From Clostridia bacterium (GTDB lineage: Bacteria; Bacillota; Clostridia; Oscillospirales; CAG-272): a stretch of DNA of 45,041 nucleotides. The position numbers and the translations under genes are program-made. Positions 1 through 45,041 of this stretch are shown here, piece by piece (within the stretch, counting starts at the first letter, position 1; every line of letters starts with the position of its first letter). The stretch lies in NCBI GenBank assembly GCA_017444735.1, contig JAFSWB010000015.1:1-45041 (forward strand). The letters are read 5' to 3'. The notes beneath the pieces are model-generated. The model was not told the origin of the DNA and did no database searches. It was given only the letters and a program-made list of their open reading frames with translations.

Positions 1-104
1 ATCTTTTCGTTTCTCGTTCTTGCCTTGCGATAGCAAGGCGGCGTCCTCGGCGCGAAAATCTGCTCGTAAAATCATCCGTTTCGGGTCGAAGAGTTTTGCC
101 GGAG

Positions 105-190
105 CTGATTTTTGTTCCGGCAAGGCAGACCCCGAAGCAGGCAGCGCTTCCTACCTGCGAGGGGTATAACGAAGCAGGAGCGAAAATCAG
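105..190 (+). other. Long imperfect hairpin of unknown function
   Basis: Positions 105-118 (CTGATTTTTGTTCC) pair with 177-190 (GGAGCGAAAATCAG). Inside, 129-133 pairs with 161-165 (ACCCC/GGGGT) and 137-141 with 154-158 (GCAGG/CCTGC). In the outer stem two pairs are G-U on the plus strand but would be A-C mismatches on the minus strand, so the fold favours plus-strand RNA. A competing hairpin, TTGCCGGA (95-102) with TCCGGCAA (115-122), shares bases with it. No coding sequence is supported in bases 1-253. It may be a structured RNA, a mobile repeat or part of a leader; I do not recognise a known family. Confidence 0.4.
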
Positions 191-253
191 CCCGTCAAAA
201 CCGGGTTCGGATAGCTTCTGTTACCCTAATGCGCGAAAAAAACGGTCCCGAAT

Positions 254-283
254 GAAAAAAGCCGCGGTGAAGATCACCGCGGC
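254..283 (-). terminator. Intrinsic terminator of hpf
   Basis: A perfect 10-bp stem (GCCGCGGTGA at 261-270 with TCACCGCGGC at 274-283) is followed, read on the minus strand, by a run of T (bases 260-255). It lies just past the hpf stop codon. Confidence 0.85.
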
Positions 284-296
284 TGATCATCCGCGT

Positions 297-821
297 TTAT
301 TTTTGAGGAACGATGAGGCCGTAGGAGCCGTCTCTTCTCTTGTATATCGCGCACGTCTCCTCGGTCTGCGAATCACAGAAGAGGTAGAACGAGTGACCGA
401 GCAGATTCATCTGAAGGATCGCCTCTTCGGGCGTCATCGGTTTGAGAGGAAACGTCTTTGTCCTCACGTCGAAAAGAAGCTCCTCCTCGGAGGACTCGCC
501 GTCGTCGGGGGCGGGTACGGAGATCGAGGATCTCATCCTTTTTTCAAGTCTCGTCTTGTTTTTGCGGATCTGGCGTTCAATGGAGCTCATGCAGCCGTCA
601 AGAGCGTTCTGGAAGGAAGAGCTCGATTCCTCGGCGCGGAACAGCGTTCCGCCGACGGAGATCGTGATCTCCATCCGCTTGTCGTCTCCCTCGCTCTTGC
701 ACGTCACCGTCGCGTCGGCGCCCGACGGGAAAAACTTGTCGAATTTCGCAAGCTTTTTCTCGATCAGGGCCTTCGTGTCGTCCCTGACGTTCAGGTGTCT
801 GCCTATAACGGAGATGTTCAT
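297..821 (-). CDS. hpf: Ribosome hibernation promoting factor, long form
   Basis: The 174-residue protein begins MNISVIGRHLNVRDDTK, the start of the S30AE/YfiA fold that binds the 30S decoding centre. After an acidic linker (about 103-115) comes the C-terminal dimerisation domain, with DVRTKTFPLKPMTPEEAI and the end YKRRDGSYGLIVPQ. This two-domain layout is the long HPF of Firmicutes, which dimerises 70S ribosomes into inactive 100S particles in stationary phase. The ATG is preceded by AAAGGTGG. It is monocistronic, with its own promoter and terminator. In many Firmicutes hpf lies next to secA; no secA is visible in the window. Confidence 0.95.
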   Translation of the reverse strand: MNISVIGRHLNVRDDTKALIEKKLAKFDKFFPSGADATVTCKSEGDDKRMEITISVGGTLFRAEESSSSFQNALDGCMSSIERQIRKNKTRLEKRMRSSISVPAPDDGESSEEELLFDVRTKTFPLKPMTPEEAILQMNLLGHSFYLFCDSQTEETCAIYKRRDGSYGLIVPQK

Positions 822-873
822 TGTTCGACCACCTTTACTGAGAATTCAGGAACAAGGTTCCCGTTACGGTTAT

Positions 874-902
874 ATTGTATCATATATCAGCGTATTTGTA
901 CA
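874..902 (-). promoter_or_regulatory. Sigma-A promoter of hpf
   Basis: Read on the minus strand: -35 TGTACA, 17-base spacer, -10 TACAAT, with an extended -10 TG one base upstream of the -10. It lies about 55 bases upstream of the hpf start. Confidence 0.6.
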
Positions 903-984
903 GAGTTTTTGGTGAAAATTGTGAGAAATGACCGGCGGGGCGATCGGCGGGACGGCGGCGGGCCCTGTCTTTTCGGAGAAAATA

Positions 985-1013
985 TTGAAAACGGGAGAAT
1001 AATTTGATAAAAT
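985..1013 (+). promoter_or_regulatory. Sigma-A promoter of the YitT-like gene
   Basis: TTGAAA, 17-base spacer, TAAAAT, with an extended -10 TG. Transcription would begin near 1020. A GTG at 1020 would then be leaderless, which argues for the ATG at 1059 as the start of the gene. Confidence 0.65.
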
Positions 1014-1058
1014 TATACAGTGAACAGTAAAGAACAATCACCGGAGGTTTTGCCGTTT

Positions 1059-2066
1059 ATGAGACCGTATGACAAGCCGTGGAAGAGATTCGCGGTAACG
1101 ACGTTCTGTATTCTCGCGGGCAACGGACTGCTCGCTTTTCTCGTCGTCGCGTTCGTGATCTCGCACGATATAGTGATGGGAGGAACGACCGGTATCGGGA
1201 TCGTTCTCGGGCGTCTCGCCCCACAGATCGACGTGTCGTACATCGTACTCGGGATCAACGTCGCCCTTCTCATTCTCGGTCGGATCGTGCTCGGCAGGAG
1301 ATTCGCCCTGACGACCGTCGCGAGCACGTTTTTGTTCCCGGCGTTCATGTGGGTCTTCGAGAGAGTCCCCGGGATCACGACGATGACGGAAGACTCGCTT
1401 CTCGCCGCGGTCTTCGCGGGCCTTCTGATGGGCGTGTCTCTCGGACTCGTCATGCGCGTCGGGTCGTCGACGGGCGGCATAGACGTTCTGAACCTCATTT
1501 TTCACAAGATATTTCACCTTCCGGTCGCCGTCTTCGTCTATCTCCTCGATATCCTCGTCGTAGGGGGACAGGCGTTTTTCGTGGGGCCGGAGAAGACGAT
1601 GCTCGGAATCATCGTCATCATTCTCGAGAGCATAATCCTTGACCGGGCGATGATCCTCGGCAAGCCTCAGATCGAGCTGTTCGTCATATCGAAGAGCTAC
1701 GAGGAGATCAGAAAGCGTCTTCTCGACGATCTCGGCGTCGGCGTGACGCTCTCCGTCATCGAGACGGGACGCCTCTGCGAGGAGCAGAAGGCGGTCATCT
1801 GCGTCCTGTCACAGCGCAAGATGCACGACGCTATCGGTATCGTCCACTCGTGCGACCCGCTCGCTTTCATCACGGTGACGCAGATCAGGGAGGTCAGAGG
1901 ACGCGGCTTCACCGTCGCCCGCGCGGACGTCGCGGCGGGGCCGTACGGCGGCGACGAGGAGATCGCGCCGGAGACGGAGACCGCGGCGGAAAAGGACAAA
2001 AAAGAAGCCCGCCGCCAAAGGCGCGAGCGGAAAAGAGCGGCGAGGGCGGAAAAGAAGCGCAGGTAA
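1059..2066 (+). CDS. YitT family membrane protein (DUF161 + DUF2179)
   Basis: A protein of 335 residues with about five or six membrane segments in the first 200 residues (for example FAVTTFCILAGNGLLAFLVV and the glycine-rich GGTTGIGIVLGRL), followed by a soluble DUF2179 domain (about 215-295, with AVICVLSQRKMHDAIGIVHS). This is the YitT/YvjA/YpjC architecture; the cellular role of the family is poorly defined. The start is chosen for CCGGAGG 11 bases upstream and for the promoter position. The C-terminus is an unusual highly charged tail (alternating Lys/Arg/Ala/Glu, about 40 residues). The stop codon abuts a mobile-repeat copy. Confidence 0.85.
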   Translation: MRPYDKPWKRFAVTTFCILAGNGLLAFLVVAFVISHDIVMGGTTGIGIVLGRLAPQIDVSYIVLGINVALLILGRIVLGRRFALTTVASTFLFPAFMWVFERVPGITTMTEDSLLAAVFAGLLMGVSLGLVMRVGSSTGGIDVLNLIFHKIFHLPVAVFVYLLDILVVGGQAFFVGPEKTMLGIIVIILESIILDRAMILGKPQIELFVISKSYEEIRKRLLDDLGVGVTLSVIETGRLCEEQKAVICVLSQRKMHDAIGIVHSCDPLAFITVTQIREVRGRGFTVARADVAAGPYGGDEEIAPETETAAEKDKKEARRQRRERKRAARAEKKRR

Positions 2067-2272
2067 ATAAAAAAGGGTTCGTTTTGCCGAGTGTTCCAAA
2101 GGACACTCGGCAAAGCCGCAAATCATAACTGTAAACTGTTCTTTGACGTTTGGCGCACCGCGCGTAGATATGCGACAGGAAAACCGGCTGAAATAAGGAT
2201 CTCATTCCTTACCTCAGCCGGTTTTTATAAACTATCCTTTGGAATACGACTGATTCCTACCCCTTATTTATA
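2065..2272. mobile_element. MITE-like element, copy A
   Basis: The left end (AAAAAAGGGTTCG, then GCCGAGTGTTCCAAAGGA at 2086-2103) is matched in inverted, decayed form at the right end (TCCTTTGGAATACGACTG at 2235-2252, then CCCCTTATTT). The left end is also part of a perfect palindrome, 2086-2111. The same modules recur in copy B at 16.8-17.2 kb: the ends, the phrase TTTGACGTTTGGC, the phrase ATGCGACA and a CCGGCTGA terminator stem. There is no open reading frame, so any movement would need a transposase elsewhere. It begins at the stop codon of the upstream gene. Confidence 0.6.
2182..2226 (+). terminator. Intrinsic terminator inside element A
   Basis: A long stem, AACCGGCTGA with TCAGCCGGTT, extended by TAAGGA/TCCTTA, is followed by TTTTT. 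It probably ends transcription of the YitT-like gene. Confidence 0.8.
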
Positions 2273-2311
2273 TGCCATAACGCGTAGGATATGCGTTTCG
2301 GAAACGGGGAT

Positions 2312-3175
2312 TCAGCCCACCAGCGCGTCGGCGGGAGCTTCCTCGGGACGATAGCCGCTGAAGCCGAGCTCGGGCATCGCGGCGATCTTCGCCATATCCT
2401 CGTCCGAGATCTCGAAATCGAAGACGTCCATATTCTGCGCGATTCTCGCGGGAGTGACCGACTTCGGCATCGGGATAACGTCGTTTTGCAGAGCGAAGCG
2501 GATGCAGAGCTGCGCCGTGCTCTTGCCGTATTTCGCGGCGATCGCTCCGAGCGTCTCGTCCTTCAGGACGGCGCCGCTTCCGAGCGGAGACCACGCCTCG
2601 ACCGCCATGCCGCACTCCTTGGAGTACTTCACGTTGTCGATCTGCGTGTAGCCGGGATGGAACTCGATCTGATTGACCATCGGAGCGATCTCCGCGGTCT
2701 TCGCGAGCGCGTCGATGTGCTTTTTCTCGAAGTTCGAGAGTCCGATAGCGCGGATCTTGCCGTCGCGGTACATCTTCTCAAACCCGCGCCACGTCGAGGC
2801 GTTGATCTCCTCCCACTCGGGGGAGACCTTCGCGACGCACGGCCAGTGGATGAGGTAGAGCTCGACGTAGTCGAGTCCGAGATTGGAAAGCGACGCCTCG
2901 ACGGCGGCGATCGTCTTCTCGTATCCTCTGTCGGTGATCCAGTGCTTCGTGGTGACGAAGAGCTCTTCTCTCCTGACGCCGGATGCGCGGATCCCCTCGC
3001 CGACGGCGTCCTCGTTGCCGTAGACGAGCGCGGTGTCGATGTGACGGTATCCGAGACGGATGGCTTCTTTTACGCCTTCCCGGGCTTCCTCTTTCGGAGA
3101 CTGCCACGTGCCGTAACCCAGGCAGGGAAGCTTCACGCCGTTTGAAAGAGTGACGAAATCCTGAAGAGTTTTCAT
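2312..3175 (-). CDS. Aldo/keto reductase
   Basis: The 287-residue (beta/alpha)8 NADPH-dependent oxidoreductase carries the family tetrad: Asp in GYRHIDTA, Tyr in VYGNE, Lys in VTTKHW and His in LIHWPC. The opening MKTLQDFVTLSNGVKLPCLGYGTWQ and the cofactor-site phrase PMPKSVTPARIAQNMDVFDF are typical of the AKR5-like group (YvgN/2,5-diketogluconate reductase-like). The substrate cannot be told; such enzymes reduce aldehydes such as methylglyoxal. The ATG follows GGAAAGGAAATATTACA. It is a single gene behind a perfect consensus promoter. Confidence 0.93.
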   Translation of the reverse strand: MKTLQDFVTLSNGVKLPCLGYGTWQSPKEEAREGVKEAIRLGYRHIDTALVYGNEDAVGEGIRASGVRREELFVTTKHWITDRGYEKTIAAVEASLSNLGLDYVELYLIHWPCVAKVSPEWEEINASTWRGFEKMYRDGKIRAIGLSNFEKKHIDALAKTAEIAPMVNQIEFHPGYTQIDNVKYSKECGMAVEAWSPLGSGAVLKDETLGAIAAKYGKSTAQLCIRFALQNDVIPMPKSVTPARIAQNMDVFDFEISDEDMAKIAAMPELGFSGYRPEEAPADALVG

Positions 3176-3213
3176 TGTAATATTTCCTTTCCGAACAATT
3201 AACTTGCAAGGAA

Positions 3214-3242
3214 ATTATACCAAACGCGCGAAGCGTTGTCAA
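3214..3242 (-). promoter_or_regulatory. Perfect consensus sigma-A promoter of the aldo/keto reductase
   Basis: On the minus strand, TTGACA and TATAAT are separated by exactly 17 bases: both hexamers match the consensus in full. High constitutive expression is inferred. Confidence 0.85.
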
Positions 3243-3247
3243 GCGAA

Positions 3248-3287
3248 TGACAGGGGCGGGAAAACCTCGGTTTTCCCGCCCCTGTCA
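3248..3287 (-). terminator. 18-bp hairpin at the end of mazF
   Basis: TGACAGGGGCGGGAAAAC pairs perfectly with GTTTTCCCGCCCCTGTCA around a CTCG loop. The stem includes the mazF stop codon. It lacks a strong T-tract on the minus strand, so it may be a terminator of weak type, an RNA-stabilising structure, or both. Confidence 0.6.
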
Positions 3288-3629
3288 ATTTAGTCCGAAG
3301 CTGACGCCGAGAGCGGCGTTCACCTCGCTCATAACGTCGTCGTCGAGATGACCCATCTTCTCGCCGAGCCGCTGTTTGTCGATCGTCCGTATCTGCTCGA
3401 GCAGGACGACGGAGTCGCGCGCGAGGCCGACCCGCTCCGCCCGTATGTCGATATGCGTCGGCAGCTTCGTCTTGCCGAGGCGGCTCGTTATCGCCGCCGC
3501 GATGACGGTCGGCGAGTGCTTGTTCCCGACGTCGTTCTGCACGATGAGGACCGGCCTGTTTCCTCCCTGTTCGCTCCCCACGACCGGAGAGAGGTCCGCA
3601 AAGTAAATATCCCCTCTTTTGACGTTCAT
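3285..3629 (-). CDS. mazF: MazF/NdoA family endoribonuclease toxin, no antitoxin nearby
   Basis: The 114-residue protein starts [23 protein letters not shown] and continues [20 protein letters not shown], which are the conserved beta strands of the PemK/MazF fold. It also has the [14 protein letters not shown] segment. Members cut single-stranded mRNA at short motifs (UACAU in Bacillus EndoA). The start follows GGAAGGAACGG. The partner antitoxin gene, usually directly upstream, is missing: upstream DNA is only the divergent intergenic region before murD. A remote antitoxin or solitary use is possible. Confidence 0.93.
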
Positions 3630-3764
3630 TTATATTTTTCCGTTCCTTCCTTTCCGTTCCTGCTTATATTATGGGCAGGGCGGGCCGTTCTTAAACGCGC
3701 CTTTTCGCCCTCCCGTAATATTTTATTCCGCCGTCGGCGTGCGGTGAGAAGCGACGAAAAAGTA

Positions 3765-3793
3765 TTGCAAGAGGCGGGGATATTATATATAAT
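3765..3793 (+). promoter_or_regulatory. Sigma-A promoter of the murD operon
   Basis: TTGCAA, 17-base spacer, TATAAT. It would drive murD, the three M42 genes and comM. Confidence 0.75.
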
Positions 3794-3830
3794 AAATAAT
3801 TGAAAAAGATTTATCCCGCGGGGGCTTGAA

Positions 3831-5249
3831 ATGAAAAACAGCGAATGGAACGGAAAGACGGTCGCGCTGATCGGCGCGGGCGTGTCGAATATGCCTCTTA
3901 TCGCGTTCTTTGCCGAGCGCGGCGCGGCGGTCGCCGTGCGCGAGCGGAAGGACCGCGGCAAAATGGGCGAAAAAGCGGAGATGATCGAGCGGTTCGGCGC
4001 GCGGCTCATAACCGGCGAGGGGTATCTCTCGGACCTCCGCGAGGACGTGATCGTGCGCTCGCCCGGCATCAGGCCCGATATCCCCGAGTTTGCCGCCGCG
4101 GTCGCGGCGGGATCGGTCCTCACGTCGGAAATGGAGCTGTTTCTCTCGCACGCGCCGTGCCGTGTGTACGCCGTGACCGGAAGCGACGGCAAATCGACGA
4201 CGACGACGATCCTGTCGAAGCTGCTCGCCGTCCCTGCGACCGGACGCGCGTATCTCGGAGGCAACATCGGCCGTCCTCTCTGCCATCTCTACCCGGAAAT
4301 GACGGCTGACGACCGGGCGGCGGTCGAGCTGTCGAGCTTTCAGCTTATGACGATCGACTCGCCGTTCGAGGCGGCGGTCGTTACGAACGTGACGCCGAAT
4401 CACCTCAACTGGCACGTCGATATGGACGAATATATCGCCGCGAAGGAGAGGATACTGCGCCGCGCGAAGCGCGCCGTCCTCAACGCGAAAAACGACGTGA
4501 CCCGCGGAATGGGAGAACGGTGCTCCTGCCCCGTGACGTGGTTCTCGCGGGACCCGATAGAAGACGGCGTCATGCGAGACGGAGACGACGCGATATACAT
4601 CGACGGCGGCAGGATCGTCCGGCGGGCGAAGGGCGGGAGACCGTCAGTCGTGATGGACCTCTCCGACATCCTCCTGCCCGGGCTCCACAACGCCGAGAAC
4701 TATATGGCGGCGATCGCCGCCGCGGGCGGATGCGCCGACGCAGACTCGATACGCCGGATCGCGCGGGAATTTCCCGGCGTCGAGCACCGGCTCGAATTCG
4801 TGAGGGAAAAGGACGGCGTCCGGTACTACAACGGATCGATCGACTCCTCGCCGACGAGGACGGACGCGGCGCTTTCCGCGCTCATCTCGACGGCTCCGGA
4901 GAGGCGGATCGTCCTGATCGCGGGCGGTTACGACAAGAACATCCCGTTTTCGCCGCTCGCCGGGTCGATCCTCTCGCGCGGCGAGGTAAAAGCGGTCGTT
5001 CTGACCGGAGCGACGGCTGAAAAGATCCTCGACGCCCTGCGCGCTCACCCGCTCTTTTCCGAGCGGACGGAAAGCGGGTCGCTGACCGTCCTTCGCGAGC
5101 CCGACTTCGACGAAGCCGTGCGCGCCGCGCGCGACGCGGCGTCGCCGGGCGACACGGTCATCCTGTCCCCCGCGTGCGCGAGCTTCGACCGGTTTGAGAA
5201 TTTCGAGGAAAGGGGAAGACGGTTCAAGGAGACCGTCAGGGGATTCTGA
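3831..5249 (+). CDS. murD: UDP-N-acetylmuramoyl-L-alanine--D-glutamate ligase
   Basis: The 472-residue Mur ligase adds D-Glu to UDP-MurNAc-L-Ala in the cytoplasm. The N-terminal Rossmann domain begins VALIGAGVSNMPLI; the ATP loop is GSDGKSTTT (about 117-125); then come ELSSFQL, NVTPNHLNWH and the C-terminal VEHRLEFV, LIAGGYDK and SPACASFDRFENFEERG. In the C-terminal domain the usual YYND motif reads YYNGSIDSSPTRT, an Asp-to-Gly change worth noting. The gene is not in a division/cell-wall cluster; it heads an operon with peptidases and comM. The next ATG lies one base after its stop. The start follows a GGGGGC site. Confidence 0.93.
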   Translation: MKNSEWNGKTVALIGAGVSNMPLIAFFAERGAAVAVRERKDRGKMGEKAEMIERFGARLITGEGYLSDLREDVIVRSPGIRPDIPEFAAAVAAGSVLTSEMELFLSHAPCRVYAVTGSDGKSTTTTILSKLLAVPATGRAYLGGNIGRPLCHLYPEMTADDRAAVELSSFQLMTIDSPFEAAVVTNVTPNHLNWHVDMDEYIAAKERILRRAKRAVLNAKNDVTRGMGERCSCPVTWFSRDPIEDGVMRDGDDAIYIDGGRIVRRAKGGRPSVVMDLSDILLPGLHNAENYMAAIAAAGGCADADSIRRIAREFPGVEHRLEFVREKDGVRYYNGSIDSSPTRTDAALSALISTAPERRIVLIAGGYDKNIPFSPLAGSILSRGEVKAVVLTGATAEKILDALRAHPLFSERTESGSLTVLREPDFDEAVRAARDAASPGDTVILSPACASFDRFENFEERGRRFKETVRGF

Positions 5250-5250
5250 T

Positions 5251-6354
5251 ATGCCCGAATACAAAAAACTTCTGCGGGAGGCGACGGCGATCCCGACCGT
5301 CTCCGGCTTTGAGAAAAGAGGCGCGGAACGGTTCGCAAAGATCGTCGGAGAGTATTTCGACGACGTCCGGACCGACCGGATCGGGAACCTGATCCTCACC
5401 AAAAAATGCGGCGCGGAGGACGCGCCGCGCATCATGCTCGACGCCCATTTCGACGAGGTCGGGATGGTCGTCTCGGAGATCCTCGACGGCGGCTTTCTCC
5501 GCGTCGTCCCCGCCGGCGGGCTCGACACGGCGATCCTCAGCTCGACGGAGGTGACGGTTTACGGAAAAGAACCGGTCTACGGCCTCTTTTCGGTCACGCC
5601 GCCCCACCTGATGACGAAGGAGGACGCGGACAAGCTCCCGAAGCTCGGGGAAATGATGATCGACACGGGGTACGATAAGGACGAGCTCTCACGGATCGTC
5701 AGCGTCGGCGATCCCGTCGGGTACAGAGCGACGGGATGCGACCTTGGGTCCGATACCGTCGCCGGACGCGGATTCGACGACAAGAGCTGCGCCGCCGCGC
5801 TCATCTGCGCCGTGGCTGACGCCTCGCCGGAGAAGCTCGCGGGCGACGTCTTCGTCGTCCTCTCGACGCGTGAGGAGACGGGAGGAGGCGGCGCTCTTGC
5901 CGCGGCGAGGGAGATCGATCCCGATTTTGCCGTCGTAACCGACGTCAATTACGCGCGCGCGCCCGGCGTCGACGCGAAGGAGTCGGGGATCAGAGGCGGA
6001 GGACCGATGGTCTCTCTGTCCGCCGTCACGACGCGCCGTCTGACCGCGCAGATCCTTGAAATCGCGGAGAAAAACGGTATACCGGTTCAAACGGTCGTCG
6101 AGGCGTCCGGCACGGGGACGAACGCGACTCCGCTGATGCTCGCGGACGGCGGTCTTCCGCTCGCGGTCGTCAGTCTCCCGCTCGGCGGGATGCACACGTA
6201 CAGCGAGACGCTGTCGCTCGCCGACGCCGACCGGTTCATAAAACTGATACGCGCCGTCGTCGCCTCGCGCGACACGGCTGAGGAATGGAGAGCGGCGCGG
6301 TCGCCGTCGGTCGGAGTTTTCGACCGTCTTCACGGGGAGGTGACGGAAGGATGA
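5251..6354 (+). CDS. M42 family metallo-aminopeptidase, paralogue 1
   Basis: A protein of 367 residues of the glutamyl aminopeptidase/FrvX/YsdC family, which assemble into hollow dodecamers and trim peptides with two metal ions. Metal and catalytic motifs are present: LDAHFDEVGM (His, Asp), GRGFDDKSCA (Asp), STREETGGGG (two Glu), VVTDVNY (Asp) and GGMHTYSE (His). The ATG is two bases downstream of the murD stop codon, with AGGGG upstream, so translation is probably coupled. It overlaps the next paralogue by four bases. The substrate may be cell-wall or nutrient peptides, but this is inference. Confidence 0.9.
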   Translation: MPEYKKLLREATAIPTVSGFEKRGAERFAKIVGEYFDDVRTDRIGNLILTKKCGAEDAPRIMLDAHFDEVGMVVSEILDGGFLRVVPAGGLDTAILSSTEVTVYGKEPVYGLFSVTPPHLMTKEDADKLPKLGEMMIDTGYDKDELSRIVSVGDPVGYRATGCDLGSDTVAGRGFDDKSCAAALICAVADASPEKLAGDVFVVLSTREETGGGGALAAAREIDPDFAVVTDVNYARAPGVDAKESGIRGGGPMVSLSAVTTRRLTAQILEIAEKNGIPVQTVVEASGTGTNATPLMLADGGLPLAVVSLPLGGMHTYSETLSLADADRFIKLIRAVVASRDTAEEWRAARSPSVGVFDRLHGEVTEG

Positions 6355-7436
6355 CGAGCAAACACGGGCCCCTCGCCGGGACCGCTCTTCTTGAGGCGCT
6401 CTCTCTCACGTTCGGACCGTCCGGATGCGAGGAGGCGGTAGCCGCTCTGATCGAAAAGACGGTCGCCGACGTCGCCGACGAGATCGTCCGGGACAGGACG
6501 GGCGGAATCTACGCCGTCCTCCGCGGGACGGGAAAAGGGCCGGTCAAAAGAGTGATGCTCTCCGCCCATATGGACGAGGTCGGCTTCATGGTCTCGTCGA
6601 TAGAGGACGACGGGACGCTCAGGACGGCTCCGCTTTCGGCTCGCGACCCGAAGATCCTCGCCGGTCAGTACGTCACCGTCGGAGACGGGCGGCGGCTCGT
6701 CCCCGGCGTCATCGGAGTAAAGCCGATCCATCTCAAAGAAAAAGAATCGCTGCCCGCCTATTCGGACCTCTTCGTCGACGTCGGCGCGAACAGCCGGGAG
6801 GAAGCGGAAAAGATAGTCAAAAAGGGCGATTTCGGAACTTTCCGGTCCGATTTCGTCCGGTTCGGTCAGAACGGACGGATGCTGAAGGGCAAGGCGATCG
6901 ACGACCGGCTCGGATGCGCCGTGCTGTGCGACACGGTCCGCGCCGTGAAGGAGAGCGGAGAGCCGCTCCCGTTCGATCTTTACGCCGCGTTCACCTGCCG
7001 CGAGGAGCTCGGGATCTCCGGCGCGGGATGCGCCGCCGGGCTGATCCGCCCCGATATCGCCCTCGTTTTCGAGGCGACGGCGGTCGCGGACGTGTACGGC
7101 GTCGATCCGACCCGACGCGTGGCATATCAGGGAAAGGGCGGCGCGATCTCGTACGCCGACCGCGGAACGGTCTACGACAGGGAGCTCGTTTCCCTGATCT
7201 TCTCCGCCGCCGAGAAAAACGGGATCCCCGCACAGCCGAAAAAATACGTGTCGGGCGGAAACGACTCCGCCGCGATAAGAAGGAGCGGCGAGGGCGTCCG
7301 CGCGGCGGCGATCTCCGCTCCGTCGAGATACATTCACACGGCGTCGAACGTGATCCGCGAGGACGATTTCCTCGCTATCGAAAAACTCGCCCCCGCCGTA
7401 CTGCGGGAGCTTGCGAAAGAGGGGACGGAAAGATGA
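6351..7436 (+). CDS. M42 family metallo-aminopeptidase, paralogue 2
   Basis: A protein of 361 residues with all expected ligands: LSAHMDEVGFMV (His, Asp), KAIDDRLGCA (Asp), FTCREELGISGA (two Glu), LVFEATAVADV (acidic ligand) and SRYIHTASNV (His). Its sequence is nearer the typical M42 consensus than paralogue 1. Start and stop codons overlap both neighbours in ATGA arrangements, and GGAGG lies upstream. Heteromeric assembly with the neighbours is plausible since M42 paralogues in archaea form mixed complexes; here this is inference. Confidence 0.92.
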   Translation: MTSKHGPLAGTALLEALSLTFGPSGCEEAVAALIEKTVADVADEIVRDRTGGIYAVLRGTGKGPVKRVMLSAHMDEVGFMVSSIEDDGTLRTAPLSARDPKILAGQYVTVGDGRRLVPGVIGVKPIHLKEKESLPAYSDLFVDVGANSREEAEKIVKKGDFGTFRSDFVRFGQNGRMLKGKAIDDRLGCAVLCDTVRAVKESGEPLPFDLYAAFTCREELGISGAGCAAGLIRPDIALVFEATAVADVYGVDPTRRVAYQGKGGAISYADRGTVYDRELVSLIFSAAEKNGIPAQPKKYVSGGNDSAAIRRSGEGVRAAAISAPSRYIHTASNVIREDDFLAIEKLAPAVLRELAKEGTER

Positions 7437-8428
7437 CGGATTTTAAGAAGATTTTATCGGAGCTCGCGGCGATAGCGGCCCCGCCCGCCGGAGAAAAGGC
7501 GATAAGAGAATATCTGAAGGGCGCGGTCGCCCCGCTCGGAGCGAGGACCCGGGAGGACCGCGTCGGCAACCTCGCCGTGACTCTCGCGGGAGATGAGGAC
7601 GGGGACCGCGTTCTGCTCGCGGCGTCCGTCGACGAGGGCGCGTTCGTCGCGAACGACGCCGACGAGGGAGGATTCATACGCTTCGCGTCCCTCGGCGATC
7701 TTTCGCCGTCGGCGGCGGCGTATTCAGCCGTTGAGTTTGAAAACGGCGTCAGGGGGACGCTCGTTCCTCTTTCACCCGACGGGGAAAGAGGAGAGAAGGC
7801 GGGCGATCCGCTTTCTTACGCCGTCGATATAGGCGCGTCCTCGAAGGACGACGCCGTCGCCGCCGTCCCGCCCGGGACAGCGTTCAGGCCGATCTCGGAG
7901 TTCAGAGCTTCCGGCGACAGAGCGACGGGACCGTCCGTCGCGGCGAAGGCGGGAGCCGCCGCTCTTCTCGACGCGCTCTTTGCGATCGCGGCGCGCGGCG
8001 GCCGCGGCGAAGTCACGGCGATCTTCACCTCGCAGGGCAAGGTCGGCGGAAGAAGCGTCGGTCCCGCCGTGTCGTCGGCGGAATTCGACCGCGCCGTCTT
8101 CGTGACCGCCGCGCCGTCCGGGCGCGCCGCGGGAGAAAACGGCGGGCTCGCCCTCGGAGGAGGAGCCGCCGCGGTGAGAGCCGCGGGACGGTTCGTCTCC
8201 GACCCCGACGCCGCGGAACGGCTGATGAAAGCCGGCGCCGTCGGCGTGACGCTTGAAAAGCTCTCGCCCGACGCGACGGGAGCGACAAGGATCGAGACGG
8301 CGGGAGTACCGACCGCGATCCTCGGGATACCGTCAAGATATCAGGGGACGGCGGCCGAGACGGTCGACGTGCGCGATATCGCCTCCGCCGCGGAAGCGAT
8401 CGCCGAATTCGCCCGGAAGGAGAACTGA
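7433..8428 (+). CDS. Catalytically dead M42-like protein, paralogue 3
   Basis: A protein of 331 residues aligning along its length with the two upstream M42 peptidases but lacking nearly every metal ligand. Where paralogue 2 has AHMDEVGF this protein has ASVDEGAF; IDDRLGC is replaced by VAAKAGA; CREELG by SQGKVG; SRYIHT by SRYQGT. The frame is intact and codon use matches the neighbours, so this is a maintained gene, not a decaying one. It overlaps paralogue 2 by four bases and ends four bases before comM. A structural or regulatory subunit of a mixed M42 shell is the simplest reading. Confidence 0.8.
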   Translation: MTDFKKILSELAAIAAPPAGEKAIREYLKGAVAPLGARTREDRVGNLAVTLAGDEDGDRVLLAASVDEGAFVANDADEGGFIRFASLGDLSPSAAAYSAVEFENGVRGTLVPLSPDGERGEKAGDPLSYAVDIGASSKDDAVAAVPPGTAFRPISEFRASGDRATGPSVAAKAGAAALLDALFAIAARGGRGEVTAIFTSQGKVGGRSVGPAVSSAEFDRAVFVTAAPSGRAAGENGGLALGGGAAAVRAAGRFVSDPDAAERLMKAGAVGVTLEKLSPDATGATRIETAGVPTAILGIPSRYQGTAAETVDVRDIASAAEAIAEFARKEN

Positions 8429-8432
8429 CGGA

Positions 8433-10013
8433 ATGCTGTCGCTCACCTATACCGCCGCGCTGTTCGGCATCGACGCGTTTCTCGTGACGGTCGAGTGCAG
8501 CGCGACGAAGTCTCTCCCCGATTTCAATATCGTCGGTCTTCCCGGCGTGTCGGTCAGAGAATCGAAGGACCGGGTGATGAACTGCGCCCTTAACTGCGGG
8601 ATCGCTCTTCCCGATATGGACGTCACGGTCAATCTCGCTCCCGCCGACCGCCACAAGGAGGGTTCCGCGCTCGATCTCGGGATCATGACCGCGCTCTGCC
8701 GCGCGGCGGGCGTTATCGGGGAGGACGTCGACCTCGAGACGAAGTGCTTCGTCGGCGAGCTTTCGTTCACCGGCGACGTCCGCGCCGTCAGAGGCGTCCT
8801 CAGCATGGCGCTCGAGGCGCGCGACCGCGGGATAAGCGAGATATACGTCCCGTACGGCAACCTCACGGAGGCCGCCGCGGCGGTGACGGAGAAGACGCGC
8901 GTCTTCGGCGTCAGAAACGTCCCGGAGCTCATCGCGAAGCTGAGAGGCGAGGGCGAGGTCGCCGAGATCACCGATCTCCCGACGATCGATCCCGTCGACG
9001 GGCTGTCGTTTTCAGAGGATTTCTCGCAGGTAAAGGGACAGGCGAGGGCGCGCCGCGCCGTGGAGATCGCCGCGGCGGGGAATCACAACGTCCTTCTCAT
9101 CGGGCCGCCCGGCTCGGGCAAATCGATGATAGCGAAGAGGATCCCGTCGATCCTCCCCGCGATGACGTACGACGAGGCGATAGAGACGACGAAGCTCCAC
9201 TCCGTGTCAGGACTGATCCCGGAGAACGGGAACATCGTGACGCGCCGTCCGTTCCGCTCGCCTCACCATTCCTGCTCCGTCGTTTCTCTCGTAGGGGGCG
9301 GCGCGATACCGATGCCGGGCGAGATATCGCTCGCGCACAACGGCGTCCTTTTTCTCGACGAGTTTCCCGAGTTCTCGAAGTCGACGTCGGAGGCGCTCCG
9401 CCAGCCGCTCGAGGACAAGAGGGTGACGATAACGAGAGCGGCGGGAAGGGTGACGTTCCCCTCCTCCTTTATGCTCGTCTGCGCGATGAATCCGTGCAAG
9501 TGCGGATATTTCGGCAGTAAGCGCGGAACGTGTACCTGCAAGCCCGCGGACATAAAGGCGTATCTCTCGAAGATCTCGGGACCGCTCCTCGACAGGATCG
9601 ACATCCAGATGGAGATGCCCGAGGTCGATTTCACGGAGATCTCCGACAAGACCGACTCCGAGCCTTCGGGCGCGATCCGCGAGCGGGTCGAGGCGGCGAG
9701 GGAGCTCTCCCGCGAGCGTTTCCGCGCCGCGGGGTACGCCCGGTATTCCGTCATGAGCAACGCGATGATGAACGGGGACGATCTGAAGCGGTTCTGCGCC
9801 CTCGACGCCGACAGCCTGAGGATAATGGAGGGCGCGTTCAGACGGCTGAATCTCTCCGCCCGCGCCTACGACCGCATCCTCCGCGTCGCCCGGACGATCG
9901 CCGACGTCGAGAACGGCGGCCGCGACGACGGCTCCGGGATCATCGGCGGTAAGATCGGCAAAAAGCACGTTATGGAAGCGGTGCAGATGCGCGCGCTCGA
10001 CAAATACTGGTGA
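8433..10013 (+). CDS. comM: YifB/ComM family Mg-chelatase-like AAA+ ATPase
   Basis: The 526-residue protein begins MLSLTYTAALFGIDAFLVTVE. It has an N-terminal LonC-like ChlI fold (about 20-150), a Walker A GPPGSGKSM near residue 225, Walker B FLDEF, the finger motif CKCGYFGSKRGTCTC and a C-terminal Mg-chelatase domain with RAYDRILRVARTIAD. In Vibrio and Haemophilus ComM is a hexameric helicase that promotes branch migration during natural transformation; in Firmicutes the role is presumed similar. It is the last gene of the murD operon, ending at a strong terminator. Confidence 0.93.
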   Translation: MLSLTYTAALFGIDAFLVTVECSATKSLPDFNIVGLPGVSVRESKDRVMNCALNCGIALPDMDVTVNLAPADRHKEGSALDLGIMTALCRAAGVIGEDVDLETKCFVGELSFTGDVRAVRGVLSMALEARDRGISEIYVPYGNLTEAAAAVTEKTRVFGVRNVPELIAKLRGEGEVAEITDLPTIDPVDGLSFSEDFSQVKGQARARRAVEIAAAGNHNVLLIGPPGSGKSMIAKRIPSILPAMTYDEAIETTKLHSVSGLIPENGNIVTRRPFRSPHHSCSVVSLVGGGAIPMPGEISLAHNGVLFLDEFPEFSKSTSEALRQPLEDKRVTITRAAGRVTFPSSFMLVCAMNPCKCGYFGSKRGTCTCKPADIKAYLSKISGPLLDRIDIQMEMPEVDFTEISDKTDSEPSGAIRERVEAARELSRERFRAAGYARYSVMSNAMMNGDDLKRFCALDADSLRIMEGAFRRLNLSARAYDRILRVARTIADVENGGRDDGSGIIGGKIGKKHVMEAVQMRALDKYW

Positions 10014-10017
10014 AGAT

Positions 10018-10070
10018 AAAATCCCGCCGCGAGGTTTGCCGTTTTCGCAAACGTCGCGCGGGATTTTCTT
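10018..10070 (+). terminator. Intrinsic terminator of the murD-comM operon
   Basis: AAAATCCCGC pairs with GCGGGATTTT, continued inward by CGCGA/TCGCG and GTTTGC/GCAAAC; the descending arm runs into TTTTCTTCTT. Confidence 0.85.
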
Positions 10071-10071
10071 C

Positions 10072-10100
10072 TTGCATTCCCGGAGGATTTCGGGTATACT
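10072..10100 (+). promoter_or_regulatory. Sigma-A promoter of the thuA-like gene
   Basis: TTGCAT, 17-base spacer, TATACT, directly behind the preceding terminator and about 40 bases ahead of the start codon. Confidence 0.7.
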
Positions 10101-10141
10101 GTATAGGGAAAAACCACATTTTAATATATGAGAGGTCGAAA

Positions 10142-10876
10142 ATGAGCGACAAGATCAGAGTTACCGTCTGGAACGAGTACCGCCACGAGAAAAACAACCC
10201 GGAAATCGCGAAGATCTACCCCAAGGGGATCCAGGGACAGATAGCGTCGTTCCTTTCGGAGGAGCCCGACGTAGAGGTCCGGACCGCGACTCTCGACGAG
10301 CCGGATCACGGCATCCCGAACGAGGTCCTCGACAACACGGACGTTCTCCTCTGGTGGGGACATATGTGTCACGACGAGGTGAGGGACGACCGGGTCGAAT
10401 ACATAAAGAACAGAGTCTACACGGGCGGCATGGGCTTCATCGCCCTCCACTCCGGCCACCACAGCAAGCCGTTCCGCACCCTCGTCGGCGCGACGGGCAA
10501 CCTCTCCTGGGGCGACGAGCAGCGCGAGATCATCTGGAACCTCAAGCCGTCTCACCCGATCGCCGCGGGGATACCGGATCATTTCGAGCTTGAATCCGAG
10601 GAGCTGTACGCTGAGCCGTTTTACATCCCCGATCCCGACGCTCTCGTTCTCGGCGGATGGTTCGAGCACGGATACCTCTTCCGCACCTGCTGTACGTTTA
10701 CCCGCGGCGTCGGCAAGATCGTGTATCTGCAGCCCGGTCACGAGTCCGTCCCGACTTACTACAATCCGTATATCCAGAGGATCATAAAGAACGCGGTGAG
10801 ATGGGCGCGGCCGAACGATTTCGGCTACGAGATCCCCGGAGGCGCGCCGTACGTCAACAGCGTGTTCGACAGATGA
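10142..10876 (+). CDS. ThuA-like (trehalose utilisation) glutamine amidotransferase-fold protein
   Basis: The 244-residue protein starts MSDKIRVTVWNEYRHEKNNP and contains LLWWGHMCHDEV, GMGFIALHSGHHSKPF, NLSWGDEQREIIWNL, HPIAAGIPDHFEL and VYLQPGHESVPTYYNP, the layout of the ThuA family. ThuA of Sinorhizobium is linked to trehalose/maltitol catabolism; the reaction is uncertain and family members act on sugars generally. The start follows GAGAGGTCGAAA. Its stop overlaps the start of the DUF1934 gene (ATGA), giving a two-gene operon. Confidence 0.88.
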   Translation: MSDKIRVTVWNEYRHEKNNPEIAKIYPKGIQGQIASFLSEEPDVEVRTATLDEPDHGIPNEVLDNTDVLLWWGHMCHDEVRDDRVEYIKNRVYTGGMGFIALHSGHHSKPFRTLVGATGNLSWGDEQREIIWNLKPSHPIAAGIPDHFELESEELYAEPFYIPDPDALVLGGWFEHGYLFRTCCTFTRGVGKIVYLQPGHESVPTYYNPYIQRIIKNAVRWARPNDFGYEIPGGAPYVNSVFDR

Positions 10877-11421
10877 ACAGAAGAACGAAGCGGACGGTGA
10901 AGCTCACCGTCCGTTCCTCTGACGGGTACGGCGCGGAGCCGCCAGCCGCGGCGTCGGACGATCCGTTCGACTCCTTCACATACCCGATCGAAGACGTCGA
11001 GGACGCGGTCCTCCGCCGGATCGACGAGGAGGAATTCGCGGGCGAGAGCGGCGAATATGAGATGACGACGACGGCGACCTTCCTCGCGGAAGACGGAGAG
11101 GCGTCGTTCACGTACGACGAGGCGTTCGCCGCCGGCGATGAAAAAACGAAGACGCGCATCTCGTTCAGCGCGGGCGATCCCGGCGTCGTCGCGGTGATGC
11201 GCTCGGGAGCCGTCAGGAGCGTCCTCGTTTTCGAGGAGGGGAAGCGCCACACCTCGGTCTATGAGACGGGGATCGTCCCGTTCGAGGTCACGACGTACGC
11301 GCGGCGGGTCGAAAATGCGATCTCGCCCGTCACCGGACGGGGTTCGCTGTATCTCGATTTCATCGTCACGGTCAAGGGTATGGAGCCGAAAAGGACCGTT
11401 TTGACCGTCTTCACCGAATAA
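10873..11421 (+). CDS. DUF1934 beta-barrel protein (YwiB-like)
   Basis: A protein of 182 residues. The C-terminal half matches the lipocalin-like DUF1934 pattern: VAVMRSGAVRSVLVFEEGKRH, VYETGIVPFEVTTYARRVEN and GSLYLDFIVTVKG. The N-terminal part is a longer, acidic variant of the family. No signal peptide is visible, so it is probably cytoplasmic. Function is unknown. It overlaps the thuA-like gene by four bases. Confidence 0.75.
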   Translation: MNRRTKRTVKLTVRSSDGYGAEPPAAASDDPFDSFTYPIEDVEDAVLRRIDEEEFAGESGEYEMTTTATFLAEDGEASFTYDEAFAAGDEKTKTRISFSAGDPGVVAVMRSGAVRSVLVFEEGKRHTSVYETGIVPFEVTTYARRVENAISPVTGRGSLYLDFIVTVKGMEPKRTVLTVFTE

Positions 11422-11477
11422 CGGCCGAAAAAACAAAAAAACTATTGAAAAAAGATTAATAAAATTTTAATTAACTG

Positions 11478-11506
11478 TTGACATTATTCCCGTAAGGTGT
11501 TAAAAT
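11478..11506 (+). promoter_or_regulatory. Sigma-A promoter ahead of the small membrane protein
   Basis: TTGACA, 17-base spacer, TAAAAT in an AT-rich stretch, with the TAAAAT about 44 bases upstream of the small GTG-started gene. Confidence 0.75.
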
Positions 11507-11549
11507 AAAATCAGCAAAGGTAAAAGTACGGGAAAGGGCGGCGATTTTC

Positions 11550-11732
11550 GTGTTCATCTCAGATTTATTCACACACGGCTCCGGCGATACGTTCGAGCTC
11601 GGCCGGGCTGCCGGAATAATCGAAGCCGTGACGGCGGCGGGCGCCGTCCTGATCGTACTGTTCGTCACGTTTATCATCGTCCGGGCGAACGTTTTGAAAA
11701 AGAACGAAAAAAAACGCGGGGAAAACGAATGA
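11550..11732 (+). CDS. Small single-span membrane protein, unknown
   Basis: A possible protein of 60 residues with one hydrophobic segment (about 24-46, AVTAAGAVLIVLFVTFIIVR) followed by a lysine-rich cytoplasmic tail (VLKKNEKKRGENE). The GTG start is preceded by AAGGGCGG at good distance and by a strong promoter, and the stop lies inside a terminator hairpin. This makes it a well-bounded transcription unit even though I recognise no family. Confidence 0.5.
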   Translation: MFISDLFTHGSGDTFELGRAAGIIEAVTAAGAVLIVLFVTFIIVRANVLKKNEKKRGENE

Positions 11733-11757
11733 TTTCGGTTTCCCTGCGCTTTTTTTC
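11714..11757. terminator. Bidirectional terminator between the small gene and the AbrB gene
   Basis: The stem CGCGGGGAAAAC with GTTTCCCTGCG is flanked by A8 on the left and T7 on the right, so it can end both converging transcripts. Confidence 0.8.
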
Positions 11758-11761
11758 GCTG

Positions 11762-12010
11762 TTATTTTCCGATCCCGCGCATTTCCTCAAGGCACGCGCG
11801 GCAGATCTTCTTTCCCTTGAAGTCGGTCACGCCGTCCGCTTCTCCGCAGAAGATGCAGGACGGTCTGTATTTTTTCAGGATGATCTTGTCATCCTCGACG
11901 AAGACCTCGACGCCGTCCTTCGGGCTGAGGTCCATCATTTTTCTCGTCTCGACGGGGAGAACGATCCTCCCGAGCTCGTCGATCGGTCTGATTATTCCGA
12001 GAGCTTTCAC
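11762..12010 (-). CDS. AbrB/SpoVT family regulator with C-terminal zinc ribbon
   Basis: The 82-residue protein has an AbrB swapped-hairpin domain (KALGIIRPIDELGRIVLPVETRK...DDKIILKKY) followed by a Cys4 module (CIFCG...CRACL). This compact form is common in Clostridia as a transition-state-type DNA-binding regulator. The GTG start is preceded by AAAGGAAC. It has its own promoter. Targets are unknown. Confidence 0.92.
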   Translation of the reverse strand: MKALGIIRPIDELGRIVLPVETRKMMDLSPKDGVEVFVEDDKIILKKYRPSCIFCGEADGVTDFKGKKICRACLEEMRGIGK

Positions 12011-12044
12011 CGCTAAAGTTCCTTTCCTTGTGGTTTTCTGCTAT

Positions 12045-12073
12045 ATTTTACCATAAAACTCTTTTTATGTCAA
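12045..12073 (-). promoter_or_regulatory. Sigma-A promoter of the AbrB gene
   Basis: On the minus strand TTGACA, 17-base spacer, TAAAAT, about 35 bases ahead of the GTG start. Confidence 0.8.
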
Positions 12074-12242
12074 TAAAATGATCGAAAAACGGATGAAAAA
12101 AGTCAGAAAAGGAGAAAAAAGCGGAGGACAAACGACCCGCGGTGCGAATAACGGGCTTCAAACGGGCGAACAATCAGAGTGCGGAGCCGTCCGCCGCGGC
12201 GGAACGGTCCGGGATCGGCGACGAGGGAAGGGGAGCAGACGG

Positions 12243-12533
12243 ATGATAAGAGGGTGTCAGAGAAGGATCTATTACGTCAGGAATCCGGAGAGCGAGATCT
12301 TCGACGAGGCGTATTTCGTAATAAAAAGGAATTATCGCGGCAGGGGAACGTCGCTCGACGGCGGCGAAGAGCTCGGAGGCGAGGCGAAGAGGATCTCCTC
12401 GCTGCTCGACTCCGGGAGGAGCGGCGGATGCCGGTCCGCGCCGGGCGGACGGCTCCTCGCCTTCGCGGCGGGAGCCGCCGCGGCGACAGCCGCCGCCGTC
12501 GTTCTTGCGGTCGTCCTGAACGTTTTTTCGTAA
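12243..12533 (+). CDS. Small protein with C-terminal membrane anchor, unknown
   Basis: Ninety-six residues. The N-terminal part, RRIYYVRNPESEIFDEAYFVIKRNY, looks conserved and cytoplasmic; the C-terminus is a single alanine/valine-rich span (about 75-95) ending in NVFS. The ATG follows AAGGGGAG. I recognise no family. It precedes the promoter of the rnj leader, and its stop lies about seven bases from that -35 box. Confidence 0.55.
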   Translation: MIRGCQRRIYYVRNPESEIFDEAYFVIKRNYRGRGTSLDGGEELGGEAKRISSLLDSGRSGGCRSAPGGRLLAFAAGAAAATAAAVVLAVVLNVFS

Positions 12534-12539
12534 AAACCC

Positions 12540-12568
12540 TTGACCCGACGCGGAAAACGGCATATAAT
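12540..12568 (+). promoter_or_regulatory. Sigma-A promoter of the rnj leader
   Basis: TTGACC, 17-base spacer, TATAAT. The transcript would start near 12575, which gives rnj a leader of about 470 bases. Confidence 0.75.
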
Positions 12569-12679
12569 ATATACTGACTTAAGTTGTGCTCCGGAACGCG
12601 TGACCGTCTTTGGCGTTCCGGCGCCGCGCGGAAGCTCCCGCTTTTTCGCGCCGGCGAACGGCTTGTTGCTTATTAGAAG

Positions 12680-12926
12680 GGGGCTGTCGCAATTAGATGC
12701 AGAATCGTCGTTCTTTGCCCCGTGAGGCGTATTTACATACGCCAAGACGCTTTGCGATGCAAAGCGGGCAAAAACGGCGACAGATCGGGTAACTTCCGTG
12801 ACCCGGCACATAAAACGGAAAAATCCGAAGGATTTTCACCAAAAATGATAAAAGCAACAGATATTAGTTTGCTGAATCCTGTTTTTAATCCGTGCTTTTT
12901 CGGTCTGCGCTGATTGCGACTGCCCC
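12680..12926 (+). repeat. Inverted-repeat-bounded structured element in the rnj leader
   Basis: The left end GGGGCTGTCGCAATTAG (12680-12696) pairs with CTGATTGCGACTGCCCC (12910-12926): 16 of 17 positions pair in plus-strand RNA. The stem extends inward by TGCAGA/TCTGCG. A second inner stem joins TTTGCCC (12714-12720) with GGGCAAA. Between these lie mini-hairpins: GGCGTATTTACATACGCC, CGCTTTGCGATGCAAAGCG, a CGGGT/ACCCG stem and AAAATCCGAAGGATTTT. No open reading frame is supported. It may be a MITE remnant now serving as a leader RNA. Confidence 0.5.
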
Positions 12927-13046
12927 GTCCCCCGCCGCCCTCGGGGGATCGCGCGCTCCCCGCGCGTACATAATGAACAGAAGAGACACCAACCCGGAAA
13001 CGGGTAGGCTTTTTCGCGTTTCAGAATTATCGAAAGGAAGGTATTT

Positions 13047-14714
13047 ATGGCAAAGAAAAAAACCAAGCTCCGGGTCATGATGCTCGGAGGACTCAACGAG
13101 ATCGGAAAGAATATCGCCGTCATCGAATACGGCGCGAATATAGTAATCGTCGACTGCGGGATGGCGTTCCCCGAGGAGGATATGCCGGGCATCGACATCG
13201 TTATACCCGATTTCACGTATCTTGAAAAGAACGCCGATAAGATAAAGGGGATCCTCATCACACACGGTCACGAGGACCACATCGGCGCGATTCCGTATCT
13301 CCTGAAGGAGATCGACGTCCCGGTCTACGGGACGAAGCTCACGCTCGGGATCCTCGAAAACAAGCTCGCGGAACACAAGCTGCTCGGCCGCCGCACGATG
13401 GTGACGGTGAAGCCGGGCGACAAGGTGGAGCTCGGCGTCTTCCGCGCGGAGTTCATCCACGTCAATCACTCGATCGCGGACGCTTGCGCGATCGCGATCA
13501 AAACGCCGGTCGGCACGATCTTCCACACCGGCGACTTCAAGCTCGACGTCTCTCCGATCGACGGCGGCGTCATGGATCTGACGAGGATCGGAGAATACGG
13601 CAGGGACGGCGTTCTGCTCCTCATGTGCGAGTCGACGAACGTCGACCGTCCGGGATTCACCCCGTCGGAGAGGAAGGTCGGCTCGTCCCTCGACAGCATC
13701 TTTATGTCGAACACCGACAAGAGGATAATAATCGCGACGTTCTCCTCGAACGTCCACAGGGTACAGCAGATAATCAACACGAGCGTCAAGTTCGGGCGGC
13801 GCGTCGCCGTCACAGGCCGCAGTATGATAAACGTGATCGGCGCGGCGGTCCGGCTCGGCTATATGGACGTGCCGGAAAACGTTCTGATCGACATATCCGA
13901 GATCGGGCGTTATCCGTCCGAGATGATAACGATAGTGACGACAGGGTCCCAGGGCGAGCCCATGTCGGCGCTTTACAGGATGGCGTTTTCGGATCACAAT
14001 CAGGTGTCGCTCACGTCGGGCGACCTCGTCGTCCTCTCGTCCCACGCGATCCCCGGCAACGAAAAGCTCGTCGGAAGGATAATAAACGAGCTTTATCACC
14101 GCGGCGTCAACGTCTATCACGAGGAAGCGGAGGTCCACGTCTCCGGCCACGCGTGCCAGGAGGAGATAAAGCTGATGCACGCTCTGACGAAGCCGAAGTT
14201 CTTCATGCCGATCCACGGCGAGTTCAGGCATCTGATGCAGCACAAGGAGCTTGCCGAGTACATGGGTATGGACCCGAAGGATATTTTCGTCTGCGACGTC
14301 GGTCAGGTCCTCGAGCTCGACGGAAAAACGTGCAAGAGGGCGGGAACGGTCCCCGCCGGGCGGACGCTCGTCGACGGTTACGGCGTCGGCGACGTCGGGA
14401 ACATCGTTCTCCGCGACAGACGCCACCTCTCTCAGGACGGGCTGATCGTCGTCGTCGCGACGCTCGATCTCGATCAGATGACGCTTCTCTCCGGCCCCGA
14501 TATCATCTCGCGCGGATTCGTCTACGTGAGAGAGAGCGAGGAGCTTCTCGACGAGGCGCGTGAGATCGCGAGAGACGTCCTCTCCGATCTTCTAGACGCG
14601 GGCGTCACCGAATGGACTCAACTCAAAACGCACGTCAAGGACGCCCTGAGCAAATATCTTTACAACAAGACGAAGAGGAAACCGATGGTCCTCCCCGTCA
14701 TTATGAACGTCTGA
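13047..14714 (+). CDS. rnj: Ribonuclease J
   Basis: The 555-residue protein is a metallo-beta-lactamase/beta-CASP nuclease: GGLNEIGKN near the N-terminus, ligand motif THGHEDHIGA (about 73-82), HTGDFKLD, the beta-CASP block with TTGSQGEPMSAL and SSHAIPGNE, then HVSGHACQEEIK and MPIHGEFRHL, and an RNase J C-terminal domain. It matures and degrades RNA as a 5'-3' exonuclease and endonuclease in Firmicutes. The ATG follows GAAAGGAAGG. The U32 gene starts one base after its stop codon. Confidence 0.97.
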   Translation: MAKKKTKLRVMMLGGLNEIGKNIAVIEYGANIVIVDCGMAFPEEDMPGIDIVIPDFTYLEKNADKIKGILITHGHEDHIGAIPYLLKEIDVPVYGTKLTLGILENKLAEHKLLGRRTMVTVKPGDKVELGVFRAEFIHVNHSIADACAIAIKTPVGTIFHTGDFKLDVSPIDGGVMDLTRIGEYGRDGVLLLMCESTNVDRPGFTPSERKVGSSLDSIFMSNTDKRIIIATFSSNVHRVQQIINTSVKFGRRVAVTGRSMINVIGAAVRLGYMDVPENVLIDISEIGRYPSEMITIVTTGSQGEPMSALYRMAFSDHNQVSLTSGDLVVLSSHAIPGNEKLVGRIINELYHRGVNVYHEEAEVHVSGHACQEEIKLMHALTKPKFFMPIHGEFRHLMQHKELAEYMGMDPKDIFVCDVGQVLELDGKTCKRAGTVPAGRTLVDGYGVGDVGNIVLRDRRHLSQDGLIVVVATLDLDQMTLLSGPDIISRGFVYVRESEELLDEAREIARDVLSDLLDAGVTEWTQLKTHVKDALSKYLYNKTKRKPMVLPVIMNV

Positions 14715-14715
14715 T

Positions 14716-15993
14716 ATGGAAATGAGAAACGAGGAAAGGCGCGGGGAGCTCCTCTCCCCCGCCGGGAATCCCGAAAAGCTCCGCGCCGCCGTCCTTTACG
14801 GCGCGGACGCCGTTTATCTCGCCGGCAAAAAATTCGGTATGCGCGCGGCGGCGGACAATTTCACGGAGGACGAGCTCGCGTGGGCGGTCGATTACTGCCA
14901 CAATGCGGGCGTTCGCGTTTACGTGACCGTCAACGTGATGCCGAGAAGCGACGAGTATAATGAGCTGATCCCTTACATAAAATATATAGACCGTATCGGC
15001 GCGGACGCCGTTATCGTCGCCGACCCCGGCGTCCTTTTCGCCGTCCGCGACGCGGCTCCCGACCTCGCCGTCCACGTGTCGACGCAGGCGAGCGCCGTCT
15101 CCGACCGCGCCTGCGAGGCGTGGCGCCGTCTCGGCGCGCGCCGCGTCGTTCTCGCCCGCGAGCTGTCGCTTTCCGAGATCAGGCGGATAAGGGCGGGCGC
15201 GCCGCGGGACCTTGAGCTCGAGGTCTTCATCCACGGCTCGATGTGCGTCGGGTACAGCGGCAGGTGCCTTCTCTCGAACTATTTCACGGGGCGCGACTCG
15301 AATCACGGGATGTGCGCTCAGCCGTGCAGATGGAAGTATGCTCCGTCCGCTGTCGACCTGCGCGAAGAGATGCGCCCGGAGGATCCGGCGGCGATCTCTC
15401 TCGAGGAGGACGGAGGAGAGACGTTCTTCATGTCCTCGCGCGATCTGTCGATGATCTCCCATATCGGGGAGCTCGAGGAGAGCGGGATCTCGTGCTACAA
15501 GATCGAGGGCAGGATGAAGAGCGCGTATTACGCCGCCGTCGTCACGAACGCGTACAGGATGGCGCTCGACGGATACAGGCGCGATCCGGCGGGATATCGT
15601 ACCGATCCCGCGCTCGTCGCGGAGCTTGACAGCGTAAGCCACAGGGAGTATTCGACCGGCTTCTTTTTCTCCGATCCGCGATCCGACGCGAACACGGTAT
15701 CGACTCACGGATACGTCAGGGAGAAGGCGTATCTCGCGACGGCGGTCTCCGACTCCGTCCCGTGCGCGGACGGCGGCTTTGAGGCGCGTTTCGTTCAGCG
15801 GAACAAGGCGAGGAGGGGGCAGAAGGTCGAGATCATATCGCCGGGCTCCGTCGGCAGGCCGTTCACTCTCGAGGAGATGACGGCGCCGGACGGAACGCCT
15901 ATCGAAAGCGCCCCCCATCCGTCGATGGAATTTCTCGCCCGGACGCCGTTCGCGGTCAGGGCGGGGGACATAATGAGGGGTACGGAGAGCTGA
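14716..15993 (+). CDS. U32 family peptidase-like protein (TrhP/RlhA type)
   Basis: The 425-residue protein opens ELLSPAGNPEKLRAAVLYGADAVY, has the U32 signature EVFIHGSMCVGYSGRCLLSNY (first part at about 170-180) and conserved cysteines in CVGYSGRC and MCAQPCRW, then CYKIEGRMKS. Despite the peptidase name, homologues (TrhP in Bacillus and E. coli, RlhA) hydroxylate tRNA U34 or 23S rRNA using prephenate and an iron-sulfur centre. Which substrate applies here is not decided by sequence alone. It is translationally coupled to rnj and followed 17 bases later by uppP. Confidence 0.9.
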   Translation: MEMRNEERRGELLSPAGNPEKLRAAVLYGADAVYLAGKKFGMRAAADNFTEDELAWAVDYCHNAGVRVYVTVNVMPRSDEYNELIPYIKYIDRIGADAVIVADPGVLFAVRDAAPDLAVHVSTQASAVSDRACEAWRRLGARRVVLARELSLSEIRRIRAGAPRDLELEVFIHGSMCVGYSGRCLLSNYFTGRDSNHGMCAQPCRWKYAPSAVDLREEMRPEDPAAISLEEDGGETFFMSSRDLSMISHIGELEESGISCYKIEGRMKSAYYAAVVTNAYRMALDGYRRDPAGYRTDPALVAELDSVSHREYSTGFFFSDPRSDANTVSTHGYVREKAYLATAVSDSVPCADGGFEARFVQRNKARRGQKVEIISPGSVGRPFTLEEMTAPDGTPIESAPHPSMEFLARTPFAVRAGDIMRGTES

Positions 15994-16010
15994 TAGCTGA
16001 GGAGGTAAAC

Positions 16011-16802
16011 GTGCTCGCTTTTTACGTCGTACTGCTCGGTATTATCGAAGGAATAACTGAATGGCTCCCGGTCAGCTCGACCGGCCACCTGATACTCGCA
16101 AGAGGGATAATGAAAACGGAGGACGTTCTGACGTCCTCCGGCGTTTTTTTATACGTGATCCAGCTCGGCGCGATCCTCGCCGTCCTGACCGTTTACGGGA
16201 AGCGGTTCGCGCCGAGGCGCGGGGATGGGCGGGCGGCGCTGTCTTTTTACGCGAAGCTCGCCGTCGCGTCGGTCCCAGCCGCCCTTGCCGGTCTTCTCCT
16301 TCACGACGCCGCGGAGAAATTTGAGACGTGGCGGGTCGTCGCGGGCGCGCTCTTTTTCTACGGGGTCCTTTTCATCGTTGTCGAGCGGATGAAGCTGACC
16401 GTCAGATATCGGACCGTCGACGAGATAACGCTCGGCGGCGCGCTCGCGATCGGGGCGTTTCAGGTCCTGTCGGTCGTTCCCGGCACGTCGCGGTCGGGGT
16501 CGACGATCCTCGGCGGGATGATCGCGGGCTGTTCGCGCGAGGCGGCGGCGGAGTTTTCGTTCTTCCTCGCCGTCCCGGTCATCTTCGGCGCGAGCGCGCT
16601 TAAGATCGCCGGGGAGCCGTCGCTTCTCACCGGCGGAAACGGCTTATATCTTCTCCTCGGCACGGCGACGGCGTATCTCGTGTCGCTCGGGACGATCCGT
16701 TTTCTCACCGGGTTCGTCAAAAAGCACACCTTCACCGCGTTCGGCGTTTACAGGATCATCCTCGCCTCGGCGGTGACGGTTTATTATGCGTTTTTTCGGT
16801 AG
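16011..16802 (+). CDS. uppP: Undecaprenyl-diphosphatase
   Basis: This 263-residue BacA/UppP integral membrane enzyme recycles undecaprenyl pyrophosphate for cell-wall synthesis and can confer bacitracin resistance. Signature 1 is GIIEGITEWLPVSSTGHL near the N-terminus; signature 2 is VPGTSRSGSTI (about 160-170); about eight membrane segments. The GTG start has a very strong site, GAGGAGG, seven bases upstream. It is third in the rnj-U32-uppP set. The early coding sequence holds a terminator-like hairpin, listed separately. Confidence 0.95.
   Translation: MLAFYVVLLGIIEGITEWLPVSSTGHLILARGIMKTEDVLTSSGVFLYVIQLGAILAVLTVYGKRFAPRRGDGRAALSFYAKLAVASVPAALAGLLLHDAAEKFETWRVVAGALFFYGVLFIVVERMKLTVRYRTVDEITLGGALAIGAFQVLSVVPGTSRSGSTILGGMIAGCSREAAAEFSFFLAVPVIFGASALKIAGEPSLLTGGNGLYLLLGTATAYLVSLGTIRFLTGFVKKHTFTAFGVYRIILASAVTVYYAFFR
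16117..16150 (+). promoter_or_regulatory. Terminator-like hairpin inside uppP
   Basis: CGGAGGACG pairs perfectly with CGTCCTCCG around the loop TTCTGA; three bases later come seven T. It sits about 105 bases into the coding sequence, encoding KTEDVLTSSGVFL. It could act as an attenuator when ribosomes lag, or be chance; the GCG between stem and T-tract weakens it as a terminator. Confidence 0.35.
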
Positions 16803-16826
16803 CTGATAAGGAATTACATATAAAAG

Positions 16827-17195
16827 AAAAAAGGGCTCGGAAATGCCGAGTGTTCCAAAGGACACTCGGCAAATGATGAGTTCCGCTCGCGCGGAACATG
16901 ATGAGCGCTTTCGCGCATGATGATCGGCTTTGCCGAATGATGAGCGCCTTCGGCGCATAGGTGGAACTCATCTCATCATTTTGCGGTGAAACCGCAAATC
17001 ATCATTGCGACCGAAGGGAGCATCATCATTTGCCCGAAATGGCAATCATCATTCATTTTTGACGTTTGGCACACAAACGTCCTGCTTGCAGGAGAATGCG
17101 ACAAAAATACCGACTGAACAAGGATTGATTTTCTTCATTCAGCCGGTATTTTTTTATCTGTCCTTCAGAGCACTCGGCTAACGACCCCTTTTTTA
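16827..17195. mobile_element. MITE-like element, copy B, with hairpin ladder
   Basis: The left end AAAAAAGGG then GCCGAGTGTTCCAAAGGA (16845-16862) is inverted at the right end as TCCTTCAGAGCACTCGGC (17161-17178) then CCCCTTTTTT. Between 16871 and 17060 lies a series of mini-hairpins (TTCCGCTCGCGCGGAA, GCGCTTTCGCGC, CGGCTTTGCCG, GCGCCTTCGGCGC, TTGCGGTGAAACCGCAA, TGCC/GGCA) separated by ATGATGAG on the left side and ATCATCATT on the right, so the spacers can pair as a ladder stem. The shared tail TTTGACGTTTGGC, ATGCGACA and terminator match copy A. No reading frame. Confidence 0.65.
17104..17155 (+). terminator. Intrinsic terminator inside element B
   Basis: AATACCGACTGAA pairs with TTCAGCCGGTATT (one mismatch) followed by TTTTT. 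It probably ends the rnj-U32-uppP transcript and is the counterpart of the terminator in copy A. Confidence 0.75.
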
Positions 17196-18200
17196 TCTTG
17201 ATTCGATTGAAGAATCCGCGAAATCGAGCACGAGGCGGAGAAAATCGGGATCGAGCTCGTTAGCCCGCGCCCGGTCGGGCTCCTCTCCCTCGAACGAGTT
17301 GACGTACTCCGCCGCTTCCTTCGTCAGCCACGGCGTGGAGTGCTCTCCCCGCTCGCCGCCCGCCTCGATAAAGACGGCGCGGCCGTCCCCGATCTCTTCA
17401 CGGTATCTCATTAAACTCACGTCGCCGGGAACGGTGTCGTCGGAGTCGCCCCCGACGATCATGACCGGCGTCTCCGACCGGATTATCGCCTCGTGCGCCT
17501 CCTCGTCGGAGCCGGGGCCGAACGCGATAAAGTTCCCGAGGAGCATGAACGGGTATTCGATATCGGCGAGAACGCCGACGCGCGCTCTTGCGTGATACAT
17601 CATCGTCTCGGACGGCTTGTCGAAGCCCGATATCAGGATCGCTCCCGATATCCCGTCTCTTCCGAGCGCGCACGCGGCGGCGTACGCCCCCGCGCTGTGG
17701 CCGAAAAGGACGGTCTTCATTCCCGAGAGCCCGGGATCGCTCTCTCTGCAGTCGAGAAAAGCGAAGAGATCGGCTCTCACCTGCGGCAGTCCCCTCACGC
17801 CGCGCCCCTCGCTCTCTCCCACTCCCGTCGCGTCGTACGTCGCGACAGCCCAGCCGTCGTCATAAAACGCCCTGATATGCGGCAGATGGACGTCGGAGCC
17901 GTTCTTGATCCCGTTGACGATCACGAGGAGCCCCTTCGGGTCCTCGGGCCGATAGAGATATCCGCGAAGAGTATTGCCCCCCGACGTGAACGAAAACGCC
18001 GTCCGGGGGTACGCCTCCGCATCGGCGTCGGAATAACGGAGAGAGAAGCGCGTTCCGCCGTCGCACCGCCCGAAAAGGACGGCGGGAGCTATCGCCGTCG
18101 CGGCGGCGGAGACAAAGAGATAAAGGGCGAGTACGATGAGAACGACCCGGCCGACGCGAGCGAGCGAGGATATTTTCTTTTTTTCTTTTTCTTTTTTCAA
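17193..18200 (-). CDS. Membrane-anchored alpha/beta hydrolase
   Basis: The 335-residue protein has a basic N-terminus, one membrane span (about 15-37) and an alpha/beta hydrolase domain facing outward. Triad candidates are Ser in FGHSAGAY, Asp in VGGDSDDTVP and His in RGEHSTPW. LLVIVNGIKNGSDVHLPHI provides the oxyanion strand. The substrate is unknown (an ester or lipid is likely for this lysophospholipase-like class). It uses TTG as start, with ATAAGGTAACAG before it, four bases after the upstream stop. The stop codon lies at the edge of mobile element B. Last gene of the minus-strand block. Confidence 0.8.
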   Translation of the reverse strand: MKKEKEKKKISSLARVGRVVLIVLALYLFVSAAATAIAPAVLFGRCDGGTRFSLRYSDADAEAYPRTAFSFTSGGNTLRGYLYRPEDPKGLLVIVNGIKNGSDVHLPHIRAFYDDGWAVATYDATGVGESEGRGVRGLPQVRADLFAFLDCRESDPGLSGMKTVLFGHSAGAYAAACALGRDGISGAILISGFDKPSETMMYHARARVGVLADIEYPFMLLGNFIAFGPGSDEEAHEAIIRSETPVMIVGGDSDDTVPGDVSLMRYREEIGDGRAVFIEAGGERGEHSTPWLTKEAAEYVNSFEGEEPDRARANELDPDFLRLVLDFADSSIESR

Positions 18201-18203
18201 CTG

Positions 18204-18650
18204 TTACCTTATGTGAATATTGAATCTGCCGTGCGGGAGCTGACCGTTTATCCCGAGGATCACGAGAACGACGATCAGAACAACGTAAAGAATGAAAAGG
18301 ACGGTCAGGGCGATGCTGACGGGAAGACCGACCTTGGAGAGGATCCGCCCGACCTTCGCCTTGTGGTGGACGGGGCCGTACGTGCTGACGTAATTTCTGA
18401 CTTTTGAGAGCCCTATCGCCGCGAAAACGATCCCGAGGAACGAAAGGACCCACGTGCACGCGAACGCGAGCGAGAGGATCCCGAACGTGAGGATCGATTT
18501 CGCCGCCTCGTTTTCGCCGGGAAGCGTCGCCGGGGCGGGAGTATGGGGGTAGTCGTATACCGGCGTCGGGACGGAAGTCACGGACGCGCCGCATCCGGGA
18601 CAGAACGTCGAGTCGTCGGGGATCTGCTTTCCGCAGTTTTTACAGAACAT
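18204..18650 (-). CDS. Zinc-ribbon membrane protein (DUF4190-like)
   Basis: A protein of 148 residues with an N-terminal double-CxxC zinc ribbon (MFCKNCGKQIPDDSTFCPGCG), a proline-rich linker and two membrane segments (about 52-78 and 108-135) with the DUF4190-type turn IGLSKVRNY between them. Such proteins are common in Gram-positive bacteria and have no firm function. AAGGAGG lies eight bases before the ATG. Confidence 0.8.
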   Translation of the reverse strand: MFCKNCGKQIPDDSTFCPGCGASVTSVPTPVYDYPHTPAPATLPGENEAAKSILTFGILSLAFACTWVLSFLGIVFAAIGLSKVRNYVSTYGPVHHKAKVGRILSKVGLPVSIALTVLFILYVVLIVVLVILGINGQLPHGRFNIHIR

Positions 18651-18673
18651 TGTCGTTGCCTCCTTGGAGTTTT

Positions 18674-18699
18674 CGGGGCGCCGCTTCCGCGGCGCCCCG
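18674..18699 (-). terminator. 11-bp GC hairpin between two membrane-protein genes
   Basis: CGGGGCGCCGC pairs perfectly with GCGGCGCCCCG around TTCC. Read on the minus strand it is followed by GAAAACT, not a T-tract, so partial termination or mRNA stabilisation is as likely as full termination. Confidence 0.45.
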
Positions 18700-18714
18700 A
18701 TTTTGCAGTCCGGA

Positions 18715-19053
18715 TTACTTGAGTGAATTCAACAGGCTGGCATAAGCGGCGGCGCCGCCGGCGGCGAGGATGATACCGTAGATGATATAGATGACGGTCG
18801 CGACGATGGTGACGATGATGCCGACGAGGCAGAGGATGTAGCCGACCTTGGAAGCGCCGGTGAGCTGTCCGCCCTGAGCGATATACTTCTTACCCTTGCT
18901 TCTGCCGATTGCGCCGAGGATGATGCCGACGATGAAGTTGAGGGCGATGGCGAGAATACCGAATACGAGAAGATTCGGCTGCGGGCCGACCGCCTGCTGG
19001 GGCTGCTGATACTGGGGCTGCTGATACTGGGGCTGCTGGTAATTGTTATCCAT
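18715..19053 (-). CDS. DUF4190-like membrane protein with Gln/Pro repeats
   Basis: The 112-residue protein starts with three to four YQQPQ repeats, followed by two membrane segments (about 27-48 and 70-100) with the intervening turn GAIGRSKGKKYIAQG, the same layout as its neighbour without the zinc ribbon. The ATG is preceded by AAGAGG. A CGGGC/GCCCG hairpin lies just upstream of the ribosome site. Function unknown. Confidence 0.75.
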   Translation of the reverse strand: MDNNYQQPQYQQPQYQQPQQAVGPQPNLLVFGILAIALNFIVGIILGAIGRSKGKKYIAQGGQLTGASKVGYILCLVGIIVTIVATVIYIIYGIILAAGGAAAYASLLNSLK

Positions 19054-19096
19054 TTTTTACCTCTTTCCCGGGCTTTGCCCGAATTGTTTTTATGTT

Positions 19097-20071
19097 TTAC
19101 GGGTTATCCCCGTTAAAACGTGAATCAAGATCTTCGATATATTTTATCACAGCGTCGTCGTATTTCTCCCTGTTGTTTATCCTGATGCGGGAGTGCTTTC
19201 CGCGGTCGAACCAGACGATCCGCTTCGGCGCCTTACACTTGTCGTAAAGGAGTTCCGCTTTCTCGGGGAGAGAGTACTGGTCCTCTCTGCTGTGGAGAAA
19301 GAGGATCGGTTTTTTGAGAAGCGATATGCGCTTTACGGGACCGTCCGTCACGACGTTCGCGCCGGAGATCGCCCAAATATGGAGCATGACGCCGTGAAGG
19401 ATCGGAAACTGCCTCCTGTCGGGGCGGTCCTCCCTCATGTGATTGACGAACGACTCGTAAAAGTTGACGTACATCCCCTCGACGCCGATCGAGTCGACGT
19501 AATCGGGGCATTTGTCGCTGACCGCCGTAAAGAGAGCGGTCGACGCGCCGATGCAGATGCCGAAAAGAGTTATTTTTCCGACGCCGAAATCGTCGTGCAG
19601 CATACGGCTCCACTCGATCACGTCGCGGTACTCGCGGTAACCGAGCGACGAGATTTTCCCGTCGGATTCGCCGTGAGCGCGGTTGTCGATGACGAGGACG
19701 CTGCACCCCGCCCGTCTGAACGGCTCCGCGAAGAAATAGGAGTAGAGAAGGGATTCCATCCTTCCCGAGATTATTATCACGGCGCGGTCGCCGCCGAAGT
19801 CGAAATACTCGCCCGCGAGGCGGAGCCTGCCGCTTTTGACGGAGACGACCGTCTTCTTCTCCCGCCATTTCTCCTCCCACGCGAGCCCCTCGTCGAACAT
19901 CCGTCTGTATTCCTCGTCGTCGGGGATGCTGCACTCGCGTCCCCACTTCTTTTTGCTGTTCCTTACGAGAAGGACGGAGTAAAGGACGTACGACATAACG
20001 AGGACAGGGAAGAGAAAGAGGAAGAGAAACGCCCCGACGAGAGCGAGGATAAGGATCACATACCACTCCAT
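19097..20071 (-). CDS. Membrane-anchored alpha/beta hydrolase with Cys in the nucleophile position
   Basis: The 324-residue protein has an N-terminal span (about 5-35) then an alpha/beta hydrolase fold. VLVIDNRAHGESDG is the usual strand-turn; the nucleophile elbow reads FGICIGAS, GxCxG where most members have GxSxG. Asp is likely in LHSREDQYS and His in DRGKHSRI. Cysteine at this site is known in dienelactone hydrolases. Position downstream of fakA with an eight-base gap and GAGG site suggests the same transcript. Confidence 0.78.
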   Translation of the reverse strand: MEWYVILILALVGAFLFLFLFPVLVMSYVLYSVLLVRNSKKKWGRECSIPDDEEYRRMFDEGLAWEEKWREKKTVVSVKSGRLRLAGEYFDFGGDRAVIIISGRMESLLYSYFFAEPFRRAGCSVLVIDNRAHGESDGKISSLGYREYRDVIEWSRMLHDDFGVGKITLFGICIGASTALFTAVSDKCPDYVDSIGVEGMYVNFYESFVNHMREDRPDRRQFPILHGVMLHIWAISGANVVTDGPVKRISLLKKPILFLHSREDQYSLPEKAELLYDKCKAPKRIVWFDRGKHSRIRINNREKYDDAVIKYIEDLDSRFNGDNP

Positions 20072-20078
20072 AGGCGCC

Positions 20079-21704
20079 TCACACGATACCGACGATCAGG
20101 GGATATATCTTCTGACCGCCTTCGATCACCGCGACGTCCATCATCGGATAACGGGCGGTGATCGCGTCCTCGAGCGCGGAGCACGCCTCGTCGGTCACTC
20201 CCTCGCCGCGGAAGACGACGCACGTCTCGCGGTCCCCGATCCCGTCGACGAGGCGGAGCGCGTCGGTCAGAGCGGCGATCGGATCGGACGCGACGCACGT
20301 CAGCTCGCCGTCCTGAAGGACGATCTCGTCGCCTTTCTTACAGCTTATTTCGCGGTAGCTGTAATCTCTCGACGCCGTCGCCTCCGAGAGCGTCACGACG
20401 CCGTCGATCCCGCGCTTCATCTGCGTTACGCGGCGGGCGACGTCGGTGCTGTCGCCGATATCCATGGCGAGAGCGAAATAGCCCTCGGCGACGCTTTCCG
20501 TCGGAAGAACGGTGACGGAGAGCCCTTCGAGCAGCTTCGCCGCCTGCTCGGCCGCGCGGATAACGTTTTTGTTGTTCGGAAGGATGACGATCTCGTCCGC
20601 ATTTATGGCGGAGGCGGCGTCGACGAATTCCTTCGAGGACGTGTTCATCGTTTCGCCGCCGTCGATGACGGCGTCGCATCCGAGCTCGGAGAACGTCTTT
20701 TTCATCCCCTCGCCGTTCGCGACGGCGATGAAGGCGAGCGGCTTTCTCTTTCCTTTCCTGACGTGCTCGTTGTGCTGGACCTGCATATTTTCGAGCTTGA
20801 ACGTCAGAAATTCGCCGTATTTCTGCGAAATGTGTATTATCGGAGCCGGCGTGAGCGTGTGGATATGGACCTTCACTCTCATTCCGTCGCGCACGCAGAC
20901 GATCGAGGTCCCGCGCTTTTTCAGCGAGGCGATATACCGGTCGAGGTCGAACGGCTTGTCGGCGCGGCTGTCGTTCATGAGCTGAAGGACGTACTCCATA
21001 CAGTACCCGTCGGTGAAGACGCTGTCTTCGTTGAAGAGGGAGTAGTCGACCGTTTTCTTTTCCTCCGGGATCTGCTTCCCGGGGTCGATATACTCGCCGA
21101 AGAGGTATTTGAGCATCCCCTCGAAAATCAGGATGAACCCGTACGCTCCGCTGTCGACGACGCCTGCGTCCTTGAGGACGGGGAGCATTTCCGGCGTCAG
21201 GGCGAGCGTCTTTTTCATCTCGGCGACGTACATCGAAAGGAGCGTGTCGATCGTCGTCGACCGTCCGATCTGAGAGCGGATGTGCTCGATCCCCTCGCGC
21301 GATACGGAGAGGATCGTCCCCTCGACCGGGTGGATGACCGACTGATACGCCGTGCGGTAGCCGCGGATGAGACCGTTCCTCAATTCACCCGGACCGAGAA
21401 CGGAGCACCGCGAAAGCTCGGTCGAGAAGCCCTTGAAGAACTGAGAGAGGATAACGCCGGAGTTTCCGCGCGCGCCGAGAAGCATCCCGTCGCTGAGCGA
21501 TTTCAGATAATCGCCCGCGTCGTCGTTCGCCTTTACGCTGTCGAGCGCGTGGCCGAGAGTCATTCTCATATTGCTTCCCGTGTCGCCGTCCGGGACGGGG
21601 AAGACGTTGAGACGGTTGAGCTCCTCTTCGTTTTTCACGAGGTTGGAAAAGCCGTTCCGGAGCATACCGTCGAGGTTGATACCGTTTATCTTTCTTGTCG
21701 GCAT
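20079..21704 (-). CDS. fakA: FakA-like fatty acid kinase (DhaL/YloV domain)
   Basis: The 541-residue protein opens with INGINLDGMLRNGFSNL and the DhaL ATP-site motifs NVFPVPDGDTGSNM and LLGARGNSGVILSQ, then DAGVVDSGAYG, a middle domain with VKVHIHTLTP and a C-terminal DegV-like domain. Length and order match FakA, which phosphorylates FakB-bound fatty acids to acyl-phosphate for phospholipid synthesis by PlsX/PlsY. A DegV/FakB gene lies two genes upstream. A small hairpin (ATCCGCGC/GCGCGGGAT) lies in the 58-base gap before it. Confidence 0.88.
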   Translation of the reverse strand: MPTRKINGINLDGMLRNGFSNLVKNEEELNRLNVFPVPDGDTGSNMRMTLGHALDSVKANDDAGDYLKSLSDGMLLGARGNSGVILSQFFKGFSTELSRCSVLGPGELRNGLIRGYRTAYQSVIHPVEGTILSVSREGIEHIRSQIGRSTTIDTLLSMYVAEMKKTLALTPEMLPVLKDAGVVDSGAYGFILIFEGMLKYLFGEYIDPGKQIPEEKKTVDYSLFNEDSVFTDGYCMEYVLQLMNDSRADKPFDLDRYIASLKKRGTSIVCVRDGMRVKVHIHTLTPAPIIHISQKYGEFLTFKLENMQVQHNEHVRKGKRKPLAFIAVANGEGMKKTFSELGCDAVIDGGETMNTSSKEFVDAASAINADEIVILPNNKNVIRAAEQAAKLLEGLSVTVLPTESVAEGYFALAMDIGDSTDVARRVTQMKRGIDGVVTLSEATASRDYSYREISCKKGDEIVLQDGELTCVASDPIAALTDALRLVDGIGDRETCVVFRGEGVTDEACSALEDAITARYPMMDVAVIEGGQKIYPLIVGIV

Positions 21705-21762
21705 AAATAAGGAGGTCCTTTTCGGTTTGATGGAGCTGTTTATCCCGCGCGGGAGCGCGGAT

Positions 21763-23118
21763 TTATCTGTCCTTTTCTTCCTTTCCCATCCGGCGGACGG
21801 TCTTCGGGAGAACGAAGGTGAGAGCGAACGCGACGAGCATCGCCGCGGCGCAGATGAGCGTCATCCAGACGATCAGGGAACCGCCCGCGCCGTCGCCCTT
21901 GAGACCGGTGAGAACGGGACCGGTGGCGATCCCGGCGGCGACCGCCGAGAAGAGGCCCTGAACGGCGAAGTACATCGCCGAATTCGAGTGTCCGGTCCTC
22001 GCCTCCTCGTCGGCGGCGAGCTGAGACGGGACGGAATATGCGACCGCGAAGAGCGATCCGATCGAGAAGGACGAAATGAGCCCCGCGACGACGGCGGCGA
22101 CCGTTTTGACCGTCCCGCCCGCGAGACACGAGACGCCGAACATCGCGATCATACCGACCGCGTACGTCAGGAGCGTGTAGCGGAACGCGACGCCGAAGCC
22201 GTGACGCCGCAGGATCCTATTGTAGATCATCAGCGTGAACGGCACGGGTGCGAAGCAGCAGGACATCACGATCATCATACTCATCCCGGTCTTTGAGAAA
22301 TACTCGTTGATACCGCCGAGGAAGAGCTGGACGCCGAACGTCATAACGGCGTAAACGCACATCCAGATTATGAAATCGCGGTTTTTGAACGTGTAGCCCA
22401 TCGACTTCAGGATGCTGATCTTCGGCTCGACCTCGACGCCCGACGGATCGGCTCGCAGGTCCTTTTCCTTTATCATGAACATCGGGATCAGCATAAGAAG
22501 CGAGAGCGGAAGGACGATCATCGCGACGACGCGGATGTTGAGCCCTTTCAGGAGCGCCGCGACGAGAACGTAGCCGATTATGAAATAGAAGATATCGAAA
22601 ACGCTCTTCGCGTTCGAGACGAGCGTTCTGTCGCGCTCGTTTTCGATGAACTCGGTGAACGTCGCGTAGTACGAGACCATCGTCAGCGTGTACGTCGTGT
22701 AGAAGAGACAGAGGATAACGCCGTAATATACGGTGTTGAGCACTGTCGCCTGACCGTGGATCGGCGTCACGAGGGTGAACAGCGCGTACGTGACGATGAC
22801 GCCGCACAGACCGACGAGGATCGACGGACGTCTTCTGCCGAAGCGGGTGCGGAGGTTGTCGGAGATCGACGCCATCGGGATGTCGATGACGCCGTCGAGG
22901 ATCTTCGCGATCAGCGCCATTACCGCCCAGAGCCCGAATGCCCCGGGAATGACGAGATTCGTCCCCTCGAACGTCTGATAAGGGATAGCCGCCTCTCCAA
23001 ATCCGCCGACGATAAGGGCGGAGCAGAGATAGGAGCCCATCATCGTGTTGAGAAGATTGACGCCCATTCCGGACGCCGCGTAGAGGATCAGCCTGCCTCT
23101 TCCCTTGATCTTGTTCAT
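21763..23118 (-). CDS. GPH/MFS family transporter
   Basis: The 451-residue protein has twelve predicted membrane segments. ISDNLRTRFGRRRPSILVG is the characteristic loop between spans 2 and 3 of the glycoside-pentoside-hexuronide (MelB-type) cation symporters, preceded by AKILDGVIDIP. The substrate is unclear: members carry sugars, but relatives of this branch also flip lipids (MFSD2A). Given the neighbours, lipid or acyl-product transport is worth considering; this is inference. The start follows GAGAGGG, three bases after the fakB-like stop. Confidence 0.85.
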   Translation of the reverse strand: MNKIKGRGRLILYAASGMGVNLLNTMMGSYLCSALIVGGFGEAAIPYQTFEGTNLVIPGAFGLWAVMALIAKILDGVIDIPMASISDNLRTRFGRRRPSILVGLCGVIVTYALFTLVTPIHGQATVLNTVYYGVILCLFYTTYTLTMVSYYATFTEFIENERDRTLVSNAKSVFDIFYFIIGYVLVAALLKGLNIRVVAMIVLPLSLLMLIPMFMIKEKDLRADPSGVEVEPKISILKSMGYTFKNRDFIIWMCVYAVMTFGVQLFLGGINEYFSKTGMSMMIVMSCCFAPVPFTLMIYNRILRRHGFGVAFRYTLLTYAVGMIAMFGVSCLAGGTVKTVAAVVAGLISSFSIGSLFAVAYSVPSQLAADEEARTGHSNSAMYFAVQGLFSAVAAGIATGPVLTGLKGDGAGGSLIVWMTLICAAAMLVAFALTFVLPKTVRRMGKEEKDR

Positions 23119-23121
23119 TCG

Positions 23122-24057
23122 TCAGCCCTCTCTGTTCAGGAAGTTTTCGAGGATCGCCCGTTCGCGCGACAGATCCTTTGAGATGGGAGTCCCCGTGTAG
23201 TAAGCCGCCATAAGGCCGGGACCGATGTTGATCCCGCACGACGGGAACACGTCGTTTATATAGACCGCCTTCGGGTGAAATTTCTCCTCGATCAGACGTT
23301 TGTACTCCTCCGCCTGCGGAAGACGGTTCGTCTGAGCGATGAAGAAGATCTGCTCCTCCGGCCGCTCCACGGTGTTCTCGATGTAGTTGAGGAGCGCGGC
23401 GTACGCAGTCTTCGCCCCCTTGACCTTGCCGATGACGGTCGTCAGACCGTTGTAGTCGAATTCTCCGATCGGCTTGACGCCGGCGAGCGTCCCGAAGAAC
23501 GCCTTCGCGTGGGTGAGACGGCCCTTCTTCGCGACGAAGGAGAGGTCGTCGAGCCATCCCGCCTGATGGAAGCGGTTTTTGTTCTCTTCGAGGTAAGCGA
23601 CCGTCTCGGAGAGCGTTTTTCCCTCCGCTCTCTTCATTGACGCGTATATTACCATAAGACCGAACCCCGGTCCGAAGCGGAGAGTGTCGAGAACGTATAT
23701 CTCGGCGTCGGGGTATTTCTCCGCGACCTCGTTCTTCGCGGCGCAGGCAAACCCGTACGCGCCGGAAATGCCGCTCGAGATCGTCATCGCGAGGACGGGA
23801 ACGCCGTCCTTCGCGCATTGCTCGAACCGCTCGGCGAATTCCGCCGTGTTCGGCGGAGACGTCGTATACCCGTCGGGATTCTTTTTGAGATCGGCGTAGA
23901 AGTCCTCGCGGGAGACGGTGTCCCAAGACAGGAAAGCGGGGATCTCGGACCCGTCGGGGTATTTCAGGTGGCCGGGGACGGTGACGACGTCGTATTCCTC
24001 CCGGAATTTCGCTCCGAGGTCGCAGCTTGCGTCGGCGATGATTTCAAAGGTTTTCAT
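23122..24057 (-). CDS. fakB: DegV/FakB family fatty-acid-binding protein
   Basis: A 311-residue protein starting MKTFEIIADASCDLG (start chosen for CAGGAG seven bases upstream; a longer in-frame start lacks a site). DegV motifs follow: YTTSPPN, LAMTISSGISGAYG, VLDTLRFGPGFGLMV, GVKPIGEFDYNG. FakB presents bound fatty acid to FakA for phosphorylation, so this protein and the fakA-like gene form a plausible pair. It sits between a hydrolase and a transporter, which suggests that released acyl chains are its ligand. Confidence 0.88.
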   Translation of the reverse strand: MKTFEIIADASCDLGAKFREEYDVVTVPGHLKYPDGSEIPAFLSWDTVSREDFYADLKKNPDGYTTSPPNTAEFAERFEQCAKDGVPVLAMTISSGISGAYGFACAAKNEVAEKYPDAEIYVLDTLRFGPGFGLMVIYASMKRAEGKTLSETVAYLEENKNRFHQAGWLDDLSFVAKKGRLTHAKAFFGTLAGVKPIGEFDYNGLTTVIGKVKGAKTAYAALLNYIENTVERPEEQIFFIAQTNRLPQAEEYKRLIEEKFHPKAVYINDVFPSCGINIGPGLMAAYYTGTPISKDLSRERAILENFLNREG

Positions 24058-24058
24058 A

Positions 24059-24997
24059 TTATAACTCCTGTCGTGAATTTGCTTTGTCAAGGAAGGAGAG
24101 CAGCTTCTCCTTAAGCTCCGCGCCTCCCGCGGGGAAAGCGACTCCGTGCTGTCCCGTCTCGGGGACTGCCATCTCTTTTTCCGAGGCGCACGCCCCGAAG
24201 TTTTCCGTTCCCTCGGAGAGCGGGACGGTCCTGTCTTCCTTCCCGTGTATGAAGAAGACGGGGACGGACGCGCGCCGGAGCGCGTCGGGGGCGCTTTTTC
24301 TGATGCTGACGCCGAATTTCGCCTTTGCGTAAAGGCCGATCCACGGCATCATAAGAGAGCCGGGGAGACGGCGCCTTCCGCACTCCGTCATAAGCTGTTT
24401 TTTCGGGGAGGAATACCCGCTGTCGACGACGAGCGCCGTGACCGACTCGGGATCGAACCGGTCGGCGACCGACGAGACGGCGAAAGCGCCCATCGAGAGC
24501 CCGTAAACGACGATCTTTTTCGCCCCGAGCGTCTCCCTCGCGTATTCCGTCCATTTTATGATATCGTCGCCCTCGAGAAGACCGAGGGTCGAATTTTTGC
24601 CGCCCGATCCGTCGTGACCGCGCTGACGGATGAAGAGAAGAGAGTAACCGTTCTCCGCCATCATCCGTCCCTGAATGGGAAAATTGATCTTCGGGGACGC
24701 GCGGTATCCGTGGCAGAAGACGACGACGCGGTCGGACGTCCCGACGACGAGGTCCGCGCCGAGGCGCGTCCCGTCGCGCGCCGTGATCTCAACGCGCCGG
24801 GGGTTTTTCGATTCAATGAAGTTGTAGGCGGCGATCATCTCGCCGAGGTACGGGGTGAAGCGCGGATCGTCCTTCGAGCCGTCCGATCCGAGCGGAGCCA
24901 TTTTGGCAAAGATGAAGTGCGCCGCGGTGAACGCGGGGCCCACGATGAAAACGGCGTACAGGAGGACCGCCGCGGCGGCGATATACAGCGCGATCAC
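24059..24997 (-). CDS. Membrane-anchored alpha/beta hydrolase
   Basis: The 312-residue protein has an N-terminal span (about 3-30), then VVFCHGYRASPKINFP, FIRQRGHDGSGG and the nucleophile elbow YGLSMGAFA (Ser); acid in HGKEDRTVPL and His in TGQHGVAF. This is the BD-FAE/CocE-like hydrolase type seen as YqkD-like proteins. It could release acyl chains from lipids or from carrier-bound intermediates; unproven. GTG start overlaps the stop of the LRAT-PPTase gene. Confidence 0.85.
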   Translation of the reverse strand: MIALYIAAAAVLLYAVFIVGPAFTAAHFIFAKMAPLGSDGSKDDPRFTPYLGEMIAAYNFIESKNPRRVEITARDGTRLGADLVVGTSDRVVVFCHGYRASPKINFPIQGRMMAENGYSLLFIRQRGHDGSGGKNSTLGLLEGDDIIKWTEYARETLGAKKIVVYGLSMGAFAVSSVADRFDPESVTALVVDSGYSSPKKQLMTECGRRRLPGSLMMPWIGLYAKAKFGVSIRKSAPDALRRASVPVFFIHGKEDRTVPLSEGTENFGACASEKEMAVPETGQHGVAFPAGGAELKEKLLSFLDKANSRQEL

Positions 24998-26034
24998 GGG
25001 GCGCCTCCCTCGACCGGCTCGGGGTCGATAAGGCGGATCGCGCCGCCCTCCTCACGGAAGACGAGTACCCTCTCCGAACGGTCGCCGCATACCGAGACGA
25101 CGACGTCGCCGACGCGGTACGTGACGGCGCGGCAAGCCGTCGTATCGACGGCGGACGGGGAGAACGATCCCTTTCCGGTCCTTTTGAATTCCGCTTCCTT
25201 TCTCGTCCAGCAGACGAGGAACGAAGACGGATCGGCCGCGTATTTTTCCTTTTCTTTTTCGGTGAAGAAGCGTTCGCGGAGCTTTTCCGCTTTCTCCCCT
25301 CCGAATTTCCGGTCGAAGTCGGAGACGCTCTCGGCGTCGATCCCGACGGGTCCGTTCGAGACCGCGACGGCGACCGCGCGTCCGGTGTGGGAGAGGGAGA
25401 AGTCGAAGCCGTCGGCGCACCAGCGGCCCTGGGAGGTCTTTCTGAATCTCACGTCGGAGATATCGACGCCGAGGGATCGGCGAAGGGCTTCTCCGAGCAG
25501 CTTCCAATCGGTAAACTTCGCCGCTTTCAGCGACGCGCTGCGGCAGGAGGCGATCTCCTCGCCGCGCTCGGGCGGCGCGACGGGGGCGTACTCCGGGTCG
25601 TCCGGGATCGGGGCGAGGTAGACGTCGCAGATCGGACGGGAGAGCCATCTTTTCCGCGCCTCTTCCTCCACGGAGCACCGGCTGACGCCGAACGCGCACT
25701 CGTTGACGAAGTGCTCGCAGTTGTTGTGGATTATGTTGTAGCCTGTCTCGCCGAGACGGGCGCGCGCCGCGGCGACCGTCTTTTTGGGCGAGCGTTTTCC
25801 GATCTTTTCGCGGAGCGTGTATTCAGCCCGCTCGATTATCGACCCGCACGAGAACGTGTCGGCGTCCGTCGCCGTGACGGTCAGCCTTTCGGGGCGGTCC
25901 CGGTATTCGGGAACGGGCGGCAGCCCGAACGCGATTATTTCGTCTTCCGAGACGAAGACGCCGTAGTGACGGATCGACCCGATCCTGACTCTGACGATAT
26001 CGCCGTACCGGCACTCTCCGGGACGCCACTTCAT
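24994..26034 (-). CDS. LRAT-like domain fused to Sfp-type phosphopantetheinyl transferase
   Basis: The 346-residue protein joins two enzymes. Residues 1-125 are an NlpC/P60-superfamily LRAT domain: His23 in IRHYGVFV and Cys106 in HNNCEHF are the catalytic pair. LRAT-type proteins move acyl groups from phospholipids via a Cys thioester. Residues about 165-335 are a phosphopantetheinyl transferase: SLSHTGRAVAVAV, GIDAE (Asp233, Glu235) and WTRKEAEFK (Trp277, Lys279, Glu280). This half would prime the carrier proteins encoded beside it. Start and stop overlap both neighbours by four bases. The fusion is continuous, with no frameshift signal. Confidence 0.85.
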   Translation of the reverse strand: MKWRPGECRYGDIVRVRIGSIRHYGVFVSEDEIIAFGLPPVPEYRDRPERLTVTATDADTFSCGSIIERAEYTLREKIGKRSPKKTVAAARARLGETGYNIIHNNCEHFVNECAFGVSRCSVEEEARKRWLSRPICDVYLAPIPDDPEYAPVAPPERGEEIASCRSASLKAAKFTDWKLLGEALRRSLGVDISDVRFRKTSQGRWCADGFDFSLSHTGRAVAVAVSNGPVGIDAESVSDFDRKFGGEKAEKLRERFFTEKEKEKYAADPSSFLVCWTRKEAEFKRTGKGSFSPSAVDTTACRAVTYRVGDVVVSVCGDRSERVLVFREEGGAIRLIDPEPVEGGAP

Positions 26035-26276
26035 CCGAGTTTATTCCCTATGTACGTGACGACGTCGCCGAGCGTCGCAAAATCGCCGACGCCGACGTCG
26101 TCAAAGCGGATGCCGAATTCCTCCTCGATCGCGATGACCATATAGAGCATACTGACGGAGGAGAGGCCGACGTCCGTCATGAGGTTCGACTCCTCCGTGA
26201 CGGAGACGGGAGCGGTCCCGTCTCCCGCGGAGGCGAGGATACCGCGCAGTTTTTCGATTATTTCTTCTCTCTTCAT
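26031..26276 (-). CDS. Acyl carrier protein
   Basis: The 81-residue, acidic, four-helix carrier aligns with AcpP: DVGLSSVSMLYMVIAIEEEF corresponds position by position to the E. coli helix-II region. Ser40 is the phosphopantetheine site. The usual Asp before it (DSL) is Ser here (SSV). Overlaps the upstream acyl ligase and the downstream phosphopantetheinyl transferase by four bases each, so the ligase, carrier and priming enzyme are made together. It is likely a dedicated secondary-metabolism carrier, not the housekeeping AcpP. Confidence 0.92.
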   Translation of the reverse strand: MKREEIIEKLRGILASAGDGTAPVSVTEESNLMTDVGLSSVSMLYMVIAIEEEFGIRFDDVGVGDFATLGDVVTYIGNKLG

Positions 26277-27799
26277 GAAAACTTCTTATACCTCACGATC
26301 TTCATCGCCGGCGTTCTCTCGAAGTCGGTCTCCCTGACGGTGATACGGCTGACGCGCGAGAACGGAGGAAGCGTTTCGTTGATCTTTTCGAGCTCCGCGA
26401 CGATAAACGCTCCGCGTTCCTCGGGAGCGACGCCGGAAAGTTCCGACAGACGGGGAACGACCTCGAGCGCGAGGATGCGCCCGCCGAGCTCGTTCTCGTC
26501 CTCGAATACCTGCGAGTCCTGAATGAACGGAGCCGCGTTGAAGCGCGCCTCGACCTCGGCGGGGGAGACGTTCTCTCCGCTCGGGAGAACGATGATCTCC
26601 TTCGTCCGTCCGGTGATGTACAGATATCCGTCCTCGTCGATCCGGCAGAGGTCGCCGGTCCTGAACCATCCGTCCTCGTACGCATCCTCTCCGGCGCCGC
26701 CGACGTAGCCGAGCATCATATTGCGGCCCTTCAGGAGCAGCTCGCCGTCGTCGTTGACGCGGATCGACTGATGCGGGAACGGGATGCCGACCGACTCCGG
26801 CTTCGACACGCTCTCGGGGTTGCCCGAGACGAGGTTCGCCGACTCGGTGAGGCCGTATCCGGCGAGGAGCTTGACTCCGATCTTGTCGTATTCCCCGATG
26901 AGGAACGGAGAGACGGGGGCGGCGCCGCAGATTATCGTTTTAAGGTCGTCCCCGAGCATATTTTTTCCGAATTTCCGCGACAGGTTGAGCGCCATTTCCG
27001 CGAGCGCCGGGACCATTACCATGATCGTGGGGCGGAAGACGGCGACGTCGCGGAACATATCCTTGTTGTTGCGGCAGATAAAGAGCGTGCTCCCCGTGTA
27101 GAGAGACGTCATGAGATTCCTTATGAGCCCGAAGACGTGAGTCAGCGGGAGGATGAGAAGGTATCTCTGACCGAAGACGTCGGGATAGCCGTAGCACCCG
27201 TTGACGGTCCCCTGCATAACGGCGTCGTTCGAGAGGACGGCGCCCTTGCTCTTTCCCGTCGTGCCTCCGGTGAAGACGACGGCGCACGGGTCGTCGGGCG
27301 ACGCGGAGACGGCGTCCGCCGCCTCGTCCGCGGCGTCGTCGGTCTTTATGAGGGCGACGTCGGGGCGGCGCTCCCTCACGACCGCGAGGCGGTCCGCGAG
27401 GGATCCGTCGTATACGATCGCTCCCGTCTCCGTTATCATCGAACAGCCGAAGACGGTCGGGGCGTCGAGGTGGGGCGGGAGGGCGACCGCGGCGTGACCG
27501 GACGTCACGGCGGCGATGAACGCCTTCACGAATCCGTATGAATTCGGGGCGAGGATACCGATCTTTTTATCCTTCGGGATATCCGAGAAGAGCGCGCGCA
27601 TCCGGGCGGCGTCCTCCTCGAGGCGGGCGAACGTGACCGTCTCATCGCCGTCGATCACGGCGACGCGGTCGGCGTATCCGAAAATACAGTTCTGCCACAT
27701 CTCCGTGACGGTCCCGTATTCGCGGATCTTCTCGAACTGCTCCGCGTCGGTGTACTTTCTGAACAGATCTCTTGTCTCAAAATCGTAGTATTTCGGCAT
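26273..27799 (-). CDS. Acyl-adenylate-forming ligase (AMP-binding)
   Basis: The 508-residue ANL-family enzyme has a canonical phosphate loop FTGGTTGKSKG (177-187), LPLTHVFGL, GYGLTESANL, GWFRTGDLCRID, TGRTKEIIVLPSGENVSP and the catalytic Lys500 in TPAMKIVRYK. It should activate a fatty or aryl acid as acyl-AMP. Adjacent genes suggest loading onto the acyl carrier protein downstream rather than CoA, but the acceptor is inference. The ATG follows AAGGGAG. Confidence 0.88.
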   Translation of the reverse strand: MPKYYDFETRDLFRKYTDAEQFEKIREYGTVTEMWQNCIFGYADRVAVIDGDETVTFARLEEDAARMRALFSDIPKDKKIGILAPNSYGFVKAFIAAVTSGHAAVALPPHLDAPTVFGCSMITETGAIVYDGSLADRLAVVRERRPDVALIKTDDAADEAADAVSASPDDPCAVVFTGGTTGKSKGAVLSNDAVMQGTVNGCYGYPDVFGQRYLLILPLTHVFGLIRNLMTSLYTGSTLFICRNNKDMFRDVAVFRPTIMVMVPALAEMALNLSRKFGKNMLGDDLKTIICGAAPVSPFLIGEYDKIGVKLLAGYGLTESANLVSGNPESVSKPESVGIPFPHQSIRVNDDGELLLKGRNMMLGYVGGAGEDAYEDGWFRTGDLCRIDEDGYLYITGRTKEIIVLPSGENVSPAEVEARFNAAPFIQDSQVFEDENELGGRILALEVVPRLSELSGVAPEERGAFIVAELEKINETLPPFSRVSRITVRETDFERTPAMKIVRYKKFS

Positions 27800-27811
27800 A
27801 TCGGGTCTCCC

Positions 27812-28450
27812 TTATACCAGCGTTTTCAAAAATTCTTCCTTGTCGCGCACTTCGCGGGCGATCTTTTCGATCGTCGCGAAGGACGGGGCTTCCGCGTATT
27901 CGGCGGCGACGTCGATCGGCTCGCCGATCGCGAACCGCGCTCTCTGCCACACGCTCTTTCTCGGCTTGACGTAGACGGGGACGATCGGGACCTTCGCCCG
28001 GAGCGCCATCAGCGCCATCCCGGATTTGAACGCGCCGAGCTCGCCCGTTTTTTCCTCCTCGGCGATGCGCCCCTCCGGGAACATCGAGACGAGCGACCCC
28101 TCGAGAAGAGCGTCCGTTATCGCGCGAAGGGAGGAGACGTTGAAATTCTCCCTGTCGATCGGGATGCAGAGGAACGCCCGGAACAGAAGGCGCGCGCGGG
28201 ACTCGAAAAACTCCTTCCCGCAGATGAAACGGTGGCGTCTGTACCACACGGCGAACATCACGTAGAGCGGATCGAAAAATCCGTAGTGGTTCGCCGCGAC
28301 GAGCGCGCCGCCCCTGATCCTCTTTTTCGCCTTTTCCGATTCGTATACCCATTTCGGCCTGAAAAGGAGAAGACCGGGCAGCCCCGCGGTGAGCTTGACG
28401 AAATCGTAAAACAGATACCTCGGCGAGAACAGCTTATTTTTTTTCTTCAT
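27812..28450 (-). CDS. PlsC-like acyltransferase 1
   Basis: The 212-residue protein of the glycerolphosphate acyltransferase family has NHYGFFDP (His-x4-Asp catalytic motif), then CIPIDRENFN and FPEGRI substrate motifs. PlsC uses acyl-ACP or acyl-CoA to acylate lysophosphatidate. It lies between a second PlsC-like gene and an acyl ligase and overlaps the former by 17 bases. Two divergent copies suggest a specialised acceptor or chain type. Confidence 0.88.
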   Translation of the reverse strand: MKKKNKLFSPRYLFYDFVKLTAGLPGLLLFRPKWVYESEKAKKRIRGGALVAANHYGFFDPLYVMFAVWYRRHRFICGKEFFESRARLLFRAFLCIPIDRENFNVSSLRAITDALLEGSLVSMFPEGRIAEEEKTGELGAFKSGMALMALRAKVPIVPVYVKPRKSVWQRARFAIGEPIDVAAEYAEAPSFATIEKIAREVRDKEEFLKTLV

Positions 28451-29075
28451 TGAGCTTGTTTTCCAGTTCGATTATCCGCTCCCGGAGCTTCCGGGAGACG
28501 TTGATGAGGTCTTCTTTTTCTCCGGCGTTTTTGTCGGAGAGACAGCGGACGTCGATCGGCTCGCCGATCATGACGTGCGCTCTCTTCCTTCCGAAGTACG
28601 AGCCGTCCGTCACGACGGGTATCACCGGGACGCCGGAGCGGAGCGCGATGAACGCGGCGCTCGTCTTGAATTCGAGCGGCCTTTCCTCGCCGGGGCGCGG
28701 CAGGCGGCTCTCCGGGAAGATGCCGACGACGCCTCCGCGGCGCAGGATGTCCTCGGACTTCGCGACGAAGGAGAAATTGAACCCGTCGCGGTCGACGAAG
28801 ATTCCGCCGAGCATCCTGAGAAAGAGCCCGAGAAATCTTTTTTTGAACAGGACCTCCGCCATCTGGAAGCGGAGCGTCCGCGAGAAGAAGACGAACATCC
28901 AGACCGCGTAGTCGAAGACGGACGTGTGATTCGAGATTATGATCGCCGGACCCCTGATCCGCCGGGAGCACTTTTCCGTTTCGCGGTGGATCTTCGTGCG
29001 GAAGCAGAAGAACTGAACGGGCCAGCCGGTGATCTTGACGAAGGCGGTAAAGAGCCGAATAAGCAAATCAGACAC
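28434..29075 (-). CDS. PlsC-like acyltransferase 2
   Basis: A protein of 213 residues with NHTSVFDY (His-x4-Asp), GGIFVDRDGFN and FPESRL; the common FPEG has Ser in place of Gly, an atypical third motif. GTG start overlaps the stop of the upstream ligase-carrier gene. Roughly similar in length and order of motifs to its neighbour, but diverged strongly, consistent with an old duplication or separate recruitment. Confidence 0.86.
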   Translation of the reverse strand: MSDLLIRLFTAFVKITGWPVQFFCFRTKIHRETEKCSRRIRGPAIIISNHTSVFDYAVWMFVFFSRTLRFQMAEVLFKKRFLGLFLRMLGGIFVDRDGFNFSFVAKSEDILRRGGVVGIFPESRLPRPGEERPLEFKTSAAFIALRSGVPVIPVVTDGSYFGRKRAHVMIGEPIDVRCLSDKNAGEKEDLINVSRKLRERIIELENKLNEEKK

Positions 29076-30987
29076 CCCCGGAACGAGTTATATACTCCGA
29101 GAGGGAGCGGACGGTCACGGGACCGCTTTTCTCCTCCCCGGGCATCGGCACGCCGAATTCCGAGGTGATCGCGGTCATCATGGCGAAATAGTCGATGCTC
29201 GTGCCTCCGCAGTCGAGGAAGAAGTCGGCGTCCGGCGCGATCTCTTCGTCCTCTCTGCCGAGCGCCGCGGCGAAATGAGTCCTGACTCGGGCGGCGAGGG
29301 CGTCGAGCTCTCCGCCGTCGTCCCTGTCCGTGAGGCGCTTTTCGGGGAGCTTGCCGTCGCGATACTCCGCCGAAAGCCGTCTGCGGTTGAGCTTGAATTC
29401 GTCGGCGTTGAGAAGAGGCGCCGTGATATACGCGACGCGGCTTATCATGGACGAGAGGCCCGAGGAGGCGATCTTTTCCCTCGTTTCCGCGTCGATCGCG
29501 GAGAGTTTTTCTCTCGTCGCGAAGGGACCGACCTCGACGAGGAGGACCGTTTTTTCGCCGTCCGGCGTCGGAACGCCGACGAGACAGACGCGGGGCGATC
29601 CCGACGGGGCGACGAGAGGCTCGATAAGGTTCGGGTTGAGGTTTTCGCCCTCCGGTCCGACGATGAGATCGTCGCGCCGTCCCTCGATCCTGTAGTGACC
29701 GTCCTCGCACACGGCGAGATCGCGGGTGGAGAACCAGCCCTCCGTCTTCTTTTTGACCCCGCCCTCGATGATATACCGGGCGACGACGCCTCCCCTGACG
29801 AGGAGCTCGCCGTCTTCGCCGATCCTGTATTCCGCGTTCTTCATCGGCTCGCCGACGAAGCGGCCGAGAAGGTATTTCTTCTTTCCGGACGTCTCAAACG
29901 ACGTGATCCCGATCTCTGTCATTCCGTACCCGTCGGCGAGACGGTAACCGACGGCGTTGAAGAAGCGCATTACCCCTGCGGGAACGGCGGAGCCGCCCGT
30001 TATCATGAAGCGGACGCTGTCGCCGAAGAGATTGTCGCGCACCTCGCGGAAAGCGACGCGCGAGAACGCCCGCGAGACGCCGTCCGGGAGCTTTTCCCAG
30101 AGTCTGACGGCGCGGAGGAACTTATTTTCGGTCTTTTCCCCGCGCGCTTTTATCGTTTTCATGGCCGCGGAGTACGTTTTTTCCCAGAAGAGGGGAACTG
30201 CGAAGATATGGGTGACGCGGTGGCGTCTTATCGTGTTGACGATCGTCTCCGGCGAGAGGTCCGCGAGGTGGACGAACGTGCGCGAGAAAAAGGCGAACCA
30301 GATATAGACGGCGATGAGGCCGAAGACGTGGTAAAACGGAAGAAAATCGAGGAGCTTGAGCGAGCCGCCGCAGTGCTTCTTGACGACGCGGCACCGCTTT
30401 ATAAGGTCGGCGCTCCCGATGATCTGACAGTAGAATTCCTCCGCCGTGAACGCGCAAATTTTGACGTTTTCGGTCGTGCCGGAGGACATGACGAGGATCT
30501 CTCCGCCGAAATCGCCGGGCTCGACGGGCGCCCCGGCGGAAAGAGACGCCGGGTCGACGCGGAGAAGACCGAAATCGCGCTTTTCCGAGATGACGGCGGA
30601 GGCGCCGACGGTCCGGAGCGCGTCCCGGAGCGTCCCGTCGGGGAGACGCAGATTGAGGAGGAGGGGGGAGAACCCGGCGGCGAGCGCCGCCCAGAACGAC
30701 TCGATCCAAAGGAGAGAATTCTCCATACAGAGCCCGATCACGCCGCCCTCGCGGCCCGGAAGCGCGGCGCGGAGCGCGCCCGCCATGACGAGTATCCTGT
30801 CGCGCGACTCGCCGTACGTCGTCTTTTTTATGCGGTAGCCCTCGCTCGCCTCGTACATGATGTTTTCTCTTTCCGAGAACATGAGGTCGAACATCGTCGC
30901 GAAGGTCTTCGGCGAGGAGGCGAAACGGGCGAGCTTTGCGTTTACGTAGGCGTTGATCGTTTTATACCCGCCGAGGCCGTAATCCAT
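29068..30987 (-). CDS. Adenylate-forming enzyme with C-terminal carrier domain
   Basis: The 639-residue protein has an ANL domain (about 20-550) and a carrier domain (about 560-635) with DCGGTSIDYF, Ser597 being the phosphopantetheine site. Adenylation motifs include GYGMTEIG and EGRRDDLIVGPEGENLNP, and a Lys in DEFKLNRR. Two motifs are atypical: the phosphate loop reads SSGTTENVK (168-176) instead of SGTTGxPKG, and the TGD motif reads STRDL. Start chosen for GGAG eight bases upstream and for the promoter; earlier in-frame ATGs are too near the predicted transcription start. First gene of the operon. Confidence 0.85.
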   Translation of the reverse strand: MDYGLGGYKTINAYVNAKLARFASSPKTFATMFDLMFSERENIMYEASEGYRIKKTTYGESRDRILVMAGALRAALPGREGGVIGLCMENSLLWIESFWAALAAGFSPLLLNLRLPDGTLRDALRTVGASAVISEKRDFGLLRVDPASLSAGAPVEPGDFGGEILVMSSGTTENVKICAFTAEEFYCQIIGSADLIKRCRVVKKHCGGSLKLLDFLPFYHVFGLIAVYIWFAFFSRTFVHLADLSPETIVNTIRRHRVTHIFAVPLFWEKTYSAAMKTIKARGEKTENKFLRAVRLWEKLPDGVSRAFSRVAFREVRDNLFGDSVRFMITGGSAVPAGVMRFFNAVGYRLADGYGMTEIGITSFETSGKKKYLLGRFVGEPMKNAEYRIGEDGELLVRGGVVARYIIEGGVKKKTEGWFSTRDLAVCEDGHYRIEGRRDDLIVGPEGENLNPNLIEPLVAPSGSPRVCLVGVPTPDGEKTVLLVEVGPFATREKLSAIDAETREKIASSGLSSMISRVAYITAPLLNADEFKLNRRRLSAEYRDGKLPEKRLTDRDDGGELDALAARVRTHFAAALGREDEEIAPDADFFLDCGGTSIDYFAMMTAITSEFGVPMPGEEKSGPVTVRSLSEYITRSGGV

Positions 30988-31039
30988 AAGAAAAACTCCG
31001 AATGAAGCGCGAAAGACGCCGCTTGACATTATTTGATAT

Positions 31040-31068
31040 ATTGTAACATATTGAGACGCGAAATGCAA
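31040..31068 (-). promoter_or_regulatory. Sigma-A promoter of the acyl operon
   Basis: On the minus strand TTGCAT, 17-base spacer, TACAAT with an extended -10 TG. Predicted start near 31034 leaves about 45 bases of leader. It may serve the whole minus-strand block down to 19 kb or further. Confidence 0.7.
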
Positions 31069-31241
31069 TATTCAGAAGCGTAACGCACTTTAATTATATT
31101 ATTCTTGACGCGGAAGTATTTTCCGGGTCTTTGTCCGCTCCTCCGGCTCGTTTTTCCGGGCGCGGGATTTACCGCGCGCCGAAGGATCGAGCGAATCATT
31201 CCGCGTTCCGCGCGCCGCGCCCCGCAAGGGATCTCGGCGGG

Positions 31242-31270
31242 TTGAATTGTTCTTCGATTTATGGTACAAT
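31242..31270 (+). promoter_or_regulatory. Sigma-A promoter of the lipoprotein gene
   Basis: TTGAAT, 17-base spacer, TACAAT with an extended -10 TG, divergent from the acyl-operon promoter. Confidence 0.7.
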
Positions 31271-31304
31271 TAAAAGACAATATCATCCGGAGGGATCATC
31301 TTTT

Positions 31305-32048
31305 ATGAAAAAGACACTGACGCTGACGGCGGCGGCCGCCGTCCTTCTGGCGTTTATATCGGGGTGCGCGCGAACGTCCTCTCCGGGATCGCTCGAGACC
31401 GCCCCGTCGATCTTCACGAGCGCGGAAACGGAAACGGCGTCCGTGACGGAAACGGAGACCGGGACCGAGCCGACCGACGAGACGGACGCCGGGACGGAAG
31501 AGACCGCGAAGGCGAGCGACTTCGTCTGGAAGCGCGACGCGGACGGCAAAGTCTGGCTCGACGCTTACGTCGGAGTCTTCTCCTACGTCGCCGTTCCGGC
31601 GACGGTCCCCGAAACGGGCGAGGAAGTGACCGGGATCGACGCCTGGGCGTTCAGGGACAACGCGAACCTCAAGAAGGTCGTCATTCCCGAGGGAGTGACC
31701 GAGATCGGAAAGGGCGCGTTCATGTACTGCGCCGCGCTCGAGGAGGTCAAGCTCCCCTCCTCTCTCAAAACGCTCGGCTCGCAGGCGTTTTACCGCTGCG
31801 AGAGTCTGAAGACCGCGACGGTCCCCGAGGGCGTGACGGAGCTCGACTACGCCCAGTTCATGCTCTGCACGTCGCTCACCGAGGTGAATCTGCCGTCGAC
31901 GCTCGCAAAGATCGGCGACGACGCTTTCTTCAGGTGCGACGCTCTCGTGACGATCAATTTCAGCGGGGGCTGGGACAAGTGGAACGCGATCGAATTCGGA
32001 AACAACGCGCTTCCGCAGTATTATCACTCGATAAACTGTCTGGGGTAG
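31305..32048 (+). CDS. BspA-like leucine-rich repeat lipoprotein
   Basis: The 247-residue protein has a lipoprotein signal (lipobox FISGC, Cys21), a Thr/Glu-rich linker (about 25-75) and about five LRR_5 repeats of the form IPEGVTEIGKGAFMYCAALEE. These domains are common surface modules of gut Clostridia that mediate adhesion or protein contacts. The ATG follows CGGAGGG. It lies directly ahead of the SLH gene, whose start is 69 bases downstream, so the two may be co-transcribed. Confidence 0.9.
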   Translation: MKKTLTLTAAAAVLLAFISGCARTSSPGSLETAPSIFTSAETETASVTETETGTEPTDETDAGTEETAKASDFVWKRDADGKVWLDAYVGVFSYVAVPATVPETGEEVTGIDAWAFRDNANLKKVVIPEGVTEIGKGAFMYCAALEEVKLPSSLKTLGSQAFYRCESLKTATVPEGVTELDYAQFMLCTSLTEVNLPSTLAKIGDDAFFRCDALVTINFSGGWDKWNAIEFGNNALPQYYHSINCLG

Positions 32049-32116
32049 CCCGGATTTTACCGACTTCGCCGTTTTTCTTTGAAGTTTCCCGATAAAGAAA
32101 AAAAGGAGAGACGAAA

Positions 32117-35100
32117 ATGGCAAAGAAAATCACAAGCTTGCTTCTCGCGGCGCTTCTGTTCTTCTCGCTCGCGCCGATGACGCTCGCGGCGACTCCCGCC
32201 GATTTCCGGGATATGCCCGCCGAGTCTCACTGGTCGTACGAGGCGCTCAGCTCCGCGATAGCGAACGGTCTTCTTAACGGCTCTGGCGGAAAGCTCTTCC
32301 CCGAGTCGAATCTGACGCGCGCCGAGATGGCGGCGATCGTAAACCGCGCGTTCGGCGCGACGGCGACGGCGGACATCAGCGCGTTCCGCGACGTGAAGAC
32401 GACCGACTGGTTCTACACGGACGTCGCGAAGGCGGTCAGAATGGGAACGTTCAACGGCTCCGGCGGAGGAAAGATGGAGCCGGACGACCCGATCCTGAGA
32501 GAGCAGGCGTTCACCGTCGTGTGGCGCGCGCTGAAGCTCGAACCGGGAGACGCGTCCGCTCTTTCGAAGTTCTCGGACGCCTCAAAAATATCCGACTACG
32601 CGAAGGGTCCGATCGCCGCGCTGGCGGCGGCGGGCTACGTCAACGGATCGGGCGGACGGGTCAATCCGACCGACACGATCACGCGCGAGGAATTCGCGCA
32701 GGTTTTCCATAACGTCATCAAGAAATACGTGAGGACGGCGGGCGAGGTCACCGGCGACGTCAAGGGCAACGTGATCGTCAACGCGCCCGGCGCGATCCTC
32801 ACGGGCATGAAGATCGACGGCGACCTCATCGTCGGCGAGGGAGTCGGCGACGGCGAGATCGTTCTCGACGCCGTCGAAGTGACCGGAAGAGTCGTCGTCA
32901 GAGGCGGAGGCGAAAACTCCGTAATTATAAAGAACGGCTCGACCGTCGGCAGTATCGTGATCGGCAAGACGGGCGACGGAGGCGTCCGCGTCCGCACCGA
33001 GGAGGGCTGTCGCGTCGAAGTTGTGACAGTCGACGACGGCGTCGACGAGATCATCCTCGAGGGCGAGCTAAACCAGGTCAGGATCGACACCGACACCCCC
33101 GTCGTGATCCGCGACGCGTCCGTGATCGGGCTCACCGTCTCGGCGAGCGGCGCGGACGTCACCGTCGAGGGAGACTCGAACGTTATCGCCGCCGAGATCA
33201 GGGAGGCGGCGAGCGGAGCCGCTCTGACGGTCGGCAAGGAAGCCGGTATCGGCGACCTCACGTCTTACGCCGAGAGCGCGGTCGTCGCGGGCGAAGGCAA
33301 AATCGCCACGGCGTCGGTCTCGGGCGACAACACCAGATTCGATATCGGCGGGACGCAGCTCACCGTCGCCGCGGGAACGGAGGGCGTCAGCGAGAACGGC
33401 GAGGCCGTCGCGGGCGGATCGTCCGTCCTGACCGGCGGCGAGCCGCCGCACGTCCACACGTGGGGCGAGGGCGTCGTGACGCGCGAGCCCTCCTGCACCG
33501 AGCCCGGAGTCAGGACATTTACCTGCGAATGCGGAGAAACGCGGACCGAGGAGATCCCCGCGCCCGGCCACGACTGGGACGAGGGAGTCGAGACGAGGGA
33601 AGCGACGAGAGAAGAGGACGGCATAATCACCTTCACGTGCCGCCGCTGCGGCGCGACGCGCGAGGAGCCGGTCTCCTACGCTCCGTACGTCGTTCTTGCG
33701 ACCGACGGGGAAGGACACTACGAACCGGTCTTCTGCCGCACGCTCGACGAGGCAATAGCCGAGGCGTCGAAATATCCGACTCACAACGAGCCCGGCGAGC
33801 CAGAGTGGACCGAGCACGTTCCGATCAATCTCTTCGGAGCGGACGTCATCGACAACGTCAGCATTCCGGCGGGCTATACTCTTACGGTAACGGGTGATCT
33901 CGCCCTCTCCGGATCGATCTCTCTCGGATCGTCCGACTATTCGTTCTGCCCCGGATGCGGCGCCGGAAGGATCCAGGTCATGCTCAAGGGCGATACGACC
34001 TTCTCCGTCAACGGCGTGACGTACTTCGACGGGGACGGCGCGGAGGACGGGCTCTTTACGACAAACGGGGGAGAGGACTCGCTGGCGCTCCTGACGATCA
34101 GCGGTATGCGCGCCGTCGATAAATCGGACGACCCGGACGACGAATATCTCTTCGCGAAGCCGTGGTTCTGCTTTGAGATCGCGCGCGGCGACCGGATCGA
34201 CTACACAATAAACGGCGACTTCGACCTGTCCGATTCGTTCGGAGGTCTCCTCGTCGAGAATGGAGTCGGAAAGGTCTTCGTAAAGGGCAGACTCGATATC
34301 AGTGAATTTAACCTGTGGGACGGCGAGGTCGTCTTCACGGGAGACGACGCCGCGCTCACCGTCTTCGGTCGGAAGATAGCGGGCACGACGGACGAATATT
34401 TGTATCACGTTACCGAAAAGGGCGATGACGGCGAGTGGTTCTCGTTCCTCCCGGACGGCAGCGCCATAACGGCGAAGGCGGTCACGATGACGGACGATGC
34501 GGAAGCGTGGAATATCGAGCTCAGGGGAACGGAAGAGGAAGGACTCGACTTCACGGTCGCGGACGGCGTGATCCTCACGGTGGGCCATAACGTCATGTTC
34601 GGTGAAAAAGTCAGAATAATAAACGACGGTTTGATCTCCGTCCGCGGACGGGAAAGCTTCGTCTTCGGCTCGCTCCTCAACCGCGGCGTCCTCCGCCTCG
34701 AGGTCGGAGAGGCGTCGTACGGGGGCGATTCATCCCTCATTTTCGAGGAGGGTTCTCTCCTCAGGAACGAAGGCGCGATCATGATCGGCGCGTCGGCGGA
34801 TGAGAACGGATGGAGAAGATCTCGTCTCACCGTCAACGGAACGTTTGAAAACGCCGAAGGCGCCGTCGTCGACGACCGCGGCGAGCTCGGCTTTTTCAGG
34901 GCGACCGTGACGAACGACGGTCTCATCGTGAACGGCTCCCTGACCGGGACCGGCGAGGGCTTCGACGGCGGACGCTCGGATCTGAGCGCTGAGGATTCGT
35001 CGATCGAAAACCGCGGCAGGATCGTCAATAACGGTCAGATGTTTTTTAACCGCGCCGGGTACTCTCAGACGGCGGACGCGAAGTTCGAGACTTACAACTC

Positions 35101-36916
35101 GTCCGGCTTTGAGGTATGGGGCGGCGCCCTCGCCGTTCCGTCCGGATCGGAGTTTTACAACGAGGGATATATGCGTATCACCGACGACTACGGCGGCGAA
35201 GGATTCAGATGCGACCTCTCGGCGTTCGAGGACTTCTTCACCGTCTGGAACACCGAGGGGAACGACTCGCACTGGTGCGATTTCAACGCCGACGTCTCTA
35301 CGACGGAGGGATACGCCGAGGCGGTCGCGGAGCAGGCGAAGCGACCCGACAATATGAAATACAACCGCATGACGTTCCGCGACGATATCACGTTCGCGGA
35401 GGACGTCACGTTTGAAGGATTCGACGGCTACTGGCTCGAGAACAAATCGGTCGTGAGATACGTCAGATGGACCGACGACGGTCCCGTGGAGACCGACCCG
35501 ACCGACCCCGAGGCGCATGAGGATTATCGCTCCGCGGGCGTCGCCGTCACGGTCGCCGATGGCGCGACGCTCACCGTCGCGGGCGGCAGTACGGTCATCG
35601 TTACGGGCGCGGACCGCGAGTTCGACGACTTTTCAAGCGTTCTCGCCGTTCGCGGTAAGCTCGTGATCGAGAGAGGGACGGAAGAGGAGCGGAACGAAGA
35701 CGGCGAAGTTACCGTTCCGTGGCGTCCCGACGGCAGGATCGAGATCTGGGAGGACGGTTCGTTCGACGCCGAGGGCGGCGAGGTCGATTGCGGCGGCTTC
35801 TTCGAGGTGAGGTATATGGAGGCGAACCGCGAAGAGAACGGCGAGACGGTGTGGGAAGGAACCTTCTGCCGTCCGGAGCATACCGTTCTCCGCGGCTTAC
35901 CCGAAGAAGCGCAGTTTACCGCGGAGGCGCGCTCCGAGGCGGGCTTCGTTCTTGCGGCGACGTCTGAGGACCCCCTGTTCACGGGTATCAGAGTGAGAAA
36001 CGACACGACGATCGCGCTCCGTGGGGACGTGACGGTCCGCCTCGGAGTTACGGTCGATATCGAGGGCGCGAGCGGTCTTATCGTCGAACACGGCGCGACG
36101 CTGACGATCTCCGGCGGATCGACGTTCTTCAACAACGGCGACGTCACCGTCTGGGGAGACCTCACGATCGACGGATTTTTCATAAATAATCAGTCGCTTG
36201 AGATCGGCGCCGTCACCGGCTCCGAGAAGGCGACCGTCACCGTCAACGGACGGTTTGAAAACAACGACCGCGTCGCGGTATACGCGACCGGCGCCATCGT
36301 GATCGGCGGCGATTTTGAAAACCGCCGTGACCCGATCGACGTCACGGTCCTCTCCGGACCGCATAACGCGCCGGAGGTATCCGGCGCCCGCGTCCTCGGA
36401 CCCGTCACGCTGACGAACGAGGGCGGCGAAGGCCCCGGACACTTCCATAATTGCGAGTTCACCGGCGACGTCACCGTCGTCTGTTACGACGGCGAGGACC
36501 GGTTCGACCTCGATTTCGGCGTCTGTCGGTTCTCCGACGGAGTCCGGATCCTCATGAAATACGTGGGATACGAGGGAGACGGATACAACATGGAGGGCTT
36601 CGGTATCGGAAACGACGAGGTCTGGTACTGGCTCGAGCCGCATATCTTCTCTCTCGGCGATGATCCCTCGGTCTTCATCGGCGTCTGCGACGAGAATATC
36701 CGATTCGGACTGACTCTCGACGGGCAGCCGCTCGAATTCAGGACCGATCTGATCCCCGAGGATAACAAGACGCACCTCAACAGTCCCGACGAAGGGTTGT
36801 GGTTCACCGCGGAAAAGGACAACGCTCCCGATCTGGAGCTGACCGTCAGCATCCCCGACCTCCCGACGATCGTATTCGACCGCGTTCCGCTCAAACCCGA
36901 GTGGGAATGGGATTAA
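32117..36916 (+). CDS. Giant S-layer-homology surface protein with beta-helix body
   Basis: The 1599-residue protein has a signal peptide (about 1-24, cleavage near TLAAT), three SLH domains (about 28-70, 88-130, 150-195; TRAEMAAIVNRAFG, LREQAFTVVWRAL, TREEFAQVFHNV), a right-handed beta-helix-like stretch (about 210-430), two tandem Cys modules of the form CTEPGVRTFTCECG and ITFTCRRCG (about 445-520), then a very long body of beta-rich repeats with many ADGVILTV/ADGATLTV-like turns. It is a wall-anchored, secreted protein held through secondary polymers; no catalytic motif was seen. Confidence 0.9.
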   Translation: MAKKITSLLLAALLFFSLAPMTLAATPADFRDMPAESHWSYEALSSAIANGLLNGSGGKLFPESNLTRAEMAAIVNRAFGATATADISAFRDVKTTDWFYTDVAKAVRMGTFNGSGGGKMEPDDPILREQAFTVVWRALKLEPGDASALSKFSDASKISDYAKGPIAALAAAGYVNGSGGRVNPTDTITREEFAQVFHNVIKKYVRTAGEVTGDVKGNVIVNAPGAILTGMKIDGDLIVGEGVGDGEIVLDAVEVTGRVVVRGGGENSVIIKNGSTVGSIVIGKTGDGGVRVRTEEGCRVEVVTVDDGVDEIILEGELNQVRIDTDTPVVIRDASVIGLTVSASGADVTVEGDSNVIAAEIREAASGAALTVGKEAGIGDLTSYAESAVVAGEGKIATASVSGDNTRFDIGGTQLTVAAGTEGVSENGEAVAGGSSVLTGGEPPHVHTWGEGVVTREPSCTEPGVRTFTCECGETRTEEIPAPGHDWDEGVETREATREEDGIITFTCRRCGATREEPVSYAPYVVLATDGEGHYEPVFCRTLDEAIAEASKYPTHNEPGEPEWTEHVPINLFGADVIDNVSIPAGYTLTVTGDLALSGSISLGSSDYSFCPGCGAGRIQVMLKGDTTFSVNGVTYFDGDGAEDGLFTTNGGEDSLALLTISGMRAVDKSDDPDDEYLFAKPWFCFEIARGDRIDYTINGDFDLSDSFGGLLVENGVGKVFVKGRLDISEFNLWDGEVVFTGDDAALTVFGRKIAGTTDEYLYHVTEKGDDGEWFSFLPDGSAITAKAVTMTDDAEAWNIELRGTEEEGLDFTVADGVILTVGHNVMFGEKVRIINDGLISVRGRESFVFGSLLNRGVLRLEVGEASYGGDSSLIFEEGSLLRNEGAIMIGASADENGWRRSRLTVNGTFENAEGAVVDDRGELGFFRATVTNDGLIVNGSLTGTGEGFDGGRSDLSAEDSSIENRGRIVNNGQMFFNRAGYSQTADAKFETYNSSGFEVWGGALAVPSGSEFYNEGYMRITDDYGGEGFRCDLSAFEDFFTVWNTEGNDSHWCDFNADVSTTEGYAEAVAEQAKRPDNMKYNRMTFRDDITFAEDVTFEGFDGYWLENKSVVRYVRWTDDGPVETDPTDPEAHEDYRSAGVAVTVADGATLTVAGGSTVIVTGADREFDDFSSVLAVRGKLVIERGTEEERNEDGEVTVPWRPDGRIEIWEDGSFDAEGGEVDCGGFFEVRYMEANREENGETVWEGTFCRPEHTVLRGLPEEAQFTAEARSEAGFVLAATSEDPLFTGIRVRNDTTIALRGDVTVRLGVTVDIEGASGLIVEHGATLTISGGSTFFNNGDVTVWGDLTIDGFFINNQSLEIGAVTGSEKATVTVNGRFENNDRVAVYATGAIVIGGDFENRRDPIDVTVLSGPHNAPEVSGARVLGPVTLTNEGGEGPGHFHNCEFTGDVTVVCYDGEDRFDLDFGVCRFSDGVRILMKYVGYEGDGYNMEGFGIGNDEVWYWLEPHIFSLGDDPSVFIGVCDENIRFGLTLDGQPLEFRTDLIPEDNKTHLNSPDEGLWFTAEKDNAPDLELTVSIPDLPTIVFDRVPLKPEWEWD

Positions 36917-36942
36917 GAGTTGACAGCGGACAGTTGACGGCG

Positions 36943-36977
36943 AAAAACCGGCTGATTTTTCATCAGCCGGTTTTTTT
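36943..36977 (+). terminator. Intrinsic terminator of the SLH gene
   Basis: AAAAACCGGCTGAT pairs with ATCAGCCGGTTTTTTT around a TTTTC loop. Its CCGGCTGA core is the same as in the mobile-element terminators. Confidence 0.9.
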
Positions 36978-37152
36978 GCGCCGCCGCCGTTTTTTTGTCG
37001 GCGTTTTTTGATTTGATAAAACCCGACCGCCAAAAAATCAACCCGCGGTTCAGAAGGGCTGTCTTAACGGTGTCTGTTATTTGTCTCCGGGAAGTGGTAC
37101 AATACGATCGGAAACAGACGTCGGTTCCGAATTATTATGGGAGGAAAAAGAA

Positions 37153-38076
37153 ATGAAAATCAATATCGGGGCGAACATAAAACGGCTTCGCTCGGCGAAG
37201 GGAACAACTCAGGAACAGCTCGCCGACGCGGTCGGCGTGACGTACGCTGCGGTCAGCAAGTGGGAACGCGGGGAATCCCTGCCCGATATCACGCTTCTGC
37301 AGCCGCTTGCGTTTTATTTCGGCACGACGCTTGACGAGCTGATGGGCTACGACAGAGAAAGAGTCAACGAGGAGATCGAAAAGATACTTGCGGAATACCG
37401 GAGACTGTACCGCGTCGGCGGCGACTTTGAAAAAGCGCGGGAGGTCATCGAAAACGCCTACCGCGAATACCCGAACGACTACCGGATCATGAACTGTTGG
37501 ATGTGGAACGTCGCCGGAGACGCGGCGGACAACGATCCGCGGGTCCTGATCGCGCACAAGGAGGAATTTGAGGCGATCACCGACAAAATAATCGAGGGAT
37601 GTACCGAGGAGGCGATCCGCCTCAACGCGTGGAATATGAAAGCGAAGATCCTCCACGCGGAGGGCGATACCGAGGGGGCTCTCTCGATCTACGAAAAGAA
37701 ATTTGTCAACTGGTATATGACCGCCGGACAGAAAATCGAACAGCTTTACGCCAAAGATACTCCGGAGTTTTTGCGGCAGGTCCGGAGGAACATGCTGGAG
37801 CTCGCGGCGTTCGCCGCAGACAAGCTCTGCAAATCCGTCTATTTCGACGCTTCCGTTTCTCTCTCCGAAAGGATCGAAAAAGCAGAGTATTACGGCAGAA
37901 AACTGTTCGCTCTCGCGGAGGAGACAGGAGAACCCTGCTTCGTCAGTTTCGCCCGGTCGTTCTGGGGACGGCTCAGAAACGACGTTCACTTCCGCGGCGG
38001 CGGCGAAGAGGCGGAAAAGCGCGCGGCGGCGATGGAAAAACGCCTCGATGACCTCATGGGGGATCGTCGACGGTGA
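37153..38076 (+). CDS. XRE family regulator with TPR-like C-terminus
   Basis: The 307-residue protein has an N-terminal HTH (about 4-60; IKRLRSAKGTTQEQLADAVGV, SKWERGESLPDI) and an alpha-helical C-terminal region (about 75-305) resembling tetratricopeptide repeats, a layout used by many Firmicutes regulators for signal or peptide sensing. The start is chosen for GGGAGG 11 bases before it. It stands next to the ATPase pair and could regulate it; no direct evidence. Confidence 0.85.
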   Translation: MKINIGANIKRLRSAKGTTQEQLADAVGVTYAAVSKWERGESLPDITLLQPLAFYFGTTLDELMGYDRERVNEEIEKILAEYRRLYRVGGDFEKAREVIENAYREYPNDYRIMNCWMWNVAGDAADNDPRVLIAHKEEFEAITDKIIEGCTEEAIRLNAWNMKAKILHAEGDTEGALSIYEKKFVNWYMTAGQKIEQLYAKDTPEFLRQVRRNMLELAAFAADKLCKSVYFDASVSLSERIEKAEYYGRKLFALAEETGEPCFVSFARSFWGRLRNDVHFRGGGEEAEKRAAAMEKRLDDLMGDRRR

Positions 38077-38175
38077 ACGCGACGAAGAGGAAGCGCCTGA
38101 ACCGAGCAGAGATAAAAGAGATTCCGGAAACATAATGAATCAATAATTACATATGTCAAAGCATTTTTGTTTCTC

Positions 38176-38209
38176 AAACGAAACAATGTGCATTTATATT
38201 GTTTCGTTT
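38176..38209. promoter_or_regulatory. 12-bp inverted repeat, candidate operator
   Basis: AAACGAAACAAT and ATTGTTTCGTTT are perfect inverted copies separated by ten bases. Further GTTTC-type half-sites lie on both sides (near 38170 and 38222). It is just upstream of a TTGACA promoter and is a plausible binding site for the adjacent XRE protein. Confidence 0.5.
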
Positions 38210-38233
38210 CACATTAGTTTTGTTTCGAATATC

Positions 38234-38262
38234 TTGACATTGGTGATGTAAAGATATATAGG
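38234..38262 (+). promoter_or_regulatory. Upstream promoter candidate of the ATPase pair
   Basis: TTGACA, 17-base spacer, TATAGG (or TATATA at 15 bases). It would give a 190-base leader containing no clear reading frame. Confidence 0.4.
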
Positions 38263-38404
38263 ATCCGTCAAGATGGCGGACAGGATCGTGAGAGAAATGA
38301 TGGGACTTTAATCGGGAAGGAAAACAAAAATCGTCGCGAAAAAAGGAATAAAGTCGTTTATTACGGTGAATTTCAAAATATTCAAAGAATTTAGAACAAA
38401 AATA

Positions 38405-38438
38405 TTGTTTTAATCTTGATAATGTGATATACTATCAC
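38405..38438 (+). promoter_or_regulatory. Promoter with overlapping operator of the ATPase pair
   Basis: TTGTTT, 17-base spacer, TATACT with an extended -10 TG. The -10 lies inside the perfect dyad GTGATA-TAC-TATCAC (38424-38438), so a repressor bound there would block it. The GGAGGT site and ATG follow within 20 bases. Confidence 0.6.
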
Positions 38439-38454
38439 CGTAGGAGGTGCGCAA

Positions 38455-39573
38455 ATGAAACTTCTGAAAGTGACGGCAAATAACTTTAAAAACTGCGGTG
38501 AGAATTTTTCCGTCGACTTTGTCGCGGTATCGAGAAAGACGGAAGAGGATAAAGAGTATGAGCTTCTTAAAGTTGATGACGAGCTTTTTGTCTTCAATAC
38601 CATGGCGTTCGTCGGCAAAAACGCATCCGGAAAGACGTCTGTTCTTGACCTTCTGGATTGCTGCTATTCGATTCTCGGCGAATTCAGACTGGAAGGTAAG
38701 CATTACGGATATGAAGGCATAGAACTTGAAATCGTATTCTATCACGAAAAGCAGATCTATCTGTATACAACAAAGCTGAAAAACGATCCGACTCTCTCGA
38801 ACAAGGCGATCTTTGAAGACGAGCGTTTATTTGTCAAGCCGTATTACAAATCCAACGTCAAGAAGCTGTACGACAGAAACACGTTTACCGAAATGAAAGA
38901 TTTCGGCTCGCTTCCGGAAGATACCTCAAAAGTGTTTTTCATCTTGAAAAAGAAACAGACGAGAGCGTTGTTTTTTGACAGCTTTGAATACGGAGCAGAC
39001 ACGTATCAGGTCCTTTTCAAGGCGATGACAAACTATCAGATTGACGATGAAGTGATGATGGACATCGTGCGGATATTCGACGACAACATAAAAGGGCTGT
39101 CAAGAATAGACGATCACAACTACGAACTCAGTTACGCCGATACAAACGTAATTCTCTCCGACGCTCAGCTGATATATATGCTGTCAAGCGGGACCACCAA
39201 AGGACTTCTTCTCTACACTCTGGTCGTGGCGTCGCTGAAGCAGGGATTCGATCTTCTGATAGATGAAATCGAAAACCATTTTCACAAAACGCTGGTCGAG
39301 AACATCATAAGCCTGTATAAGGACAAAACGGTCAACCGCCGTAACGCTTCGCTTGTTTTCACAACCCATTACTGCGAGCTGCTCGATCAGTTCGGGAGAA
39401 TGGATAACATCTGGATCTGCAAATCAAGCGGCAAGCTGAAGCTTGATAATATGTATTCAGACTATGATATCAGAGGAGAACTTCTGAAAAGCAAACAGTT
39501 TTACGGGAACGCATTTCAGACGGCGGTCAATTACGACCTGCTGATGAAATTGAAAAAGAGGCTCAAAAAATGA
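38455..39573 (+). CDS. AAA/ABC-type ATPase of a candidate defence pair
   Basis: The 372-residue SMC/OLD-like ATPase has Walker A GKNASGKTS (54-62), signature LSSGTTKG (243-250), Walker B DLLIDEIEN (266-274) and H-loop TTHY (303-306). This resembles AAA_15/AAA_21 ATPases of phage-defence systems such as PARIS AriA, AbiL and Septu PtuA; which one, if any, is not decided. The ATG follows GGAGGT. It overlaps the next gene by four bases. GC content is visibly lower than in the core genes, suggesting transfer. Confidence 0.85.
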   Translation: MKLLKVTANNFKNCGENFSVDFVAVSRKTEEDKEYELLKVDDELFVFNTMAFVGKNASGKTSVLDLLDCCYSILGEFRLEGKHYGYEGIELEIVFYHEKQIYLYTTKLKNDPTLSNKAIFEDERLFVKPYYKSNVKKLYDRNTFTEMKDFGSLPEDTSKVFFILKKKQTRALFFDSFEYGADTYQVLFKAMTNYQIDDEVMMDIVRIFDDNIKGLSRIDDHNYELSYADTNVILSDAQLIYMLSSGTTKGLLLYTLVVASLKQGFDLLIDEIENHFHKTLVENIISLYKDKTVNRRNASLVFTTHYCELLDQFGRMDNIWICKSSGKLKLDNMYSDYDIRGELLKSKQFYGNAFQTAVNYDLLMKLKKRLKK

Positions 39574-40100
39574 AGGCGCTGATAATGTGTGAAGGTCCCA
39601 ACGAGCTCGCCGTCATTCAAATGCTTCTTGACAACGAACGCCTCATCTTCTCCGAGGACGATCTGCTGGGATTGAGACCGTATTATGCGAAACAACTCAA
39701 TTCTGCTATAAAGACAGAGCTGAATATCTATCCCGGAAGCGACGTTTGCATTTTTCGGATTGGGGATACTTTGACAGATGAGCTTAAAATCCCTTCGGAT
39801 TACAAAGGGAAAATCGAACGGGTTGAAAGGTACTGCACCAAACCTGAGCTCGAGATCCTTTTGATAATTTCCGAGGACATATGGGATGAATACAACAAGG
39901 ACAAGTCAAAACTCAAGCCCAAAGAGTTCGCAAAAATGAACGTCAAGTGCGACAGGAAACGATATGACAACAGCACGAAGTTCTATGAGGAATACTTCAA
40001 GAAATATGGTTATGACAAATTAGTTTGGACAATTGAGGAATACAAGCGCTTGAAAAAACATAAAAAGGGGGAACATTTCTTAGCGGAGCTGCTTAAATAA
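39570..40100 (+). CDS. Small TOPRIM-like partner of the ATPase
   Basis: The 176-residue protein starts MKALIMCEGPNELAVIQMLL; CEG with Glu8 resembles TOPRIM motif 1, and FRIGDTLTDE (Asp66, Asp70) may be the DxD-like motif. The rest includes KPELEILLIISEDIWDEYNK and a lysine-rich C-terminus. It is much shorter than AriB or OLD nucleases. ATGA overlap with the ATPase gene indicates a strict pair. The most likely role is a nuclease effector released or activated by the ATPase; this is inference from motif and context. Confidence 0.65.
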   Translation: MKALIMCEGPNELAVIQMLLDNERLIFSEDDLLGLRPYYAKQLNSAIKTELNIYPGSDVCIFRIGDTLTDELKIPSDYKGKIERVERYCTKPELEILLIISEDIWDEYNKDKSKLKPKEFAKMNVKCDRKRYDNSTKFYEEYFKKYGYDKLVWTIEEYKRLKKHKKGEHFLAELLK

Positions 40101-40139
40101 GTTTGAATCGTTGACTGTCAAAAACTCAATAATTCACAC

Positions 40140-40174
40140 AAATCGCCGTCTGCCCGGACGGCGATTTCTTTTTG
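40140..40174 (+). terminator. Intrinsic terminator of the ATPase pair
   Basis: AAATCGCCGTC pairs perfectly with GACGGCGATTT around TGCCCG, followed by CTTTTT. Confidence 0.85.
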
Positions 40175-40190
40175 AAAGGAGGCCAACTTG

Positions 40191-40226
40191 ATGGAGATAA
40201 AGATAAACAAAGAAATCAGGAACTAG
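40191..40226 (+). pseudogene. 5' remnant of a PrgI-family conjugation gene
   Basis: AAAGGAGG and an ATG open a frame reading MEIKINKEIRN, then stop. As I recall the family, ICE PrgI proteins in Clostridia begin with this phrase and continue YTE. The remaining PrgI sequence is absent. It is probably the left edge of a deleted integrative conjugative element. Confidence 0.45.
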
Positions 40227-40389
40227 AGTCAACTGTTTACGTTTTTTTGACTTTCTTAAAAAAACAAAAGGTCCTCAATCATCCTTCAAGAGGCATTTGG
40301 GGGCACCTTTGGGGGCACCTCAAGGTGCCCCCATACGATATTCAGCGATCTTTTGCGTGTCCTTTACCTTCCCGAAATGAGGAAAGAGA

Positions 40390-40430
40390 AATCCCGCAAA
40401 CCCTTGTAAAATAAGGGGTTCGCGGGATTC
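40390..40430. terminator. Long terminator hairpin behind a tRNA-end remnant
   Basis: AATCCCGCAAACCC pairs with GGGGTTCGCGGGATT (one mismatch and a bulge), bordered by GAAAGAG/CTTTCTC. On the minus strand it follows the remnant CGAGTCCCGGTGCCCCTGAA (40439-40458), which resembles a tRNA 3' end. Confidence 0.6.
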
Positions 40431-40496
40431 TTTCTCGTTCAGGGGCACCGGGACTCGCCCGATCGCGCTGCCGCGCGACGGCACGCACACGTCGGC

Positions 40497-40523
40497 AAAA
40501 ATGCTCCCCCGGAGCATTTTTTT
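40497..40523. terminator. Terminator hairpin in the non-coding region
   Basis: AAAAATGCTCC pairs with GGAGCATTTTT around CCC, with T7 on the right and A5 on the left. It is followed by a CCCGC/GCGGG hairpin. Confidence 0.65.
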
Positions 40524-40549
40524 CCGCCCGCTTTGCGGGCTCCCTCCTT

Positions 40550-40630
40550 TTCGAGTCTTAGCACCCTTCTTCTGAACGAAAAAAGACACCTTTTGGTGTC
40601 TTTTTTCATTCAGGGGCACTAAGACTCGAA
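40550..40630. repeat. Palindrome built from tRNA-Trp 3'-end sequence around a terminator
   Basis: TTCGAGTCTTAG (40550-40561) and CTAAGACTCGAA (40619-40630) are inverted copies of the tRNA-Trp T-arm. The centre is the hairpin AAAAAAGACACC-TTTT-GGTGTCTTTTTT (40579-40606). On the minus strand GAGTTCGAGTCTTAG and TGCCCCTGAA (40611-40634) are identical to the end of the intact tRNA-Trp at 41.8 kb. Confidence 0.65.
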
Positions 40631-40650
40631 CTCCGCGTTGCGCCTTCGTG

Positions 40651-40682
40651 GAGCGGGTGTATTCGACACCTTAGCGCATCGC
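40651..40682 (+). repeat. 32-bp direct repeat, copy 1
   Basis: It begins GAGCGGGTGTATTCGACACC and ends TTAGCGCATCGC. The identical 32 bases recur at 41689-41720, enclosing the SdpI-like gene. From 40683 to 41032 I see only small hairpins (for example AAAAAACC-TTC-GGTTTTTT) and AT-rich promoter-like DNA. Confidence 0.7.
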
Positions 40683-41032
40683 GCCGAAAAAATCCCTGCG
40701 GGGGCACCGTATGAAACTACCGTATTTTGCGACTCGAACTCTCGCTTTGTCGCTTTGCGAGCAAAGTGGTAAAAAACCTTCGGTTTTTTCCTGCGATAGA
40801 AATGTGAAAAACTGATACTGAAGAGCGCAACGCGCCGAAATGCTCCTGATGAAGTATGCTTCAATTCGAGCAGGACTCGTAAAATACTTGATTATGTTCA
40901 AATGATATGATATTATGTTTTTATGAAGAATTGTTTTGGAATATTGCTTTGACAACATAATAGGAATTATGTTGTAGCTTTCTTCTACATCAGCAAAGGG
41001 AGAATTAGTCTTGGAGGAAAAAGAAGAGAAAT

Positions 41033-41410
41033 ATGTGGTTTTGGGTATTTATGTTGATTATAGACTTATTGATGCCTATATGCTTTATTATTTTTGGATT
41101 GATTTATATCAAAAAGCCACCTGAGAAGATAAATAATTATTCTGGTTATCGAACTTCAATGTCAATGAAAAACTCAGAAACATGGGTATTTGCACACAAA
41201 GCATTTGGCAGAATATTGTTGCCATTAGGCTGTATTTCATTATCAATTGATGTAGTCGTCGCTGTTTTAATATTTAATCGAAATCTTATTACAATATCAA
41301 TAATAGGTGGTATTGAGGTCTTTGTTCAATTATTATCCTTGTTCATATCGTTCATATTTGTTGAAAGAACCCTAAAAAGAGAATTCGATAAAAATGGGGT
41401 TCATAGATAA
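41033..41410 (+). CDS. SdpI/YhfL-like membrane protein
   Basis: The 125-residue protein has four membrane segments. MWFWVFMLIIDLLMPICFII, then NYSGYRTSMSMKNSETWVFAHKAFGRI match the SdpI family pattern (GYRTxxSMKNxxTWxxAH). SdpI of Bacillus is the immunity protein against the SdpC toxin; most homologues have no known toxin partner. The gene is clearly AT-rich against the core genes and is bracketed by direct repeats, so it is probably acquired. The site GGAGG is about 15 bases upstream of the ATG. A short ACATAAT/ATTATGT inverted repeat lies near its promoter region. Confidence 0.8.
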   Translation: MWFWVFMLIIDLLMPICFIIFGLIYIKKPPEKINNYSGYRTSMSMKNSETWVFAHKAFGRILLPLGCISLSIDVVVAVLIFNRNLITISIIGGIEVFVQLLSLFISFIFVERTLKREFDKNGVHR

Positions 41411-41570
41411 CGTAAGACAGGGGTCGGTTCTAAGACAGGGGTCGGTTCTATGTCTTGACAGCCAATTAGTTATTGATAAAAATGCGTAGGCATTGAGGTT
41501 GACGAGCAAAGAGCGACATAACCAATGGGATAGTTGAAAAGTAAAACATGACAAATACTTTTTAAGCAAG

Positions 41571-41604
41571 GAACGGCGCGACACATTATGTTGTCGCGCC
41601 GTTC
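41571..41604. terminator. 13-bp hairpin downstream of the SdpI-like gene
   Basis: GAACGGCGCGACA pairs perfectly with TGTCGCGCCGTTC around CATTATGT. No pronounced T-tract, so it may be a repeat rather than a terminator. Confidence 0.4.
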
Positions 41605-41611
41605 TATATAT

Positions 41612-41687
41612 AAGGCAGGGGACGGTTCTGTGTCTTGCTTGTCGACGTGATCTTGCAACGTCAGGACACAGAACCGTCCCCTGTCTT
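41612..41687. repeat. REP-like 22-bp inverted repeat
   Basis: AAGGCAGGGGACGGTTCTGTGT (first 20 identical in type to its partner) is inverted at 41666-41687 with one mismatch. Two tandem partial copies (AAGACAGGGGTCGGTTCT) lie at 41412-41450. Repeats of this kind are known to accompany Y1 (IS200-like/RAYT) transposases in Clostridia; no transposase is in the window. Confidence 0.6.
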
Positions 41688-41688
41688 A

Positions 41689-41720
41689 GAGCGGGTGTAT
41701 TCGACACCTTAGCGCATCGC
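41689..41720 (+). repeat. 32-bp direct repeat, copy 2
   Basis: Identical to the copy at 40651-40682; see that entry. Confidence 0.7.
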
Positions 41721-41750
41721 GGAGTTCTCGGTGTAATATCGCCTGAAACA

Positions 41751-41774
41751 AAAAGGACCCCGGAGGGTCCTTTT
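41751..41774 (-). terminator. Intrinsic terminator of tRNA-Trp
   Basis: AAAAGGACC pairs with GGTCCTTTT; the minus-strand transcript ends in TTTTTG. It starts four bases after the tRNA 3' end. Confidence 0.8.
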
Positions 41775-41778
41775 GTTT

Positions 41779-41851
41779 CAGGGGCACTAAGACTCGAACT
41801 CAGGACACGCGGTTTTGGAGACCGCTGCTCTACCAACTGAGCTATACCCCT
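41779..41851 (-). tRNA. tRNA-Trp (CCA anticodon)
   Basis: On the minus strand a complete cloverleaf of 73 bases: acceptor AGGGGTA with TGCCCCT, D-arm GCTC/GAGC, anticodon stem GCGGT/ACCGC with loop CTCCAAA (anticodon CCA), T-arm CTGAG-TTCGAGT-CTTAG, discriminator G. The 3' CCA is not encoded. It has its own promoter and terminator. Its 3' part is duplicated in the region to its left. Confidence 0.97.
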
Positions 41852-41867
41852 GTATCCGGCAAACGAT

Positions 41868-41897
41868 ATGATACCACAAACGCCCCGCCGGTGTCAA
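41868..41897 (-). promoter_or_regulatory. Promoter of tRNA-Trp
   Basis: On the minus strand TTGACA, 18-base spacer, TATCAT with an extended -10 TG, ending about 17 bases before the tRNA. Confidence 0.7.
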
Positions 41898-41945
41898 GAT
41901 ATTTCGGAAAATAAATCGCCGGGAGAAAAAACCTTGAAAAATCTC

Positions 41946-41974
41946 TTGACATCGCGGCGGCGATGTGATACTAT
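41946..41974 (+). promoter_or_regulatory. Promoter of the T-box transcript
   Basis: TTGACA, 17-base spacer, TACTAT with an extended -10 TG. Predicted start near 41981. Confidence 0.7.
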
Positions 41975-41980
41975 ACACCT

Positions 41981-42257
41981 ATCGAAAATCCGAAATGCAA
42001 TGACGGGGATCAGGTTCCGGGTAAAGCGTGAAGAGAGCTGTCGGTCGGTGCAAGACAGCGGCGGCGCGCGGATCCGTCTCACCCCTGAGCAGCCGCGGGA
42101 AAGGGCGCCGGACGGCCCCGAGTATCGCAGGACGGGACGCCCGCCGTTATCAGGGGCAGGGCATTTACGTGCCTCAAAAGAGGACGCCTCGTGCGTCAAT
42201 GGGAGTGGTACCGCGGAGTCAGCCTTCGTCTCTTGTTTGAGACGGGGGTTTTTTTGT
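41981..42257 (+). promoter_or_regulatory. T-box riboswitch, probably tRNA-Leu specific
   Basis: Stem I: base GGGG (42005-42008) with CCCC (42082-42085); distal hairpin GCTGTC/GACAGC with the conserved AGAGAG and GGTGCAA. The triplet at the specifier position before A-CCCCTGAGC is CTC (42078-42080), a leucine codon. The T-box proper GTGGTACCGCG (42205-42215) has TGGT, matching a tRNA with discriminator A, as in tRNA-Leu but not tRNA-Trp (G). A terminator hairpin, CGTCTC/GAGACG then T7 (42227-42255), precedes the gene. Uncharged tRNA would switch on the downstream fusion gene. Confidence 0.85.
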
Positions 42258-42280
42258 ACCGCCCCGGAAAGGAAGAAACT

Positions 42281-44812
42281 ATGAAGATAGCATTTTCAAC
42301 GCTCGGCTGTCCCGATTTCACGTGGGACGAGATCTGGTCGATGGCGAAGGATCTCGGGTTTTCCGGGATCGAGATGAGAGGCCTCGGCGGGACGGCGTTT
42401 TCGGCGTCCTCCGGCCCGTTCCGCGACGAGAACCTCGCCAAAACGCGCGAGACGCTTCACAGGATGCGCCTCGAGATCAGCTGTCTGTCCTCGGGATGCG
42501 CTCTCCGGTTCCAGGAGCGGCGCGAGGAGTCGGTCGCCGAGCTGAAGAGATACATAAAGGTCGCCGCGGCGGTCGGGTGCCGGTATATCAGGGTGCTCGG
42601 CGACAGAACGGCGGAGATCGGGACCGATTTTGACGACGCCCTCGTCGTCGAACCGATGAAGGAGCTCGCGCCGATCGCCGAAGAGGCGGGCGTTACGCTG
42701 CTTATCGAGACGAACGGCGTCTATTCGCATACCGACCGGCTCGCCGCCGTGCTCGCCGCGATAGGGAGCGACGCGGTCGGCGCGCTCTGGGATATGCACC
42801 ACCCGTATCGCTTCGCCGGGGAGAGCGCGGAGACGACGATACAGAATCTCGGCGCGTTCATCAAGTACACGCACGTTAAGGACTCCGTCATGAAGGACGG
42901 CCGCGTCGAATACCGGATGATGGGAGAGGGCGACCTGCCGATAGACGAGTTCATGGGCGCGCTGCGCTCGGTGAACTACGAGGGGTACGTCTCGCTCGAA
43001 TGGCTGAAACAGTACAAGCCGGATCTGTCCGACGCCGCGGTCGTCTTCCCGCACTTCGCGAACTTCATGAGCTCGTATATCGACGAGGGCCACGGGACGG
43101 GACGGCTCCGTAAGTCGCGCCGGGGAGACGGCGAATATATCTGGGAGAAGGAACAGCTCATCGACCTGACTTTCCCGCAGGTGCTTGACCGCGTCTGCGA
43201 GGAGTTCCCGGATCAGTACGCCTTCCGCTACACGACGCTCGATTACACGCGCACGTACCCCGAGTTCCGCGACGACGTCGATACCTTCGCGCGCGCTCTG
43301 ATCGCCCTCGGCGTAAGGCAGGGCGACCACGTCGCGATTTGGGCGACGAACGTGCCGCAGTGGTATATCACGTTCTGGGCGACGGTCAAGATCGGCGCCG
43401 TCCTCGTGACGGTGAACACAGCGTACAAGATCCACGAGGCGGAATATCTGCTCCGCCAGTCGGACACGCACACGCTCGTGATGATCGACGGCTACAAGGA
43501 TTCGGACTACGTTTCGATAATCAGGGAGCTCTGTCCCGAGCTGGAGGGGAAGGATCCATACCACCCGCTCCACAGCAAAAGGCTCCCGTTCCTCAGAAAC
43601 GTAATAACGTGCGAGTCGCGTATACCGGGATGTCTCACGTGGGACGAGGCGACGGCGATGGCGGAGAGGACTCCGGTCGAGGCGGTCTATCGCCGCGCGG
43701 CGATGATAAACAAGCACGACGTCTGCAATATGCAGTACACGTCCGGGACGACCGGCTTTCCGAAGGGCGTCATGCTCACGCACTACAATATCGTCAACAA
43801 CGGCAAGGCGATCGGCGACTGTATGGATCTGTCGACCGCCGACCGGATGATGATCCAGGTCCCGATGTTCCACTGCTTCGGCATGGTACTCGCCATGACG
43901 GCGTCGGTGACCCACGGCACGACGATGTCGCCGATCCCGGCGTTCTCGCCGCGCAAGGGGCTCGAGTGCATAAACAAAGAGAAGATCACGGCGTTCCACG
44001 GCGTTCCGACGATGTTTATCGCGATGATGAACAACGAGCTCTTCGAGTCGACCGATTTCTCCCATATGCGCACCGGGATCATGGCGGGCTCGCCCTGTCC
44101 GATCAAGGTGATGAAGGAGGTCGTCGAGAAGATGCATATGGACGAGATCTGCATCACCTACGGCCAGACGGAGGCGTCCCCCGCGACGACGATGTCGAAG
44201 ACGACCGACTCGCTCGAGACGCGCGTCAACACGGTGGGCGCGGCGATCTTCGGCGTCGAGTGCAAGATCGTCGACCCGGAGACGGGAGCCGATCTTCCCG
44301 ACGGCGTCGACGGAGAGTTCGTCGCCCGCGGTTACAACATAATGAAGGGATATTACAAGATGCCTCACGCGACCGCGCTCGCCATCGACCCGGACGGATG
44401 GCTCCACACGGGCGATCTGGCGCGGCGCGACCCGAACGGGTATTTCAAGATTACGGGCCGTATCAAGGATATGATAATCCGCGGAGGCGAGAACATCTAC
44501 CCGAAGGAGATAGAGGACTTCATCTACACCTACCCGAAGGTTTCGGACGTTCAGGTCATCGGCGTTCCCGACAAGGCGTACGGCGAGGAGATCATGGCGT
44601 GCGTGATCCTGAAGGAGGGCGTGGAGTGCACCGCCGACGAGATAAAGGATTACGTGCTGAAGCACATGGCGAAGCACAAGGTCCCGCGCTACGTCGTCTT
44701 CGTCGACTCGTTCCCGATGAACGCGGCGGGGAAGATCCTCAAATACAAGATGCGCGAGGAAGCGGCGAAGCTTCCCGAGTTCGCCGAGGCGGCGAATATC
44801 GTCACAGCGTGA
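42281..44812 (+). CDS. TIM-barrel (xylose-isomerase-like) / acyl-CoA ligase fusion
   Basis: An 843-residue protein. Residues 1-270 are an AP-endonuclease-2/sugar-phosphate isomerase barrel (MKIAFSTLGCPDFTWDEIW, TLLIETNG, ALWDMHHPYRF, YTHVKDS, GEGDLPIDEFM, GYVSLEWLKQY). Residues 290-843 are a full AMP-forming ligase: YTSGTTGFPKG (about 485), TYGQTEASP, GWLHTGDLARRDPNGYFKI, RIKDMIIRGGENIYPKEIE and Lys in NAAGKILKYK, so activity is expected on a medium or long-chain acid. ATG follows GGAAAGGAAG; a longer frame would start within the T-box. It stands alone behind the T-box. Confidence 0.88.
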   Translation: MKIAFSTLGCPDFTWDEIWSMAKDLGFSGIEMRGLGGTAFSASSGPFRDENLAKTRETLHRMRLEISCLSSGCALRFQERREESVAELKRYIKVAAAVGCRYIRVLGDRTAEIGTDFDDALVVEPMKELAPIAEEAGVTLLIETNGVYSHTDRLAAVLAAIGSDAVGALWDMHHPYRFAGESAETTIQNLGAFIKYTHVKDSVMKDGRVEYRMMGEGDLPIDEFMGALRSVNYEGYVSLEWLKQYKPDLSDAAVVFPHFANFMSSYIDEGHGTGRLRKSRRGDGEYIWEKEQLIDLTFPQVLDRVCEEFPDQYAFRYTTLDYTRTYPEFRDDVDTFARALIALGVRQGDHVAIWATNVPQWYITFWATVKIGAVLVTVNTAYKIHEAEYLLRQSDTHTLVMIDGYKDSDYVSIIRELCPELEGKDPYHPLHSKRLPFLRNVITCESRIPGCLTWDEATAMAERTPVEAVYRRAAMINKHDVCNMQYTSGTTGFPKGVMLTHYNIVNNGKAIGDCMDLSTADRMMIQVPMFHCFGMVLAMTASVTHGTTMSPIPAFSPRKGLECINKEKITAFHGVPTMFIAMMNNELFESTDFSHMRTGIMAGSPCPIKVMKEVVEKMHMDEICITYGQTEASPATTMSKTTDSLETRVNTVGAAIFGVECKIVDPETGADLPDGVDGEFVARGYNIMKGYYKMPHATALAIDPDGWLHTGDLARRDPNGYFKITGRIKDMIIRGGENIYPKEIEDFIYTYPKVSDVQVIGVPDKAYGEEIMACVILKEGVECTADEIKDYVLKHMAKHKVPRYVVFVDSFPMNAAGKILKYKMREEAAKLPEFAEAANIVTA

Positions 44813-44821
44813 AATAAGGCA

Positions 44822-44858
44822 AGAAAAAGGGTTCGACCGCGAGTCCTTTTTCTTTTAT
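44822..44858 (+). terminator. Intrinsic terminator of the fusion gene
   Basis: AGAAAAAGG pairs with CCTTTTTCT around a 14-base loop, followed by TTTATT. Confidence 0.65.
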
Positions 44859-44873
44859 TAGGGGATATAAGGT

Positions 44874-44895
44874 AAAAAAGCCTGCGGGCTTTTTT
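44874..44895. terminator. Second terminator hairpin
   Basis: AAAAAAGCC pairs with GGCTTTTTT around TGCG; A and T tracts allow use in both directions. Confidence 0.7.
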
Positions 44896-44914
44896 AATTG
44901 TATTTACCTTTTGC

Positions 44915-45041
44915 ACTCTTTTTTTCTCTGGAGAAAAAAAGCCTGCACTGAAAAAAAGAGTCGTCCGGGGAGGGAAGGACCCGTTCAAGGGCTCGCTGGC
45001 TTTTAAGGAAGCCGCGAGCCCTTTTCACCAACTTCCCTCCC
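44915..45041. other. Nested hairpins at the window end
   Basis: ACTCTTTTTTT (44915-44925) is inverted at 44951-44961, with an inner TTTTTTTCTC/GAGAAAAAAA hairpin. Next, AAGGGCTCGC (44987-44996) pairs with GCGAGCCCTT, enclosing GGCTT/AAGCC, and an outer stem joins GGGAGGGAAG with CTTCCCTCCC at the last bases. No reading frame is supported. The element may continue beyond the window. Confidence 0.4.

Follow-up and report, generated by a model that had tools for sequence, protein, structure and literature searches.

What could a bacterium do with eleven tightly packed genes that together appear to activate acids, load and transfer acyl groups, move a substrate across the membrane and phosphorylate fatty acids? 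We addressed this question for an operon of a Clostridia bacterium (assembly GCA_017444735.1), using as our window the whole analysed stretch of contig JAFSWB010000015.1, 45,041 nucleotides in length. Our foremost, still tentative, answer is an accessory lipid-acylation operon that would work in the manner of LplT-Aas, taking in a lysolipid and reacylating it from acyl-ACP, with other parts.

Organization of the operon

The eleven genes occupy positions 19097-30987 on the minus strand, and an ORF check of the window found every reading frame intact, with zero inner stops. As the initial annotation had it, they overlap or are set apart by very short gaps, the spacings in gene order being -8, -17, 12, -4, -4, -4, 1, 3, 58 and 7 nt. 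Pfam assigns them, in the same order, AMP-binding+PP-binding, PlsC, PlsC, AMP-binding, PP-binding and LRAT+ACPS (genes 1-6), followed by alpha/beta hydrolase, DegV, MFS_2, Dak2/FakA-like and alpha/beta hydrolase (genes 7-11). These are the families first named, except that the LRAT domain and the phosphopantetheinyl transferase (PPTase), taken then as separate items, form one protein of 346 aa. The eleven-gene extent held as well, with the amendment that a twelfth gene, L (17193-18200, minus strand), also recurs alongside. To judge by its sequence, the probable start codon of the FakB gene (H) is the ATG at 24057 rather than the TTG at 24090.

A single promoter had been proposed ahead of the block. 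Between 17000 and 31400 on the minus strand, the pattern TGNTA[CT]AAT has one match, the extended -10 element TGTTACAAT (31048-31040), whose last base lies 52 nt from the first ATG at 30987. A plain sigma-70 scan does not list this element because its -35 is poor. Against an expectation of 3.0 sites, that scan returned 7 for the region; three of the seven are on the minus strand (25862 and 20863 within the eleven genes, the third at 18200), and the scan found no strong promoter inside the block that would split it. Together, the lone extended -10 and the outcome of the scan make one promoter for all eleven genes likely, short of proof.

Conservation and distribution

We collected loci by a search with the first gene (A1) only and found 30. 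Gene order was the same in all 16 that are long enough to show the eleven-gene block, and this agreement among loci found through the first gene alone argues that the order is more than chance; the set is thus not confined to one genome with its parts shuffled elsewhere. Two further loci have the order split, with the second half on a different contig of the same genome. A literature search turned up no described cluster of this gene content, in line with the initial view that no pathway with such a set had been described.

The operon is patchily distributed: within the family, 12 of 196 genomes have it. Part of the other scoring across genomes used the best three candidates per genome. Four operon-bearing congeners have three Dak2 kinase genes each versus one in two operon-lacking congeners, and the bearers carry extra FakA and PlsC genes. 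The operon is therefore an accessory gene set in uncultured Clostridia, and its FakA and FakB are extra copies rather than the only ones of the genome. A reduced version, FakB-FakA-GPH-A1-PlsCa-K, occurs by itself in several genomes. At the order level, where A1 had 23 hits (7 of them with E above 1e-96), 11 of 12 neighbourhoods have A1 and PlsCa adjacent or with a single gene between them, a reading that left out the close hits G300, G338 and G387; in the twelfth, A1 lies at a contig end.

Distant A1 relatives (L079, L081-L085 and L086 of genome G865) have zero other operon genes by profiles and were dropped as members; another, L080, is a 3.9-kb contig. One distant relative is fused to an aminotransferase. 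A second locus, FakA-FakB-YghO-like-PlsX-ACP (L055), occurs within the genus in 4/4 operon-bearing and 0/4 tested operon-lacking genomes. Over 60 genomes, however, it is present in 10 of the 28 genomes that count as operon-bearing by a match to D or A1 and in 6 of the remaining 32, which undoes that linkage, so we do not count it as an obligatory partner. The A1 tree places genus g44 in three positions and a family-f14 genome among the relatives of the window operon. Horizontal transfer is only suggested by this, because the 14-kb contig that carries the operon of G488 might be mis-binned.

Acyl activation and transfer

A1 (29068..30987, 639 aa; PF00501 + PF00550) is an adenylating enzyme with a C-terminal carrier domain. 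Its Lys532 and Ser597, which we take to be the catalytic-type lysine and the carrier serine, are invariant in 17 aligned rows, and the fusion suggests that A1 loads its own carrier. The second adenylating enzyme, D (26273..27799, 508 aa; PF00501 E 2.4e-55), lies beside a free acyl carrier protein, E (26031..26276, 81 aa; PF00550). Against four E. coli ligases, the D profile scores 156 bits for FadD, 99 for Aas, 85 for MenE and 39 for EntE, an order that fits a fatty acid substrate; the A1 profile scores 63 for FadD, 62 for MenE and only 17 for Aas. Operon versions differ in their candidate acyl-ACP supply: some would rely on D and E, others on PlsX together with a second FakB.

Two PlsC-type acyltransferases follow A1: B, or PlsCa (28434..29075, 213 aa; PF01553 E 2.8e-21), and C, or PlsCb (27812..28450, 212 aa; PF01553 E 4.2e-21). 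Their clades are sisters and join the Aas domain at 94/82 in a tree where Ec_Aas sits on a long branch and from which L003, L021, L023, L026, L027, L035 and L045 were omitted as cut or redundant. By profile, both score higher against local housekeeping PlsC (PlsCa 47-66 bits, PlsCb 57-80 bits) than against the Aas domain (25 and 36 bits, respectively). PRK08633, an LplT-Aas-type model, is the top NCBIfam hit for PlsCb in 4/4 cases, at a low specificity (68-87 bits for PlsCb vs 67-73 for housekeeping PlsC). Motif III reads FPE[SGA]R[LI] in 29 of the 30 PlsCa rows in which the pattern located it; 24 of 27 PlsCb rows have a related form with FPEG. The FPEGTRS of E. coli PlsC appears in neither set; since just 1 of 10 housekeeping homologues has it, we gave this contrast little weight.

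Paired ligases and acyltransferases could also belong to de novo synthesis of an undescribed membrane lipid, the main rival reading and one only slightly less probable than reacylation. A1 and D would activate two acids, and PlsCa and then PlsCb would acylate a polar headgroup, glycolipid or amino lipid, with the transporter, hydrolases and LRAT domain flipping or processing the product. Two separate ligase-carrier sets, paralogous PlsC genes that are fused in L088, a dispensable transporter, a patchy distribution like that of accessory products and the aminotransferase fusion noted above all suit it, as do the dedicated ligase-ACP pairs that an excerpt of PMC9386255 describes for sphingolipid synthesis. 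However, headgroup-making, glycosyl-transfer and condensing enzymes are all absent among the eleven by Pfam, and turnover is the better fit for a set with FakAB, a PLAAT-like domain and three hydrolases. The sole headgroup-type gene is a polysaccharide deacetylase adjoining K, in L087 and L094 only.

LRAT-PPTase, hydrolases and kinase pair

F (24994..26034, 346 aa; PF04970, PF01648) joins an LRAT domain to an Sfp-type PPTase. The LRAT half scores 54.6 bits against a PF04970 cut-off of 24.3, keeps His23 and Cys106 in 21 rows, and as a profile retrieves PLAAT/LRAT structures in 9/9 hits (E 2e-9 to PLAAT3 structures). At the position of the second His of PLAAT it has Ala or Gln; the third residue may not be essential in LRAT, according to an excerpt of PMC3142127. 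The PPTase is the sole PF01648 match in G000, G001, G002 and G004, with a stand-alone one in G005 and G006, some of these six genomes being incomplete. We therefore abandoned the idea of a PPTase dedicated to the operon, and its sequence matches make it probably the general PPTase of the cell in those four genomes.

The LRAT domain raises the very improbable alternative that the operon acylates proteins or lipoproteins, in which LRAT would carry out the transfer, a role put forward for staphylococcal LnsA. The available part of PMC7387801 describes LnsA as an NlpC/P60 enzyme, remotely similar to HRASLS and required for lipoprotein N-acylation. Against this, Pfam reports no CAAX/CPBP (LnsB-type) gene among the eleven, the domain is fused to a PPTase, which should be cytoplasmic, and it is missing from L039 and the reduced operon versions.

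G (24059..24997, 312 aa; PF00561/PF12146) is an alpha/beta hydrolase with its Ser in GxSMG, and K (19097..20071, 324 aa; PF00561) is a membrane-anchored protein of the same fold with a Cys nucleophile, Cys173, invariant within a GxCIG box in 17/17 rows. K has no counterpart in G539 and a weak match only in G060. In 11 of 30 loci, relatives of the neighbouring hydrolase L (335 aa; PF12146) adjoin the operon; L is predicted to face outward.

FakB/DegV-type binder H (23122..24057, 311 aa; PF02645) exceeds the TIGR00762 cut-off and falls below that of the FakB1 equivalog (100 vs 350 bits). The FakA-type kinase J (20079..21704, 541 aa; Dak2, FakA-like M and C) likewise exceeds TIGR03599 and falls below the FakA equivalog (351.9 vs 975 bits). 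All FakA domains (Dak2, middle and C-terminal) and the DegV partner are present. Recycling of fatty acids to acyl-phosphate, as first suggested, is thus consistent with these genes; they are extra copies, and the invariant Cys of K means that plain recycling by hydrolysis is not the sole possible role of that enzyme.

FakA, FakB and PlsX homologues within or near operon versions, together with three hydrolases, one of them predicted to face outward, would also suit broad fatty-acid scavenging, in which external lipids are hydrolysed and FakAB and the two ligases feed ordinary phospholipid synthesis. We consider this improbable: genomes with the operon also have further FakA and PlsC genes, so simple uptake would need no such set, and the dedicated PlsC pair, fused carrier and Cys enzyme are left unexplained.

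Transporter

I (21763..23118, 451 aa; PF13347 E 1.5e-29) is an MFS_2 (GPH-type) transporter that scores 103.2 bits against a PF13347 cut-off of 27, and 48.9 bits, below the cut-off of 231.35, for the NCBIfam gph model of sugar symporters. Alignment by hhalign relates it to MelB (E 1e-5), whose cation site includes Asp55, Asp59, Gly117, Thr121 and Lys377 (PMC8329300). Equivalents of Asp55, Asp59 and Thr121 are kept in 16/16 transporter rows, and those of Gly117 and Lys377 are replaced in 16/16. The galactoside-site residues are also replaced (16 rows), a loss that alone does not show a lipid substrate. Likeness to E. coli LplT was not detected (hhalign probability 2.5; profile search 3.1 bits), and a sequence search against solved structures gave nothing useful. 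The transporter directly adjoins A1 in seven stretches (L090-L093, L096, L098 and L125) and is missing from 7 of the 16 full loci; no match at E<=1e-30 was found anywhere in those seven genomes or in G260, G300, G338 and G359. The export or flipping first suggested for it is as possible as import or inward flipping.

Proposed mechanism

In the reacylation reading, A1 would adenylate a fatty acid and load its fused carrier, D would do the same for free ACP E, and the PPTase half of F would supply holo carriers. PlsCa and PlsCb could then pass acyl groups, at the cytoplasmic face, to a lipid acceptor that we infer is most likely a lysophospholipid or some different lipid that has lost part of its acyl chains, imported or flipped by I. 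Freed fatty acids would return to acyl-phosphate through FakB-FakA. K, which has a Cys nucleophile and is retained alongside FakAB, probably shuttles acyl chains from activated forms to lipid or back, and hydrolases G and L with the PLAAT-like LRAT domain may produce deacylated substrates or trim products. Gene content and layout support the general flow of the initial annotation, from activation through carrier loading to transfer onto a membrane acceptor; its acceptor and product we infer only.

We favour this reading because A1 adjoins PlsCa, the transporter lies beside A1, the reduced set stands alone, D is nearest FadD, LRAT retrieves PLAAT/LRAT, the PlsC pair groups with Aas in the tree, three MelB cation-site residues are kept, congeners that bear the operon carry additional FakA and PlsC genes, and lyso-PC uptake and acylation is reported for Gram-positives (PMC11416262). 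It is weakened by the loci that lack the transporter, the unkept Gly117 and Lys377, a K that is not universal, the low Aas scores of the PlsCa/PlsCb and A1 profiles, the nearly equal PRK08633 scores of PlsCb and housekeeping PlsC, and the long Ec_Aas branch.

Comparison with known systems

Each part of the operon recalls a described system and departs from it. The FakA-FakB pair has both subunits, encoded by adjacent genes or with one gene in between, and the same FakA domain set, yet lies below the equivalog cut-offs and is a constant part of an operon that also encodes acyl-ACP ligases, which brings together two unrelated routes of fatty-acid activation, ligase with carrier and kinase. F resembles PLAAT/HRASLS in its PLAAT3 profile match and kept His and Cys, but differs in the second His and, in the window, in its PPTase fusion. 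AasR-AcpR of bacterial sphingolipid synthesis likewise sets a ligase gene beside its own ACP, as in D-E, or fused, as in A1; the operon has no serine palmitoyltransferase among its eleven genes, and the likeness is one of gene pairing alone. The transporter shares Pfam MFS_2 with MelB and MFSD2A, with MelB also the hhalign match and the three kept cation-site residues; it departs from MelB at the two remaining cation-site positions and the galactoside residues, and its link to MFSD2A is the shared family.

The closest parallel in working is LplT-Aas of Escherichia coli, where an acyl-ACP-forming ligase and a PlsC-type transferase stand next to an MFS transporter, the same three functions as in the smallest form of the operon (transporter, ligase-carrier and PlsC). 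In contrast, the operon transporter is an MFS_2 protein with no profile match to LplT, A1 carries a fused carrier in place of a shared ACP, ligase and PlsC are separate genes that are profile-closest to FadD/MenE and housekeeping PlsC, and FakAB, LRAT, hydrolases and a Cys enzyme are added, in Clostridia rather than Gram-negatives. The available text of PMC11416262 places LplT-Aas in Gram-negative bacteria only, reports lysophospholipid (lyso-PC) uptake and acylation in Gram-positive streptococci, and names MFSD2A-like MFS carriers as candidates for Gram-positive uptake. A bolder and rather unlikely proposal is that the operon encodes the missing LplT-Aas counterpart, a Gram-positive import and reacylation cycle with an MFSD2A-like MFS_2 carrier, a double acyl supply (ligase-loaded dedicated carriers plus fatty-acid-kinase acyl-phosphate) and, in K, a membrane-bound Cys acyltransferase of alpha/beta-hydrolase fold that would act on activated acyl groups. 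The operon also singles out K, a conserved member of a hydrolase family with Cys as its nucleophile, as an enzyme that probably handles acyl groups, and it offers a concrete, conserved candidate gene set from gut and rumen Clostridia for such a cycle or else for an undescribed lipid class.

Operon layout and conservation

The minus-strand block at 19097-30987 is filled by eleven genes with no inner stops, joined by five overlaps of 4 to 17 nt and five gaps of 1 to 58 nt, in line with the overlaps or very short gaps of the initial annotation. Pfam and NCBIfam identify, all on the minus strand, an adenylating enzyme with a fused carrier (A1), two PlsC-type acyltransferases (B and C, here PlsCa and PlsCb), a second adenylating enzyme (D), a free ACP (E), an LRAT domain fused to an Sfp-type PPTase (F, 24994-26034), a hydrolase (G), a FakB/DegV protein (H), an MFS_2 (GPH) transporter (I), a FakA-type kinase (J) and a hydrolase-fold protein (K). 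The families are those first named, except that LRAT and PPTase form a single protein. The proposed single promoter is represented by one extended -10 element before A1 (31040..31048, minus strand), the sole match of that kind on this strand in the operon region; a plain promoter scan adds two weak sites inside the operon.

The genes divergent from the operon (31131-36916) encode a leucine-rich-repeat protein of BspA type and a protein of 1599 aa that has three stretches of S-layer homology. Two overlapping genes lie at 38455-40100. One encodes an AAA_21-type ATPase of 372 aa, for which PADLOC ranks AbiLi first (E 4.9e-37) and AriA second; the other, of 176 aa, matches nothing in Pfam or PADLOC. 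G+C drops to 0.43 at 39-42 kb, near tRNA-Trp (41778-41852), and the pair may serve in defence as part of a mobile island.

Searching one-genome-per-species contigs with A1 alone returned 30 loci labelled Clostridia, Oscillospiraceae, Ruminococcus, one Lachnospiraceae and similar MAGs, many of ruminant origin; contig ends truncate 12 of them, two are split, and the remaining 16 extend as far as K. In the proposed comparison of gene order across genomes, the order A-B-C-D-E-(F)-G-H-(I)-J-K, where A is A1, is kept on a single strand in all 16 loci reaching K, and the visible genes of the 12 cut loci follow it. Among the 16, LRAT is absent from one (L039) and the transporter from seven (L028-L031, L033, L049, L050), and five carry the PPTase-LRAT fusion. 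The split loci (L043, L044) have A1 to F at one site and FakB-GPH-FakA-K on a second contig of the same genome, with no gene G seen in either half; in L124, the second half of a split operon, FakB runs past the contig end.

Operon variants and distribution

The order-level search gave 15 close A1 matches besides the window's own, and we examined the surroundings of 12. A1 and PlsCa are adjacent or one gene apart in 11, and in the twelfth (L089) A1 lies at a contig end. A reduced FakB-FakA-GPH-A1-PlsCa-K set without D, E, LRAT and PlsCb occurs in L090, L092 and L093 and, within the contig extent, in L091; genome G309 (L125) has a similar set and a weaker A1 match. A longer GPH gene is inserted between A1 and PlsCa in L096 and L098, D is missing from its usual position and FakB doubled in L087, L094 and L095, and L088 encodes a single protein with two PlsC domains. 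PlsX lies inside the block in L087 and is also present in G359, the genome of L095. These reduced and rearranged versions, together with two loci grouping FakB, FakA and K (L126, L127), therefore show that the transporter travels with the A1-PlsCa pair and FakAB with K.

Several variants carry further features. The MFS_2 transporters of L096 (9090-11048) and L098 (5144-7057) have about 200 added C-terminal residues with no Pfam match, and a PF01522 polysaccharide deacetylase-type gene adjoins K in L087 (7698-8561) and L094 (5373-6251). In L079 (5924-9238), the frame of a distant A1 relative runs to 1105 aa and joins AMP-binding and carrier domains to a class I/II aminotransferase domain, an arrangement that might start a sphingolipid-like pathway.

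Counting the window's genome, A1 (E<=1e-70) occurs in 23 of 394 genomes of the order, 16 of these matches being close (E<=2.6e-116), and D (E<=1e-120) in 12 of 196 genomes and 8 of 71 genera of the family. Across the phylum, A1 was found at E<=1e-70 in 2 of 398 genomes, one being the window's own; 3 of 11 other genus members have a full-length F relative. Copy counts, which mark the operon as accessory, cover nine genomes: four operon-bearing congeners have three Dak2 genes each and 6, 8, 10 and 6 PlsC-family matches, two congeners without the operon have one of each, and three more distant genomes have one Dak2 each and 4, 1 and 2 PlsC matches. PlsX copies number two in congeners with the operon versus one without, the second lying outside the operon in another lipid locus (L055, 6510-11431; also L052 and L054). 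That locus encodes FakA, FakB, a YghO-like protein (E 1.3e-37 to E. coli YghO), PlsX and ACP, and strict linkage with the operon was not found over 60 genomes. In four congeners, whose genomes may be incomplete, the LRAT-PPTase fusion is apparently the sole PF01648 match.

Enzymes and transporter

A twelfth gene, the third hydrolase L (17193-18200, minus strand), recurs: 11 of the 30 loci have relatives of it near A1, and relatives also adjoin operon parts in L062, L087, L095, L097 and L123. By a crude rule based on charge around the N-terminal helix of stop-to-stop frames, the L domain should face outward (in 11 of 12 rows, the other being a tie), the K domain inward (17 of 17); the rule gives no clear side for G. 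K was sought in 27 genomes. Its match is stronger than 1e-90 in five of seven operon-bearing genomes (G309, G322, G955-G957), only 5.5e-31 in G060 and absent in G539; of 20 genomes without a known operon, 17 have no match at 1e-30 and three match at about 1e-34. All 17 K rows share G-x-C-I-G, Asp264 and His293 are invariant, and in an alignment with esterase 5g59 the Cys falls on the serine of its GFSMG box. Cysteine at the nucleophile place is known from PHA synthases and dienelactone hydrolases, and K may transfer acyl groups. Lys532 and Ser597 of A1 are kept in 17 rows, and His23 and Cys106 of the LRAT domain in the rows compared for it; all nine matches of the LRAT profile to solved structures are PLAAT/LRAT proteins.

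In the tree, PlsCa and PlsCb are sister groups; nine rows of local housekeeping PlsC fall elsewhere, and the Aas domain, on a long branch, groups with the pair at 94/82. Counter to this grouping, their profiles scored housekeeping PlsC above Aas, and the A1 profile ranked Aas lowest of four E. coli ligases; D is closest to FadD by profile score. The top NCBIfam model is PRK08633 for PlsCb (4/4), with bits overlapping those of housekeeping PlsC, and AGP_acyltrn for PlsCa (4/4) and housekeeping PlsC (3/3).

Compared with E. coli MelB, 16 transporter rows keep Asp55, Asp59, Thr121 and Tyr120 but not Gly117, Lys377, Asp124, Trp128, Asp19, Arg149, Lys18 and Thr373. We take Tyr120, Asp19, Arg149 and Lys18 to have roles in MelB. 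The operon transporter aligned with MelB by hhalign (E 1e-5) and gave no real match to LplT. PMC8329300 describes roles for Asp55, Asp59, Gly117, Thr121, Lys377, Asp124, Trp128 and Thr373, and MFS_2 substrates from sugars to phospholipids, MFSD2A being its example. These observations allow, rather than prove, a lipid substrate.

Interpretation and comparison with known systems

Of the activation, carrier loading and transfer to a membrane acceptor first proposed, it is likely that fatty acids are activated on dedicated carriers and passed to a lipid by the two PlsC-type enzymes. Our best specific reading, a tentative one, would be a reacylation cycle working like LplT-Aas, the Gram-negative lysophospholipid uptake and reacylation system, because the smallest unit combines transporter, ligase-carrier and PlsC and because the hydrolases, the PLAAT-like domain and the FakAB pair suit a cycle of deacylation and reacylation. 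The main rival, that the operon makes an undescribed lipid, is nearly as probable. No paper on a cluster of this gene content was among the literature matches listed, most subscription papers lying outside their scope, in keeping with the earlier statement that no described pathway is known to have this set.

As for the reacylation reading, the operon differs from LplT-Aas in its transporter and, because the LplT test failed, is not a member of that system; the likeness lies in the three functions of the smallest unit.
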